Shown: in pieces, positions 1-64,000 of the stretch
Numbering within the stretch: position 1 is the first letter of the stretch
Layout of the letters: the number at the start of each line of letters is the position of its first letter
NCBI GenBank assembly: GCA_030068145.1
Contig: JAPJBO010000556.1
Coordinates: 87,988 to 151,987 of the forward strand
Source: Diplonema papillatum
Taxonomy: Eukaryota; Euglenozoa; Diplonemea; Diplonemida; Diplonemidae
Reading direction: 5' to 3'
DNA length: 64,000 nt
Position numbers and translations under genes: made by a program
The notes under the pieces: model-generated
What the model was told of the DNA's origin: nothing
What the model saw: the letters and a program-made list of their open reading frames with translations, nothing else
The model's database searches: none

Positions 1-239
1 CGACATGACGGCGTACCTCAGGGTCGGGCTGCAGCTGCGGTTCAACCGCGTGACGGGGAGCGAAGGGCTGGCGGACGTGGCCGTCGACAGAGTCAAGATG
101 CTCGTGCAGTCGTGCGACGAGCCGGAGCCCATTCCGTACACCGAAAGCTTCGAATCCGGCATCGGCCGGTGGACGCAAGACCAGTCCGACGACATCGACT
201 GGACCCGATTATCCGGTCCGACCCCATCCACCAACACAG
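1..239 (+). CDS. MAM half-domain exon, copy 1 (5' partial)
   Basis: The frame reads the second half of one MAM domain (LQLRFNRVTG, then a VAVDRVKM strand) and the first half of the next (ESFESGIGRWTQ, then DDIDWTRLSGPTPST). It ends at a phase-1 donor, ACACAG|GTAATC. The segment recurs at 603-866 and 1196-1459 almost unchanged, with identical points 627 and 593 bp apart. MAM domains are extracellular adhesion modules of about 160-170 residues. This exon lacks the middle of the domain (the YVYVEASG and CxxL region), so copies spliced in series would not make whole domains. The window starts inside the gene, so the true 5' end and any signal peptide are not visible. Confidence 0.6.
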
Positions 240-288
240 GTAATCCTCGCATCTCTTTCAAACGTTCCGGAAATGTTGCCACCAATAT

Positions 289-348
289 ATCTGTTGCATT
301 AGTGTGATTGTCAGGCCTTCGACTGACAATCACACTATGCCAATCAAT
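289..348. mobile_element. 60-bp hairpin insertion with 9-bp direct repeats
   Basis: The intron after exon copy 1 carries 60 bp that are missing from the matching intron after copy 2. The insert is flanked by CACCAATAT at 280-288 and 349-357. It contains a perfect 14-bp inverted repeat (AGTGTGATTGTCAG and its complement) with an 8-nt loop. The first 33 or so bases match the minus strand of 37332-37364. The flanking repeat looks like a 9-bp target duplication, but no transposase is associated. Confidence 0.55.
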
Positions 349-602
349 CACCAATATGCCGTTAGTACAATAACTATCGTGAAGTCATGCTTTTCAAGCG
401 CAAGTATAAAACAGAACGACGCATTTCTTTTCGAGTCGTGTAAGATCGAAGGTTCGAGATACGTCGCTGTACTTGGACCCGGGTACTAGCTCTTGGTGGC
501 TTCCCGTCCGAAACCCAGTTCTTGCTAAAAGAACTGGCTGAGAACTACTTAAAAGAAAGATAAACGTACGAAATAGCTACGAATACCGGAGCGAGAGCCA
601 AG

Positions 603-866
603 CCGATGCCTGGCAGGTGGTCAGCATCGACATGACAGCGTACCTCAGGGTCGGGCTGCAGCTGCGGTTCAACCGCGTGACGGGGAGCGAAGGGCTGGCG
701 GACGTGGCCGTCGACAGAGTCAAGATGCTCGTGCAGTCGTGCGACGAGCCGGAGCCCATTCCGTACACCGAAAGCTTCGAATCCGGCATCGGCCGGTGGA
801 CGCAAGACAAGTCCGACGACATCGACTGGACCCGACTGTCCGGTCCGACCCCAACCACCGACACAG
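603..866 (+). CDS. MAM half-domain exon, copy 2
   Basis: This is a near-identical repeat of copy 1, reading DAWQVVSIDMTAYL, the LQLRFNRVTG strand, and the start of the next MAM domain. It ends at the phase-1 donor ACACAG|GTAATC. The acceptor is uncertain. An AG at 601-602 keeps the frame, but no polypyrimidine tract is obvious. The flanking non-coding sequence is also duplicated, which points to recent tandem duplication of an exon with its intron. Confidence 0.55.
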
Positions 867-1195
867 GTAATCCTCGCATCTCTTTCAAACGTTCCGGAAA
901 ATGTTCCCGTTGCCACCAATATGCCGTTAGTACAATAACTATCGCGAAGTCATGCTTTTCAAGCGCGAGTATAAAACAGAACGACGCATTTCTTTTTGAG
1001 TCGTGTAAGATCGAAGGTTCGAGACACGTCGCTAGAAGAATGATACTCTCACGATGAGAGCTTGCACTTGTTCTTGGACCCGGGTACTAGCTCTTGGTAG
1101 TGGCTTCCGGTCCGAAACCCAGTTTTTGCTAAAGGAACTGGCTGAGAACTACTTAAAAGAAAAAGAAACGTAAGAATACCGGAGCGAGATGCATG

Positions 1196-1459
1196 CCGAC
1201 GAGTGGCAGGTGGTCTCCGTCGACATGACGGCGTACCTCAGGGTCGGGCTGCAGCTGCGGTTCAACCGCGTGACGGGGAGCGAAGGGCTGGCGGACGTGG
1301 CCGTCGACAGAGTCAAGATGCTCGTGCAGTCGTGCGACGAGCCGGAGCCCATTCCGTACACCGAAAGCTTCGAATCCGGCATCGGCCGGTGGACGCAAGA
1401 CCAGTCCGACGACGTCGACTGGACCCTATTGTCCGGTCCGACCCCATCCACCGACATAG
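1196..1459 (+). CDS. MAM half-domain exon, copy 3
   Basis: This third copy reads ADEWQVVSVDMTAYL through WTLLSGPTPSTDI and ends at a phase-1 donor, ACATAG|GTAAGC. It is the copy nearest the next exon. Joining 1459 to 1958 restores a glycine codon and continues as GPSYASDGLSYMYVEASG, a normal MAM middle region. That makes this exon-exon junction the best supported in the window. Confidence 0.65.
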
Positions 1460-1957
1460 GTAAGCCTCGCATCTCTTTCAAACGTTGTTCCGGCGCTCAC
1501 GCCGGACCCTTGCCCCGGCGGGCTGGCGGGGCCCTTCTCCGAAAGCTTCGAGGCCGGCTTCGGCGGCTGGACTCAGTACCCTGCAAGTGTGGTAGATGAC
1601 ACGCAATGTGTTGTCGACAAACGACAAGCAACAACCAACAACAGCGACGCCCAAAGTACGAAGAACAACACTGTAACCATACCAAGCCACCCCGCGTCAC
1701 TAGATCTCACCTAACTTCACTGCACTTCACTTCACTTCACGTCGTTCTAACAGCACAATGAAACCTTCCTCCCGTCTCACAAGTCAAACGGAGACTTAAA
1801 AATCGACCGCTTAACACTCGAAACAGTCTAATAGCCCTCGGAAAGTCAAACGGAGACTTCACAAAATCGACCGCTTATAGCCAGAAACAGTCTAAAAGCA
1901 CCCGCTAAAAAACAAAAAAAAGAGTCTCAAGCGAATTTTCAATACGAAACACCACAG
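1460..1957 (+). other. Spliceosomal intron with an internal exon fragment
   Basis: The intron starts GTAAGC and ends ACACCACAG. It is 498 bp long and phase 1. Positions 1495-1576 are a near copy of coding positions 2331-2412 (DPCPGGLAGPFSESFEAGFGGWTQ region), placed in the sense direction inside the intron. The rest includes two copies of a motif, AGTCAAACGGAGACTT, that also occurs near 6003 and belongs to a dispersed repeat. Confidence 0.6.
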
Positions 1958-3924
1958 GCCCTTCATACGCGAGTGATGGATTGTCGTACATGTACGTCGA
2001 AGCCTCGGGTGCTAACTACCCCTACAAATCGGCGCTGCTGACGTCACCCTGCTTCAACCTCCCGGATGTCGGAATCGTGGTGCTGACGTTCGACTACCAC
2101 ATGTACGGAATCACCACGGCTGTCGAATTGGATTACGGGCCGCTGGCCCTGGAACTGAGTGGGGACGGCGGCGTGTCGTGGTCGGAGGTGTGGGCGAAGG
2201 AAGCGAACCAAGGGAACGGGTGGACGCACGCCCTCGTGAGCCTCGAGGGGCGCTCCGGCGACGTCCGCTTTCGGTTCTCCCGCGTGACCGGCAGCTACTG
2301 GTCGACGGACGCCGCCGTCGACGCGTTTCGGCTCACGCCGGACCCTTGCCCCGGCGGGCTGGCGGGGCCCTTCTCCGAAAGCTTCGAGGCCGGCTTCGGC
2401 GGCTGGACGCAGAGCCCCGCGAACGACGTCGACTGGACCCGATACTCAGGCGGCACGCCTTCCACTTCAACCGGGCCGTCGGCCGCCGCAGCCGGCTTCA
2501 CGTACGTATACGTAGAAGCGTCAGGCACGGGAAGCCCGTCGAAACGGGCCATTTTGAACTCGCCGTGCGTTAACCTGCACCAGGCGATATCCGCGACGTT
2601 TTCGTTCTCGTACCACATGTACGGGCAAGCAGCGGAGTTCGGTCAGTTTGCCCTCGAAGTGACGGCGAACGGCGGCGCGTCGTGGGGCGTTTTGTGGAGC
2701 GAAGCGGCGATGAAAGGCAACGTCTGGCTCGTCGCTGAAGTCGACTTGGCGGCGTATCTAGGGCTGGACGTGCAGCTCCGGTTCAACCGGGTCACGGGGA
2801 ACGGTTGGCAGACCGACGTCGCTGTCGACGACGTGAAAATGGCCGTGTTTTACTACACGGCGGCGGAGTCGATCGTCGCGTCACACAGCGAAAGCTTCGA
2901 AGACGAGCACACGGTGACCAACCTGCCGAAGGAACCGTTCTCCGTCTGGACGCAGACGACCGCCGACGACCTGGAATGGACCAAACGCTCCGGCCCGACC
3001 CCCACGGTAGGGACCGGCCCCGCTGCTGCGTACAACCACGCGTACTACGCGTACGTCGAAGCATCCGGCGCGGGCGTCGGGTACCCGCGCAAGCGGGCGG
3101 TTCTCACGGGGCCGCGGTACTCCCTCCGCGAAGCGAAATCGGCTGTTTTTTCGTTCGCGTTCCACCTGCATGCGGCGACCGAAGGAGCCGGCGTCGGGTC
3201 GCTGACGCTCGAAGTGAGTGGCAGCGGGGGCGTCGAGTGGGAGGCGGTGTGGAGCGCCGACCAGAACCAGGGGAACGGGTGGGTGCCCGTGTCGGTGGGC
3301 CTCGCGGATTTCGTCGGGTGGGACCTGCGGCTGCGGTTCGTGCGGCTGACCGGAGAACACGAGGTGGCGGACGCGGCGATCGACGCTCTCCAGCTGACGG
3401 TATCTTTCTGCCCCGGCGGCTTTGCCGGCAGCCGGGAGGAGAGCTTCGAGGCGGGGTTCGGGCTGTGGGGCCAGAACGACGACGGCGGCGACCACATCGA
3501 CTGGCTGCGGAAGGACCGCCAGACGCATTCGGCGCTCACTGGGCCCACGAACGCGTTCGACGGGGAGTACTTTGTGTACGTCGAGTCTTCGATGGTCAAC
3601 ACGCCGGCCAAAAGGGCGATCCTCAACTCACCCTGCTACGACCTTCGGGCAGCGAAGACGGCGGAGTTCTCGTTCGCGTACGAGATGCACGGGAGGGGCA
3701 TCTTCGGAACATACGGCCTCGAGATCAGCACGAATGACGGGGCGTCGTGGGCCAGCCTGTGGAGCATCAGCACCTCGCAGGGCGACATGTGGCACACGAA
3801 GGTCATCGACCTGGCATCGTACCTGGGCTCCGTCATCCGCCTGCGGTTCAACAGGGTCACAGGCGCAGCCGGAGACTACGAAACCGACGCCTGCCTCGAC
3901 ATGGTCAAGCTCACCGTCACGTAA
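1958..3924 (+). CDS. MAM-repeat protein, main 3' exon
   Basis: The frame is open for about 655 codons and ends in TAA at 3922. It encodes the C-terminal half of one MAM domain, then three full MAM domains that start near ESFEAGFGGWTQ, ESFEDEHTVTNLPKEP and ESFEAGFGLWGQ. Each repeat shows the family pattern: an aromatic-rich start, a GPT-S-TG linker, YVYVE-S, a SPCxxL turn, a F-F-YHMYG strand, G-SW--LW, and LRFxRVTG followed by A-D--KL. MAM modules mediate extracellular adhesion or receptor dimerisation. The protein stops one residue after the last domain's KLTV strand, with no membrane segment or GPI signal, so it may be secreted. The N-terminus lies outside the window. Internal repeats are diverged, unlike the nearly identical upstream exon copies. 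Confidence 0.8.
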
Positions 3925-4252
3925 ACACTGCGAACAGCATGTATCGACTGTCATTGAATGAGACTCATTGTGTAAAAAAACTTCCAAAAAAAAGAAGAAA
4001 TGATCATGGTTTCAACCTTCAAAATGCCCCAGGCATAAGTAGGTCGTTTTTGTACGCAGAATCATATACTGATTATGTAGGGGGGTCTTTTGCGTCACTG
4101 AAAAACGCAAAAAAAAAAAAGCATACTTTCCTGGGTGGGTTCCTGTGGTGCAGGTATATGTGTGTGTTTACGGATTTACCGTTTTAACACGTGGTGCCTC
4201 CCTTCGCGGAAGTGAGACCGCGCTAAAACTCGCCCTGCTTCGGGCCTGCAGG

Positions 4253-4543
4253 CCGCGAAGACGGCGGAGTTCTCGTTCGCGTACGAGATGCACGGGAGGG
4301 GCATCTTCGGAACATACGGCCTCGAGATCAGCACGAATGACGGGGCGTCGTGGGCCAGCCTGTGGAGCATCAGCACCTCGCAGGGCGACATGTGGCACAC
4401 GAAGGTCATCGACCTGGCATCGTACCTGGGCTCCGTCATCCGCCTGCGGTTCAACAGGGTCACAGGCGCAGCCGGAGACTACGAAACCGACGCCTGCCTC
4501 GACATGGTCAAGCTCACCGTCACGTAAACACTGCGAACAGCAT
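4253..4543 (+). pseudogene. Duplicated 3' end of the MAM gene
   Basis: Positions 4253-4543 repeat 3651-3941 almost perfectly: the last half-MAM domain, the TAA stop and 17 bp of 3' flank. Sequence after both copies also matches (a G run, TCTTTT, then CGTCACTGAAAAAC near 4080 and 4546), so the duplicated unit is about 600 bp. Without an upstream exon this copy is probably not translated. An alternative terminal exon is possible but has no clear acceptor. Confidence 0.6.
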
Positions 4544-4815
4544 ACGGGGGGTCTTTTTTCGCGTCACTGAAAAACAGGGGTTATCGTTACCGTAATCGGA
4601 ATATTGTTGAACTGGACTAGAACTGGATGGAACGGGTGAATGACAGACCGGGTAAAACCTGGGGGTCTCCCAGGTAGTCTCCTGCGTGACTGCACTAGTG
4701 GGGGTCCTGCAGCGGTCGAGCTGAGTATTGAGCACCCCAAGGCGCTGGCAAGCACCGGGGTCGCGATGTTCAGTAAAGTACGCAAAGCACGCAAAGTCGC
4801 AAACCCCGAAAGAAA

Positions 4816-4932
4816 ATTAGTATGGCGCTTCCGTTTGTTTGTGCGCACTAGCGGCTTTTCACCTGATTTGGTGAGTTGCTTTTAGTGCGCTGCCAACTAC
4901 TAATTTTTAGTACCAACAATACATTGTTAACA
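4816..4932 (-). repeat. GGCAGCGTAC stem-loop repeat
   Basis: This is one copy of a dispersed unit of about 115 bp. Read on the minus strand it has a TTAACAATG-ATTGTTGGTACTAAAAA start, a GGCAGCGCAC block, a small CTCACC/AGGTGA hairpin and a GTGCGCACAAACAAAC end. Other copies lie at 9600-9710, 15783-15900, 39570-39685 and 47955-48065, with shorter variants at 12240-12316, 17090-17170, 18232-18312 and 18590-18660. Confidence 0.6.
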
Positions 4933-5249
4933 CAAAAATCTTGCACTCTAAAAAATTCTTCTGGTGTCAGTCGCAACACTTACAAACTTGGCAAGCCGTA
5001 GTTAAAGTGTAATCATCCCTACTGCCTCACAGCCTCAATGGTCAACCGAGACCAATAAACGCTAAACACGCTGACACAGCCCCATTTTGGGGGGGTGTCC
5101 CAGGTTTTACCCGGTTCAACATTAATCCAATTACGGTAGGGGATAATTCCTGTGACCGAGTACTTGGAAAAGGTGTGCATGGAAATACCCCCAAAAACTT
5201 CACTCTAAAAAGAGTGGGTTCACTCCCTGCTCTCAATCATCTCTTGGGT

Positions 5250-5409
5250 CTTTTTTTTTTTTTTTTTTTTGAAAGTATGCCAATACTGCAGGGAATAGTT
5301 GACTAGACCTCTTGAGTTTGTGCTGACCACGAGTAGGGGAGTCGGGAGAACCTACAAAGCCAAAAGCAGGACCGACCCGCCCGTTCGTGAGAAAAAGCGA
5401 AGAATAAAA
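5250..5409 (+). repeat. Dispersed repeat with poly-T head (pair with 10155-10305)
   Basis: A long T run is followed by GAAAGTATGCC, then GACTAGACCTCTTGAGTTTG and GTGAGAAAAAGCGAAGAATA. The same order is found at 10155-10305. The 10-kb copy continues past AAAAACACC into unrelated sequence, while this copy runs directly into a solo SDR. That places the SDR insertion at this junction. Confidence 0.55.
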
Positions 5410-5612
5410 ACACCTGCTTTGTAGGAAATACTTGAGGAGGCTGCCAGCTGCAAACGATCAAAGAAGGTAAATGTGCTGTAGCCCACACGAAACACAGGTG
5501 AATCTGGGTTTAGTGGCGGGCGTAAGCGTTCAACAAAAAAGACCCACTTTGTAGTTGTATTGTTTCTCCCCCTCTAGCCTCCTTCGAAGTAAGCACAAGG
5601 CAGGAGTATTTT
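5410..5612 (+). mobile_element. Solo split-direct-repeat (A-B unit)
   Basis: It starts CACCTGCTTTGTAGG and contains the core GCGTAAGCGTTCAACAAAAA. It ends AGCACAAGGCAGGAGTATTT, having lost the usual CCCTCG of the B end. This is the A2-B2 arrangement found at the 3' end of the full element (63722-63940) without internal genes, analogous to a solo LTR. Confidence 0.7.
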
Positions 5613-6485
5613 TGACCCATGTGGCCGGCCACCTTTGACCCAATATATGAGGTGGGCTTGCGGTGTAACTCTGCAGACCAAGCCTGCGGCGTTTTATTGA
5701 ACACGTCGACCTTGGCCACACCGTTTTTCTGGGCAGCTTTGGTGTTGTGTCTTGTGAAAGGGGCTGGAAATTGTCACGATCTCTCCTTGTCTTTTGCTTG
5801 GTTGGTCAGATTTATTTCACCAAATGCTGAGGCACAACACGCATGACCCGGAAGGTGTGACTGACATTCTTTGTTCCTGTTGGTTCGGGCTAGTTGAGGA
5901 GTGCTACCTTTTGCCGGAATATTACTAGTTGTAGAAGCCAGCTCCACCCCGAATTCTCCTGGTGTCGATTCGGGGTGGTCGTGCTCATCTAACCCCTCAC
6001 AAGTCAAACGGAGACTTCAAAAAACCGACCGCTTACTACAAGAAACAGTCTAAAAGAACAGTCCCGAGCATGGCTAGCCATCACTCACAGTGAAGGTGTA
6101 CACCAAAAGGAACAACCCACACCCATAGAGCCCTACTCGCTCGAAGAGAGCCCGACTGTCGACCGTAGACACAAAGCACGGATCCTTAAAACAGTATGGA
6201 GCCCTTTTTTTAACAAAGATGGAGACCCTCAAAATTCCGGAATCTCAAACGAACTTCAAGCCTAATTTTTAAGCGTGCGCCATAATATTATGTTCAAGGT
6301 GAATTTCCCTTATAACCCAGAACCATGTAGCCTCTTTCTCGCTCTAAGAGAACCCGTTCATCAACGTCACACAGAGACCCTAAAACCCCGGATTTTCAAG
6401 CGAACTTTAACTCCATAAAAAGACGTGGGGAGCCCAAGAACACTCCCCCAACCTGGTGAGATCTTGGTGTCGGTCACAAATTGTT
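5613..6485. other. Repeat debris without genes
   Basis: It includes a segment at 5770-5850 (ATTGTCACGA then TCTCCTTGTC and CACCAAATGCTGAGGCACAA) that recurs at 33203-33275. Fragments of the Penelope-element UTR repeat are at about 6000-6060 and 6060-6480. Confidence 0.5.
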
Positions 6486-6769
6486 TTACATAAGCGCCAG
6501 CTTGAAAGGAAATGCTCGACGATGCTGCCCGACAAAGAACAGAAGGGATCCCAAGTGCTGGAACTACCGAACCACGTGTTGAACGGACGTGAGGTCCCTA
6601 CACGACAAATCACACAACAACACAACAGGTCAAGAAATCCTGAGTGAGAAAACAACACACGGTGGTGTAAGCGAAGAACAAATCAGATTTTGTTTGTATT
6701 GTATTTGCCCCTTACCTCTATATTTCCCCCCTTCCATTCGGAGTCGAAGCAGCTACGTCGAGTATTTTC
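6486..6769 (+). mobile_element. Solo SDR, second subfamily
   Basis: This unit shares the ground plan of the A-B repeat (TAAGCGCCAGCTTG...AGGAAATGCTCGACGA at the head, GGTGTAAGCGAAGAAC in the middle, GTCGAGTATTTTC at the end), but the interior is strongly diverged. An inverted copy is at 23258-23532 and a partial copy at 22050-22140. Confidence 0.55.
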
Positions 6770-7575
6770 AAACCTGACTTGCCAAAGCAAGCAAGTAAAA
6801 GTGTACACGAAAGAAGCCATGCACGCCCCCCCCAAACCCACCCAGTACATATTAGCTGTAAAAGAACCCATTCGACGAAGGTCACCCGGAGACTCTAAAA
6901 TCCCGGATTCTCAAGCGAACTAGAACTCTAAAAAAAAACGTGAGAACCCTTGACGATTCCACAACAAGTTGGTGGCGTGAGGACCCTGCCCCCTCCCCCA
7001 CCCTCCTTCCTAATTATTGCCCGATTATTCTTCCTCCCACACACCATCAACTACACACCTATTCGTACGAAATCACTTCGCGGTTGCAGGTTATTTGCAC
7101 TATTTGAAGCATACCCATGCTGATGAAGATCCCTAAAGCAATCCTGCCAAGATCTTCACTTTAGAGCCAGGATCAAAAGTGACAATCCCCGTCAAGATCT
7201 TCACTTCGGATCCTGAAGATCTCCGAAGTGAAAATAACACAAATAACGCTTGAACAATTCCCTTAAGGTGAAGATGATCTCAAGAGAAGATGCTGTGTGC
7301 GTGCCGGTTGATTGTTTTCCTACTCGCATATACCCGGTTTCATTTGCTGCTGTCGACGGCTTTTTCGGCCTTCATTGTAGCGCAACCCGCAAGATTGCTC
7401 TGCGAACAACGCCCTGCGCTGGAGGGTCCGTCAAACGGCTTCTGAAGCGGCCAAAGAGGTTGGGTTTGGAGTGAGCATCATGTTTGACTCTAGAGTGAAG
7501 ATCCTGATTTTCTGTTCTGAAAGAGATCCCTGAAGCGAAGTCTTTTAGACCCAAAAGTCTTCAATTTTGAAGACC
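6770..7575. other. No gene seen
   Basis: It contains one Penelope-UTR module (about 6868-6935) and a short stretch with repeated AAGATCTTCACTT motifs (7150-7220). I see no credible coding region. Confidence 0.4.
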
Positions 7576-7868
7576 GTACACCCCGGACTTCAGCAGCCAT
7601 ACACTAAGTCAATGCGGGAGTGAAAACGTGCGGGAGCTCCCGCGTTGCGGGAGTGCCACTCCCGCATTGAGGGGGTCCCACTCCCTCATTGTCAAAGTGC
7701 CACTCCCGCATTGACGGAGTGCCACTCCCTCATTGACAGAATGCCACTCCCGCATTGGTCCCACTCCCTCATTGACGGAGTGCCACTCCCGCATTGAGGG
7801 AGTGAGGCCGACCGCACAAACGACCGCAAAACCACTCCCGCAATCCGGAGTGGGAGTCCGGGGTGTAC
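7576..7868. repeat. 22-bp minisatellite between 14-bp inverted repeats
   Basis: GTACACCCCGGACT (7576-7589) and its exact complement (7855-7868) bound an array of about eight units, close to GAGTGCCACTCCCGCATTGA. Each unit carries a GGGAGTG/CACTCCC palindrome. The same outer motif appears once near 23105. Confidence 0.65.
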
Positions 7869-8506
7869 CTAAAGTAACGATCCTCTGAGTTCAGACCAGC
7901 CCTCAGCAAGCTGGATTTCACCGTATGGCTATTATAAGGCTACAAGGAAAAAAAAAACAAAAAAAAAAAATGAGATGCAGAAAAAAAAAAAAAAAAAAAA
8001 AAAAGCTGTCCACACCGATGCTCACCCCCTTCCCCTCCTTTTTTTGAACCAGAACCCATTTCTTTGGACGAAAGCTCACACGCGGAGACTTTAAAATCAA
8101 GGAGTCCCAGGCGAATGTTCGTTCGCCCCTTGGGAGGTGCATGGGCTTGCCTGCCAGGCCCAGCCTCAGAAGCTGGAGTTAAAGAGGGTGCCCAAGTCAC
8201 ACCCGAAAAGGTTGTAGAACGTGGGGGGCCCAAGACTACACTCCACGCAGGAATGTACTTGGTGTCGGTCACAAACAGTCCCGGACATGGCTAGCCATAA
8301 CCCATAACGAAAGCGTGCACCAGAATATACAACCCGTAACCATACAGCCCTTTCTTGCTCTAAGAGAACCCACTCATGAATGGTCACACGGAGACCCTGA
8401 AACCCCGGAATTTCAAGCGAACTTTAACTATGATAAACGGCTGGTGCTACAACCGAAGATGCATGGAAACCACACCCTAAAAGCGGGTGTGGCCCCCGTC
8501 CTTTTT
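7869..8506. repeat. A-rich tract and Penelope-UTR fragment
   Basis: Long A runs lie at 7948-8004. Positions 8205-8440 match 30190-30410 downstream of the Penelope-like gene (GTGGGGGGCCCAAGACTACA, then TTGGTGTCGGTCAC, then GACCCTGAAACCCCGGAATT). It is read as a 5'-truncated element fragment. Confidence 0.55.
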
Positions 8507-8714
8507 TTGTGTAAGCACCCGCTTTGTAGGTTATGCTTGAGGAGACTGCCAGTTGCGATAGATCAAAGGAGGTAAATGTGCTGTGGCCCACACGAAACAC
8601 AGGTAAATCTGGGTTCAGTGGCGGGCAACAAAAATACCCACTTTGTAGTTATATTGTTTTCTCCCCCTCTTGCCTCCTTCGAAATGAGCACAAGGCAATC
8701 CCTCGAGTATTTTT
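8507..8714 (+). mobile_element. Solo split-direct-repeat (A-B unit)
   Basis: The head is TTGTGTAAGCACCCGCTTTG, the body matches the full element's A2-B2, and the tail is CCCTCGAGTATTTTTT. The central core is shortened, since GCGTAAGCGTT is missing. Confidence 0.7.
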
Positions 8715-8839
8715 TAACCCCAGCTTCTGAGGCTAGACTCCACTGTGCACGAAGCTGTCCCCACCGTTTCGAATCAAGACTCCCTTCCACCATTTGAGCC
8801 AATTCACCCCCTGCCCGATCGAATGTTGTCGAGCCTTGT

Positions 8840-9070
8840 AGTCTTCGGGCCAGAATGCGAAGAAGCTGTGGCGATAATCTGCATCGCCGGCGTCGCGGTT
8901 ATCTCTTAGTCAGTCGTCTTCTGAACCATGGTTAAGAAGACGACTGAAAGCATAGACACAAAAATAGCCCAAAGCATCTGCAGAATATCACGAAAAGCCT
9001 CTAGGCAAAAACCCGTTTTCACATCTCTTCGCACGTGATGTGTCATGCTTTCGCCTCTTCAGCTCGTCTT
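8840..9070 (+). repeat. Dispersed repeat interrupted by a 115-bp insertion
   Basis: Positions 8850-8907 plus 9030-9068 match the continuous sequence at 48915-49020 (GCGATAATCTGCAT, then GCGGTTATCTCTT and CGCACGTGATGTGTCATGCT). The intervening 8908-9022 is absent there. Confidence 0.65.
8908..9022. mobile_element. 115-bp insertion with 7-bp target duplication
   Basis: ATCTCTT is present on both sides (8901-8907 and 9023-9029) but once in the empty paralogue near 48972. The insert begins with an 11-bp perfect stem (AGTCGTCTTCT and its complement) around a 12-nt loop. It has no terminal inverted repeat and no coding capacity, and the family is unknown. Confidence 0.65.
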
Positions 9071-9429
9071 GATCGTCGCGCTCAGGCGCGCGCTTTGGTG
9101 CTTCGCTTCTCCTTCGACTGCTCGTCCAGCTTCATCGGTAGCGCGTCGATAGTTGCTTCCTTACGGTGCTTGGGCGATAGCCGTGTCGTTTTCAATGGAA
9201 CCGCCGAGGTTGATTGCCGCTTCTTCGTCTTTGGCCCCGAGGCCGGGTCCGCAATTCTAGCGTTATTTGGATATAAGCGAAACGACAAAAAAAAAAAAAA
9301 TTGACTTTTGGATACAAGCGAATTTCCCTTTTTTAAAAAGAAGGTGAAAAGAAACAATCGAGCACCGATACAAAAAGAAGCGGCAAGCCGCCAGTGCCAA
9401 AAAAGGCACCCCCTACACCCACCTACCTG

Positions 9430-9548
9430 ACCCTATTTCCGACGGGGCACCTACAGATTGATTCTGGGTGGGGCTGTGGCATGGTCGGCAAGGGCGTACC
9501 CCCCAATGATACCTTGGGTCGATTTTCCAACCGTCATGGGTAACGAAT
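9430..9548 (+). repeat. Dispersed repeat (pair with 20363-20480)
   Basis: It shares CGACGGGGCACCT, then TGATACCTTGGGT and ACCGTCATGG with the second copy at 20 kb. The 20-kb copy is bordered by two MITEs. Confidence 0.55.
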
Positions 9549-9599
9549 TTTCTGACCTCCAAGAGTGGCAATGGAAGGATACGTCACGAGTTGTTTGCG

Positions 9600-9710
9600 T
9601 TAACAATGCATTGTTGGTGCTAAAAATTAGTAGTTGGCAGCGTACTACATGAAACTTACCAAAGCAGGTGAGTTCCGCTAGTGCGCACAAACAAGAAATT
9701 AGTATGGAGC
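9600..9710 (+). repeat. GGCAGCGTAC stem-loop repeat
   Basis: It has the palindrome AACAATGCATTGTT, the block GGCAGCGTAC, a short hairpin around TTACCAAAGCAGGTGA, and GTGCGCACAAACA. Confidence 0.6.
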
Positions 9711-10154
9711 TTTCTACGAACTACTTCTACAAATGTGTCCGGCTCGTCGGAATAGGGTTGAGGGTCGAGATCTCGTTCGTTAACGGAATCGACCTGACAA
9801 ACCACACCACCGGAGTGGCCATGCACCACCACACAGTCCATCGAGCACGAGCTCTCAATCTGTCAATCCTTGAGATCGCCCCGACCTAGTAAAATCCCCC
9901 GTGTCGAATTCGCTGAGCTGCATGTTCCACGCCTGGTGGTGCCATTCCGTGGCTTCCTTTAAATTTCAGCCTTGCCAATGTGCGTCCTCCCTGAACCCAT
10001 ACTCTTTGATTCTTGTTCAGGGAGTGCCGTGGAAGTCAAAATTATTGAAATATGCTGTCATAGAAGACAGTTGAAAACGAGCCGCCAGTTAAGAGGGCGG
10101 GTTGGAGAATGTAGTCATAAAAGGCATTTTGAAAGCATGCCGCCATAAGCGACG
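9711..10154. other. No gene seen
   Basis: There is no coding region, inverted repeat or tandem array that I can support. Confidence 0.4.
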
Positions 10155-10305
10155 TTTTTTTTTTTTGAAAGTATGCCACTCGACTAGACCTCTTGAGTTT
10201 GTGCTAACCACGAATTGGGAGTCGGGAGAACCTACAAAGCCAAAAGCAGGACCGACCCCCCCGTTCGTGAGAAAAAGCGAAGAATAAAAACACCTTCTTT
10301 TTTCC
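10155..10305 (+). repeat. Dispersed repeat, second copy
   Basis: It matches 5250-5409 and continues past AATAAAAACACC into TTCTTTTTT. It therefore represents the state without the adjacent SDR. Confidence 0.55.
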
Positions 10306-10864
10306 ATCTATCTTTGTCAAGAGCTGCAACTCAACTATTCTTGGATTTATGCTGCCATGAAGACGGAGTGACGATCTTTCGCGCCAAAAGGGAAGAAAAA
10401 AAAAAACGAAAGAAGGTACCGTGGGAAAACCGACGACAACAAACAAGCAAGCAACACGAAGCAATAGTGCTACCGATCGATATTCTCTCCTGCACCCCAC
10501 TTCCCTCTCCCGCTCATGATGGTCCGCCTACTACGTCCGCGTCTTAAGACCAGGGGAAAACGAAGCGCCAACGCACGGTGTTTAGAGCGCATTCTTTCGA
10601 AAACCTTCCATTCCAAGCGCGTTCTGGCGTTCCTTGCCCACTCCTCTTTCACTGCCTAACCGGAGACTGAAATACCAGCCATTCGCACACTTTGTCCCCT
10701 TGCGGACGATGCAACCAAGCCGCGAAGCATTTCGCCTGTTCGGGGGGAACGTTGGAGAAAGAAATTCGTGTGCGCTCGGTTTGCGAAGGCTTGCAACGAT
10801 CCTTTGCAAACTTCAGGCAGCAACGGCGTGCATCGTCGACCTCCCCGCGAAGAAACCAACCGAG
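10306..10864. other. No gene seen
   Basis: Both strands lack a convincing coding region. A fragment near 10515 (CATGATGGTCCGCC) also occurs at 21345 and 38509 in another dispersed repeat. Confidence 0.4.
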
Positions 10865-11550
10865 AAGAGAAGCCTCAATGGTCAACCGGAGACCCGAAAC
10901 CGCCGAGCTTCTAAACCACAATAGCGCGGGGGGTCCGAGATCGCTTTACTCGCGGACGTGAACTCCGTGTCGATCGCAAGAACCATCGAGACACATAGGA
11001 AATAAGAGCGCGCGCTAAAATAAGTCGAATAGTTGGCAATAGGCAACAAAGACACGCGCACAAGCACACGTACTGCCACTACAGCAGATACGATGGCCAC
11101 CCGAAGACTATAAAACCTCGGATCCCTTAGTGAACTTGCACTCTAAACAAAAAGCTCGTCCAGTTCCGGTTCTTTTTCGACAACAAGCATGCGCGTGGGG
11201 GGCCCAAGACTAAGTTCAAAGCGAATTTCTTCTTGGTGTCAGTCGCAACACTTACAAACCTGGCTAGCCGTAGTTAAAGTGTGTAATCATACCTACTACC
11301 CTCATACTACCCGCCTCACAGCCTCAATGGTCAACCGGAGACCCTAAAACACCGAACCTCTAAACCACAATAAACGCTAAAAATTCAAAGCGACTTTCAT
11401 CTCGGTGTCGGTCGCAGCAGTTGCAAACTTGGCTGGCCGTAGTAAAGTGTGTAATTAAGCCTGCATCCCTCACACTACTCGACTCCCAGCCTCAATGGTC
11501 AACCGGTGTCCCTGAAACACCGAACCTCTGAACCACAGTAAGCGTAATAA
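10865..11550 (+). repeat. Tandem Penelope-UTR-like units
   Basis: Units of about 180-250 bp repeat in the same direction. Each has GGTGTCRGTCGCAA or a close variant, a GGC-AGCCGTAG block, a CCTCAATGGTCAACCGG block, and a tail resembling GACCCTAAAACACCGAACCT. Units end near 10920, 11160, 11375 and 11550. The related single unit near 15583-15645 has only the tail. Confidence 0.5.
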
Positions 11551-11839
11551 TTTCACCTCTGACGTAGAAGTCGTACGACCGCTGTCCATAGCGGCGAGAA
11601 TCAAAGGTCGGTAGAGGTTTGAAGCAAACAATCCAAAGCTTGCAAATCCCTCATCCTCTCAAAGCGCGACACACGTTTTTTTTTTTTTTTTTTTTTTTCG
11701 TTTTCTCCTTTTTCCCCCTTATCATGTCTTTTTTAATGCTATTGTTTGTTTTTGGTTCCTACCGCTCGCCAACCCAAGTGTACTACTAATCTGAAACAAT
11801 CACCCCTTCTGTCCCTGCGCATGGGGGTTTTTTTTTGTA

Positions 11840-12014
11840 AGGTGACTTTCCCTTGTATCCCACGACTTCAAATTTTGTTCCCTTATATCCCAATAGGACA
11901 ACAAATTGTGTTCCCTTATATCCCAACCAACAAATATTTGCCCAAGGCAATCCCATCGGGATAGAAGGGAACAAAATTTCAAGTGTTGGGGGGGGATATA
12001 AGGGAATTACACCT
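11840..12014. mobile_element. MITE-like element with imperfect long TIRs
   Basis: Both ends read inward as AGGTG----TTCCCTT-TATCCC and continue to CTTCAAATTTTGTTCCC on the left and CTTGAAATTTTGTTCCC on the right (minus strand). That gives about 45-50 bp of imperfect terminal inversion in a 175-bp element. No target duplication is evident. A T run of about 22 bases lies at 11676-11698. Confidence 0.5.
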
Positions 12015-13009
12015 TCTTTTAAACTTCGAAACACGTGGCATAACATGTGTAAAAGTCAAACATGTGATCACATCAGGGACGTACAGTTAGCAATCTGAAC
12101 ATGATACCTCATGGAACACCACGCCGTGCTAGTGTCAGTACAAAAAAACCTTATCTCTGAAAAGAAAGCTGGCAGCGTTGGAACCTGCCGTGTAAATACA
12201 CAAAACAGGTCCTTCGCATACGCGCACCAAGAAAATACATGACATTTGTTTGTGCGCACTTCCTTCAAACCTGTTTTGTTCATCTAACGGGAGTGAGGAT
12301 AGTACGCTGCCATCGATCTGTTTTTGCTCTTGACAAATTGCATTTGGTAGACACAAAAACAAGCGAACTTTAACTCTAAAAACGTGCGTTCCCATGTTAG
12401 CCACATGCCATCACTACATAGCCAGTGGGTCGTGTGCCAGACCCACCACTTTTGTTTGCCAAGTCCAAAGTATTGAACTTCTTCGAGACATTGCAATGTG
12501 TTCCAAGGTAGGTACCAGGAAAAGCCTGCTACACGGGAGCCGAGCTTCACGTGTTCGGCGGAACTGCAGAGCCACGGGCCTACGGGTCAAGTGGCTACCG
12601 ATTTCCCAAACTACAGTAACGAGGCTTGGCGCACCTTGGGGCTTGGCGCTCGCGCTGAACACAAGCTCGTCGAGACGGTCAGCCGCAGGGCACAGCGGAC
12701 GGGGTTGTGGCACTGTGCTGCCTCCGACTCAAGCTTTGCAAGCTGAGGTTGACCGACACGTTCCTGGACCCGGTGCGGCCTTTTTCTTCTTCTTCGAGAC
12801 ATTGCAATGTTTTACAAAAATGCAAGCCTGAGCAATGAGCGAACCAACACCGTACTGAAGATTATGTCACTGTCACAGTTTGCATGTCCGTGCTTCACAT
12901 GGAGATCCCTAACTCAAGACATGCCAGGTGAAAAAGAAGAAGAACGACCTGAAGAGAGGGCCCAAACTCGGCCTGCTCAAAAAGTGCGGATGCGTCAACG
13001 CAACAGTTT
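12015..13009. other. No gene seen
   Basis: It holds one minus-strand stem-loop variant (12240-12316) and a GC-rich unique-looking part (12500-12780). TTCGAGACATTGCAATGT occurs twice, at 12482 and 12792. There is no supported coding region. Confidence 0.4.
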
Positions 13010-13180
13010 TTAGAGTGACAGTTCGCTTGAAACTCCGGGGTTTTAAAGTAAGGTCACCGGGTGACCTTCGTCGTTAAGGGAAGATATCCTTTGTGCTCTG
13101 AGTGTCGTAAGAGTGGTGGTTACACGAGGTAAGAGGATCGGTGGGTACCTTGGTTGTTGGTCATTGGTGGCTTCGGCCAT
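13010..13180 (-). repeat. Penelope-UTR-like fragment, inverted copy of 46735-46890
   Basis: The minus strand of 13015-13175 matches 46735-46885, including GGTACCCACCGATCCTCTTA and the GAGACTTTGAAACCCCGG-type tail module. Confidence 0.55.
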
Positions 13181-13995
13181 TGTCCACGTACCTTACTTAC
13201 GGCAGCGAAAGAGCGAAGGCATATTTCTTCGAGGCGTTTGCAACGAGCCGTGCCTCTGTTCTTTCGGAAACAACATGGCGCGCGGGAGGGTCGCACCCAA
13301 TCGGCTCAACTGCGGTTGATCGAGGGTGACATCAATTGCACTTATCGGTGTATGTCTTGGCTCTGGGAACGATGAAGACCGCGGCCAGACGCGATAGTCA
13401 ATGGGAATTGCAGAAGCATAAGACTCATCAGGTCGTCGAACGCATTAGCGGGCTGGGTTCGCCCATGCCCATCAGCAGTTGAGTGTCGCTTGAAAATCTA
13501 GTCTCTCAGACTGCGTTCGACTCTCGATTCGACGATGATTGGCTTGCTGATCATTATCGATCATGTGGAACGTGTTGGTCACCGTCGTTCAAAGGATTCG
13601 CTAACAAACAAATATTTTGTCGGTTTGCGGGTTTGCGGGTCACTCTCCCTATTTTGCCGGAATTTTGTGTAAATTGCTGGGAGTCCTGTCTTGATTCATT
13701 GTGGTCGAAAAAGAAATAGAGCATAGGTGGGCTCACCTGCCAGTGTTGCATGTCTTTGCCTCTGCCTCCTCTCCGGCCTCAAACCCTTCAGTGTCGCGGT
13801 GGCAAGCAACAGCAGGATCTGCCGACCGGAATCCCCGGTACTGCGGTTGATTCCCCAGATGAATCTGCAGAAAAGGTAGTACGCGTACTGCTTTCAGCAT
13901 GTGTACAAAAAGAAACGAAGAAAATTAACGTGCTGGAATCAGTACGTTCAGCATGCTGAACGTAAGGCCTGAGCACAGCTAGGAAGACCACTCGA
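13181..13995. other. No gene seen
   Basis: No supported gene or repeat. A motif resembling ACGTACTGCTTTCAGCATGT near 13880-13960 is a partial inverted repeat. Confidence 0.35.
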
Positions 13996-14330
13996 TCACG
14001 AAACCCAAGCACTACTCTACGAGAAAATACAAAAAAAAACGCGGACAACAGACCGGTACGGGCTACAAGGCAACCCCTGCTCAACTTAAAGAACTCAATG
14101 CTCAACTTGTAGAACGTGGGGGGCCCAAGACTACACTCCACGAAGGAATGTACTTGGTGTCGGTCACAAACAGTCCCGGACATGGCTAGCCATAACCCAT
14201 AACGAAAGCGTGCACTAAATATGCAACCCGTAACCACATAGCCCTTTCTTGCTTTAAGAGAACCCATTCATGAAGGAGACCCTAAAACCCCGGAATCTTC
14301 AAGCGAACTTTAACTCTAAAAGCGTGGGTA
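13996..14330 (+). mobile_element. 5'-truncated Penelope-like element (3' UTR only)
   Basis: The segment matches 30110-30420 downstream of the intact gene from ACCCAAGCACTACTCTACG to the CAAGCGAACTTTAACTCTAA tail. It has no coding sequence upstream, as expected for target-primed insertions that stop early. A 14690-14790 segment resembles the element's flanking direct repeat. Confidence 0.6.
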
Positions 14331-14531
14331 GCTAGCACAGCTAGGAAGACCACCCAACAAGACGACAGGACCAGCTATACCCACACCCAAGAAGAGAACA
14401 CAAACCCGCCTTGGCTGCCGACCGTAGACGTAGAACACGGATCCTTACAACTCGAAACAGTCTGGATAGCTGCATGTAATACGCTCCCAACCTGGTAATG
14501 CAACGTGAACACAGCGTCCTGATGCTTTATT

Positions 14532-14690
14532 TTACACTCGTCGCCACTGGCAGGCTACCTCGAGAATTTCTACGAAGCAGGTGCGTGTACCAAAAAGCAA
14601 CCGTTCTTTTGGTACAAGCGCCTGCTTTGTTGGTACAAGCGCCTGCTTTGTAGAAATTCTCGAGGAGGCTGCCAGTTGAGACGACGCGTA
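14532..14690. repeat. Palindrome built from an SDR head
   Basis: The left arm (CTCGAGAATTTCTACGAAGC, reading toward GGTACACGC) is complementary to the right arm (GCGCCTGCTTTGTAGAAATTC and beyond). In the right arm the block TGGTACAAGCGCCTGCTTTG occurs twice. Each arm is an A-end of the split direct repeat, about 55-60 bp. Confidence 0.55.
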
Positions 14691-14790
14691 GAAGAATGGA
14701 GGTAGCACACGACCAGACCGACAGAGACCACCGCAAGATTCCCTTGCCTTTTTCCTCATTCCTTAATAACAGCACACCCTGTTCGATGCG

Positions 14791-15782
14791 GATTCTATTG
14801 AAATTAGGGACATAAAATAAGCGAATGCAACCGACACCTACCGGGTAGACAGAACCCCAACCAAAGGATTCAACCGCCTCTGGGTGGGTTAGTCTCACAT
14901 CTGACACTTGCTGTCGTAGACTTAGAAAAAGGCGAAAAAAACAAAAAAAACAAAAAATAAGTGAGAACCCCGCTTCTGAACACGAAAACAATCCAAAAAA
15001 AAAAAAAAAAAAACAAAACACAAAAAACAACAAGTGAAACCGCACTCGATTCCAGCTTTTTCGAGCGAGAATCGCCCTGCTCCCCCCCAGGCATCTTGTT
15101 AAGAATCATCCATCCATCCATCAGCCGGCTAGGCTATTTTCACTGTGGAGGGGGGAGACGCTACCTGTCACACTCTAAGGTGGTCACCACGGTGGGCGGT
15201 CAGAAAAAAAAAAAAAAAGACTTTTGGGCCCAAATACCCCAAATACCACAAAATTTTTCTGGGCCCACTTTGGGCTGACCATTTCACCTTCGAAGAATTT
15301 GACCACCCAGCCTCCAAGGCAACTGCAGAAGGGGGGGAAGGGGGTCTGGTTTATCCGGCCATCCGGCCAAAGTGGCTGATCCTTAACAAGAGCGCTGCTC
15401 CCCCCGCCCTTCCTTCAGATTTTGTACGCCTTTCACCAGAAACATGCAAGTGGGGCAACGGCAAGGTATGGAAGGGCTTGATTGTCCAATTCCTTATTCT
15501 CCAAACGTTTCAACCCCTTTTCGTCCACTTGCCGCGCCCCCAGTGACTGTCTGTTTGGCGTGGGTATTTAAACAAAGAAACCCCTCAATGGTCAACCGGA
15601 GACCCTCAAAACACCGAACCTCTAAACCACAATAAATGCTAAAAACAACAACAATAACGGCAAACAATCAACCAACCAACCAATACAAAACTTCTCGGCC
15701 GGGAGAGAGAAGCCCCACCAAGGGAATCGACTGCCTCCTGATGAGCTGGTCCGCCAGTTGCTGTTGTTTTCATTTTTTTTGT
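14791..15782. other. A-rich non-coding stretch
   Basis: It has several A runs (14935-15015, 15205-15218), an ATCC repeat (15108-15122), and a block at 15700-15760 related to 31560-31615 just upstream of the GYPPQ gene. I see no gene. Confidence 0.4.
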
Positions 15783-15900
15783 GTTAACAATGCATTGTTG
15801 GTACTAAAAATATAGTAGTTGGCAGCGTACGAAAAGCAACTCACCAAATCAGGTGAAAAGCTGCTGGTGCGCACAAACAAACGGAAGCGCCATACTAATT
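15783..15900 (+). repeat. GGCAGCGTAC stem-loop repeat
   Basis: This copy carries AACAATGCATTGTT, GGCAGCGTAC, CTCACCAAATCAGGTGA and GTGCGCACAAACAAAC in order. Confidence 0.6.
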
Positions 15901-16061
15901 TTTTTGGTAGGAAAAGAAACTTGTTTCTTTGAAGACTAATAATAATCCGAACGACAGGTTTGCCGCTCCCAATCCGTCCAGAGAAACAAAGTAGCTTGCC
16001 TCGGGGCGGAGGACGGAGCGGAGGACGAGAGTGACAGACACAAGCATAGGAGTGAGGATTT

Positions 16062-16479
16062 TATTATTTGACCACCTACTTTGTAGGAAATACTTGAGGA
16101 GGCTGCCAGCTGCAAAAGAACAAAGGAGGCAAATGTGCTGTAGCCCACACGAAACACAGGTGAATCTGGGTTCAGTGGCGGGCGTAGGCGTTCAACAAAA
16201 AGGGCTCAATTTTTTAATCAGCCGGCAAGCCGGCTGATCGCGTGCCCACTGGGTGCTTATACAAAAATACTCGAGGGGCTGCCTTGTGCTTACTTCGAAG
16301 GAGGCTAGAGGGGGAGAAACAATACAACTACAAAATGGGTCTTTTTTGTTGAACGCTTACGCCCGCCACTAAACCCAGATTTACCTGTGTTTCGTGTGGG
16401 CTACAGCACATTTACCTCCTTTGATCTTTGCAACTGGCAGCCTCCTCAAGTGTTTCCTACAAAGCAGGTGCTTATACAA
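16062..16479. mobile_element. Two SDR units in inverted orientation around a hairpin
   Basis: An A half (+) at 16062-16201 is followed by the perfect hairpin ATCAGCCGGC-AA-GCCGGCTGAT (16217-16238). Then comes a complete A-B unit on the minus strand at 16263-16479. Before the minus unit there are 12 bp of another A head (16251-16262), so its B end keeps the B-A junction seen in the full element. Confidence 0.6.
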
Positions 16480-16896
16480 AAAAAAAAAAAAAAAGTCCGG
16501 GTGTCGCACCCGCTTTTCAGTGGCACACACGTCTCCACGCGTTTTGGGGCTCGTACCTGATCATCGGACAGCTACGGGACGCTTTTCTGTTGAGTTCGTT
16601 TAACCTTTCTATGAGAGGGCCGTTGTTTTCCAGAAATGTTCGCCTTCACTGCAACAGCACACCCACGGAAAGGAAACGATGAATACGCAAAAAGAAAGAG
16701 GAAGCTGAGACTGATGAATGATTCTTTGATCCTGCTGGGTTTGGTCTCTTGGTAACGCCAGAGCCGCGGGCCGACTGCCCCCAAGAAACCAAGAAAAAGA
16801 TTTGGAAAGAAAAAGATTTGCCCAACTTCATCAAATAGCACCCCAGTATCTGTTCCAGATTTTTTTTCTGTCGTATAAGATCGCAGATCTTAGAAG

Positions 16897-17075
16897 ATGA
16901 GGAGACTGCCAGTTGCGATAGATCAAAGGAGGTAAAATGTGCTGTAGCCCACACGAAACACAGGTAAATCTGGGTTTAGTGGCGGGCGTAAGCGTTCAAC
17001 AAAAAAGACCCACTTTGTAGTTGTATTGTTTTCTCCCCCTCTGAAATGAGCACAAGGCAGTCCCTCGACTATTTT
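16897..17075 (+). mobile_element. Solo SDR lacking its first 35 bases
   Basis: It begins at GAGGAGACTGCCAGTTGCGA and ends CCCTCGACTATTTTA. The head (GCACCTGCTTTGTAGG) is missing where the unit meets the small hairpin at 16871-16896. Confidence 0.6.
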
Positions 17076-18560
17076 ATGGTAACAACCGCGGTTGTCATTA
17101 TCAAAAAGTGACGGCTGGCAGCGTACTGTGGAAATTACCATACAGGTGATAGCACATACAGACAAACAAACCCCTGTTTACCAAAAAGATACAAGTCGAC
17201 ATGTTTGGTGGCGCTGGGTTCGTACTCCAGCTCGGAGTTTGGCTTTTTTGACTTACCTACCCTCCCCCGCCTTCACTAAATCCGCGGTTAAATAACCTGG
17301 CCTCAGTGGTGCAAGCACCACGCGCTCTTCAAACCCATGAAACATTTTCCCCCTGATGAGACCTGCCGGCCCTAAAACGGCACAGGACTGGTTCTTCATT
17401 GACAAACGCCTTGCTTAAGCTCGGCACCCGGTTGCTTTGGCAACCTGTCGCTTTTGCGACGCCACAAACTTCGTTTCCCGAGACGTTACCATACGGCCCA
17501 ACCCCCGAACACCAAGAGAGGTACAGTTTGGAAGGGACTGCATGTCAAAGCAGGAAAAGGCATATGGAAACGCTCAGAACCGATAAAGAACAAAAAAAGT
17601 CGTAACCCAACACAGGACGAGAAGGAAGGAGCAGCACCACCAGAACCGAGAAAGAACAAAAAAAGAAGAATACTACGCACCAAACCCACCACCCTCCCCA
17701 ACCCGGGCTTCCTTTTTACCCCTGCAAACCCGTGAATAGGTGCTACGGGAGTATCTGGCAACCGCTGCTTAACAGTGCTCACGTGGGCGGTGTCTTCGGA
17801 CAGCACCTCGTGATGTTCGCATCACAAAACAAAGAAGACAGTGAAATGGTCGTTACCTTTTCGGGTTTCGCTCGCGACCGTTTCCTGAAGAATCCTTCAC
17901 TAAATCCGCGGTTAAATAACCTGGCCTCAGTGGTGCAAGCACCACGCGCTCTTCAAACCCATGAAACATTTTCCCCCGTGCATAAGATGGATGAAGAACT
18001 CGGGTTTTGGCAGTATCCATCTTAATCAAGGGGGGTATCCATCTTAAACACGGGGGCACTGTAGACTACAGTGTAGTCACTTTGCACAGGGGTACCTCAC
18101 CCCCGTGTTTAAGATGGATTGGCATTCTCGCCCGTTATCCATCTTATTCAAGGGGGTTTGGCTATCCATCTTATGCACGGGGGGGGGGTAGGTACATGCA
18201 TATATGCGAATCGTCACGAGGTGCAGTCCGCGGTTGTCATTATCAAAAAAGTGACGGTTGGCAGCGTACTGTGGAAATTACCATACAGGTGATAGCACAT
18301 ACGCACAAACAAACCTCTGTTTACCAAAAAGATACAAGTCGACATGTCTGGAGGCGCTGGGTTCGTACTCCAGCTCTGAGTTTGGCTTTTTCGACTTACA
18401 TGTAATATGCGTCGACATGTCTGGAGGCGCTGGGTTCGTACTCCAGCTCGGAGTTTGGCTTTTTCGACATATATGCGAATCGTCACGAGGTGCTGTCCGA
18501 AGGCACTGCGCACGTGAGCACGGTTAAGCATTGAGTTCTTTAAAGTGCAAGTGCCATCAA
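17076..18560. repeat. Mosaic of short repeats
   Basis: An 83-bp direct repeat lies at 17271-17354 and 17895-17977 (starts CTTCACTAAATCCGCGG, includes TGGTGC-AA-GCACCA). A unit of about 55-67 bp with GCGCTGGGTTCGTACTCCAG occurs at 17197, 18337 and 18411. Stem-loop variants lie at 17090 and 18232. A 20-bp perfect inverted repeat, ATCCATCTTAAACACGGGGG, lies at 18027-18046 and 18100-18119. Confidence 0.55.
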
Positions 18561-18802
18561 GGCAGGCGAGCACTGTTCACGGGCTAGTAGCGTACTATCC
18601 TCACTCCCGTTAGATGAACAAAACAGGTTTGAAGGAAGTGCGCACAAACAAAAAAGAGGACGTAAGTGAGAATGCCCGCCGTTCATCGTGACGACATTGA
18701 TCTCCGCGCCCACGGCGCAACGACTTGCGCCCGCCGTAGTAGTACGGGATAGTAGTGGGGCGACCGGATACTCCTCGGAGAGATGGTCCCTGCACTCGAA
18801 CT

Positions 18803-18832
18803 CGTCTCTCTCTCTCTCTCTCTCTCTCTCTT
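18803..18832. repeat. CT dinucleotide microsatellite
   Basis: About 15 CT units. A similar run lies at 33772-33795. A 17-18 base G run follows at 18932-18949. Confidence 0.9.
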
Positions 18833-18960
18833 GATCTTTCTACTGTGAAAATGGAAGAAGTGCGCACAAACAAAGGAAGCGCCAGATCCGAGTTTTTTGG
18901 GCTTCCCCGCCGGCAGCTCTGCCGAGGCTCCGGGGGGGGGGGGGGGGGGCGATCTCGATG

Positions 18961-19556
18961 TGGACGAGGATGATGACGAGGTGGCAAGGTCGCGCTTTCG
19001 CGCCGCGTGTTAAGCAGTGTGAACTTGAAATGCAGGTACCACAGGGAGTAAGCTTGCATTGTTAAGCAGCGGTTGCCATGGTACTCCCGTAGCACCTATT
19101 CACGAGTTTGCAGGGGTACAAGGGGGCGGGGGGGTTTGTGACCGTTCAGCGAAAAACGTGGGGAGCCCAAGAACACTCCCCTAACCAGGTGAGATCTTGG
19201 TGTCGGTCACGAATTGTTTCGAACCCGACTTGCCAAAGCAAGCGAGTAAAGGGTACACGAAAGAAGCCCTGCACGCCTCCCCCAAACCCACCCAGTACGT
19301 ATTATAATACATATAGCTTCAAAAGAACCCATTCGACGAAGGTCACCCGGAGACTCGAAAAATCCCGGATTCTCAAGCGAACTATATTTCTGAAAAGCGC
19401 CGGATCCATTCTTGGACACACCCTCCTTTTTACAATAAACGCCCAAAAATACAAAAAGGAAACAGTGCCAGAAACTACCCACTCCCCCCGTATGCTTACA
19501 CAACGGTAGTCCAGCCTCAAAAAAAGAAAATAATAAGCGCTAAAAAGCTGCGGTTA
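18961..19556. other. No gene; Penelope-UTR-like fragment
   Basis: Positions 19155-19415 contain GTGGGGAGCCCAAGAACACT, TTGGTGTCGGTCAC and the CGGAGACTCGAAAAATCCCG tail, matching 6420-6480 plus 6780-6935. Confidence 0.45.
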
Positions 19557-19853
19557 CACTCCAGTCCGTAATTAATGGTAAGTAATATCTTGTGGAATTG
19601 TATTTTTGTGGAGAGTTATTTCATTTGTTTTTCAGACGGGCGCTTTTGGGGTTTGTTTTATTTATTCTTGCTGGAGTCTGCTGCCTGGCACCTGCTCGCG
19701 CAAAGAGGTCGGGGGGACGGGCCCTGGAAATGAAGCTGAATTTTAGCGTTTAAAACTTTGTGAATTTCTGTTTCGTGAAGGAATTAATTGTTTTCTTTCA
19801 CGGATTTTGGCGGTCTTCGCGAATTAGAAATTGATTAATTACAGACTGGAGTG
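19557..19853. mobile_element. Mariner-like MITE with TA target duplication
   Basis: The 20-bp terminal inverted repeat CACTCCAGTCYGTAATTAAT (one mismatch between arms) bounds 297 bp. It is flanked by TA on both sides (19555-19556 and 19854-19855). There is no coding capacity. TA duplication and CACT-type ends fit the Tc1/mariner superfamily, though the family assignment is inference. Confidence 0.65.
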
Positions 19854-20108
19854 TAAAGCGAGACATGCCGATTCGCACCCGAAAGTCGGGTGTGCTGCAA
19901 CCAAAAACGCGTGTACAACCTGGTCCACAAAAAAGTCAGCGTGGCTACGACGAGCCGTTTTTCTCCAGCTGTACCTCCAGCTTTTTTTTAGTACTCCGGC
20001 TGTGCGTAAATAATAAGAGCGCACGTCACTTTTTAGTACTAACAATCTTGCGGGTTGCCCTTCAATGTATTGTGCAGGCTGGGCTCAAGACCGTGCGTTG
20101 TGGTTTAA

Positions 20109-20362
20109 CCCCTTACCGACCAGCGACCTCCACAGGGGTCGTTAAATAGTCCATTTCTTAGATATGCCGGAAGTTGGAGTGGGTGTGTCGAAAACAGCTT
20201 TCGAGGGCTGGAATGAAAAGATATGTGCGTACCTCTTTATTCCCGCCCTTGAACCTCTGAAATCCTGCTCCCCCTCGAAGTCGACAAGGTGCCAACCTGC
20301 CATGGCCAGGATTTAGGCCCAAAACCCCGGAAGAAAGTCAATGGTGCCCGGTCGGTAAGGGG
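20109..20362. mobile_element. piggyBac-like MITE with TTAA target
   Basis: CCCCTTACCGACC is found at both ends in inverted orientation (20109-20121 and 20350-20362). TTAA lies directly outside each end (20105-20108 and 20363-20366). TTAA targets and CCC-starting termini are hallmarks of piggyBac. The element is 254 bp and non-coding. Confidence 0.65.
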
Positions 20363-20497
20363 TTAACCCCATTCCGACGGGGCACCTGCAGGTTGATTTC
20401 TGGGGTTTCTGGGACAGGGTCGACGTGGCATACCCCCCACTGATACCTTGGGTTGATCTTCTGACCGTCATGGAACGGTACGTCACAAACGTGTTCC
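20363..20497 (+). repeat. Dispersed repeat, second copy, between two MITEs
   Basis: It matches 9430-9548 (CCGACGGGGCACCT, TGATACCTTGGGT, ACCGTCATGG). The piggyBac-like element abuts its left side and the hAT-like element its right side. Confidence 0.55.
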
Positions 20498-20505
20498 ATT
20501 CCACC

Positions 20506-20813
20506 CAGGGCTTACGCTCCACGTGTGGAACGTGTGGATTTCCACACGTTAATTCTTTTTGGATTTTGTTCCCCCACGTGTGGATCCACAGGTACCACAT
20601 GTGGATTTTGATTTATTGGTCCACATGCAGGGGAGTCCAGGCCCACTAGCGGTCAAGGCCGCACAGCCAGGTGTCACCAAGTCAGTAGCGACGCTATTTT
20701 TTTTTTTTGCCGTCGCACATGAGGGGAAAGGTTTTTTTTCCCCTCGAACCTTAAGCGCCCACACGTGGTCCACACGTATTTTCTCTGAGACCGAAAACGG
20801 AGCGTAAGCCCTG
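20506..20813. mobile_element. hAT-like MITE with 8-bp target duplication
   Basis: The perfect 15-bp TIR CAGGGCTTACGCTCC bounds 308 bp. ATTCCACC flanks it on both sides (20498-20505 and 20814-20821). Eight-base duplications and CAGGG-type ends are typical of hAT. The interior is rich in CACGTG- and CCACACGT-type palindromes (CCACGTGTGG, GGATCCACAGGTACC). Confidence 0.75.
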
Positions 20814-20821
20814 ATTCCACC

Positions 20822-22049
20822 GTTTCTTGGAGTTTCCCGCGAAGTCCAGCGTATCACCCAAAATGGAGTTATTTTGCTTCACCCACTACATCGTGTAGAG
20901 CACGCACTTTTTTTCCCGGCGAGCTTGGAGCCTCTACGAGGGAACATACCAGAAAGAATGCCAACACAACTCTTCCTACACAGTATTTAGTTCGTAATAA
21001 CCAACCACCTCTAAAAGCTGTCAGTCGGGATAAGCCGTGCAGCCGCTGCTCAACAGTGCATTGCTGGTCCATGTGGTTTATGTACTTCAAAGTTCCCAGC
21101 GCTTAACGGCTTTAACGTAACTGCAAGCGGGAAACTCTCATCAACCGGCACGCACAACGAAACCGAAGCGCCTGTCTTTTTAGCCGATTGCTGAGACACG
21201 GTTGTAGGGGAGGTTTCCCCCCGCGACGGATTCGCCTGTGCTGTAGCAGCACGGGTGGTCCTGGCTGTGACGAGCTGCGCACAGCCGCCTGACAACCAGA
21301 CTCACACCGCTGTCCTTGTCTGCAGACACTCAGGTTCCGCGCTGAATGATGGTCCGCCTTATGCGTCCGTGGCTTAGCAGACGGGACCAGTGCGGTGTTG
21401 AGCACATACCCATTCCAAGCACGTTCTTGCAATCCCCCCGTTTCCTTTAGACCCCCAGAGTACTGCTTCTTATCGGTATTTCTCCTCTAAGGGTAGTCAA
21501 ACAGAAAATAAGCACTTCCGTGGGTGAGTTTGAGTTTTGCAATGAGCAAGAACAGAGCAGCAAGCGATCAACCTTACACGGTGAGGTCCAGCCCCAGAAG
21601 CTGGAGTTAGAGAGGCGTACCGACAGTCCCACCTGATGATGCATCCGTGGCTTCTCGGACCGTAACACGGCGCAGACGGGACCGGTGCGTCCCCTGACTG
21701 CCTGGACACTAAACTGAGTTTTCACCCCGGGAGGCGGCGCCTGACATTCATTTTTTTGCGACAACCAAGTTTCTGATTCCCCGGTGCCAGTATTTGTTGC
21801 AGCTAAAAGGTCACCCGCTCTCTAAAATCCCGGAATTTCAAGGGAATGCCTGTTCTTTTTTTTTTTTTTTGTACCCTCACTACTACACCTCCAGCCTCAA
21901 CCGTCAACCCGGCGACTCCACCAGTTCTTTCAACAAAACTACGCATTTCTTTAAAACGAAAAGTATTCCAAAACAACACTCAGACTGACAGAATCGTGTT
22001 TTTTTCCCTTTGCAGAGCACCCAATCTGACAGAGTCCTTCTTTTGGTTC
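20822..22049. other. No gene; one dispersed repeat
   Basis: Positions 21255-21430 match 38415-38595 (GGTGGTCCTGGCTGTGACGA, GACACTCAGGTTCCGCGCTG, GACGGGACCAGTGCGGTG). A weaker echo is at 21625-21700. I see no coding region. Confidence 0.45.
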
Positions 22050-22140
22050 TACGCAAGCGCCAGCTTGGAAGGAAATGCTCAACGACGCTGTCAGACAAAG
22101 AACCAAAGGGATCTCCAAGTGCTGTTGCTACCGATGTTTT
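22050..22140 (+). mobile_element. Partial SDR, second subfamily
   Basis: ACGCAAGCGCCAGCTTGGAA and the following 70 bp match the head of the 6486-6769 unit. The rest is missing. Confidence 0.5.
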
Positions 22141-22290
22141 GCATTTTGCAAAACATTGCACGTCAGACGATTTCTTTTCTTTTTTGTATAAGGGCTGACT
22201 ATTTATTTAATTTTTGGCTCGCGCTCGCGCGCGCCCGAATTTTTGCGAAACCTCGAAAAAAAAAGTTGGGAAAAAAAAAAATAGTTTGTG

Positions 22291-22736
22291 CAGGGTCGAC
22301 CTGACAACTGGACGACTCCGCCACTTCTGGGTCACCTGGACCACTTCGGGCACTTGGAAATTGGAAACCACAATAAACGCTGGAAAAGTACGTGCGCTCG
22401 GCTAAGGCCGGCGCGTGGCGAGACTGGAGGCAGCAGTTAAAGTTCGGGGAACAGCAAAGTTCGGGCGAAGCTAAGTTCGGGCAATGCTAAGTTCTGGTGA
22501 AGCAAAGTTCGGGCGAAGCTAAGTTCGGGCAATGCTAAGTTCTGGTGAAGCAAAGTTCGGGTGAAGCTAAGTTCGGGCGAAACAAAGTTCGGGCGAAGCA
22601 AAGTTCGGGCGAAGCTAAGTTCGGGCGAGCAAAGTTCTACAGGGTCGACCTGACAACTGGACGACTCCGCCACTTCTGGGTCACCTGGACCACTTCGGGC
22701 ACTTGGAAATTGGAAACCACAATAAACGCTGGAAAA
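22291..22736. repeat. 16-bp minisatellite inside a 96-bp direct repeat
   Basis: CAGGGTCGACCTGACAACTG starts two direct copies (22291-22386 and 22640-22736) that end in AATAAACGCTGGAAAA. Between them about 12 units close to AAGTTCGGGCGAAGCT run from 22440 to 22637. Confidence 0.7.
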
Positions 22737-22740
22737 AAAT

Positions 22741-22971
22741 CTTTCCCCCTATGTGCGGCGGGCAAAAGAATAGTGTCACTTGGCGACACGTGGCTGTGCA
22801 GCCGTGGCGACTTGTGGGCCTAGACACACCCTGCATGAAGCACATGTGGGGGGAAAAAGTAAATTAAAATCCACATGTGGTACCTGTGGATCCACACGTG
22901 GGGGAAAGAAAATCCGAAAAAATTAACGTGTGGATATATCCACACGTTCCACACGTGGGGTGTAGGCCCTG
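22741..22971 (-). mobile_element. Second hAT-like MITE copy, one end lost
   Basis: The minus strand aligns with 20506-20735, including the TIR (as CAGGGCCTACACCCC), the CCACACGTT palindromes and the GGCTGCACAGCCACGTGTCG block. The far TIR is replaced by the repeat ending at 22736. Confidence 0.6.
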
Positions 22972-23257
22972 CTTCCCCCTAGGCAGTGCTCTGCCTTAAC
23001 ATTAAACTAAGGTTTGCCCCCTACAACCCAAAGAAACATTTTCCCCCTGTGACCTTGACAGGCTTATTTTCATTTTGCCACCGACGTAGTAAATGGCTGC
23101 TGAAGTCCGGGGTGCATTACTCGATTTGCCGAGTACTAGAACGGCAGCCGAACAGGAGCGGACCTAATGGTGGTAGTGCTTTGTTTTAGACAACCAGACG
23201 GGGTGTAAAACAAACTGTTATTATTCGACTCCTCCCCTTTACAACAGTACGGCTAAG

Positions 23258-23532
23258 AAAATACTCAACGTAGCTGCTTTGACTCCGAATGGAAGGGAGG
23301 AAGCATAATACAAGCACAATCTGATTTGTTATTCGCTTACACCACCGTGTGTTGCTTTCTCACTCAGAACTTTTGACCTGTTGTGTTTGTGTGATTTGTC
23401 GTGTAGGGGTAGACCGGCATGACCTCACTTCCGGTCAACACGTGGTTCGGTAGTTACAGCACTTGGGATCCCTTCGGTTCTTTGTCTGGCAGTTGTTGTC
23501 GAGCATTTCCTTCCAAGCTGGCGCTTGTGTAA
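23258..23532 (-). mobile_element. Solo SDR, second subfamily, inverted
   Basis: The minus strand matches 6486-6769 from ACACAAGCGCCAGCTTGGAA to the CAACGT...GAGTATTTTC end. Confidence 0.55.
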
Positions 23533-23659
23533 AAAAAAAGAAGCAAAACCCCGGGCGTCGATTGCCCCTCCGCCTTTTCTTCCCCCCCCCCACCCAGCTT
23601 CCAACGACCCCCACCCAGTGCGAATGTGCTCGTGGTGTCGGTCACAGGAGTCCTTTTTT

Positions 23660-23875
23660 TGTATAGGCACCCGCTTTGTAGGAAATGCTTGAGGAGACTG
23701 CCAGTTGCGATAGATCAAAGGAGGTAAATGTGCTGTAGCCCACACAAAACACAGGTGAATCTGGGTTTAGTGGCGGGCGTAAGCGTTCAACAAAAAAGAC
23801 CCACTTTGTAGTTGTATTGTTTTCTCCCCCTCTAGCCTCCTTCGAAATGAGCACAGGGCAGTCCCTCGAGTATTT
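23660..23875 (+). mobile_element. Solo SDR inserted in the Penelope flanking repeat
   Basis: It starts GTATAGGCACCCGCTTTG and ends CCCTCGAGTATTT. The uninterrupted paralogue at 30628-30645 reads GGAGTCTTTTTTGGCTAGCC, so the unit landed in a T run. Confidence 0.75.
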
Positions 23876-24287
23876 CTGGCTAGCCAAAGTGAGAAAAAGA
23901 GTGAAAGAGTACGTACAGTAGTGGGAAGGGAAGAGAACGAGTGTAAAAGAAGTTGGCTGTAGCACAAACTACCGGGCCAGCGGAGACCACCGCAAACATA
24001 TTTCTAATGTTTCCTTATCCCTCAAAACCAGCACCAATAACCCCACACCCACCCTAGCATCTCCATCAGCCAACCGGCGTACACCGAAGCAGCATGTTAG
24101 TTTTACATACGTCTTCCCACGCGAACTTTATCGCACACCACCCGTACAAAGACGCGAACCGGCAACCACAAAGTTTCTACAAGACGCACGGCCGCCGGCT
24201 GACAACAGACCGCAGCAACAAACTCCAACCCTATCAGACAAACGCCACACACCGAAAGGGCATAGATCGCCAGACGTTAACCCAGTC

Positions 24288-27200
24288 GTGCCGCACCAAA
24301 CTGCTTCTGCAGCAAGACGCGATCCTACACACTCACAGCGTCGCCAGTCCCGACTACCGCCGACGTCGAGCACCAAACCGCAGCCACACATACCAACGCT
24401 ACCATCCCCATATGACATCCGCTGCACACCGAAAAAGCCTACTAAAGCTGAAGGCGTCGTCCCACTCGAATTGAATCACGCTTACGCCACAGCAAGACAC
24501 CAGGCGTCATACACGCCGTATTGTCAAATTCCACTGCCGCCGACGCCACACACCGGACTGCAGCCACCCACTACATCTTTACCATCGCCATCAGATGACC
24601 GCTGCATACCTAAAGGGCCTCCCAGTCCTTACGTCTTCCCACGCGAACTTTATCGTACACCGCCCGCAGCAGTACACGAGCCTACTTACGCACCATATCA
24701 CCAGGTACCACCGCCAACGATGCTGAGCACGCAGACACCTAAACAAACCAGAACCCCCACACAATACCGTAACACCACACCCTCACCCATCATACACGAA
24801 ATAGACAACACCACACCGACCTCCAGCACCATCTCAGAAGCACAATCCAACGATTTTCACGACCACTCACAAACAAAACCTCTTGCCCCCAACTCCACGA
24901 GCAGTACGACACTCGCTACCGACACGCCGATCACACCTACATTCGCACGCCGCATGTCAAACCATACTACTCACGACGCATCCCCTTTACCCACTTACCA
25001 GGAAGCGATGACACACAGGACGCATCAGACTACACCTCCAAACTCGACGCCGTCCCACCAAACACACCCGCTAGCAAAACCCACACCGCCATCCGCCGAA
25101 CTTAGCTCACACCAAAGCGACGCACTCAAACACATACCGACTAACAACACCATGCCCGGGCGCGACACATACAAAGAAAGTATACAAAGGACAACCGAAC
25201 ACCCAACACCTTCGCCACCGCCTGTCCTCACACCCTTCGTACGCGATAGCCACCGCCATAAACTGCCGCACACCCGAACTCGGGAGACCTACACCCATGT
25301 CACCACAGACACTAACCTACAACAACCCAACCACACTCCATCACAACGACAAGCGACCTACAGCAACTGGCACTACCGACCTACGACTAATGCAACGGAA
25401 CACACACAAAGTACACCAGAAGACATCCCCGCTAATTCCACCAACTCACCCAGCAAAAAGGATTTCCAGAAGCACACAATCGTCCAGAACGCGATAAATT
25501 CACAGGACGCACGAAGGCCGGAGTTTCACAAGAACCCTTTCCTGACATGCTTTCGAACGAAAGCCAAATTCAACTACGGAAAACAGTTTTGGAGTGAGTA
25601 CGAAGCACGACGAAAAGAAGCCGAGAAGACGTTTCTCGCCAAGTATCATCGCAAACTGGCAAAAGGATGGAAACACTGCGACGCAGACAAAGCAAGTTAT
25701 GCCGACAAAGGAGTCGTGTATGCACTGGTAGACGAACGCGGTAACCCTCGCTACGTCGGCCAGACCAAACACACCGCGCGCGAGCGTTTAGATTCACATT
25801 GGTACGCTAGACGTAACGGCACACCCGTAGCGTCCGCGATGTTGAAAAGAAACTACCCGCTCTTCACCGTCCCCCTAATTAAGATCAAAATTGCCGACGA
25901 CGCCTCGACGGAAGACTTCAGACGTCAAGCCCTCCCGCGAGAAAACTTCTGGATTTCGCACCTCAACACCGTCTACAATGCGCAACGATACATGAGAAGC
26001 AACACAGGACAGCACCGCAGTCGCAACAAGAAGTCAAACCAAGAACGTTTCCGACCTCCGAGTGCACCGTCCAGCACCGTTTGGGCATGGATAACGGACG
26101 GCCAACTACTCATCAACCAGACCACCGAAGGCCGCGCTTACTCCATACGCAAACAACTCCACCATCTCCTCTCGCTCAACGACAAAGACCTCTTTAAATA
26201 CGATTTCAGCTCGATGGGACGGCCGAGGGCACGACGTCTGCTCAACTGGATAGCATCGAACGCACCAACTAGTAACCTACCGAAGAACGTCATCACGTTG
26301 GAAACCCATTTGAAGGATAGGCTCAGCGAAGTCACGTTGTCGAAAGTCGAGAAGAATGACGGCGCACCAGCACGACTGATCATCACACACGGAAGCGACC
26401 ACATACACCGACTCCACCTCAACGACCTACTCCAACAACCACAAATACGCGAAGCATGCCCTAACCGACGCACTCTAGATCGTACCAAGACAACGTTCCG
26501 ACTAAACCCACCCCTGTTCCTACGGGTCCAGAACGTCACAGAAGTCAGTAAAAGCCTGCCAGACCTCGCACTCGGTCCACCCGATCAATGCGCGTGCCGA
26601 CACTACCGCGGCGACAAGAACATTCAAGGACACGCGATCGGGCACCTTTTCGATATAACACAAGACAAAGGCCTCACTGAGTGTATCAAACGCGGACGAA
26701 AATACCGCTGCTACCAGGACCATCACGCACTCGAAGAGGGACTACACACTTCCATAGACGAATACGTAGAAAAATACTACCCGTCGGAACCAAACGCTAC
26801 CGCTTTTGGAACCGCGTTGAAGGACGAACTTTCGGGACGCCTAGCCACTTTACCACCATCTGACGAAGAAACTTTGAGCCGTATCGCATCGCAAGAACTC
26901 AAGAGACTCAAACAAGACTTGGTGATACTGCCCGTAGACAAAACCACACACGACTTCGGGTTTTGTTGCAAGGCGTACTACACAAACACACTACGGGAGC
27001 AAATACAAACCAGCGCCACATACAAGAAGGAAAATATAACGAAGACGCAGCTTCAACAACAACACAAGCAGCAGCTCGAGCCTTTCAAATTACAAGCACA
27101 AGGCGGACTACCATACCTCTACGGCAGTCTCAAATTGCATAAAGCCGAACCGAGTTTCCGGTGGATCGCGGGCGTAGCGACAGACATCGTAAGGAAAGAC

Positions 27201-29963
27201 AACAAGGCAGCTGCGCGCAAGCAGAAACCGAAAGCAACTACTACGAACGCCCACCTAGAGCTGTCCGGTCTGCTGAAGGCGATTATGCGGACGATAAAGG
27301 AAAAGGACCGACGGAACCAACGACAGACGGGAATAAAGAAGGTCTTCTTCACCGAGAGCCCCGACGACATAGCCCTCAACGTCAAACAGCGTCAAACCCA
27401 TCTGAGATACAAAACACCCACCGACCACGACTTCACGACAATGTACACCAACCTACCGCACGCAGATCTCAAGCGCAGGGTTGGTTCAGCTGTCGACGAA
27501 GCTTATGAATACGAGGAGAAGCACGGCAACAACCACCTCACCCGAGGAGCTAAGCAACAGGGCAAAAAGACTTTTAGTTTCGGCAAAGGGGCGAACAACA
27601 CCAGCCGAAACTATACAAAAGAAGAGCTCAAAGCCCTCCTCAACTTTGTCATCGACAATGCCTACATCGAGCAAGACGAAACCATACTACGCCAAACGGA
27701 AGGTATTCCGATGGGAGGCAATGCAAGTTCGGACCTGGCCAACTTGTATTGCTACAGTGTGGAGTCCGAGTACATAGACGGACTGCTCGCAGAAGGCAAA
27801 GTCGACGAAGCCAAAGCCCACGTCGACACATGGCGTTTCATTGATGACTTCCTCCAATGGGACTGCAAACCACCACCTCAATCACTCTATCGTATGGAGT
27901 ACAAGGAGACGACAGCAGCACGCGACGACATCGTCTTCCTTGGAATACGTATACGTATTGAACGACCCGCAGCTCCACACCCGCCACACATAAGACTAAG
28001 CGTACACCCAAAAACCTTCGGCACACGTTTCACACACTACCAGACCACCGCCCCCAAATCACAGGCCAGCGGCATTTTCAAAGGGTCTCTCATCAGGGCA
28101 ATTCGACAGACCAACCACTGGCAGGACCTTCGCGTCGAGATCCAGCGCAACGTATACGCGATGCTCGAACGGGGGCACCACCCCAGAGTTCTCTACCCCC
28201 CTTGGCAAGCTTGGCTGACGGAGGAGTTCCGTACCCTACCACGACTACACAGCCAGTTAAAACCGTTCCTAGGGTACAGCATTGCGCGTTTCAAGAACGG
28301 CAAACCGCGTATGAAAGAGCCAGATTTCGCCGGAAGACACCAACCCCTTAACTTCAAACCAGCCGAACTGCCAGTAACACCGGAGGATCTCGACTCAACG
28401 ACAGACAGCCACTCCACAACAATCCTTGAACACGAGGAAAGACCAACAAACCTCCTTTCACAACCACAACCTCAGTTCACCTTGAAGCACCGAGTAGCCA
28501 ACCTAGCTGCAACCATCACCTTAGCAGCAGCAATCGCAGCCGCCGGAGCGAGGACCATGTCTAAACTCACGAGATACACCACCACAAACTCCTGTTTTCT
28601 GCAAGCGGCCCTTAATTTGATCGCCGCCACAGACATGGCACAACAAGTAGTCACATACCACGACTGCCCAACACACACGAAAGGCGAATGCACGGCAGCC
28701 GTACACGCTTGGGTGACAGGAAAGCGGACGCAAGCAACTCTGCTGCACGTTTTCGCCAACATCGACGGACCGTTCGGCAACGGGCAGCAATGCGACCTCG
28801 GGGAAGTTTTAAGAGCCATCACCACAGCACTTCTTGACGAAAACCTCGCACACCAAACTTGCCAACAACATCGCCCTGACGCTTTCAACGGTCTACGACA
28901 TACGACGACGACGACAACTACTTGTAAAAACTGCAACCACAACAAAACCAACCCACCCGAAGACCACGACATAACCTTCCTACCTCCAATCGACAACTCG
29001 ATCCAACGGTGCCTGAACAATCACATCAAACCTGGCCCCGCCGCCGACTACAGATGCGAAGTCTGCAAAATCACCGATACCACCCTCGCAACAACAACAT
29101 TTCACCGCATTAATTCAATGCTGTTGATCCAGCTTCAAAGAGCCCGTAGACGCCAAGCGACGAACCGTACCGCTATACGCGCCGACCACTCTATCACGCT
29201 TCCAGGACAAAACACACCACTCATACTCAAAGCCGTAGCAGTACACTCCGGCCACAACAACGCCGGGCACTACGTCATTCACGCCCTCAACGATATCGAC
29301 GCTAACCAACGTTGGACTCGCTTCGACGGACTACAGACGCACTCCACTTCGACGCAAAACTACACCGACAACGAAGTATACCTCTGCGTCTACCAGCTCA
29401 AAGACAACCCACAGACAGGTGTCCCTCCACCCATTGACCCATCATACCACAACCACTATGAACCCCCAAAGCCTGCCACGCCCAGAACCACAACACAAGA
29501 GCCGGACTCGACTCAAAGCATACTTAGAGCTATGCGCGGAGACGAGACATCTACCGACACACCCACACAACGACACGACAGCACACCCCCCACACGAACA
29601 CCCACAACACCAGGCACGTCACAGACCTCCAGTACCACCGCGGAAACAGAGACCAGCAGTGAAGACGACTTACGATGTCCCCACTGCCACACACGCACAA
29701 CAACAACCGGCCTCAAACTGAAGGGAAAACAAGGATTACGGACGCACCTACGTTACTGCAAGAAGAAACCACCCAGAACTAAGTCACAAACAGAAACAAC
29801 GCTGCGAAGCACCACCCAGAAACGAGATAGATGTCCCTACTGCCACAGCGACGGACGAACCGTGGGGAAACCACGCTTCAAAAGTCTACGCCACCATAAA
29901 CCCTGGTGTAAAAAGAAGCACTGTAAACGACGCACAGCAACGACGACTACATCAGACGAATAA
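24288..29963 (+). CDS. Penelope-like polyprotein: GIY-YIG, RT, USP deubiquitinase, zinc knuckles
   Basis: One uninterrupted frame of 1891 codons. Residues 1-440 are Pro/Thr/His-rich with repeats around YVFPRELYRTPP. Residues 475-560 form a GIY-YIG nuclease: GVVY (475-478), YVG (489-491), an ARERLDSHW arginine helix and E552 in RENFWISHLN. A reverse transcriptase spans about 880-1220, with LPYLYGSLKLHK, DFTTMYTNLPH, EGIPMGGNASSDLANLY and the catalytic box RFIDD (D1186, D1187). N-terminal GIY-YIG marks the Chlamys/Naiad type of Penelope-like element. Residues 1430-1710 look like a complete USP (peptidase C19): NSCFLQAAL (C1436), zinc CxxC pairs at 1546/1549 and 1590/1593, LLIQLQRAR, NAGHYVIHAL (H1661) and WTRFDG (D1680). 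Two C2HC knuckles follow near 1797 and 1849. The frame is open back to 24039, and that stretch also encodes YVFPRELYRTPP, so translation may begin upstream. A deubiquitinase in this place is not a feature I know from the family. Confidence 0.85.
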   Translation: MPHQTASAARRDPTHSQRRQSRLPPTSSTKPQPHIPTLPSPYDIRCTPKKPTKAEGVVPLELNHAYATARHQASYTPYCQIPLPPTPHTGLQPPTTSLPSPSDDRCIPKGPPSPYVFPRELYRTPPAAVHEPTYAPYHQVPPPTMLSTQTPKQTRTPTQYRNTTPSPIIHEIDNTTPTSSTISEAQSNDFHDHSQTKPLAPNSTSSTTLATDTPITPTFARRMSNHTTHDASPLPTYQEAMTHRTHQTTPPNSTPSHQTHPLAKPTPPSAELSSHQSDALKHIPTNNTMPGRDTYKESIQRTTEHPTPSPPPVLTPFVRDSHRHKLPHTRTRETYTHVTTDTNLQQPNHTPSQRQATYSNWHYRPTTNATEHTQSTPEDIPANSTNSPSKKDFQKHTIVQNAINSQDARRPEFHKNPFLTCFRTKAKFNYGKQFWSEYEARRKEAEKTFLAKYHRKLAKGWKHCDADKASYADKGVVYALVDERGNPRYVGQTKHTARERLDSHWYARRNGTPVASAMLKRNYPLFTVPLIKIKIADDASTEDFRRQALPRENFWISHLNTVYNAQRYMRSNTGQHRSRNKKSNQERFRPPSAPSSTVWAWITDGQLLINQTTEGRAYSIRKQLHHLLSLNDKDLFKYDFSSMGRPRARRLLNWIASNAPTSNLPKNVITLETHLKDRLSEVTLSKVEKNDGAPARLIITHGSDHIHRLHLNDLLQQPQIREACPNRRTLDRTKTTFRLNPPLFLRVQNVTEVSKSLPDLALGPPDQCACRHYRGDKNIQGHAIGHLFDITQDKGLTECIKRGRKYRCYQDHHALEEGLHTSIDEYVEKYYPSEPNATAFGTALKDELSGRLATLPPSDEETLSRIASQELKRLKQDLVILPVDKTTHDFGFCCKAYYTNTLREQIQTSATYKKENITKTQLQQQHKQQLEPFKLQAQGGLPYLYGSLKLHKAEPSFRWIAGVATDIVRKDNKAAARKQKPKATTTNAHLELSGLLKAIMRTIKEKDRRNQRQTGIKKVFFTESPDDIALNVKQRQTHLRYKTPTDHDFTTMYTNLPHADLKRRVGSAVDEAYEYEEKHGNNHLTRGAKQQGKKTFSFGKGANNTSRNYTKEELKALLNFVIDNAYIEQDETILRQTEGIPMGGNASSDLANLYCYSVESEYIDGLLAEGKVDEAKAHVDTWRFIDDFLQWDCKPPPQSLYRMEYKETTAARDDIVFLGIRIRIERPAAPHPPHIRLSVHPKTFGTRFTHYQTTAPKSQASGIFKGSLIRAIRQTNHWQDLRVEIQRNVYAMLERGHHPRVLYPPWQAWLTEEFRTLPRLHSQLKPFLGYSIARFKNGKPRMKEPDFAGRHQPLNFKPAELPVTPEDLDSTTDSHSTTILEHEERPTNLLSQPQPQFTLKHRVANLAATITLAAAIAAAGARTMSKLTRYTTTNSCFLQAALNLIAATDMAQQVVTYHDCPTHTKGECTAAVHAWVTGKRTQATLLHVFANIDGPFGNGQQCDLGEVLRAITTALLDENLAHQTCQQHRPDAFNGLRHTTTTTTTCKNCNHNKTNPPEDHDITFLPPIDNSIQRCLNNHIKPGPAADYRCEVCKITDTTLATTTFHRINSMLLIQLQRARRRQATNRTAIRADHSITLPGQNTPLILKAVAVHSGHNNAGHYVIHALNDIDANQRWTRFDGLQTHSTSTQNYTDNEVYLCVYQLKDNPQTGVPPPIDPSYHNHYEPPKPATPRTTTQEPDSTQSILRAMRGDETSTDTPTQRHDSTPPTRTPTTPGTSQTSSTTAETETSSEDDLRCPHCHTRTTTTGLKLKGKQGLRTHLRYCKKKPPRTKSQTETTLRSTTQKRDRCPYCHSDGRTVGKPRFKSLRHHKPWCKKKHCKRRTATTTTSDE

Positions 29964-30639
29964 CCTCACTAACCACGGGTACCCAGTGTGCCCAGAGTGC
30001 CTTAACTGTGGCGAGCAACGAACAGTTTTACCCAGCAAATCTACCCAAAAAAAACCTTATATTAGGGCGGAAGCAACCCGCACTACGTGAAGCACCGCAA
30101 ATGTCGCGAAACCCAAGCACTACTCTACGAGAAAATACATAAAAACGCGGACAACAGACCGGTACGGGCTACAAGGCAACCCCTGCTCAACTTGTAGAAC
30201 GTGGGGGGCCCAAGATTACACTCCACGAAGGAATGTACTTGGTGTCGGTCACAAACATTCCCGGACATGGCTAGCCATAACCCATAACGAAAGCATGCAC
30301 TAAATATACAATCCGAAACCACAAAGCCCTTTCTTGCTCTAAGAGAACCCATTCATGAACGGTCACACGGAGACCCTAAAACCCCGGTATTTCAAGCGAA
30401 CTTTAACTCTAATAACAACGACGCCACCCTTCCCCAGTGAACATCCCATGAAAGTAACAATGATGACTTAGACCGATACGGGCTACATGGCAACCCCTGC
30501 TCAACATGTGTAGTGCATGCTAATCCATGTGGTTCATGAACTCAAAAGAACACAATGCTCTACATGTATGCACGTGGGGCGGCGCAGGGCCACATTCATT
30601 GCGAATGTGTTCGTGGTGTCGGTCGCAGGAGTCTTTTTT
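29964..30639 (+). other. Penelope element 3' region
   Basis: No gene. Positions 30110-30420 are the source-type sequence for dispersed copies at 8205 and 13996 and the related inverted copy near 13010. A second TGGTGTCGGTCGCAGG block follows at 30613. Confidence 0.6.
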
Positions 30640-31075
30640 GGCTAGCCAGAGAAAGTAACAAAGAGTGAAAGAGTACGTATGGTAGTGAGTAGAGAAGAGA
30701 ACGAGTGTAAAAGAATGGAGGTAGCACGGACTACCTGACCAGCGGAGACCACCGCAAAAAGATTTCTTACCTTTTCCTTATCCCTCAAAACCAGCACCAA
30801 TAACAACGACCCCACCCGGCCCCCGGCACCGTTCGTTCCCTCCTCCCATTAAAAAATCCAGTGTCCCGAAGGTACCCACAACTGCCCTGTGGCACACTGT
30901 GGCGAACTACACGAGAAGATTGTTGATTTTCTTTCTTCTTTTTTGCGTTGACCATCGTCGTAGAAACACCTTGGTCCAAGCTGGATTGCAGGGCTTGCGC
31001 AGCTCTTTTGTCTTGGAGCTTAATACCTACTGAAAATCAGTACGTAGGATCGGGCAAAAAAGAAACAGAGCATAG

Positions 31076-31135
31076 GGCGGCTACCCCCCGCAGGCCTTCG
31101 ACTAAGCGCACCAGCAGCAAGGCGGGTACCCGCCG
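31076..31135 (+). pseudogene. Fragment of the GYPPQ gene
   Basis: GGCGGCTACCCCCCGCAGG and the following 40 bp match 31907-31966 of the downstream gene with a few changes (CTTCGACTAAGCGCACC introduces a stop). A second shred near 31308-31322 resembles 31992-32010. Confidence 0.6.
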
Positions 31136-31162
31136 GTATGACCAAGCCAGCCAGCGGGAACA

Positions 31163-31460
31163 CTCTAGTGGCACACCCGCATTGACACACTAGTAACACG
31201 ACACTGCGGTGACACACCCACTGACACACTAGTAACACAACACTCCAGCGACACACGCGCATTGAAACACTAGTAAACCTCTAAACCGCAATATTCGCTA
31301 CAACCCTGCGGAGAGTACCCGGCGGTTGTGTCACCTGTACTGACGCACTAGTAGCACAACACTACGGTGACACACCTGTGCTGACACACTAGTACCCACT
31401 GCGGCGACAACCCTGTACTCACACTGCAGTGACACACCTGTCCTGGCAGACTAGTAACAT
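31163..31460. repeat. ACTAGT-containing minisatellite
   Basis: Irregular units contain ACACTAGTAACAC and GGTGACACACC, seven or eight times, with a short interruption at 31280-31325. Confidence 0.7.
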
Positions 31461-31671
31461 GGCCACGGCACACCTCACGAAACCGTAAAAAAATTTGCTT
31501 TATAGCACAAGAAGCTCTAAGCTCCTTTTTCGCAGCCTGCAGGGAAGCAAAAAAAAATCTTGCCTAAAGGAATCAACTGCCTTCGGGTAGGCTAGTCTGA
31601 CACTAGTTGTCGTCGGGAAAAAAAAAAAAAAAAAAGGAAAAAGAAAAAGGAAGAAAAACAGCAACCACCGA

Positions 31672-32436
31672 ATGTCCGGGTACCCACCGCCACCGCAGGG
31701 CTTCGGCGGAGGCCAGGCCGGCTACCCGCCCCCGGGCGGGGGCTACCCCCCTCAGGGAGGGGGATTCCCGCCCCAGGGAGGAGGCTACCCACCCCAGGGA
31801 GGAGGGTTCTCGCCTGCAGGCGGGGGCTACCCCCCTCAGGGAGGAGGGTTTCCGCCTCAGGGAGGCGGCTACCCCCCGCAGGGAGGAGGATTCCCGCCCC
31901 AGGGAGGCGGCTACCCCCCGCAGGGCTTCGACCAAGCGCACCAGCAGCAAGGCGGGTACCCGCCCCAAGGCTACGGCCAGGATCACCAGGGCGGAGGGTA
32001 CCCGGCGGCACCCCAAGGGTACGGCGGAAGCGCGCCGCCCGCATACGGCGGCGGAGGGCACGACCAAGGCTTCCAGAGCAGCGGCTACCCGGGGGCTGCA
32101 GCGCCGCCTTCTTCGTCCTTCGGCGGCGGCGACCGCTACGTGCTCGAAGCGCCGGACGGGACGCAAGTCGAGCTGTCGGAGCAGGAAGCCCTGGCTGCCG
32201 GCGGCGCCGGGGCCGAGTACCAGAAGGAAATCCCGACGGAGCAGGCCCGCGGGATGCCCGAAGGATCGCAGGACAGGGGCATCGGCAAGCTGCTCCTCGG
32301 CGCCGCAGCGGCGGGCCTCACCCTGTACCTGATGCGCGGCGTCATCAAGAAGGTCTCCGGCAAGGTGACCGGCAAGGGCGGCAAGAAGGACAAGAAGGGC
32401 AAGAAGGACAAGAAGGGTAAGAAGAAGAAGAAGAAG

Positions 32437-32481
<45 letters not shown>

Positions 32482-32484
32482 TGA
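31672..32484 (+). CDS. GYPPQ-repeat protein with membrane anchor and basic tail
   Basis: The 270-residue frame starts at ATG after an A-rich leader. Residues 1-130 are Gly/Pro/Gln repeats of the GGGYPPQ and GGGFPPQ type, a flexible and probably disordered region like those in some membrane-associated or phase-separating proteins. A unique segment (about 150-200: DRYVLEAPDGTQVELSEQEA) follows. One hydrophobic helix covers 204-224 (IGKLLLGAAAAGLTLYLM). The end is highly basic (GKVTGKGGKKDKKGKKDKK) with 15 serines from an AGC/AGT run. The layout suggests a tail-anchored membrane protein with the repeat domain in the cytosol, which is inference. Codon bias toward G/C in third positions, and a fragment of the same gene upstream, support a real gene. 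The long frame on the opposite strand is a by-product of composition. Confidence 0.7.
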
Positions 32485-32995
32485 AAACAGCCGGCGAGAA
32501 GGCCAAAAAAAGACAAGAGCAACAGCAGCAGCAGCAGGAGCAGCTGAAAAACTGCCATAAAAACGAACTTTCACTCTAAAAACGGCGAGAAGGGCAAAAA
32601 GGACAAGATTGCAAGAAGGGGAAGAAGTGCAGCAGCAGCAACTGATACCAGCTGAAAACAGCCAAAATCTTGGCGAGAAGGGCGAAAAGGACAAGAAGGG
32701 CAAGAGAAGAAAATGAGCAGTAGCAGCAGCGGCAGCAGCTAAAGAAAAGCTTGAAAACAGCCAAAAGCAGCTGAAAACAAAACGGCGAGGAACCTTATTG
32801 ACAGCTAAACGAAGGCAGTGCACGAGATTTGTCTGATCTCGCACCTACTTTCCGATGACAACAGCAGACGCTCTATTCTCTCGCAGCTAGCTTGAAGCGC
32901 ACCACGACCGAAGGCTTCTCCTGAACAGCGGGTACCCAGCAGCAGCAAGCAGCAGCACCAGCAGCAGCAGCTAAAAACAGCTAAAACAAACGGGG
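32485..32995 (+). repeat. Decayed tandem copies of the GYPPQ gene's 3' end
   Basis: The block GGCGAGAAGG-CAAAAAGGACAAGA, followed by AGCAGCAGC runs and GCTGAAAACAGCC, recurs at about 32485, 32580, 32670 and 32935. These are degraded repeats of the Lys-rich and Ser-run coding end beyond the stop. Confidence 0.6.
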
Positions 32996-34558
32996 AGGTA
33001 GTGAAGCGACGGTATGCGTGTGCTGTGCCTTTTTGTAGCGTCCCTACACTACGTGTACCACGTAGCATTGCTGGCCGCAAAATGGCCGCCAGGCTGACCG
33101 TTGTTTGGCAGACAGAGAACAGACGCCGGGATTCCTGCGCTTCAGAGCCGTGCAGGAAGAGGGCGAATGCTGTTTTAACTGTTTCAGGGGCGAAAGATAG
33201 GGGAATTGTCACGAACTCTCCTTGTCCCTTGCTTGGTCGGTCAGATTTCACCAAATGCTGAGGCACAACGCGCATGACATCAAAGGGAAAGTGTGGAGCC
33301 AATTCAACCTAACAACTAACGAACTTGCGAACGGGGTGAAAGGAATGGTTTGGGCGAATCAACGCCCACCAAGACAATCACCTTCCATCCCATTGTTTTT
33401 TCTTGAGTGGGATGAGCACGCAGTCTTTTTCCCTCCGAGGTTTTATTGTCGCAAACGAATCCCCGTGTGCAGCGGGCGGTGCCCACGGCACACGGCACCA
33501 AGCATCCATGCGGAGCATCAAGCTCGTACAACAGCCAGCGCACACGTATCAGGCTGCCACACAAACCCACATCATCGCACACACACGTATCAGCCTAGTG
33601 TTCCTTCCGCGTGGAGGCACAAGGAAGAGGGCCTCCGCAGGAGCGCCTACCCCCGCGAGTAATAAGGTGCCTCTTCCAAGGCAGGTTTTATCTAGTAAGG
33701 TGGCCGGTGCTTCTTCACGGGCCCCGACGCACGCCGCGTCTTCCTCCAAACCCTCACTGTCGTTTCTCTCCACTCTCTCTCTCTCTCTCTCTCTCCCCGC
33801 ATGTGGAAGAAGCTAGGTTCGTCACGGCAGCCATCCCAGTGAAGGGAAATAAAACTTTATCACTACCTGCGGCCTGCTGATGATATGTTATCAAGCAAGT
33901 TGAACAATCCGCTGTGCCAATTTGCTCAGCCTGCTGAAACCTGGCCAAAAAGCTCGTCGCTGCAAACCGTGGCGTTTTCACTTGAGTTCTGGCTGGCCAG
34001 CTTTGCCCTGGTACTGCAAGAGTTCCAGTACATTGCTCAGTGATCTACTTCGTCTGTAATACCAGGGTCGGGGCAGGGAAACTTCGGAGGGAACCAGCTA
34101 CTGGATGGTTCGATAGGTCTTTCGCCCCTATACCCAGCTTTGGCGAGCGATTTGCACGTCAACACCGCAACGGACCTCCACCAGGGTTTCCCCCGGCTTC
34201 GTCCTGTCCAGGCATAGTTCACCGTTTTTCGGGTCCCAACCCACCTGGTCCAGACGAAAATATCGGGGAGTATCGGGGAGTTTCGGGGAATTTCGGGGAG
34301 TTTCGGGGAGTTTCGGGGTATTTCCTTTGTGGCGACCACTTTCCCTGCAGCCGGCCTTGGCGAAGGCGGGGAGGGGGTACCTTGCGCAGAGCGGTCCCGT
34401 GTTTGGCTATGCCCCGAAGACGAAGATAGAGGCAGAAAAGGAAGGACAGACTGGGAGGTGCAGGTTGACTCGGTTTGAGACAAAGGTAGCGACAGGATCC
34501 GCTGCGGCAAGGAGAGCAGGAACCCTTCCACCAGAGGTCGTGCGGGTACAGAGACGAT
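32996..34558. other. No convincing gene
   Basis: A segment at 33203-33275 repeats 5770-5850. Positions 33620-33870 (minus strand) are homologous to 52100-52310 in the second ankyrin gene. A 10-bp minisatellite (TCGGGGAGTT type) lies at 34262-34322. Confidence 0.5.
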
Positions 34559-35150
34559 GCTCGTGCTCGAGTCGCAGCTGGGGACGAACAGGCACGCCTT
34601 CAATGATGAGGTCTGGGGGATGGACGTATTTTCCACGTATGGGGAGGAAAGGTCCGGAGGTGCTGGTGGGACACCTTCGAAGACGGCACCTCCGGCAAGA
34701 AGGGGCAGAAGAGGGTAAATTTAGTGGGCGGCGGAGACCCAGCGCATGGAGGTAGGCGTGCCCAGGCCACCACCAAGGACGAGAGAGTGTGCACGAGACA
34801 TCACAAAGTGAAATGCGAAGAGTGCAAGCATCGGCAAGCGTCGGTAGCGCGCTGCTGCCGAGGCACACCACGCGGCAGGGGACGGCCTCGCCGTGAAGTA
34901 TTGCGAGAAGCACAGGATGACGCAGTGCGGGACGTACGAGGCGATCGCGGGATGCTGCAGGAACTCACACCACGGATGCCTGCAGCACGACATGCCGATG
35001 TGCGGAGTCGGCGGCGAAGAGACGGAAGCGCGGGTCTTCGCCCCCGGGGACCGAAATCGACGCAAGCTGCGACCATCGGCCCAAAGCGCCACAAGGGAAG
35101 CGGCGGATGCCGGCGCCAACACCGCCCGCAGAAGGCGACGACACTAGGAC
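34559..35150 (+). pseudogene. Cys/His-rich gene, frame broken
   Basis: Three adjoining stretches in different frames look coding. The first is 34559-34715 (MLVLESQLGTNRHAFNDEVW and onward), ending beside a possible donor GGGTAAAT. The second is 34736-34870, with CTRHHKVKCEECKHRQ and ARCC. The third is about 34875-35040, with YCEKHRMTQC, IAGCC and GCLQHDMPMC. The motif C-x2-H-x4-C occurs three times (CTRH, CEKH, CLQH), suggesting a repeated zinc-binding module. The frame change between ARCC and the next module may be an indel or a missed short intron. Some algal and stramenopile Cys-rich families use C-x2-H modules, but I cannot assign this one. Confidence 0.35.
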
Positions 35151-35926
35151 GGCCGCTGGCAACGAAGCGGCGGCGTAAGGACTCGCCATCATCGAAGACA
35201 GAGACGTGCACTCCGCGGCGGGCAAAGGTGCAAAATAAGGTACCAGTGACGAAGAGAGGTAGCACGAAGAGGTAGTCATGAAAGAGAGCAGATGCAGATT
35301 ATCGCCACAGGTTCTTTGCATGCTAACCCTAGCCACCAGGACCAGGGGCCGTTACGGTCGAAGACGGCAATTCGGGCGAGGAGTAAGGTTGATAACAGGG
35401 GCCGAGCTTGACCTGGCGAGGTTTTGGCCAAACTCGGTCAAAGTGGTAGTCTAAAATTAGCAAGCAACGTTACCAGCAACGCTTCCCACAGCAGCTGGCA
35501 GTAGCCTGCGAACCCCAGCTGCACACGCTGCTCTGTTTACGGTGTGCATCAACCCGTCTCAGACCGCAAGACGCCCTGCCACAGTGCTTCATGCGGAAGT
35601 GTGGCTTCGGAGCGCCGGTTCTGCCTGCCGGTGTTGAACTAGGCTGGCCAGATCCGAAAAAGAGGTTGAAAAAAATCTCGGTCAGGGGTCTTTTAAAGAG
35701 GGGCCGAGCTTTCTTTGTCAAGCAAGCGAATTTTAGAGTTACATGCAAGTTTGTTTTTACTGGTTCCGATACTGGGTCACAAAGAGGAAGCAAAAGACGG
35801 ACACCAAATGTGACATAAATCTGCTAAAACACCAGATTGAGAACCAAATCTGCAGCATCAACTTGTGTTGCCTTGCTGGCTTGTTGCTGTCGATCTCCAG
35901 TGCTGCACAGCATTGCGACAAGCCAA
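35151..35926. other. No gene seen
   Basis: No supported coding region or recognised repeat. Confidence 0.35.
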
Positions 35927-36453
35927 TTATTCCTCCAGCGACGCGTAGTGCAGCCTCCTTGGGTTTGCACAGAATTTTGCAATGTATTTTGCCAGTGTCT
36001 CTTCGTCAATGCCTCGTGCCCCCATTTTACACTCCACGCCAACGAAAAGAACAGTTGCCAGATTGTCAGCAGCCAGCTTGCGCAACCTTGTCGACACCAA
36101 CCGAAGTTTGGAAAACAAGCGCTCCACTGATGCGGATCCCAGAGGAAGGATGGAGGCAAGCTGGAGAAGTTTGCAGGTTGCCGGGTACTTCACGGACAGG
36201 TTCCCTGTTGTGAAGCGCTGAATCACAGTGTTGAGATCGGAGAGACCCAACTGACGAATCTCGGCACAAACGCTTGCACACTCAGATATGATGGCAGTTT
36301 TGTGTGCTTGGATCCACTTTGGCGGATGCACTGCCGGCGCTTCAAAATCTGGACAGGTATATTTGTCTGTGATGCCTGGTCCGACTGACATGTAATGGTC
36401 AGCAATCGAGGAAAGGGAATCCTGGACACCTGTCCCTGTCAGGCTCCATCAAG
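35927..36453 (-). pseudogene. hAT transposase C-terminal relic
   Basis: The minus-strand frame keeps the hAT dimerisation region: KYPATCKLLQLASILPLGSA, then SVERLFSKLRLVSTRLRKLA, then DNLATVLFVG. In the family this C-terminal block follows the RNase-H-like catalytic core. The frame is open only from about 36453 (WSLTGTGVQDSLSSIADHY), where it meets a stop. The BED finger and catalytic acidic residues are absent. It is an inactive 3' fragment of a hAT transposon, or of a domesticated relative. Confidence 0.7.
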
Positions 36454-37368
36454 TCCGGTTGAGCAGTTGTTGTGTGGAAGGCCATGAAGGATTCAAATAA
36501 ATTTGTGAATTTGCAAAAGGAGCCAAAGTTGTCAGCCAGACCCAACAGGGCTTAGAGGGTCGCCCTCCAGCTCCCAGGCCGAGGTTGCCGGACCCAGTTT
36601 CCCCCCCCCCAAAAAAACCTCCCCAAAAATTCAAAATCATAGTTTTTTTTTTTGCCTGACCGAGTTTTTTCTGGTTTAAAGTGCAAGCTCGGTCAGCTGA
36701 CCGAGTTTCCATGCATAAGCTCGGCCACTGGTTGATAACCAAAATGAGACGCACGATGGCCATCCTGAAAGCAGGGTTGCAGGATGATGCTTGGCCGAGG
36801 ATAAGGTTGCTATGGCGACTGGGACAGAGAGATAACGCAGGATAGAGAGTCCTCCTTATGGGGTGGTCACGCCTTCGCAGTCCCAGGGCCTCCACCCACC
36901 TGCATACGGTCGTCGACTGACCATTCCCGAGACGAGTTGGAATGCGGGTACCATCTTTCCGGAGATTTCCGGTTCCTCCCGTACTCTTCAACTCCCCTGC
37001 GACTCCCTTCATAAGTGCAAACAACACCCCACATAAGTGAACGTGGGCTCCGAAGTGGACACTCCTTTCAACAGCGAATTCAGAATTCCGGGATGGTTCC
37101 AATCATCGAAGGAGCGGTGCTCGTCGTTCGGGACCAGATAGAGGACGACGGGTCCATCCGACGCGCGAACCGACGCAAACGCGAAGAACGAGCGAAGGGT
37201 CATCCAACGATGGCTCCGGACGGGAGGCCACAACGACACCCACTCGTAGGCCGCCCCCGCGGCGGCGCAACAGACGCGTTCCATCTGCTGTGACGTAGAC
37301 ACGGAGTGTGCATCGTGCGTTGCTCAGGGTAGTCGAAGACCTGACAATCACACTAATGCAACAAATTC
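36454..37368. other. No gene; palindrome at 36688-36705
   Basis: CTCGGTCAGCTGACCGAG is a perfect 18-bp palindrome, with further GACCGAGTTT and AAGCTCGG copies on either side (36659-36720). Confidence 0.45.
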
Positions 37369-37855
37369 TCCCTGGCCCTGGCCCACGCCTGATGCCGCAA
37401 CCCCTTAACCCGGGCGGCGGCGCTTTGGCATGAGCCAGGAACCTCAAGGGGAGCAGCGCGAGAGGCATCATCCACGCTTCAAAGGCCCACACACTAATGC
37501 AACAAATTTACCGACTGGGTCTGCCCGGTTTACACGTGACTGCTGCAGCGTGGTCAGAAGTGGGAAGGTCATCGGGAGATGGCGGGCGAATACTTCTTGT
37601 CCAAACCAAAACCCAAGAGGGAGTTGGAGAGCAAACTCGTGGTACCGAAGGTTGCAACCGCAAACAGAAGAGAGTCAGATGATGGTTGAAACCTGCGCAC
37701 ATGCACAAGACGCGTCCTGTTCAGACTCTTCCCTGTGTCCTCGGCCTTTGAAGCGTGCCTCTCGCGCTGCTCCCCTTGAGGTTCCTGGCTCATGCCAAAG
37801 CGCCGCCGCCCGGGTTAAGGGGTTGCGGCATCAGGCGTGGGCCAGGGCCAGGGAG
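37369..37855. mobile_element. Long inverted repeat, foldback-type element
   Basis: The left arm (37369-37487, from CCCTGGCCCTGGCCCACGCC to CGCTTCAAAGGCC) is complementary to the right arm (37742-37855). The only clear difference is about 6 bp missing from the right arm. The loop is about 254 bp. No coding capacity. Confidence 0.75.
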
Positions 37856-38834
37856 GCTGTTCGGAGGGGTCACCACCCACCGTTCGCGGGCTTCGTTACT
37901 TCACTACCCCCGGTTCTCCCCGGCCTTCGTCATCCCGGGGGAGGGTTCCACGGCCCCCCCCGCATGGGGAATGGACTGATGCTGTGCCGCGGGTTCTTCC
38001 GTGCGTTCTCGCGACGTCGCCGCTGTCGATGTCGCTGCCGTTTTTGCTGCAGCTGCAGCCGCTGTCGGGCGGTTGGTTGACCTGCACCCCGCAAACCCGC
38101 AAGGCCCTAGTTTCCTCACACATGCAATGTGTGAGGAAACTAGGACCTTCTGATCATGATCATTTGCCAACTTTGCCACCTGCAACCACGTCCAGGATTT
38201 GGGCTCAGGGTAGTGCGGTCAACGAAAAATCTAGTTTATCTTTCTACTTTCTCCTACTCTCGCGGTGTACGGTTTCCGGCTGAAATCAGCCGCTTTTTTT
38301 CTTAGCGCGAACACTGAGCGTTCGTCTTCCGGGGGTTTCTCAGCAGGCAGCCATTGGAGCTTACCTGCAGCCTGGATACAGCCGAGTCGCGAGACCCCTC
38401 CCCAGTCGCAAGTAGCACGGGTGGTCCTGGCTGTGACGAGCTACGAACAGCCGCCTGACAAAATACACACACCGCATGTCCTGTCTGCAGACACTCAGGT
38501 TCCGCGCTGATGATGGTCCGCCTTATGTAAAGGACTGAAACACGGCACAGACGGGACCAGTGCGGTGTTGAGCAGCACGTTCTTGCAATCCCCAGTCGCT
38601 GGGTCAGCTTCGTCAGAATGGCGCTAGGGAAGAGCTCCAGGCATGACCCATCTGGGTTGAACGGACCAAGGTTCTTGCAAACTGCCGTCGATATCTACTC
38701 GGTTATCCTTCGACTGGCTGAGGCATTTGTGCTGTGTCTGCTGTGGCTGGATTGCCGACACAATAACTACTAGTCATGCTACTTGTGCAGTCTATCGACA
38801 CAGATTGTTGCTGCATAACACGTTCAAACTACTA
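37856..38834. other. No gene; dispersed repeat at 38415-38595
   Basis: The repeat matches 21255-21430. No coding region is supported. Confidence 0.45.
38101..38149. repeat. 23-bp near-perfect hairpin
   Basis: AAGG-CCTAGTTTCCTCACACAT is followed by the 3-nt loop GCA and its complement. There is one mismatch in 23 pairs. Confidence 0.8.
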
Positions 38835-39569
38835 CTAGTCATAAATGACTGGCTTTTTGTTTTAGTGGGCGGCCCTGAGATTACCCCCTCAGGTAACACC
38901 ACCTTATCTTTAGCCTCTTAGCGCGAGCACTGACAGCACGCACAAACAGAACGAAGCGCCTGTCCTGTTTTAGTACGAACAATCTTGCCGGTCGCCCTTC
39001 AATGTATCGTGCAGGCGAAAAAGACGTAGGCAGCATGTTTTGGGGGTTGATCAGAATTCGCAACCCTGAAGATGAAACAAAGGTAAATACATGTGGGAAG
39101 AACGATCAAGCGGCGCGCACAAACAAAACGAAGCCGCCTGTCTTTTCCTGGTCATTGCTAACGTTGCCCTGCGATGTATTGTGCAGGCGAAAAAGACGTA
39201 GGTGGATCAGAATTCGTAACCTGAAGATGACACAGGGTAAGTACAAGTGGGAAAACGATCAACCGGAGCGAACAGACAAACTCCGCGTGGCTGAAAGAAC
39301 CGAAACCCGCTGCAGTTGGGACCAGCGCGGTGTTGAGCACGTAAAGGGACGCGTCGAATAGTAACACCCGTGTTTTGATTCGACCTTTTCTCGAATACGC
39401 AAAATTAATCCAGGGAGGCATGATGTATCGAACAGTAGCAAGTCCAAAAAATACTAAAACAATTTGACAGCCGAGGCGCGTGTTCAATGCCTGTTATTAT
39501 TCGGCCTCCTCACCCCCTTTTAACCATTCCAAGCACGTTCTTGCAATTCCCCGCTCTCCAACGTTTCTA

Positions 39570-39685
39570 TTTGTGCGCACCAGCGGGACTCACCTGCTTT
39601 GGTGCGTTTTCATGTGGTACGCAGCCTACCACCAATTTAAGTACTTAACCGCCTTAAGGACCGTTAACAGTACATTGTTAACGGG
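39570..39685 (-). repeat. GGCAGCGTAC stem-loop repeat
   Basis: TTTGTGCGCACCAGCGGGAC, a CTCACCTGCTTTGGTG hairpin, GTACGCAGCC and TTAACAGTACATTGTTAAC, read on the plus strand. Confidence 0.55.
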
Positions 39686-39748
39686 AGAAAAAATGAAATG
39701 CAAACCAATCCGCTATTATTTGGCTCTTCCCGTTTACCGCTTTTCTTT

Positions 39749-40030
39749 TTGTGTAAAAGCACCTGCTTTGCAGGAAATACTTGACGAGACTGCCAGTTGC
39801 AAAATCTCAGAGGCATAGTGTGGTACTCATCGGCACGCCGGTGATTCCCCACTACCGCAACAATATTCCAATCTGAGAGGAGGTGAATGTGCTGTAGCTC
39901 ACACGAAACACAGGTAAAACTGGGTTTAGTGACGGGCGTAAGCGTTCAGCACAAAAGACCCGTAGTTGTATCGTTTTCCCCCCTTCTAGCTTCCTTTGAA
40001 ATGAGCACAAGGCAGTCCCTCGAGTATTTA
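39749..40030 (+). mobile_element. SDR unit with an internal extra block
   Basis: It is an A-B unit with about 65 bp of added sequence in the A half (AGAGGCATAGTGTGGTACTC and a CATCGGCACGCCGGTG hairpin). The 48129-48393 copy has the same block. Confidence 0.6.
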
Positions 40031-41461
40031 ATGCGACGCAACTGAACAAGGACGACTGCCAACCTGGACCGTAACAGTAGCGTTTGCCGAGTGGGCCTCT
40101 TTGGGCTGGTGAACCGGAGGAATTGCAGGAACACCGAAAGGTTGGACGGGGGGTTGCTACCTCATTGCAGATCAATCTATGGTGTCACTCCGTTTAAGAT
40201 CAATCTTCGGTGTCGCTGTTTCTACTCATTGAAAATTGATCTGTGGGGTCGCGTCTTTCGCCATTGAAGATCGACAGGTGTTACCGTGTCTGCTCGCGAT
40301 ACGTCGCGATACGTCACGAAGCGCACCATTCCATATGTTTTGGAATTCTTTGGCGCCCCTGCGCACATCCTAAGCACCAAAGGAACAAAGAAGTCGCGTG
40401 CGGCGTCCATAGCTTGCTCCCTCCGCAAGAGGGCTCCCCCTGCAGGGCTGTGGTGGCTGCGTACGCGTACGCGTACGCGTACGTACGCGCGTACGCGTAC
40501 GGCACCCAACGCCGTACCATGCGGTGGGGTTCAGCACGTCTACTACTGCTGACGTTACTACCCTGTGTTTCCCGAGCAAGAACTGAGAAACCCCCCACGA
40601 GGAAGTTCACTACGATTCCTCACTCCTCGTCATCAATGAGACTAGCCCGACAAGGCGGTTTCCAGCCAGCTTCTGCAGTACTGACTTCTCGCTCCCTAAA
40701 TGTTACCACACGGCGACAGCGTCCCCTCCGTGCAGAACTTGCACCTGACTTCCTTCATACCCTTCCCCAGGTTTTCCACGAGTGACCCCGCTCGTTCTTG
40801 GGCCTCTTTGCTGTTTTTGGAGCTAGCTTTGCGACCGGCTTTGGAGCTGGCTTCGCGAGCATGTTTCTTCCTGTTGGGTATACGTTTACTCCTGTACCCA
40901 CTTGGTTGAGTACTGCCGGTGACTACGTTTACGTGCGTACGCTGACAGCATTGCTGCAGGGAGGCATCGTGTATGCAGCATTTCCCCTTAGAAGAGGGCT
41001 GGCTTCCCCACACGGGAAATTACGTTGCGTTCGGCGACCGCAGCTAGCTCCCTCCGCAGGCTGCCCTGCAGGGAGGCATCGTGTCCGGAGCGTCTTCCCC
41101 TCAGCAGCTTCCCCGCGGACCATTTTGGTCGTATAAGACGCTAGTCTTAGAAGATTAATATTAACCGACTAAGGGACGCCGGATTATTACCCGGGCGGGC
41201 CAACTGCCCGCCCAAAGGGGGGGGGGGGGGGACCCACCCACCCCCAAATCTCCCGAGCCCGTGGGAATTTTTTTTTTTTCAGTTTCCAATTTCACCACCT
41301 GCCTTCTTGGCTTCCGACACCGCCATACACAGCTGAAATGTACGGGTTTGGTTTGTTCTGGAAAGTCGAAATAAGGGGGGGTTCGGGGGGCTTTGCCCCC
41401 CGGCCGAACGGTACGGCTCTATCAGGTCCAAGTTGCACTGGCCCTCCCCAAAAACATCAAC
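40031..41461. other. No gene; simple repeats
   Basis: AGATCAATCT-type units lie at 40165-40265. An alternating CGTACG tract (40459-40502) could adopt Z-form. A run of about 15 G lies at 41217-41231. A small hairpin, GTATAAGACGCTAGTCTTAG, lies at 41131-41150. Confidence 0.5.
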
Positions 41462-43840
41462 GTAATGGCCCAAACTTGGGCCATTACATCAATGTAACGG
41501 GCAGAATTTGACGGAAAACCACTGTTACATCAATGTAATGGCCCAAATCTGACGGAAAACCACTGTTACATCGATGTAATGGGCAGAATTTGACGGAAAA
41601 CCACTGTTACATCGATGTAATGGGCAGAATTTGACGGAAAACCACTGTTACATCGATGTAATGGGCAGAATTTGACGGAAAACCACTGTTACATCAATGT
41701 AATGGCCAAAATCTGACCGAAAACCACTGTTACATCAATGTAATGGGCCAAATTTGACCGAAAACCACTGTTACATCAATGTAATGGCCCAAATCTGACG
41801 GAAAACCACTGTTACATCAATGTAATGGGCAGAATTTGACGGAAAACCACTGTTACATCAATGTAATGGCCCAAATCTGACGGAAAACCACTGTTACATC
41901 AATGTAATGGGCAGAATTTGACGGAAAACCACTGTTACATCGATGTAATGGGCAGAATTTGACGGAAAACCACTGTTACATCGATGTAATGGGCAGAATT
42001 TGACGGAAAACCACTGTTACATCAATGTAATGGCCAAAATCTGACCGAAAACCACTGTTACATCAATGTAATGGGCCAAATTTGACCGAAAACCACTGTT
42101 ACATCAATGTAATGGCCCAAATCTGACGGAAAACCACTGTTACATCAATGTAATGGCCCAAATCTGACGGAAAACCACTGTTACATTGATGTAATGGGCA
42201 GAATCTGACGGAAAACCACTGTTACATCAATGTAATGGGCCGAATTTGACCGAAAACCACTGTTACATCAATGTAATGGCCCAAATCTGACGGAAAACCA
42301 CTGTTACATCGATGTAATGGCCCAAATCTGACGGAAAACCACTGTTACATCGATGTAATGGCCCGAATTTGACCGAAAACCACTGTTACATCAATGTAAT
42401 GGCCCAAATTTGACGGAAAACCACTGTTACATCGATGTAATGGCCCAAATCTGACGGAAAACCACTGTTACATCGATGTAATGGCCCAAATCTGACGGAA
42501 AACCACTGTTACATCAATGTAATGGGCCAAATTTGACCGAAAACCACTGTTACATCAATGTAATGGCCCAAATCTGACGGAAAACCACTGTTACATCAAT
42601 GTAATGGCCCAAATCTGACGGAAAACCACTGTTACATCAATGTAATGGGCCGAATTTGACCGAAAACCACTGTTACATCAATGTAATGGCCCAAATCTGA
42701 CGGAAAACCACTGTTACATCGATGTAATGGGCCAAATCTGACGGAAAACCACTGTTACATCAATGTAATGGCCCAAATCTGACGGAAAACCACTGTTACA
42801 TCGATGTAATGGCCCGAATTTGACCGAAAACCACTGTTACATCAATGTAATGGCCAAATCTGACGGAAAACCACTGTTACATCAATGTAATGGGCCAAAT
42901 CTGACGGAAAACCACTGTTACATCAATGTAATGGCCCAAATTTGACGGAAAACCACTGTTACATCGATGTAATGGGCAGAATTTGACGGAAAACCACTGT
43001 TACATCAATGTAATGGCCCAAATTTGACGGAAAACCACTGTTACATCAATGTAATGGGCCAAATTTGACCGAAAACCACTGTTACATCAATGTAATGGCC
43101 CAAATCTGACGGAAAACCACTGTTACATCGATGTAATGGGCAGAATCTGACGGAAAACCACTGTTACATCAATGTAATGGGCCAAATTTGACCGAAAACC
43201 ACTGTTACATCGATGTAATGGGCCAAATCTGACGGAAAACCACTGTTACATCAATGTAATGGCCCAAATCTGACGGAAAACCACTGTTACATCGATGTAA
43301 TGGGCAGAATTTGACGGAAAACCACTGTTACATCGATGTAATGGGCAGAATTTGACGGAAAACCACTGTTACATCAATGTAATGGCCAAAATCTGACCGA
43401 AAACCACTGTTACATCAATGTAATGGGCCAAATTTGACCGAAAACCACTGTTACATCAATGTAATGGCCCAAATCTGACGGAAAACCACTGTTACATCAA
43501 TGTAATGGCCCAAATCTGACGGAAAACCACTGTTACATCGATGTAATGGGCAGAATCTGACGGAAAACCACTGTTACATCAATGTAATGGCCCAAATTTG
43601 ACCGAAAACCACTGTTACATCAATGTAATGGCCAAATCTGACGGAAAACCACTGTTACATCAATGTAATGGGCCAAATCTGACGGAAAAACACTGTAACA
43701 TCAATGTAATGGCCCAAATTTGACGGAAAACCACTGTTACATCAATGTAATGGGCCGAATTTGACCGAAAACCACTGTTACATCAATGTAATGGCCCAAA
43801 TCTGACGGAAAACCACTGTTACATCGATGTAATGGGCAGA
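41462..43840. repeat. 41-bp satellite array
   Basis: About 58 head-to-tail units of 41 bp have the form ACTGTTACATCRATGTAATG followed by GGC or GCC variants, AAATYTGACSG and AAAACC. Each unit contains the palindrome or near-palindrome TACATCGATGTA. Blocks of variant units recur in the same order (about 41621, 41948 and 43304), so there is higher-order structure. The array is absent from the matching site before the second ankyrin gene. Confidence 0.95.
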
Positions 43841-43844
43841 TTAA

Positions 43845-44079
43845 ATGATATATTGTGAAACAGGGCCTCTCGCTCCCTCACACAACCTCTCTGGAATTGT
43901 GGCAAACACACGAAGATCATTAACAGTTGGTTCGCTTTCTACTTACCCTTTTACGCAGCGGCAGCTGAGACTGGAGCTAATTGCAGCACGAGACGCACAC
44001 CGAGGAGGAGAGTAATATAAAGCATCAAAACCCCCGCACTCTCATCGTGAACAGGTGCCCGTGGAAGAGGAACTGAACC
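43845..44079 (+). promoter_or_regulatory. Shared ankyrin-gene promoter and leader
   Basis: This region is conserved before the first (43845-44079), third (52372-52589) and fourth (57094-57326) ankyrin genes. A TATA-like AATATAAAG sits about 65 bp before the ATG (44014-44022). In the third copy it is AATATCATAAGG. The ATG context is GAACCATGG. Assignment as promoter is inferred from position and conservation. Confidence 0.5.
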
Positions 44080-45642
44080 ATGGGGGCTGCCATCGTAGCT
44101 ATTCCCGAGTACATCAAGGCGGGGGCAACGGCGCTTATCCTCGCCAGCCGTCAAGGACACGCAGGCGTCGTCAAAAGGTTGCTTTGGCGGACAAGTGGGG
44201 CCCGCGCCGCCGACGTGAATGCGGCAAACAACTACGGCGAGACTGCACTCATTTGCGCGAGTTCGTCGGGCGAAGAACGCATCGTGAAAGTTTTGCTGTC
44301 GGCGGGGGCCGACGTCAACGCCGCCAACAACTCCGGCTGGACTGCTCTCTTCGCGGCTTGCAGAAGAAGCGAGGTTGCCATCGTGAAAGATTTGCTGTCG
44401 GCGGGGGCCGACGTCAACGCCGCCAACAACTCCGGCTGGACTGCTCTCTTCGCGGCTTGCAGAAGAAGCGAGGTTGCCATCGTGAAAGATTTGCTGTCGG
44501 CGGGGGCCGACGTCAACGCCGCCATCAACTCCGGCTGGACTTCTCTCTTCGCGGCTTGCAGAAGAAGCGAGGTTGCCATCGTGAAAGAATTGCTGTCGGC
44601 GGGGGCTGACGTCAACGCCGCCAACAACTCCGGCACGACTGCTCTCTTCGCGGCTTGCAGAAGAAGCGAGGTGGCCATCGTGAAAGAATTGCTGTCGGCG
44701 GGGGCCGACGTCAACGCCGCCAACAACTCCGGCACGACTGCTCTCTTCGAGGCTTGCAGAAGAAGCGAGGTTGCCATCGTGAAAGAATTGCTGTCGGCGG
44801 GGGCTGACGTCAACGCCGCAGACAACGACGGCAACACTGCACTGTTTTTGGCGAGTGAGATGGGCATCGTGAAAGATTTGCTGTCGGCGGGGGCTGACGT
44901 CAACGCCGCCAACAACTACGGCAGGACTGCTCTCGTAACGGCTTGCGGAGCAGGCGAGGTGGCCATCGTGAAAGAATTGCTGTCGGCGGGGGCCGACGTC
45001 AACGCCGCCAACAACTCCGGCTGGACTGCTCTCTTCGCGGCTTGCAGAAGAAGCGAGGTTGCCATCGTGAAAGATTTGCTGTCGGCGGGGGCCGACGTCA
45101 ACGCCGCCATCAACTCCGGCTGGACTGCTCTTTTGGTGGCTTGCAGAAGAAGCGAGGTTGCCATCGTGAAAGAATTGCTGTCGGCGGGGGCTGACGTCAA
45201 CGCCGCCAACAACTCCGGCAAGACTGCTCTCTTCGCGGCTTGCAGAAGAAGCGAGGTGGCCATCGTGAAAGAATTGCTGTCGACGGGGGCCGACGTCAAC
45301 GCCGCCAACAACTCCGGCACGACTGCTCTCTTCGAGGCTTGCAGAAGAAGCGAGGTTGCCATCGTGAAAGAATTGCTGTCGGCGGGGGCCGACGTCAACG
45401 CCGCAGACAACGACGGCAACACTGCACTGTTTTTGGCGAGTGAGATGGGCATCGTGAAAGATTTGCTGTCGGCGGGGGCTGACGTCAACGCCGCCAACAA
45501 CTACGGCAGGACTGCTCTCGTAACGGCTTGCGGAGCAGGCGAGGTGGCCATCGTGAAAGAATTGCTGTCGGCGGGGGCCGTCGTCAACGCCGCCTGCTTA
45601 TTCGGCAGGACTGCTCTCTTCGCGGCTTGTTCGCGGTTGTGA
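44080..45642 (+). CDS. Ankyrin-repeat protein 1, C-terminus shifted
   Basis: A 520-residue frame starts MGAAIVAIPEYIKAGATAL and consists of about 16 ankyrin repeats (VAIVKELLSAGADVNAANNS, G-TALFAAC). Ankyrin repeats are helix-turn-helix modules for protein binding, and no catalytic domain is present. Repeats 6-9 recur as 12-15, including a shortened repeat (FLASEMGIVKDLL) that lacks four residues compared with the second gene. Repeat DNA units are almost identical, a sign of recent expansion or gene conversion. At the end a deletion near 45628 shifts the frame, so the protein stops at CSRL. The usual tail (KREREPEDPAE, ILQRVVEG) still lies downstream in another frame, at 45635-45770. Otherwise it belongs to the same family as 50784, 52590 and 57327. 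Confidence 0.75.
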   Translation: MGAAIVAIPEYIKAGATALILASRQGHAGVVKRLLWRTSGARAADVNAANNYGETALICASSSGEERIVKVLLSAGADVNAANNSGWTALFAACRRSEVAIVKDLLSAGADVNAANNSGWTALFAACRRSEVAIVKDLLSAGADVNAAINSGWTSLFAACRRSEVAIVKELLSAGADVNAANNSGTTALFAACRRSEVAIVKELLSAGADVNAANNSGTTALFEACRRSEVAIVKELLSAGADVNAADNDGNTALFLASEMGIVKDLLSAGADVNAANNYGRTALVTACGAGEVAIVKELLSAGADVNAANNSGWTALFAACRRSEVAIVKDLLSAGADVNAAINSGWTALLVACRRSEVAIVKELLSAGADVNAANNSGKTALFAACRRSEVAIVKELLSTGADVNAANNSGTTALFEACRRSEVAIVKELLSAGADVNAADNDGNTALFLASEMGIVKDLLSAGADVNAANNYGRTALVTACGAGEVAIVKELLSAGAVVNAACLFGRTALFAACSRL

Positions 45643-46500
45643 AACACTTGTTGTCTGTTCCGGCTGCACAGGGCAAGATGCGGAAGGAGCGGGAGCCTGA
45701 GGATCCCGCTGAGACGGCGGCCCCCGCGGAGCCCGGTATCCTTCAGCGGGTCGTTGAGGGGAGGTGGTGAACTCCCTTTCTCTCAGTTATACTGTGGGAA
45801 TCGGACGTCGAACCCAGAGCAGGACAACACAGCCAGTAAACCAGGAGGAAGGGGGTTGGGGCTACTCGAGAACCAAACTACGGCGGGTGACCTCGACCTT
45901 GAAGGCCGAGAAGTACCCCAACGCACCTCTGCAAGGTTTCCCTCGCTCCGTCTCTCTTTCTGTCTCTTTCTCATTATTGTGATTCCCAGACCACCTGACA
46001 CGAAGCGCATTGTTCTCCATTGTGTCCCCCTTTTCCATCCTCGCTCGTAGCTGCCGATGAAAGATTCCCCGCGGCGCAAGCGCCTGCGCATGTCTGCGGA
46101 GGACGTGGAGATGGCGGAAGGAAGGACGTGAAAGAAATGGCGTTTCCATCCAAGACGGTACAGTAGTAAACTTCCTTTTTTGGTGTTACCCACAATGCTG
46201 AATATAGAAGTTTGATAGAAGTTGTATGGAGTAGGGGGTGTCACTTTTTATTGTTACAATGATGGTGCACAACGCTGACGTTTTCTTGAGCCCAACTCCC
46301 GTTTTCTGCGCGCAAGCCCAACTGCGGTTATAGTTCGCGCTGCACGGGGCCTTTGGACCCATTTCGGGCGTCAACACCTCCAGTACTTTCTGACCACCTG
46401 TGATGTTCATCTTGGCAAGAGACCAATGTGCAAGGGACCTTGCGTTTCTTGGGCTGGTGCACTGGATGGCTCGCCTCGGCCTTTCCCTGCCACCAGCTCA
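45643..46500 (+). other. Conserved 3' flank of the ankyrin gene
   Basis: It is shared with the flanks at 48394-48870 (relic), 54018-54360 and 58446-59262. It includes a CT-rich stretch, CTGTCTCTTTCTCATTATTG, then a small open frame. The 58-kb copy matches as far as CCTGCCACCAGC. Confidence 0.7.
46057..46131 (+). CDS. Small conserved frame after ankyrin genes
   Basis: It reads MKDSPRRKRLRMSAEDVEMA and ends after 24 residues. The copy at 58831-58905 is identical. At 54304-54429 the frame runs 41 residues. In the 48-kb relic the ATG is CTG. The RRKRLR stretch resembles a nuclear localisation signal. It may be the start of a further exon or gene whose remainder was lost, or simply 3' flank. Confidence 0.3.
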   Translation: MKDSPRRKRLRMSAEDVEMAEGRT

Positions 46501-46934
46501 CAAGGGTGTTGTCCTGGCCGGCTGGCTGGACTGACTGGCGACTGGCTGGCCGGCTGGCTGGGCGACTGACTCCGTTTTGCATGACAGCCGCGCCAAAAAC
46601 GACGGGCCACCGGCGTTGCTGACGTGGTCACCGTATTTCAAAACAGCCGCGGCAATCCCGCCATGCACTAACGGGGCCGGTCCAGGGACCCTCCTCCTCA
46701 GTGTCCGCTCGAAAAGTATGAGGAGGCCTACCATGGCCGAAACCACCAATGACTAACAACCAAGGTACCCACCGATCCTCTTACCGCGTGTAACCACCAC
46801 TCTTACGACACTCAGAGCACAAAGGATATCTTCCCACAACGACGAAGGTCACCCGGAGACTTTGAAACCCCGGAGTTTCAAGCGAACTATAACTCCGAAA
46901 GGCAGGTGTCCTCCGACCAAATGGGAAACGAGTT
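46501..46934. other. No gene; inverted repeat copy
   Basis: GGCT-rich simple sequence lies at 46520-46565. Positions 46735-46890 are the inverted copy of 13010-13180. Confidence 0.45.
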
Positions 46935-48393
46935 CAAACTACTACTACTACTACTACTACTACTAGTCATAAATGACTGGCTTTTTTCTTAGCGCGAGCA
47001 CTGACAGCACGCACAAACAGAACGAAGCGCCTGTCCTGTTTTAGTACGAACAATCTTGCCGGTCGCACTTCAATGTATTGTGCAGACGAAAAAGACGTAG
47101 GCATAGGCGTGGTTGATCACAATTCGCAACCCTGAAGATGAAGCAAAGGTAAATACAAGTGGGGAGAACGATCAACCGACGCGCAGAAACAAAACGAAGC
47201 CGCCTGTCTTTTCCTGGCCATTGCTATTAATCTTGCAGGTTGCCCTGCGATGTATTGTGCAGGCGAAAAAGACGTAGGTGGATCAGAATTCGTATTACGT
47301 ATTAAGGGTAGATAAACTCGAGACTTTGTTTCTTAGTTTTTGCCATGCCGCTGGAGCGAACGCACGCGCGCAAAAGAAAAAAGCAAAGTTACAAAGAAAA
47401 TATTGGAGTGCAGCCTGCACAAGGCGCCCCCGCCCGCGAGACCGCCCCCGAATGGCTGCCTCAACCCGCCGCAACGCACTCAACAGCCTGTGATGCCTCG
47501 GGTATTGACCGTGATGCCGCGGGTATTGACCCCGTCCCACTCTCGCGAAGGCCTACAGCAGCCTGTGTGAAACATCCTCTCTTCACCGGCAGTTCGTTGC
47601 TGCAACGAGCAGCATCTGTGTGTGCGGGAAAACGATCAACCGGAGCGCACGGACAAACTCCGCCTCGTGTGCTCGTGGCTGAAAGAACCGAAACCCGCTG
47701 CAGTTGGGACCAGCGCGGTGTTGAGCACGTAAAGGGACGCGTCGAATAGTAACACCCCGTGTTTTGATTCGACCTTTTCTCGAATACTCAAAATAGTCCA
47801 AACGAGGCATGATGTGTCGAGCAAGTCCAAAAAATAGGAAAACAATTTGACAGCCAAGGCGCGTGTTCAATGACTGTTATTATTCGGCCCCCTCACCCCC
47901 TTTTAACCGTTCCAAGCACGTTCTTGCAATTCCCACCTCCAACGTTTCTATTTTGTGCGCGCCAGCGGGACTCACCTGCTTTGGTGCGGTTTCATGTGGT
48001 ACGCAGCCTACCACCAATTTTAATACGTAACCGCTTAAGGACCGTTAACAGAACATTGTTAACGGGAGAACAAATGAAATGCAAACCCATCCGCTATTAT
48101 TTGGCACTTCCGGGTTACCGCTTTTCTTTTGTGTAAAAGCACCTGCTTTGCAGGAGATACTTGACGAGACTGCCAGTTGCAAAATCTCAGAGGCATAGTG
48201 TGGTACTCATCGGCATGCCGGTGACTACCCACTATCGCAACAATCTTCCAATCTCAGGGGAGGTGAATGTGCTGTAGCCCACACGAAACACAGGTAAAAC
48301 TGGGTTTAGTGGCGGGCGTAAGCGTTCAACACAAAAGACCCATAGTTGTATCGTTTTTCACTCTTCTAGCCTCGTTTGAAATGAGCACAAGGT
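46935..48393 (+). repeat. Segmental duplication, copy B
   Basis: It matches 38835-40030 in order and orientation, preceded by an expanded ACT run (46938-46966). Its SDR (48129-48393) ends abruptly at GCACAAGGTAGTTCCT, where ankyrin 3' flank begins. Confidence 0.7.
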
Positions 48394-48870
48394 AGTTCCT
48401 GAGGATCCCGCTGGGAAGGCGGCCCCCGCGGAGCCCGGTATCCTTCAGCGGGTCGTGGAGGGGAGGTGGTGAACTCCCTTTCTCTCAGTTATACTGTGGG
48501 AATCGGACGTCGCACCCAGAGCAGGACAGCACAGCCAGTAAACCAGGAGGAAGGGGGTTGGGGCTACTCGAGAACCAAACTACGGCGGGTGACCTCGACC
48601 TTTTAGGCCGAGAAGTACCCCAACGCTCCTCTGCAAGGTTTCCCTCGCTCCATCTCTCTTTCTGTCTCTTTCTCATTATTGTGATTCCCAAACGACCTGA
48701 CACGAAGCGCATTGTTCTCCATTGTGTCCCCCTTTTCTATCCTCGCTTGTAGCTGACGCTGAAAGATTCCCCGCGGCGCAATAGCCTGCGCATGTCTGCG
48801 GAGGACGAGGAGATGGGAAGGGCTGCAAGGGCTGCGACATCTTCACATGCCACCGGGGCAGCAACTGTCA
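48394..48870 (+). pseudogene. Ankyrin-gene relic: 3' end only
   Basis: It starts in the last coding part (CCTGAGGATCCCGCTG, GGAGCCCGGTATCCTTCAGC) and follows the shared 3' flank to GGAGATGGGAAGGGC. No ankyrin repeats precede it. This is a fifth family member reduced to its end. Confidence 0.7.
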
Positions 48871-50735
48871 CAGTTTCACTGGGAGAGTTGATGCACCACG
48901 AAGGTCGATCAGAGCTTTGGGTTAGAATGCAAAGAAGCTGTAGCGATAATCTGCATTGCCGGCGGCGCGGTTATCTCTTCGCACGTGATGTGTCATGCTT
49001 TCGCCTCTTTAGCTCGTCGATTGCGGAATGTTCTCAACGAAGCAGGTGGGGCATCCGGTTCGTTTCTTGCGGAATGTTCTCAACGCAGGAGGTAGGGCAT
49101 CGGACAGTCCGCGTGAAGGCACACGAGCCTGCTGATGCTGGTAGCGACAACCGAAATCCTCGGCCCGCTATTGAGCACCTTCGATGAGTTTCCAGACACT
49201 TGGTGTCCGGGGAACTTGGCAAGTGTCCAAACCTGTATTCTGAAATGACTACAGGCCAAAACCTGAAACCCCCCACTTTTTGACTGCGCCCCCGTTTTCG
49301 CAGCGGCATCCACCCTCAGCCAGGGTCGATTTTTCTGCCCGACGATGGTCGCAAAGCCCTGTGCCATATCTTTCCAATAAAGCAAACGACGACCACTTTC
49401 GATGAGTACTTGGCTTCGAACATGCTGACAGGAATAAGTGGAGGTTTAATGTCAGCTAATTTCGTGCAAGCGTCGGCAGAAGCGAAACCTACCTAACATT
49501 GGGACGACGTTTTTGGAATACCGACGGACAATGTCCCACCCTGGGGCCGTGGCTAGGGTGGGTGGGTACCCCCCCTAATACTGGTGCAATTTTGGTCCAA
49601 TTCTGGTCCAATTCTGGTCCGCAAACACTATGCGCAACTATGCGAAACAGCCCAAAGAACTATGCGCAACTATGCGGAACGACCCGAAAGAATGCGGAAC
49701 AGCCCAAAGAACTATGCGCAACTATGCGCAACTATGCGGAACGACCCGAAAGTATGCGGAACAGCCCGGACCCGTTCCGCATGATTTATCCTTCGATTTT
49801 CCCACCCACCCACCCCCAGAAAAAGGAAGGAAATAGAAAGGTGACTTGGGATACCGGGCAGCTCTCCTCCCGAAGGGATGAGTTTACCGATGAGAATGGG
49901 AAGGTCTCACTGGAGGCTTCCCTACAACTACCTCCCGGTCCCCTCCCCCAGGTTTCTGCGTACCACCGCAGGTCTAGAGGGGCCCTCCCGGGAAGCCTGC
50001 GGGAAAGTCGGGGCAGCCGCCCCAGGGGAAAGAGGACTGCATCGACGAAATTGATCGGGTCCCCCTCTTGCTACCGAGTGCTCCGGATGGCGCCCCAGGC
50101 CGGGTCTGTGAAGATTGGATCCGGACCAAGTCGTCACCATGGGCGACGTAGAAATGGTTCGAAGGTACGACGAGGAAGTTTTACGCGACCCGCACTGTGT
50201 TCACACGTGTACACGTCGAAGGGCGCGGTGATCTAGCTGTGTGCCGGCTGTCTGTCCCAGCTACTCATGGCTGCGCGTTCAGATGCCGAGGGTGTAGGTC
50301 TGTGTTCCCTGGATTGCTAGGGCTGCCCGCCGAAGGGACAATCCCATGGTACCGCGTGAATGGCGCGATCGGGCCCACGGCAGTGCAAGCCAGCTAACGG
50401 TGGTCGCGCACGCAGCCTGTCTGCTCGCGGTCGCGCCGGCCCGGCCCGCAACCGCAGCCGCCATACGGCGGCCACATTCGCCCGTGCCGTGCCCACACGC
50501 CGGCCAGCTCATCCCATCGAGCTAGCAATCCAGCTAAGGAGCACAACCGAGAATACCGTATCCGGCCAAGGAACGTAGCCGAGGTCCGTTTGGTAGAACA
50601 GCGCATTAAACATGAGTTTAATAATTCGCACACCGGAGCGGCGCCTGTGGCTCCGAAGGCAACCGCACCGAAGGAGAATTAAACTTGTATTAAACGACGT
50701 GTTCGTCCGTATGTGGTTAATATTAACCGACTAAT
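48871..50735. other. No gene; short repeats
   Basis: Positions 48915-49020 are the empty-site paralogue of 8840-9070. A minisatellite with ACTATGCGCAACTATGCG and GGAACGACCCGAAAG units spans 49570-49790. At 50610-50627 ATTAAAC-ATGA-GTTTAAT forms a small hairpin. Confidence 0.5.
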
Positions 50736-50783
50736 GATATATTGTGAAACAGGGCCTCGCTCCCTCACACAACCGCTCTGAAA

Positions 50784-52202
50784 ATGTGGCAGGCCGGGAC
50801 TACCATCGCAGCTATTTCCGAGTATACCAAAGCGGGGGCCACAGGGCTCATCCTCGCCAGCAGTCAAGGACACGCAGACATCGTCAAAAGGTTGCTTTTG
50901 CGGACAAGTGCGGCCCGCGCCGCCGACGTGAATGCGGCAAACAAGAGAGGCGAGACTGCACTCATTTACGCGAGTTGGCTCAGCAGGGAACGCATCGTGA
51001 AAGAATTGCTGTTGGTGGGGGCTGACGTCAACGCCGCAGACAACGGCGGCAACACTGCCCTGATTTTGGGCATCGTGAAAGATTTGCTGTCGGCGGGGGC
51101 TGACGTCAATGCCGCAGGCAACTACGGCAGGACTGCTCTCTTCAAGGCTTGCGGAGCAGGTGAGGTGGCCATCGTGAAAGAATTGCTGTCGGCGGGGGCT
51201 GACGTCAACGCCGCAGACAACGGCGGCAACACTGCCCTGATTTTGGGCATCGTGAAAGATTTGCTGTCGGCGGGGGCTGACGTCAATGCCGCAGACAACG
51301 GCGGCAACACTGCACTGATTTTGGCGAGTGAGATGGGCATCGTGAAAGATTTGCTGTCGGCGGGAGCCGACGTCAACGCCTCAGACAACTACGGCACGAC
51401 TGCTCTCTACGGGGCTTGCACAAGAGGCAAGGTGGCCATCGTGAAACAGTTGCTGTCGGCGGGGGCCGACGCCAACACCGCAGACATCAGCGGCTGGACT
51501 GCTCTCTTCGCGGCTTGCGGAGCAGGCGGGGTGGCCATCGTGAAAGAATTGCTGTCGGCGGGGGCTGACGTCAACGCCGCAGACAACGGCGGCGACACTG
51601 CACTGATTTTGGCGAGTGAGATGGGCGCAGAACGCATCGTGAAAGATTTGCTGTCGGCGGGGGCTGACGTCAATGCCGCAGGCAACTACGGCAGGACTGC
51701 TCTCTTCGAGGCTTGCAGAAGGAGCAAGGTGGCCATCGTGAAACAATTGCTGTCGGCGGGGGCCGACGTCAACGCCGCAGAAAACGACGGCAGGACTGGT
51801 CTCTGCGTGGCTTGCGAAGGAGGCGAGGTGGCCATCGTGAAAGAATTGCTGTCGGCGGGGGCTGACGTCAACGCCGCCAGCAACTCCGGCATGACTGCTC
51901 TCTTCGCGGCTTGCAAAAGAGGCGAGGTGGCCATCGTGAAAGAATTGCTGTCGGCGGGGGCCGACGTCAACGCCGCATACAACGACGGCAGGACTGCGCT
52001 GATGGAGGCCTGCGACAACGGCAACGAAACCATCGTGACAGAATTGCTGTCGTGCGGTGCCGATGCAAGGGCTGCGGACAAGCTCGTCGCGAGGACGAAC
52101 CGAAGAACCCGGGGTACATATTATTTCCCTTCTCTGAGGAAGAGCTGCCGCGCCAAACCTCGCTTCTGTGTACCACGTGCGGAGAAAGGAGGGCACAAAT
52201 AG
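50784..52202 (+). CDS. Ankyrin-repeat protein 2, new start and captured tail
   Basis: A 472-residue frame begins MWQAGTTIAAISEYTKAG and carries about 13 ankyrin repeats, including shortened ones (ALILGIVKDLLSAGADVNAA). In relatives the start is MGTTIA or MGAAIV, preceded by a leader of about 150 bp. Here that leader is deleted, which joins the upstream AATGTGGCA to the GGGACTACCATCGC of the coding region and supplies a new in-frame ATG. The TATA-like element is lost with it. The C-terminal tail typical of the family is missing. After ADARAADKL the frame runs into a dispersed repeat also present inverted at 33620-33870, adding VARTNRRTRGTYYFPSLRKS and a short rest. Expression is doubtful. Confidence 0.6.
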   Translation: MWQAGTTIAAISEYTKAGATGLILASSQGHADIVKRLLLRTSAARAADVNAANKRGETALIYASWLSRERIVKELLLVGADVNAADNGGNTALILGIVKDLLSAGADVNAAGNYGRTALFKACGAGEVAIVKELLSAGADVNAADNGGNTALILGIVKDLLSAGADVNAADNGGNTALILASEMGIVKDLLSAGADVNASDNYGTTALYGACTRGKVAIVKQLLSAGADANTADISGWTALFAACGAGGVAIVKELLSAGADVNAADNGGDTALILASEMGAERIVKDLLSAGADVNAAGNYGRTALFEACRRSKVAIVKQLLSAGADVNAAENDGRTGLCVACEGGEVAIVKELLSAGADVNAASNSGMTALFAACKRGEVAIVKELLSAGADVNAAYNDGRTALMEACDNGNETIVTELLSCGADARAADKLVARTNRRTRGTYYFPSLRKSCRAKPRFCVPRAEKGGHK

Positions 52203-52371
52203 AGACAGAGTGGGTTTGGAGGAGGACGCTGGCGTGCGTCGGGGCCAGTGAGAAGCACCGGCCACCTTGCTAGATAAATCGTGCTGCGGAAAAGGAGCCC
52301 TTTCATTCGCTGGGGTCAGCACCCCTCTTCCGTGCCTTCACGCGGAAGGAAGCAGTAGGCATTATTAATTA
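52203..52371. repeat. Remainder of captured dispersed repeat
   Basis: Together with 52100-52202 it matches the minus strand of 33620-33870 (GGTTTGGAGGA, GGCGTGCGTCGGGGCC, AGAAGCACCGGCCACCTT). Confidence 0.55.
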
Positions 52372-52589
52372 AATGAAACAGGGCCTCACACAACCGCTCT
52401 CTCTGGAAATGTGGCAATCGAACGAAGATCAGTAACAGTTGGTTCGTTTTCTACTTACCCTTTATGCAGCGGCAGCTGAGACTGGAGCTAATTGCAGCAC
52501 GAGACGCACACCAATGAGGAGAATATCATAAGGCATCAAAAACCCCGCACTCTATCGTGAACAGGTGCCCGTGGAAGAGGAACTGAACC

Positions 52590-54017
52590 ATGGGTGCTGC
52601 CATCGTAGCTATTCCCGAGTATATCAAAGCGGGGGCAACGGCGCTCATCCTCGCCAGCCGTCAAGGACACGCAGACGTCGTCAAAAGGTTGCTTTTGCGG
52701 ACAAGTGGGGCCCGCGCTGCCGACGTGAATGCGGCAAACAACGAAGGCAGCACTGCACTCATTTACGCTAGTTCGTCGGGCGAAGAGCGCATCGTGAAAG
52801 ATTTGCTGTCGGCGGGGGCCGACGTCAACGCCGCCAACAACTCCGGCAAGACTGCTCTCTTCGCGGCTTGCAGAAGAAGCGAGGTGGCCATCGTGAAAGA
52901 ATTGCTGTCGGCGGGGGCCGACGTCAACGCCGCCAACAACTCCGGCAAGACTGCTCTCTTCGCGGCTTGCAGAAGAAGCGAGGTGGCCATCGTGAAAGAA
53001 TTGCTGTCGGCGGGGGCCGACGTCAACGCCGCCAACAACTCCGGCAAGACTGCGCTCTTCGCGGCTTGCAGAAGAGGCGGGGTGGCCATCGTGAAAGAAT
53101 TGCTGTTGGCGGGTGCCGACGTCAACGCCGCCAACAACTCCGGCAAGACTGCTCTCTTCGAGGCTTGCAGAAGGAGCAAGGTGGCCATCGTGAAAGAATT
53201 GCTGTCGGCGGGGGCCAACGTCAACGCCGCCGCCAACTGCGGCACGACTGCTCTCTTCGAGGCTTCTTTCACAAGAGGCAAGGTGGCCATCGTGAAAGAA
53301 TTGCTGTCCGCGGGGGCCGACGTCAACGCCGCAACCAACTCCGGCACGACTGCTCTCTGCGTGGCTTGCAGTAGCAGCGAGGTGGCCTTCGTGAGAGAAT
53401 TGCTGTCGGCGGGGGCCAACGTCAACGCCGCCGCCAGCTCCGGCACGACTGCGCTCTTCAACGCTTGCAGAAGAGGCGAGGTGGCCATCGTGAAAGAATT
53501 GCTGTCGGCGGGGGCTGACGTCAACGCCGCAGACAACCACGGCTCGACTGCTCTCATGGCGGCCTGCGAGAACGGCTACGAAACTATCGCGACAGAATTG
53601 CTGTCGGCGGGGGCCAACGTCAACGCCGCCGCCAGCTCCGGCACGACTGCTCTCTTCGCGGCTTGCGAAAGAGGTGAAGCGGCCATCGTGAAAGAATTGC
53701 TGTCGGCGGGGGCCGACGTCAACGCCGCAGACAACAACGGCTCGACTGCTCTCATGACGGCCTGCGAGAACGGCTGCGAAACTATCGCGACAGAATTGCT
53801 GTCGTGCGGTGCCGATGCAAGTGCTGCGGACATGCTCGGCGACAGAGCACTCGCTTGCGCCAGAAGGCACGGCCACGCAGGCGTCGTTAGACTGTTGTTG
53901 TCTGTTCCGGCTGCAGAGGGCAGGAAGCGGAAGGAGCGGGAGCCTGAGGATCCCGCTGAGACGGAGGCCCCCGCAGAGCCCGGTATCCTTCAGCGTGTCG
54001 TGGAGGGGAGAAGGTGA
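52590..54017 (+). CDS. Ankyrin-repeat protein 3, best-preserved member
   Basis: A 475-residue frame starts at GAACCATGG (MGAAIVAIPEYIKAGATAL). It has about 13 ankyrin repeats, then a last repeat HGHAGVVRLLLSV and an acidic-basic tail (GRKRKEREPEDPAETEAPAE, then GILQRVVEGRR). The start, repeat phase, tail and stop are all intact, so this copy defines the family. Repeats vary more than in the first gene (NAAASSGTTALF, ENGYETIATELLSAGANVNA). Ankyrin arrays bind proteins. The GRKRKER cluster could be a nuclear signal, but that is inference. It follows the second gene in the same direction and shares its upstream region with the first and fourth genes. Confidence 0.8.
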   Translation: MGAAIVAIPEYIKAGATALILASRQGHADVVKRLLLRTSGARAADVNAANNEGSTALIYASSSGEERIVKDLLSAGADVNAANNSGKTALFAACRRSEVAIVKELLSAGADVNAANNSGKTALFAACRRSEVAIVKELLSAGADVNAANNSGKTALFAACRRGGVAIVKELLLAGADVNAANNSGKTALFEACRRSKVAIVKELLSAGANVNAAANCGTTALFEASFTRGKVAIVKELLSAGADVNAATNSGTTALCVACSSSEVAFVRELLSAGANVNAAASSGTTALFNACRRGEVAIVKELLSAGADVNAADNHGSTALMAACENGYETIATELLSAGANVNAAASSGTTALFAACERGEAAIVKELLSAGADVNAADNNGSTALMTACENGCETIATELLSCGADASAADMLGDRALACARRHGHAGVVRLLLSVPAAEGRKRKEREPEDPAETEAPAEPGILQRVVEGRR

Positions 54018-54303
54018 ACTCCCTTTCTTACAGTTATTCTGTGGATATCGGACGTCGAACTCAGAGCAGGACAACACAGCCAGTAAACCAGGAGGAAGGG
54101 GGTTGGGGCTACTCGAGAACCAAACTACGGCGGGTGACCTCGACCTTTTAGGCCGAGAAGTACCCCAACGCTCCTCTGCAAGGTTTCCCTCGCTCCATCT
54201 CTCTTTCTGTCTCTTTCTCATTATTGTGATTCCCAAACGACCTGACACGAAGCGCATTGTTCTCCATTGTGTCCCCCTTTTCTATCCTCGCTCGTAGCTG
54301 CCG

Positions 54304-54429
54304 ATGAAAGATTGCCCGTGGCGCAAGCGCCTGCGCATGTCTGCGGAGAACGTGGAGATGGCGGAAGGGCCGGCCGTCGATGCGACCGCGGACGGGCCAG
54401 AGCAGGACGGCCACTGCCATTCGGATTAG
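54304..54429 (+). CDS. Small frame after ankyrin gene 3
   Basis: MKDCPWRKRLRMSAENVEMA continues for 41 residues and ends in TAG just before the truncated retroelement. The first 22 residues match the small frames at 46057 and 58831, then the sequence diverges. Confidence 0.3.
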   Translation: MKDCPWRKRLRMSAENVEMAEGPAVDATADGPEQDGHCHSD

Positions 54430-54435
54430 GACCCC

Positions 54436-56265
54436 ATGCGCCTTGACGTTGTCTGCGTGAACCCTCTTGCCGTCAGCGCTTCCTCCGCTCCCGGGAGTAG
54501 GGCAGAACGGAAGGACTCCCAAGAACGAATCACATCCAGCACGCCGCGCAGCAAACCCTGCCTGTCCAAAGCTGACAACCTGTCTAGGTCCATGAACGAC
54601 GACGAGTTGGGCGCGAGGTCCTCTCCTGTTCTGCGTTGCGACGAGAGTCGTTGACAAGGAGATCGCCTCCGTACACGACACCAACAAACGGGGTGAACGT
54701 AGAGGGCGGTAGCTCCACGTCGGGGATCCTCCCCGGCCCCGGAGAAATCGCCGCTAGCAGGTCGGGGACTTTCCTCTTCGGTAGCTTGAACGGGAAGGGC
54801 GGAAGGCTATAGGAGACTCGCTGATGCCTCCGCGGTGTTCCGGACGAGCGGAACCTCGGCTTCCGAAAGGTACCGCATCAGAACGCTCTGAACTCACTAT
54901 CAGGTCGACCCCGCTCCTCAACAGGTGGAAAAGGGCGCCCGCCGGAGAGAATGGCCGGTGAGGGAGAGGTTGGCGCGCTTCAGCGCGGACACAACCCGCC
55001 GAAAAGGCATGTTTGGAAACATGAGGCGGCCGGGCGGAGTCTGAGACACCAGCGAGCGAAGCTCCTGGTCCTGAGCTGGCGGAAGAATCACGCCCGTAAC
55101 CTGACCTAGGCGGAAAGGATCCGACTCCGAACCAACCGAGTTTACCGCCCAGAAACCGGCACCCTCGGTGATGTGTTCGGCCTTCCTCGTCAGGACGTCG
55201 TCCACGCGCGCAGCCCCCTGCCATGCCAAGGCCAAAGCAACTCGCACACCGGGATCCGACTCCAAACGAACAGCATGATGCAGTTCGTCCTTCGTCACCG
55301 GGGGGACGGCCTGCTTCGATGGCTTCATCGCGCCCGCCCGTTTCAGAGACCTGACAAAATCCCTGACGAGCTGGCTGTCGACAGGTCGTCCCAAACGCTT
55401 CTCGGCTGACTGAACGTTCACGACGTACTGCACCCGCCGAAGCTGCGCAGATATCCCCGCGGGCAAGCAGCCGGGTCACAAACAGGACCAGCACCGTCGG
55501 GATGTCGAGGAGACCGTCGGACACCGCTTCCCAGTGGCGCCGGAACTCCACAAAACGGCGGTACACGGAGTGGATTCCGCGACGCGTGGAGAGAGCAAGG
55601 ACCCCTATGTACGTGTTTGCGGTCCGGACAAGACGTTCCCGCTCGCCGGGGGAGAGCGGGGGCTCCGACAGGAGAGGACGCCCGCGTCGCCCCGCCACAG
55701 GAGGTGGGAAACGGTCCAAGGCACCCACTGCCTGGCCCTCCCCTTGGTTGAGGTTGCCCGCTGAGGTAGCTGGGAGTCGGGATGAGCTTCGCCCGAGTGT
55801 TGGGTGCGGGACTTCGGGCTGCGCTTCCTGGACGGCTTGGGGGGCTGTTCCTCGGGTTTCTGCAGGGCCTGAAAGACGTTCCGAAGATACGGAGGGAACC
55901 CGGCCTGGTGCTGGTGGCGGTGTTGGAGGCCGCCGGCCAAAGACCAGCAGGCCTTCAAGACCGTCTTCAGGACCATCATGCGGTGGATGGTGTCCCTCCC
56001 CAGCTGTACCAGGGCGTCGGGGTCGGAGGAGTCGTCCATCAGGCGCATGTGCATGTGGACGTTGCGTGGCTGAGCAGGTGTCCTGCGTCGTTGGCGATGC
56101 TCGGGACGGCGTCGACTGCTCTGGACCGACCCGCTTCCCCCCAGCGAAGACGGGTCCTCCGGAAAATCCGGAAGAGGATGGCTGACGTAGGGCTGGCGGG
56201 GCTCGGCGTACGGCTGGTGGCAGAGGATGCGGCTGGCGGGCAGCGAGAGTACACTGGCAGAGGGC
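54436..56265 (-). pseudogene. Truncated tyrosine-recombinase retroelement
   Basis: On the minus strand this copy covers the second half of the gag-like gene, the recombinase and the start of the RT region, corresponding to about 60240-62222 of the full element. Several indels break all frames. The recombinase start (LLSEPPLSPGERERLVR) and the catalytic domain (KDELHHAVRLESDPGVRVAL) lie in different frames. The C-terminal HxxR region is partly lost. No SDR borders it. It is useful because it shows the RT frame before a 1-nt deletion present in the full copy near 62195. Confidence 0.75.
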
Positions 56266-56426
56266 CAGATTCACCTAACCTAAAAGTATACGACAACTTC
56301 TGATTCTGCAGACACGAATTGCATTCCTCGGACAGCAGGTCGACTTCTTCGGCTTCGTCTCTGTCGTCGTCGTCGGAAGTCTCGTCGGCGCCTCTTGTGG
56401 CAACCCTGGCGGGTAAGCCCATGAAG
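56266..56426. other. Short unique segment
   Basis: It is a junction between the truncated retroelement and the minisatellite. No feature recognised. Confidence 0.35.
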
Positions 56427-57070
56427 GTATACCAAAGCTATAGGACATATAAGACAACTCTTTAAACAATGTCGGACATGTAAGACAACTTTTGAAAGTA
56501 TCTCGGACATGTAAGACAACTTCTGAAACTATGTCGGACAGATAAGACAACCTTTGAAACTATGTCGGACATGTAAGAAACCCTTTGAAACTATGTCGGA
56601 CATATAAGACAACCTTTGAAGTTATGTCGGACATGTAAGAAACCCTTTGAAACTATGTCGGACATATAAAACAACCTTTGAATCTATGTCGGACGTGCAC
56701 GACAGTTCTGAAACTATGTCGGACATGTAAGACAACTTTCAAAACTATTTCGGACATATAAGACAACTCTGAAACTATGTCGGACATGCTCAGAAACTGT
56801 GTCGGACACGGTTAGACGCTTGTGAAACTATGTCGGACATATAAGGCAACTTCTGAAACTATGTTGGACATGCTCGGAAACTGTGTCGGACACGGTTAGA
56901 CAACTCTGAAACTATGTCGGACATATAAGACAACTTTTGAAACTATGTCGGACACACATGACAATTTTGAAACTATGTCGGACATATAACAGGTTGAATT
57001 AAACTTTCCACAATCACGAAACTTTCTCGGACATATAAGACAACTCCTGAAACTATGCCGGACATATAAG
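56427..57070. repeat. 30-bp minisatellite
   Basis: About 20 units resemble GAAACTATGTCGGACATATA followed by AGACAACTTT, with frequent length variation. It lies immediately before the promoter region of ankyrin gene 4. Confidence 0.85.
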
Positions 57071-57326
57071 ACAGTTTGTTCTTATTTAAATGACATACTG
57101 TGAAACAGGGCCTCTCGCTCCCTCACACAACCGCTCTCTCTGGAAATGTGGCAAACGAACGAAGATCAGTAACAGTTGGTTCGTTTTCTATTTACCCTTT
57201 ACGCAGCGGCAGCTGAGACTGGACCTAGTTGCAGCACGAGACGCACACCAATGAGGAGAATATTATAAGGCATCAAAAACCCCGCACTCTATCGTGAACA
57301 GGTGCCCGTGGAAGAGGAACTGAACC

Positions 57327-58445
57327 ATGGGGACTACCATCGCATCTATTTCCGAGGATACCAAAGCGGGGGCCACAGGGCTCATCCTTGCCAGCAGTCA
57401 AGGACACGCAGACGTCGTCAAAAGGTTGCTTTTGCAGACAAGTGGGGCCCGCGCCGCCGACGTGAATGCGGCAAACGATGACGGCGACACTGCACTCATT
57501 TGTGCGATTGAGCTCGGCAGGGAACACATCGTGAAAGAATTGCTGTCGGCGGGGGCCGACGTCAACGCCGCAGACAACAACGGCTGGACTGCTCTCTCCG
57601 CGGCTTGCACAAGAGGCGAGGTGGCCGTCGTGAAAGAATTGCTGTCGGCGGGAGCCGACGTCAACGCCGCCACCGACAACGGCACGACTGCTCTCTTGCT
57701 GGCTTGCACAAGAGGCGAGGTGGCCGTCGTGAAAGAATTGCTGTCGGCGGGGGCCGACGTCAACGCCGCAGACTACTCCGGCCAGACTGCTCTCTTCGTG
57801 GCTTGCAGAAGAAGCGAGATGGCCATCTTGAAAAAATTGCTGTCGGCGGGGGCCGACGTCAACGCCGCAGACAACTTCGGCTGGACTGCTCTCTTCGTGG
57901 CTTGCAGTAGCAGCAAGGTGGCCATCGTGAAAGAATTGCTGTCGGCGGGGGCCGACGTCAACGCCGCACACAACTCCGGCACGACTGCTCTCTTCGGGGC
58001 TTGCGGAAGAGGCGAGGTGGCCATCGTGAAAGAATTGCTGTTGGCGGGGGCCGTCGTCAACTCCGCAGACAACTCCGGCACGACTGCTCTCTTCGAGGCT
58101 TGCGGAGCAGGCGAGGTGGCCATCGTGAAAGAATTGCTGTCGGCGGGGGCTGACGTCAACGCCGCAGACTACGGCGGCCAGACTGCTCTCTGCAGGGCTT
58201 GCAGAACAGGCGAGGTGGCCATCGTGAAAGAATTGCTGTCGGCGGGGGCCGTCGTCAACGCCGCAGACAACAAGGGCAGGACGGCGCTCATGGAGGCCTG
58301 CGAGAACGGCTACGAAACCATCGCGACAGAATTGCTGTCGCACGGTGCCGATGCAAGGGCTGAGGACATATTCGGCGACACAGCACTTGCTTTAGCCACA
58401 CGTTTCGGCCACGCAGGCGTCGTGAAACACTTGTGTTCTGTATAG
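57327..58445 (+). CDS. Ankyrin-repeat protein 4, early stop
   Basis: A 372-residue frame starts MGTTIASISEDTKAGATGL, has about 11 ankyrin repeats and ends GHAGVVKHLCSV at a TAG. In the third gene the same place reads SVPAAEGRKRKERE. Here TCCG is replaced by TATA, creating the stop, while the tail codons (GRKRKEREPEDPAET) remain downstream. The upstream leader with TATTATAAGG (57261-57270) and the 3' flank are conserved. The protein may still work as a shorter ankyrin scaffold. Function beyond protein binding cannot be inferred. Confidence 0.75.
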   Translation: MGTTIASISEDTKAGATGLILASSQGHADVVKRLLLQTSGARAADVNAANDDGDTALICAIELGREHIVKELLSAGADVNAADNNGWTALSAACTRGEVAVVKELLSAGADVNAATDNGTTALLLACTRGEVAVVKELLSAGADVNAADYSGQTALFVACRRSEMAILKKLLSAGADVNAADNFGWTALFVACSSSKVAIVKELLSAGADVNAAHNSGTTALFGACGRGEVAIVKELLLAGAVVNSADNSGTTALFEACGAGEVAIVKELLSAGADVNAADYGGQTALCRACRTGEVAIVKELLSAGAVVNAADNKGRTALMEACENGYETIATELLSHGADARAEDIFGDTALALATRFGHAGVVKHLCSV

Positions 58446-59262
58446 GCTGCACAGGGCAGGAAGCGGAAGGAGAGGGAGCCTGAGGATCCCGCTGAGACGG
58501 CGGCCCCCGCGGAGCCCGGTATCCTTCAGCGGGTCGTGGAGGGGAGGTGGTGAACTCCCTTTCTCTCAGTAATTCTGTGGGAATCGGACGTCAAACCCAG
58601 AGCAGGACAACACAGCCAGTAAACCAGGAGGAAGGGGGTTGGGGCTACACTACGGCAGGTGACCTCGACCTTTTAGGCCGAGAAGTACCCCAACGCTCCT
58701 CTGCAAGGTTTCCTTCGCTCTCTCTCTCTCTTTCTGTCTCTTTCTCATTATTGTGATTCCCAGACCACCTGACACGAAGCGCATTGTTCTCCATTGTGTC
58801 CCCCTTTTCCATCCTCGCTCGTAGCTGCCGATGAAAGATTCCCCGCGGCGCAAGCGCCTGCGCATGTCTGCGGAGGACGTGGAGATGGCGGAAGGAAGGA
58901 CGTGAAAGAAATGGCGTTTCCATCCAAGACGGTACAGTAGTAAACTTCCTTTTTTGGTGTTACCCACAATGCTGAATATAGAAGTTTGATAGAAGTTGTA
59001 TGGAGTAGGGGGTGTCACTTTTTATTGTTATAATGATGGTGCACAACGCTGACGTTTTCTTGAGCCCAACTCCCGTTTTCTGCGCGCAAGCCCAACTGCG
59101 GTTATAGTTCGCGCTGCACGGGGCATTTCGGGCGTCAACACCTCCAGTACTTTCTGACCACCTGTGATGTTCATCTTGGCAAGAGACCAATGTGCAAGGG
59201 ACCTTGCGTTTCTTGGGCTGGAGCACTGGTTGGCTCGCCTCGGCCTTTCCCTGCCACCAGCA
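58446..59262 (+). other. Conserved 3' flank of ankyrin gene 4
   Basis: It matches 45670-46496 closely, with a short deletion (near 58648) and a 10-bp gap near 59126. The match stops at CCTGCCACCAGC, next to the retroelement. Confidence 0.7.
58831..58905 (+). CDS. Small conserved frame after ankyrin gene 4
   Basis: Identical 24-residue frame to 46057-46131 (MKDSPRRKRLRMSAEDVEMA start). Confidence 0.3.
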   Translation: MKDSPRRKRLRMSAEDVEMAEGRT

Positions 59263-59280
59263 GAATTTATATTTTTTTTT

Positions 59281-59418
59281 TTGTATAAGCACCTGCTTTG
59301 TAGGAAATACTTGAGGAGGCTGCCAGCTGCAAAAGATCAAAGGAGGTAAATGTGCTGTAGCCCACACGAAACACAGGTGAATCTGGGTTTAGTGGCGGGC
59401 GTAAGCGTTCAACAAAAA
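59281..59418 (+). repeat. A1 terminal repeat
   Basis: It starts TTGTATAAGCACCTGCTTTG and ends GCGTAAGCGTTCAACAAAAA. The gag ATG begins at its last base, so the leader of the first gene is the repeat itself. Confidence 0.85.
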
Positions 59419-60890
59419 TGCCGAAGCAACTCGACAGGTCGGGCGCGGTGAGTTGGGTGAAGAGGGTGGTCGGGACTGATGTCCCGTCCCTTCTTTCATT
59501 CACCGCAAACAACCGCCGACTCGCGGCGGTACTCAAGGTCGCGCGCGACGTCGAGGGGACCGCGGAGGCGGGGCTGAGGCGCCTTCTGGGCGCCTTGGGG
59601 TACACGGACGAGGAGGCCCCCCCCGAAGGCGTGGCCCAGTGGGTCCTCGCGTGGCTGGCGGTCGCGTCGGCTCCGTCCGCCACCGCGGACGAGTTCGCGG
59701 ACCTGCTCCGCTCGTCTCCGAAGGCCACGCCCCCGCCGCAGACGCCGGGGCACATGCCGCTCCCCGCGACCGTTTCTCCCGCTGACGACTCGACCACCGC
59801 TGCATTGTTCGGCCCATCTCCCCCAGCCGCGCGACGTGTCTCTTTCGCCGAGAGCGACGATCCCCTCAGCCCAGATGACGACGATCTGAGGGAATGCAAC
59901 TCCGCCGGGGGCGGCCGGGACGACCACGCGTCGGACATAGGCCGGCTGCAGCGTCAGATCGACCGCCTCACCGAGTTGGTGATGGCGGCCCTCCCAACGC
60001 GCACCTCGCCACCCGTCCGGCCTTCGCCCGCCCCTGAGGCAGCACCTGAGGCGGCACCCGCGGGCTCCCGTCCCGTTCCGCCCACGTCGGTGGGCACATG
60101 CCCCGGTCCAGTGCTGCATCAGCTTCCGGCGTTCACGAGACCACTCCCGCCGCCTCCGCCCCTCGTTGACGTTTCTCGCCTTCCGCGGGCTGTCCTGTTG
60201 CCGGACAATCCTCGCAACCTTCCGCAAGCCGTCGTGGGCGGTCCTCTGCCAGTGGGCTATCGCTGCCCGCCAGCCGCATCCTGCCACCAGCCGTACGCCG
60301 AGCCCCGCCAGCCCTACGCCAGCCATCCACTTCCGGATTTTCCGGAGGACCCGTCTTCGCTGGGGGGAGGCGGGTCGGTCCAGGGCTCCCACACGCTTCT
60401 CTCTCCCGGACCAGAGCTACTCGACCCCGAGCTCTGGGTGAGCCTCTCTCCCATCGAGAGGTCTCTCGCGCTCGTCCACATCCGCGGCTTCTTCGCGGAT
60501 ATACTCGACGCCGTCCCGAGCATCGCCAACGACGCAGGACACCTGCTCAGCCACGCAACGTCCATCATGCGTCTGATGGACGACTCCTCCGACCCCGACG
60601 CCCTGGTAGAGCTGGGGAGGGACACCATCCACCGCATGATGGTCCTGACGGCCTTGAAGGCCGGCTGGTCGTTGGCCGCCGGCCTCCAACACCGCCACCA
60701 GCACGAGGCCGGGTTCCCTCCGTATCTTCGGAACGCCTTTCAGGCCCTGCAGAAAGCCGAGGAACAGCCCGCCCCCAAGCCGTCCAGGAAGCGCAGCCCG
60801 AAGTCCCGCACCCAACACCCGGGCGAAGCTCACCCCGACTCCCAGCACCCTCAGCGAGCAACCTCAGCCAAGGGGAGGGCCAGGCAGTAG
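59418..60890 (+). CDS. Gag-like protein of the retroelement
   Basis: A 490-residue frame starts at the ATG directly after A1 (MPKQLDRSGAVSWVKRVVGT). It has no recognised enzyme motif. Visible parts are an alpha-helical N-terminus, an acidic linker (SDDPLSPDDDDLRE), a short heptad-like helix (IGRLQRQIDRLTELVMAAL), a long Pro-rich region, a helical region (IANDAGHLLSHATSIMRLMD, then LGRDTIHRMMVLTALKAGWS) and a basic end (KPSRKRSPKSRTQ). Position as the first gene, length and a basic C-terminus fit a nucleocapsid-type Gag. No CCHC knuckle is present. The C-terminal half is also present, frame-broken, at 55600-56265 minus. The next gene starts 5 nt after its stop in another frame. Confidence 0.7.
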   Translation: MPKQLDRSGAVSWVKRVVGTDVPSLLSFTANNRRLAAVLKVARDVEGTAEAGLRRLLGALGYTDEEAPPEGVAQWVLAWLAVASAPSATADEFADLLRSSPKATPPPQTPGHMPLPATVSPADDSTTAALFGPSPPAARRVSFAESDDPLSPDDDDLRECNSAGGGRDDHASDIGRLQRQIDRLTELVMAALPTRTSPPVRPSPAPEAAPEAAPAGSRPVPPTSVGTCPGPVLHQLPAFTRPLPPPPPLVDVSRLPRAVLLPDNPRNLPQAVVGGPLPVGYRCPPAASCHQPYAEPRQPYASHPLPDFPEDPSSLGGGGSVQGSHTLLSPGPELLDPELWVSLSPIERSLALVHIRGFFADILDAVPSIANDAGHLLSHATSIMRLMDDSSDPDALVELGRDTIHRMMVLTALKAGWSLAAGLQHRHQHEAGFPPYLRNAFQALQKAEEQPAPKPSRKRSPKSRTQHPGEAHPDSQHPQRATSAKGRARQ

Positions 60891-60895
60891 GTGCC

Positions 60896-61831
60896 TTGGA
60901 CCGTTTCCCACCTCCTGTGGCGGGGCGACGCGGACGTCCTCTCCTGTCGGAGCCCCCGCTCTCCCCCGGCGAGCGGGAACGTCTTGTCCGGTCCGCGAAC
61001 ACGTACATTGGGGATGCCCTGGCGCTGTCCACGCGTCGCGGGATCCACTCCGTGTATCGCCGTTTTCTGGAGTTCCGGCGCCACTGGGAAGCGGTGTCCG
61101 ACGATCCCCTCGACGTCCCGACGGCGCTGGTCCTGTTTGTGACTCGGCTGCTGGCCCGCGGGGATATCTGCGCAGCTTCTGCGGTGCAGTACGTCGTGAA
61201 CGTTCAGTCGGCCGAGAAGCGTTTGGGGCGACCTGTCGACAGCCAGCTCGTCAGGGATTTTGTCAGGTCTCTGAAGCGGGCGGGCGCGATGAAGCCATCG
61301 AAGCAGGCCGTCCCGGTGACGAAGGACGAACTGCATCATGCTGTTCGTTTGGAGTCGGATCCCGGCGTGCGGGTTGCGTTGGCCTTGGCATGGCAGGGGG
61401 CTGCGCGCGTGGACGACGTCCTGACGAGGAAGGCCGAGCACATCACCGAGGGTGCCGGTTTCTGGGCGGTAAACTGGGTGGGCTCGAAGTCGGATCCTTT
61501 CCGCCTAGGTCAGGTTACGGGCGTGATTCTTCCGCCAGCTCAGGACCAGGAACTTCGCTCGCTGCTGTCTCAGACGCCGCCCGGCCGCCTCCTGTTTCCA
61601 GACATCCCTTTTCGGCGAGTTGTGTCCGCGCTGAAGCGCGCCAACCTCTCCCTCACGGGCCATTCCCTCCGGCGGGGTGCCCTGTTCCACCTGTTGAGAA
61701 GCGGGGTCGACCTGCGAGTGATTCAGAGCGTGTCGCGTCACACGACGCTGAGTGCTCTGATGCGGTACCTTCCGGAAGCGGAGGTTCCGCTCGTCCGGAA
61801 CACCGCGGAGGCGTCGGCGAGTCTCCTATAG
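60896..61831 (+). CDS. Tyrosine recombinase
   Basis: A 311-residue frame shows the catalytic set of the tyrosine recombinase family: R171 in GAARVDDVL, H256 and R259 in TGHSLRRGALFHLL, H282 in SVSRHTTLSALMRY, and the nucleophile Y291. An N-terminal core-binding region (LSPGERERLVRSANTYIGDA, VPTALVLFVTRLLARGDICA) precedes it. In DIRS-order retroelements this enzyme joins a circular cDNA to the target in place of a DDE integrase. No ATG opens the frame. It is open back into the gag gene (GEGQAVGALDRF), so expression by frameshift or reinitiation is likely. In DIRS1 and Ngaro elements the recombinase is the last gene, whereas here it precedes the RT. Confidence 0.85.
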   Translation: MDRFPPPVAGRRGRPLLSEPPLSPGERERLVRSANTYIGDALALSTRRGIHSVYRRFLEFRRHWEAVSDDPLDVPTALVLFVTRLLARGDICAASAVQYVVNVQSAEKRLGRPVDSQLVRDFVRSLKRAGAMKPSKQAVPVTKDELHHAVRLESDPGVRVALALAWQGAARVDDVLTRKAEHITEGAGFWAVNWVGSKSDPFRLGQVTGVILPPAQDQELRSLLSQTPPGRLLFPDIPFRRVVSALKRANLSLTGHSLRRGALFHLLRSGVDLRVIQSVSRHTTLSALMRYLPEAEVPLVRNTAEASASLL

Positions 61832-63595
61832 CCTTTCGCCTCGAACCCCCCTTCCCGTTCAAGCTACCGAAGAGGAAAGTCCCCGACCCGCTGGCGGCGA
61901 TTTATCCAGGGCCGGGGAGGATCCCTGACGTGGAGCTACCGCCCTCTACGTTCACCCCGTTTGTTGGTGTCGCGTACGGAGGCGATCTCCTTGTCAACAA
62001 CTCTACGCCCCCCCCGTCGCAAAGCAGAAGAGGAGAGGACCTCGCGCCCATCTCGTCGTCATTCATGAACCTTGACAGGTTGTCAGCTTTGGACAGCCAG
62101 GGTTTGCTGCGTGGCGTGCTGGATGTGATTCGCTCTTGGGAGTCCTTCCGTTCTGCCCTACTCCCGGGAGCGGAGGAAGCGCTGACGAAAGAGGGTTCAC
62201 GCGGACGACGTCAAGGCGCATGCTTCGTCATCTCCCGGATCTGGTTAAGTATGGAGTGACGGAGCTTGCTTCGAGCCCGTCAAAGGTCGTCCTCCCTGCC
62301 TTCACTGTCGACAAGAAGAGCGGGGGGCAACGATTCGTATGTGACGGGCGGAAGCTCAACGCGATCATGGCGCGTCCGCCTCCGATGCTGCTTCCTTCCG
62401 TGCACGAAGTCATCGACCGCGTCCTGGCCTCGTCCGTGGTTTTCTCGCAGACGCCAGGAGCTATTTCTATCAGTTCCGGCTGGACGCGAGAATCCGCCCA
62501 TTTTTTGGCATGCACTTGGCCGGACCGCGGGGCCATTTCGTGAAGGCTCAGCTCGTGGCCATGTGCATGGGCTGGAGCTGGGCTCCGGCGATAGCGCAGA
62601 GGGCCTCTCGAGTACTCCTGCCGGAGTCTGACGGTCTGCCCTGGGTCGACAACTTCGTCGTCGTTGGGGATTCGTTGGGCGAAGCAACTTCGCGGTTTGA
62701 CTCTTTTTTGCAGCGCTGCAAGAGCGTCAACTGCGAGCTCAACGAAAACGACGAGCAGTTTGGAATACCGCTCAGGGAGTTCGACCTTCTGGGCCTCCAC
62801 TTTGACCTCTCCCATTCGAGCCGCCCCGCTCGATACAGAATGGCGGACGCATGGGTGGCGAAGTTACTTGGCTCTGCCGAGCTCGCCAGAGTTAAACGCG
62901 GAGGGGCGTCACCCCGCGAGTTTTACCGGGTGTTTGGGGCTTTGGTCTGGTTTGCCTACACGACGCATTTCCAGCTGGCCTACGCCCGGTGTTCATTGTC
63001 CTTCCTGCAGAGGCTGGCCTCATCCCTGGTGGAGCCAGCTGACTGGGACATCTCCAGGACGGTTCCGCCCTCGACCGTGCGTGAGGTGGAGCACCTCACC
63101 TCCCTCGTCGAAGACAACCGCTGGGTCAGTCGTTCGAAGTCGATCTCCTCATCGGTGACTCTCTGGACAGACGCCTCATCATCATGGTGGGCCGCAGTCC
63201 TGGAGGGCGAACCTGAGCGGATATCGCAGGGCCCGTTCTTGAAGTTGAGACACACTCACATCTTTTTAAAGGAGTTGTTTGCGGTCCTTAGGGGCATAAA
63301 CCTGACCGCAAGGTTTCACACGAATACGCGCATGAGACTCATGGTTGACAACCTTCCGGCTGTCCAGTGTCTCGTCAAGGGGCACTCGAAGAACTTTGCA
63401 GCAAATGTCCTTTTGGCGAGGATTTTTGATGCTGCGCGGGCGGCCGGCCTTGTCATCAGTGCCGAGTGGGTACCGACTGATAAACAGAGAGCCGACCCGT
63501 ACACCCGCGGGGTGCTAGCCAGAGAGGACGACACGCCAGAGGGCGTCTGGTCGCCTCAAGCGGAGGACCTTGCTCCGCCTTCAGATTTGGTGTAG
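61832..63595 (+). pseudogene. Reverse transcriptase-RNase H gene, two frame breaks
   Basis: The RT frame overlaps the recombinase end and reads FPFKLPKRKVPDPLAA, then FTPFVGVAYGGDLLV. Near 62195 one base is missing relative to the truncated copy at 54.5 kb. The next frame gives FTVDKKSGGQRFVCDGRKLN. Near 62455 a second shift leads to DARSYFYQFRLDARIRPFFG (motif A) and MCMGWSWAPAIAQR. The catalytic box reads LPWVDNFVVVGD (62642-62653 for WVDN), where most RTs have Y/F-x-D-D. RNase H follows, with WTDASS, LKELFAVLRG, LMVDNLPAVQ and KQRADPYTRG supplying D, E, D and a final D. No methyltransferase domain is seen. The gene is probably non-functional in this copy. Confidence 0.8.
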
Positions 63596-63623
63596 CCACT
63601 GCGTGGTCCCTGGGGGTCCTGAT

Positions 63624-63940
63624 GCGTAAGCGTTCAACAAAAAAGACCCATTTTGTAGTTGTATTGTTTCTCCCCCTCTAGCCTCCTTCGAAGTAAGCAC
63701 AAGGCAGCCCCTCGAGTATTTTTGTATAAGCACCTGCTTTGTAGGAAATACTTGAGGAGGCTGCCAGCTGCAAAAGATCAAAGGAGGTAAATGTGCTGTA
63801 GCCCACACGAAACACAGGTGAATCTGGGTTTAGTGGCGGGCGTAAGCGTTCAACAAAAAAGACCCATTTTGTAGTTGTATTGTTTCTCCCCCTCTAGCCT
63901 CCTTCGAAGTAAGCACAAGGCAGCCCCTCGAGTATTTTTT
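63624..63940 (+). repeat. B1-A2-B2 terminal block
   Basis: B1 (63624-63721), A2 (63722-63860) and B2 (to 63940). The A2-B2 unit equals the solo copies elsewhere. After B2 a GCGCATTTGAGGTGCGC hairpin begins the flank. Confidence 0.9.
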
Positions 63941-64000
63941 GCGCATTTGAGGTGCGCAAAAGACCCCCTGTATTATCCTATGAAAATGCAAAGGAGTGGC

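Follow-up and report, generated by a model that had tools for sequence, protein, structure and literature searches.

A Penelope-like retrotransposon of Diplonema papillatum with a fused USP-type deubiquitinase domain

Penelope-like elements (PLEs) of the Chlamys/Naiad clade, reportedly described by Craig et al. in 2021, carry their nuclease at the N-terminus. The clade is marked by an N-terminal GIY-YIG nuclease, a CxC motif in the linker, and a reverse transcriptase (RT) whose motifs A and B are set apart by an insertion; in Chlamys, the CCHH motif of the nuclease has been lost.

Canonical PLEs, such as Poseidon of Anolis (PMC11167929) and Penelope of A. vaga (PMC3846280), have a C-terminal nuclease and are not known to carry a USP domain. 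In vitro, DNA nicking and the priming of reverse transcription have both been shown for the protein of a PLE (PMC11167929). Proteases of the ubiquitin/SUMO kind are found in other transposons: the ORF of the non-LTR retrotransposons NeSL and Utopia carries an Ulp1-like protease (PMC4640811), while Ginger1 DNA transposons carry OTU or Ulp1 domains and a transposase_11 protein of Trichomonas carries a C19 domain, as stated in a study in which the ubiquitin pathway was proposed to take part in transposition (PMC2836005).

The locus characterised here lies in a window of 64,000 nucleotides, the whole stretch analysed, from D. papillatum (contig JAPJBO010000556.1). To judge from its sequence, it is very probably a full-length PLE of the N-terminal-nuclease type, in which a USP domain and finger-like motifs have been added to the C-terminus of the one encoded protein (Table 1). 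The original prediction, a USP domain fused to the protein of a Penelope-like element, was borne out by a single frame, by the kinship of RT and nuclease, and by a match to the UCH profile. The frame is uninterrupted, as had been claimed, running stop-free on the plus strand from 23922 to a stop codon at 29961-29963 (2013 codons); the proposed beginning at 24039 did not hold, as no start codon lies there and an ATG first appears in this frame at 24720, giving 1747 codons from that point. Residue numbers are nevertheless counted from 24039. Along the frame, the GIY-YIG nuclease is followed by the CxC linker, the RT, the USP (peptidase C19) domain and two CxxC finger-like motifs, neither of which gave a Pfam match over its cut-off.

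Table 1. Features of the element in window coordinates, with residues counted from 24039.
Feature	Position	Strand	Residues	Basis
Left copy of probable target-site duplication, AACGACCCCCACCC	23603..23616			pattern occurrence
5' terminal direct repeat (pseudo-LTR), two pieces around nested repeat	23617..24054	+		match to 3' repeat
Dispersed repeat nested in 5' terminal repeat, approximate edges	23656..23872			copies elsewhere in window
Open frame	23922..29963	+		stop-to-stop scan, translation
N-terminal GIY-YIG nuclease	25710..25988	+	558-650	Pfam GIY-YIG, hhalign
CxC motif (CAC) between nuclease and RT	26589..26597	+	851-853	motif scan
Reverse transcriptase	26898..28130	+	954-1364	motifs, matches to PLE-type copies
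Insertion between RT motifs A and B	27501..27620	+	1155-1194	alignment with canonical PLE L003
USP / peptidase C19 domain	28581..29393	+	1515-1785	Pfam UCH 4.2e-13
First finger-like motif CxxC...HxxxC	29676..29759	+		sequence, motif scan
Second finger-like motif CxxC...HHxxxC	29832..29909	+		sequence, motif scan
3' terminal direct repeat (pseudo-LTR)	30598..30804	+		match to 5' repeat
Right copy of probable target-site duplication, AACGACCCCACCC	30805..30817			pattern occurrence

The nuclease matched Pfam GIY-YIG just under the cut-off (E=8e-4, 20.1 against 22.6 bits), though its identification as an N-terminal GIY-YIG domain was supported by hhalign to the GIY-YIG nuclease of a PLE contaminating a mussel assembly (E=2.2e-4; the score of 29.3 exceeded those of all 60 shuffles, the highest of which was 19.8). 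The C-x2-C present in the nuclease of the canonical PLE L003 is absent here. A search of the PDB with the nuclease part returned no matches; in the phages collection this part accounted for the single match, a weak one (E=4e-3), and in PHROGs it likewise matched weakly, to a homing endonuclease (0.011), with nothing for RT or USP.

The RT is of Penelope-like type, as its sequence indicates, and an insertion separates its motifs A and B. A motif scan located DK, KLHK, motif A (DFTTMYTNLPH), motif B (GIPMG) and motif C (FIDD). Although the Pfam RVT_1 score (13.0 bits) was far under the cut-off of 29.6, the predicted RT was supported by matches to PLE-type copies: G007:C2 (4.3e-9), G007:C17 (1.7e-7), G007:C7 (7.1e-6) and G002:C86 (4.6e-5). 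Decayed RT copies from mussel-symbiont and related assemblies match it far better than does L003, the canonical PLE from there; no nuclease was seen upstream of the decayed mussel copies. Against L003, the part of the RT after motif A beat 100/100 shuffles, whereas the score of the part before motif A was reached by 3/100; the RT gave a z of only 1.5-2.4 by Smith-Waterman and did not stand out among 3000 shuffles by phmmer. The insertion comprises about 40 residues more than L003, whose RT lacks it, and an alignable stretch is present in G002:C86. Only chance matches to the RT were obtained from the PDB.

Searches for relatives with six exact 8-residue patterns, which reach close relatives only, found none in the viral_contigs collection, whether the query was the entire protein, its RT part or its USP part, and none in genome_contigs with the entire protein. 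A motif-A pattern occurred in 0 stretches of viral_contigs and in nine of genome_contigs, of which L003 alone had the look of a PLE; eight were dropped as short frames or unrelated-looking proteins. Neither the RT of L003 nor the C86 fragment matched anything in viral_contigs. At 1e-5, the RT matched 0/194 genomes of the class of G004, an empty result that shows little without a known positive in the set. Other element classes were rejected. The Pfam matches at E up to 1 included neither an integrase nor an RNase H, and a GIY-YIG nuclease was present, which argues against an LTR retrotransposon. A LINE or group II intron was dismissed because in G002, which holds 22 group II RT family matches, the whole protein matched C86 only (two matches at E up to 10, both C86, the prefilter having passed only two candidates).

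The frame reads, from the sequence around it, as lying within a complete insertion of about 23617-30804. Positions 23616-23658 and 23873-24054 match 30597-30817 with 84.3% identity over 223 columns, the nested repeat being left out; part or all of 23650-23878 recurs elsewhere in the window and is missing from the 3' repeat. The flanking duplication is a probable target-site duplication of 13-14 bp, C-rich, with one base differing between its copies, and the repeat alignment extends 13 bases into it. The pattern AACGA-C(3-6)-ACCC occurs only twice in the window, both strands searched, and these occurrences are the two copies of the duplication. Elsewhere in the window, pieces related to the 3' end of the element are found at 13996-14319 and 14688-14775. 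In Rfam, the element matched nothing at gathering scores, a loose limit yielded two sub-threshold chance matches, and no hammerhead was found. Domain order, terminal repeats and the kinship of RT and nuclease are all evident from the letters themselves, the target-site duplication being probable only.

A profile search against the peptidase C19 family, named as a check in the original prediction, returned Pfam UCH (PF00443) at E=1.1e-11 with the whole protein and at E=4.2e-13 with the USP segment alone, the latter scoring 49.9 bits against a cut-off of 23.9 and covering profile positions 6-254 of 254. The domain had been expected at residues 1420-1715, which the count from 24039 corrects (Table 1). 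The predicted Cys box (NSCFLQAAL), zinc CxxC pairs (CKNC, CEVC), His box (HxG..GHY) and WTRFD were all found in place by motif scan. The description of a complete USP with its catalytic residues in place held in part: Cys1519, His1744 and Asp1763 are kept, as are all four cysteines of the zinc pairs (1629/1632 and 1673/1676), but the first five UCH profile positions are unmatched, so that the start of the Cys box falls outside the match. USPs usually have an oxyanion Asn five residues before the catalytic Cys, although not every member keeps it. Thr1514 sits at this distance from Cys1519, at the oxyanion place, where it replaces the usual Asn. A Gln also stands where Asn is usual in the Cys box, and the strict pattern for this box fails. 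Single-sequence structure models, with a mean pLDDT of 37.9 for the USP and 36.9 for the EN-RT part, were unusable as fold support. No second coding copy of the USP-bearing frame was found.

With the Chlamys/Naiad clade, the element shares the N-terminal GIY-YIG nuclease, the CxC linker, the A-B insertion, pseudo-LTRs and the lack of any hammerhead found. The nuclease position, the CxC motif and the missing nuclease cysteines recall this clade at the sequence level, and the absent cysteines would make the element more like Chlamys. Unlike its members, it has a USP and two finger-like motifs after the RT and a long Pro/Thr-rich N-terminal stretch. The earlier view that known PLEs consist of RT plus GIY-YIG needs refining as a baseline, because the permuted, nuclease-first order fits this clade. 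Canonical PLEs resemble the element in the order of RT motifs, in having the same kind of GIY-YIG nuclease, and in direct terminal repeats of about 220 bp with a short target-site duplication (PMC11167929, PMC3846280). In NeSL and Utopia, too, the ORF of a retroelement includes a ubiquitin/SUMO-type cysteine protease, differing in that it is Ulp1 rather than C19, lies at the N-terminus and accompanies a restriction-like endonuclease (PMC4640811), whereas Ginger1 and the Trichomonas protein join a deubiquitinase-type domain, C19 in Trichomonas, to a DNA transposase without an RT (PMC2836005). The new part would be the fused USP; Ulp1, OTU and one C19 domain are already known in other transposons. 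No USP-bearing PLE was found described in a narrow literature search whose reach excluded the principal PLE paper, which makes this weak evidence of novelty.

By analogy with PLE biology, the nuclease would nick DNA and the RT would copy the element RNA at the nick. Because it is covalently part of the replication protein, the deubiquitinase would act in cis, taking ubiquitin off the element's own protein; it would also strip ubiquitin from nearby proteins, whether these belong to the RNP or sit where the target is nicked, and the outcome would be a longer-lasting RNP or tolerated integration. This cis-deubiquitination step is less certain than the identity of the element and is put forward tentatively. 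As a whole, a PLE insertion with a USP working in cis is on balance the best explanation. That it may represent a PLE lineage using an active fused USP in cis during replication or integration, the first such PLE case found, is a reading we hold as possible rather than likely.

Alternatively, the main substrates of the USP could be host proteins of chromatin or DNA repair where the element inserts, for instance histones or clamp proteins carrying ubiquitin, so that the target is opened or its repair steered. Domain order is consistent with this, as a USP fused to the nuclease would be carried to the nicked DNA, and the Ginger authors suggested DNA-repair factors as possible targets of such domains during transposition (PMC2836005). 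The sequence, however, gives no preference for chromatin over the element's own protein, and we regard this role as rather unlikely. The USP may also be weak or dead, given that Thr1514 stands in for the oxyanion Asn and that the Cys box is unmatched at its start, and the Gln and the failed strict pattern point the same way; a domain serving as a ubiquitin-binding or folding module is nonetheless unlikely in view of the conserved catalytic triad and zinc cysteines and a Pfam score well above the cut-off.

It is very unlikely that the frame is a host gene domesticated from the element and maintained by selection as its terminal repeats degenerated. In favour of this, the two repeats have diverged by 16%, and if each copy has changed by 8.5-9.5%, an ORF evolving neutrally is expected to hold a mean of 16-18 stops, against 0 observed. 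PLE repeats, however, need not be identical at insertion, as tandem templates are used (PMC11167929), the nuclease and RT motifs are intact, and the related 3'-end pieces in the window are as expected of a repeat family.

The USP resembles the EN-RT part in codon usage, scoring 0.147 on the EN-RT codon table, a value exceeded by one ORF (0.177) among the nine others scored in the window, and both parts share an A+C-rich strand (0.654 in the USP, whereas none of 61 other windows exceeded 0.599). No sign was found of the assembly join that the original prediction had named as telling against it, and an assembly or annotation join of the element to a host USP gene was rejected as extremely unlikely: the junction is seen in one copy only, but neither the frame nor codon usage nor strand composition breaks there, and terminal repeats and the probable target-site duplication enclose both parts.

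Several transposons that are not related to one another have acquired proteases of the ubiquitin family. For the PLE insertion with its fused USP, the presence of USP, nuclease and RT in one protein would make the proposal that ubiquitin takes part in transposition directly testable with a single purified protein. The fused USP, if active, would be an unusual route for a retroelement to meddle with host protein control.

The original prediction of one uninterrupted frame was borne out, the reading being stop-free over 2013 codons, and the Pfam UCH (peptidase C19) profile matches residues 1515-1785 (counted from 24039) at E = 1.1e-11 over profile positions 6-254 of 254, confirming the claimed USP similarity. 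The whole-frame search also returned GIY-YIG at residues 557-596 (E = 0.005) and, marginally, RVT_1 at residues 1195-1272 (E = 0.11), and searches by segment gave 4.2e-13 for UCH, 8e-4 for GIY-YIG and 0.087 for RVT_1; in NCBIfam, a model of group II intron RTs matched the RT segment (E = 0.0018, 17.5 bits, cut-off 300). On these profile scores, the USP identity is certain, while the nuclease and RT identities are weak. Translation of the segment 5' of the first ATG is in doubt because its codon usage is unlike that of the remainder of the frame (0.02 bits).

The expectation of a complete USP with its catalytic residues held in part. Cys1519, His1744 and Asp1763 are present together with both zinc pairs (1629/1632 and 1673/1676), which speaks against a rival reading of the domain as a dead ubiquitin-binding remnant. 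Doubts about full competence, which favour that rival, come from Thr1514 at the presumed oxyanion position, where USPs usually carry Asn, from Gln at the usual Asn position of the Cys box, from the unmatched first five profile positions, and from the Cys-box and His-box patterns, which fail in strict and match in relaxed form. The best PDB matches were ubiquitin carboxyl-terminal hydrolases 8 (E = 8e-4) and 7 (E = 5e-3), both piecewise; structure models were of too low quality for use.

Scored against the synonymous codon usage of the nuclease-RT part, the USP part reached 0.147 bits per codon, compared with 0.070-0.194 for five cross-validated nuclease-RT chunks, 0.027 and 0.038 for its own other two frames, and -0.106 to 0.177 for nine other ORFs of the window; since one of these exceeds the USP part, the codon test is not exclusive by itself. 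The coding strand is A+C-rich along the whole frame (0.654 in the USP part, against a maximum of 0.599 in 61 other 900-bp windows), and terminal repeats enclose both parts alike. From codon usage, strand composition and bracketing repeats together, we conclude that the two parts form a single gene within a single Penelope-like element (PLE), in line with the predicted fusion.

Features of the element and of the surrounding sequence
Feature	Position	Details
Open frame	23922-29963	First in-frame ATG 24720; stop 29961-29963; stop-free scan and translation
Pro/Thr-rich open stretch	24039-24719	5' of first ATG; YVFPRELYRTPP twice (24111, 24633)
Element, as read	about 23617-30804	
5' terminal repeat	23616-23658, 23873-24054 (as aligned)	
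3' terminal repeat	30597-30817 (as aligned)	
Left flanking copy	23603-23616	AACGACCCCCACCC
Right flanking copy	30805-30817	AACGACCCCACCC
Dispersed repeat	23654-23878	~220 bp; copies up to 94% identical; lies within 5' terminal repeat
Its further copies	near 5411, 8498, 16262, 16898, 39878, 48259, 59276, 63719	
Likely decayed 3' end	13996-14319, 14688-14775	
rRNA matches	13337-13488 and 34094-34235	5.8S, full-length (100 bits), and separate LSU fragment; opposite strand
MAM-domain frame	1909-3921	671 residues, uninterrupted; Pfam E = 7.9e-61, 4 stretches
Ankyrin-repeat frames (Pfam-scanned)	44077-45639, 52587-54014	99-bp tandem unit
Further ankyrin-repeat frames, sharing the 99-bp unit	50748-52199, 57324-58442	
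Long inverted duplication	54471-56223 / 60281-62187	Arms 92-98% complementary; frames inside without Pfam match at 0.01
Satellite	41484-43835	41-bp unit, 57 copies, 92% alike

Once the nested repeat is removed, the terminal repeats share 84.3% identity across 223 columns; between the two 5' pieces lies the dispersed repeat, present in part or whole at several other window sites. The pattern of the flanking copies occurs at these two sites only, both strands of the window considered, and they are probably a target-site duplication (TSD) differing by one base; against this reading, the flanking stretch is C-rich and the right copy is also covered by the repeat alignment. As described in PMC3846280, A. 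vaga PLEs have a 218-bp terminal repeat with a 9-bp TSD, and also TSDs of 8 and 10 bp, sizes that agree with those of the window element. Another, decayed 3' end is likely because two further pieces resemble the element's 3' region and terminal repeat; other stretches of the 3' region are also repeated elsewhere and may or may not be element sequence. By their matches, the 5.8S and LSU stretches are dispersed rDNA pieces; SSU rRNA gave no match in the window.

In a substitution-only simulation with repeats identical at insertion and 8.5-9.5% change per copy, a mean of 16-18 stops was expected in the ORF from 24720 and 0/200 copies stayed stop-free; since the real ORF has no stop, either the repeats already differed at insertion, as PLE tandem templates permit, or the ORF was retained by selection. 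A domesticated gene is a rival reading of the frame.

The reference PLEs were taken from the assembly of a Bathymodiolus symbiont, where they apparently represent contaminating host DNA. In the canonical PLE (L003, G002:C405), the RT and, on the same contig, the GIY-YIG (391-660) exceed Pfam cut-offs. The window RT aligns collinearly with it, the shared landmarks being DK, KxHK, motif A, motif B and RFIDD. Because L003 had been picked by a motif-A pattern, the region following motif A was tested separately, and scored 27.4 in hhalign (shuffle maximum 20.0, n = 100); the part before motif A was no better than shuffles (3/100 reach its score). Smith-Waterman gave z of 1.5-2.4, and phmmer among 3000 shuffles placed the true pair outside the best five in either direction. 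The two nucleases can be aligned across 84 columns (E = 2.2e-4 in hhalign; score 29.3, shuffle maximum 19.8, n = 60). The window nuclease lacks the C-x2-C that L003 carries between GIY and YIG, and the L003 RT lacks a stretch that the window RT has between motifs A and B.

A second RT type, presumably Naiad-like, fits the window protein much better, sharing with its RT this inter-motif stretch and R[YW]IAG after KLHK. The window protein matched contigs G007:C2 (4.3e-9), G007:C17 (1.7e-7), G007:C7 (7.1e-6) and G002:C86 (4.6e-5), the last being the sole matching contig of G002 at E <= 10 despite 22 matches of an RT family there; assembly G075 gave no match at E <= 1, nor did any of 194 genomes from the class to which G004 belongs at E 1e-5. 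Locally, residues 1-1420 matched loci L043 (5e-11), L045 (2e-10) and L026 (7e-8), weakly L044 (0.39) and, in the nuclease, L003 (0.045), and did not match L046 or L047; L051 matched the window protein at 6e-10. The second-type RT copies are decayed, with no nuclease seen upstream. These loci (L003, L026, L043-L047, L051), from mussel-symbiont and related assemblies (G002, G007, G075), apparently comprise one canonical PLE together with representatives of a second PLE type, and several of the copies carry in-frame TGA codons. They look like host retroelements present as contamination, G007 and G075 being inferred to contain animal DNA, and as such are a source of PLE sequences.

A deubiquitinase-type domain within a transposon is already known in kind, because published sources place Ulp1-like proteases in NeSL and a nematode Utopia retrotransposon (PMC4640811), OTU or Ulp1 in Ginger1, Ulp1 in Mutator and C19 adjoining transposase_11 in a Trichomonas protein (PMC2836005), and OTU in Helentrons, with ubiquitination-related motifs in Gypsy-like Burro (PMC6431247). 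No PLE with such a domain was found in the literature searched, the key PLE paper lying outside that search.

Drawing on PLE biology, the GIY-YIG nuclease would nick DNA and reverse transcription would follow; a PLE protein performed both in vitro, according to PMC11167929. The USP might alternatively act on chromatin or repair factors. In the preferred reading, the predicted deubiquitinase would act in cis, on the element's own protein or on neighbours at the target.
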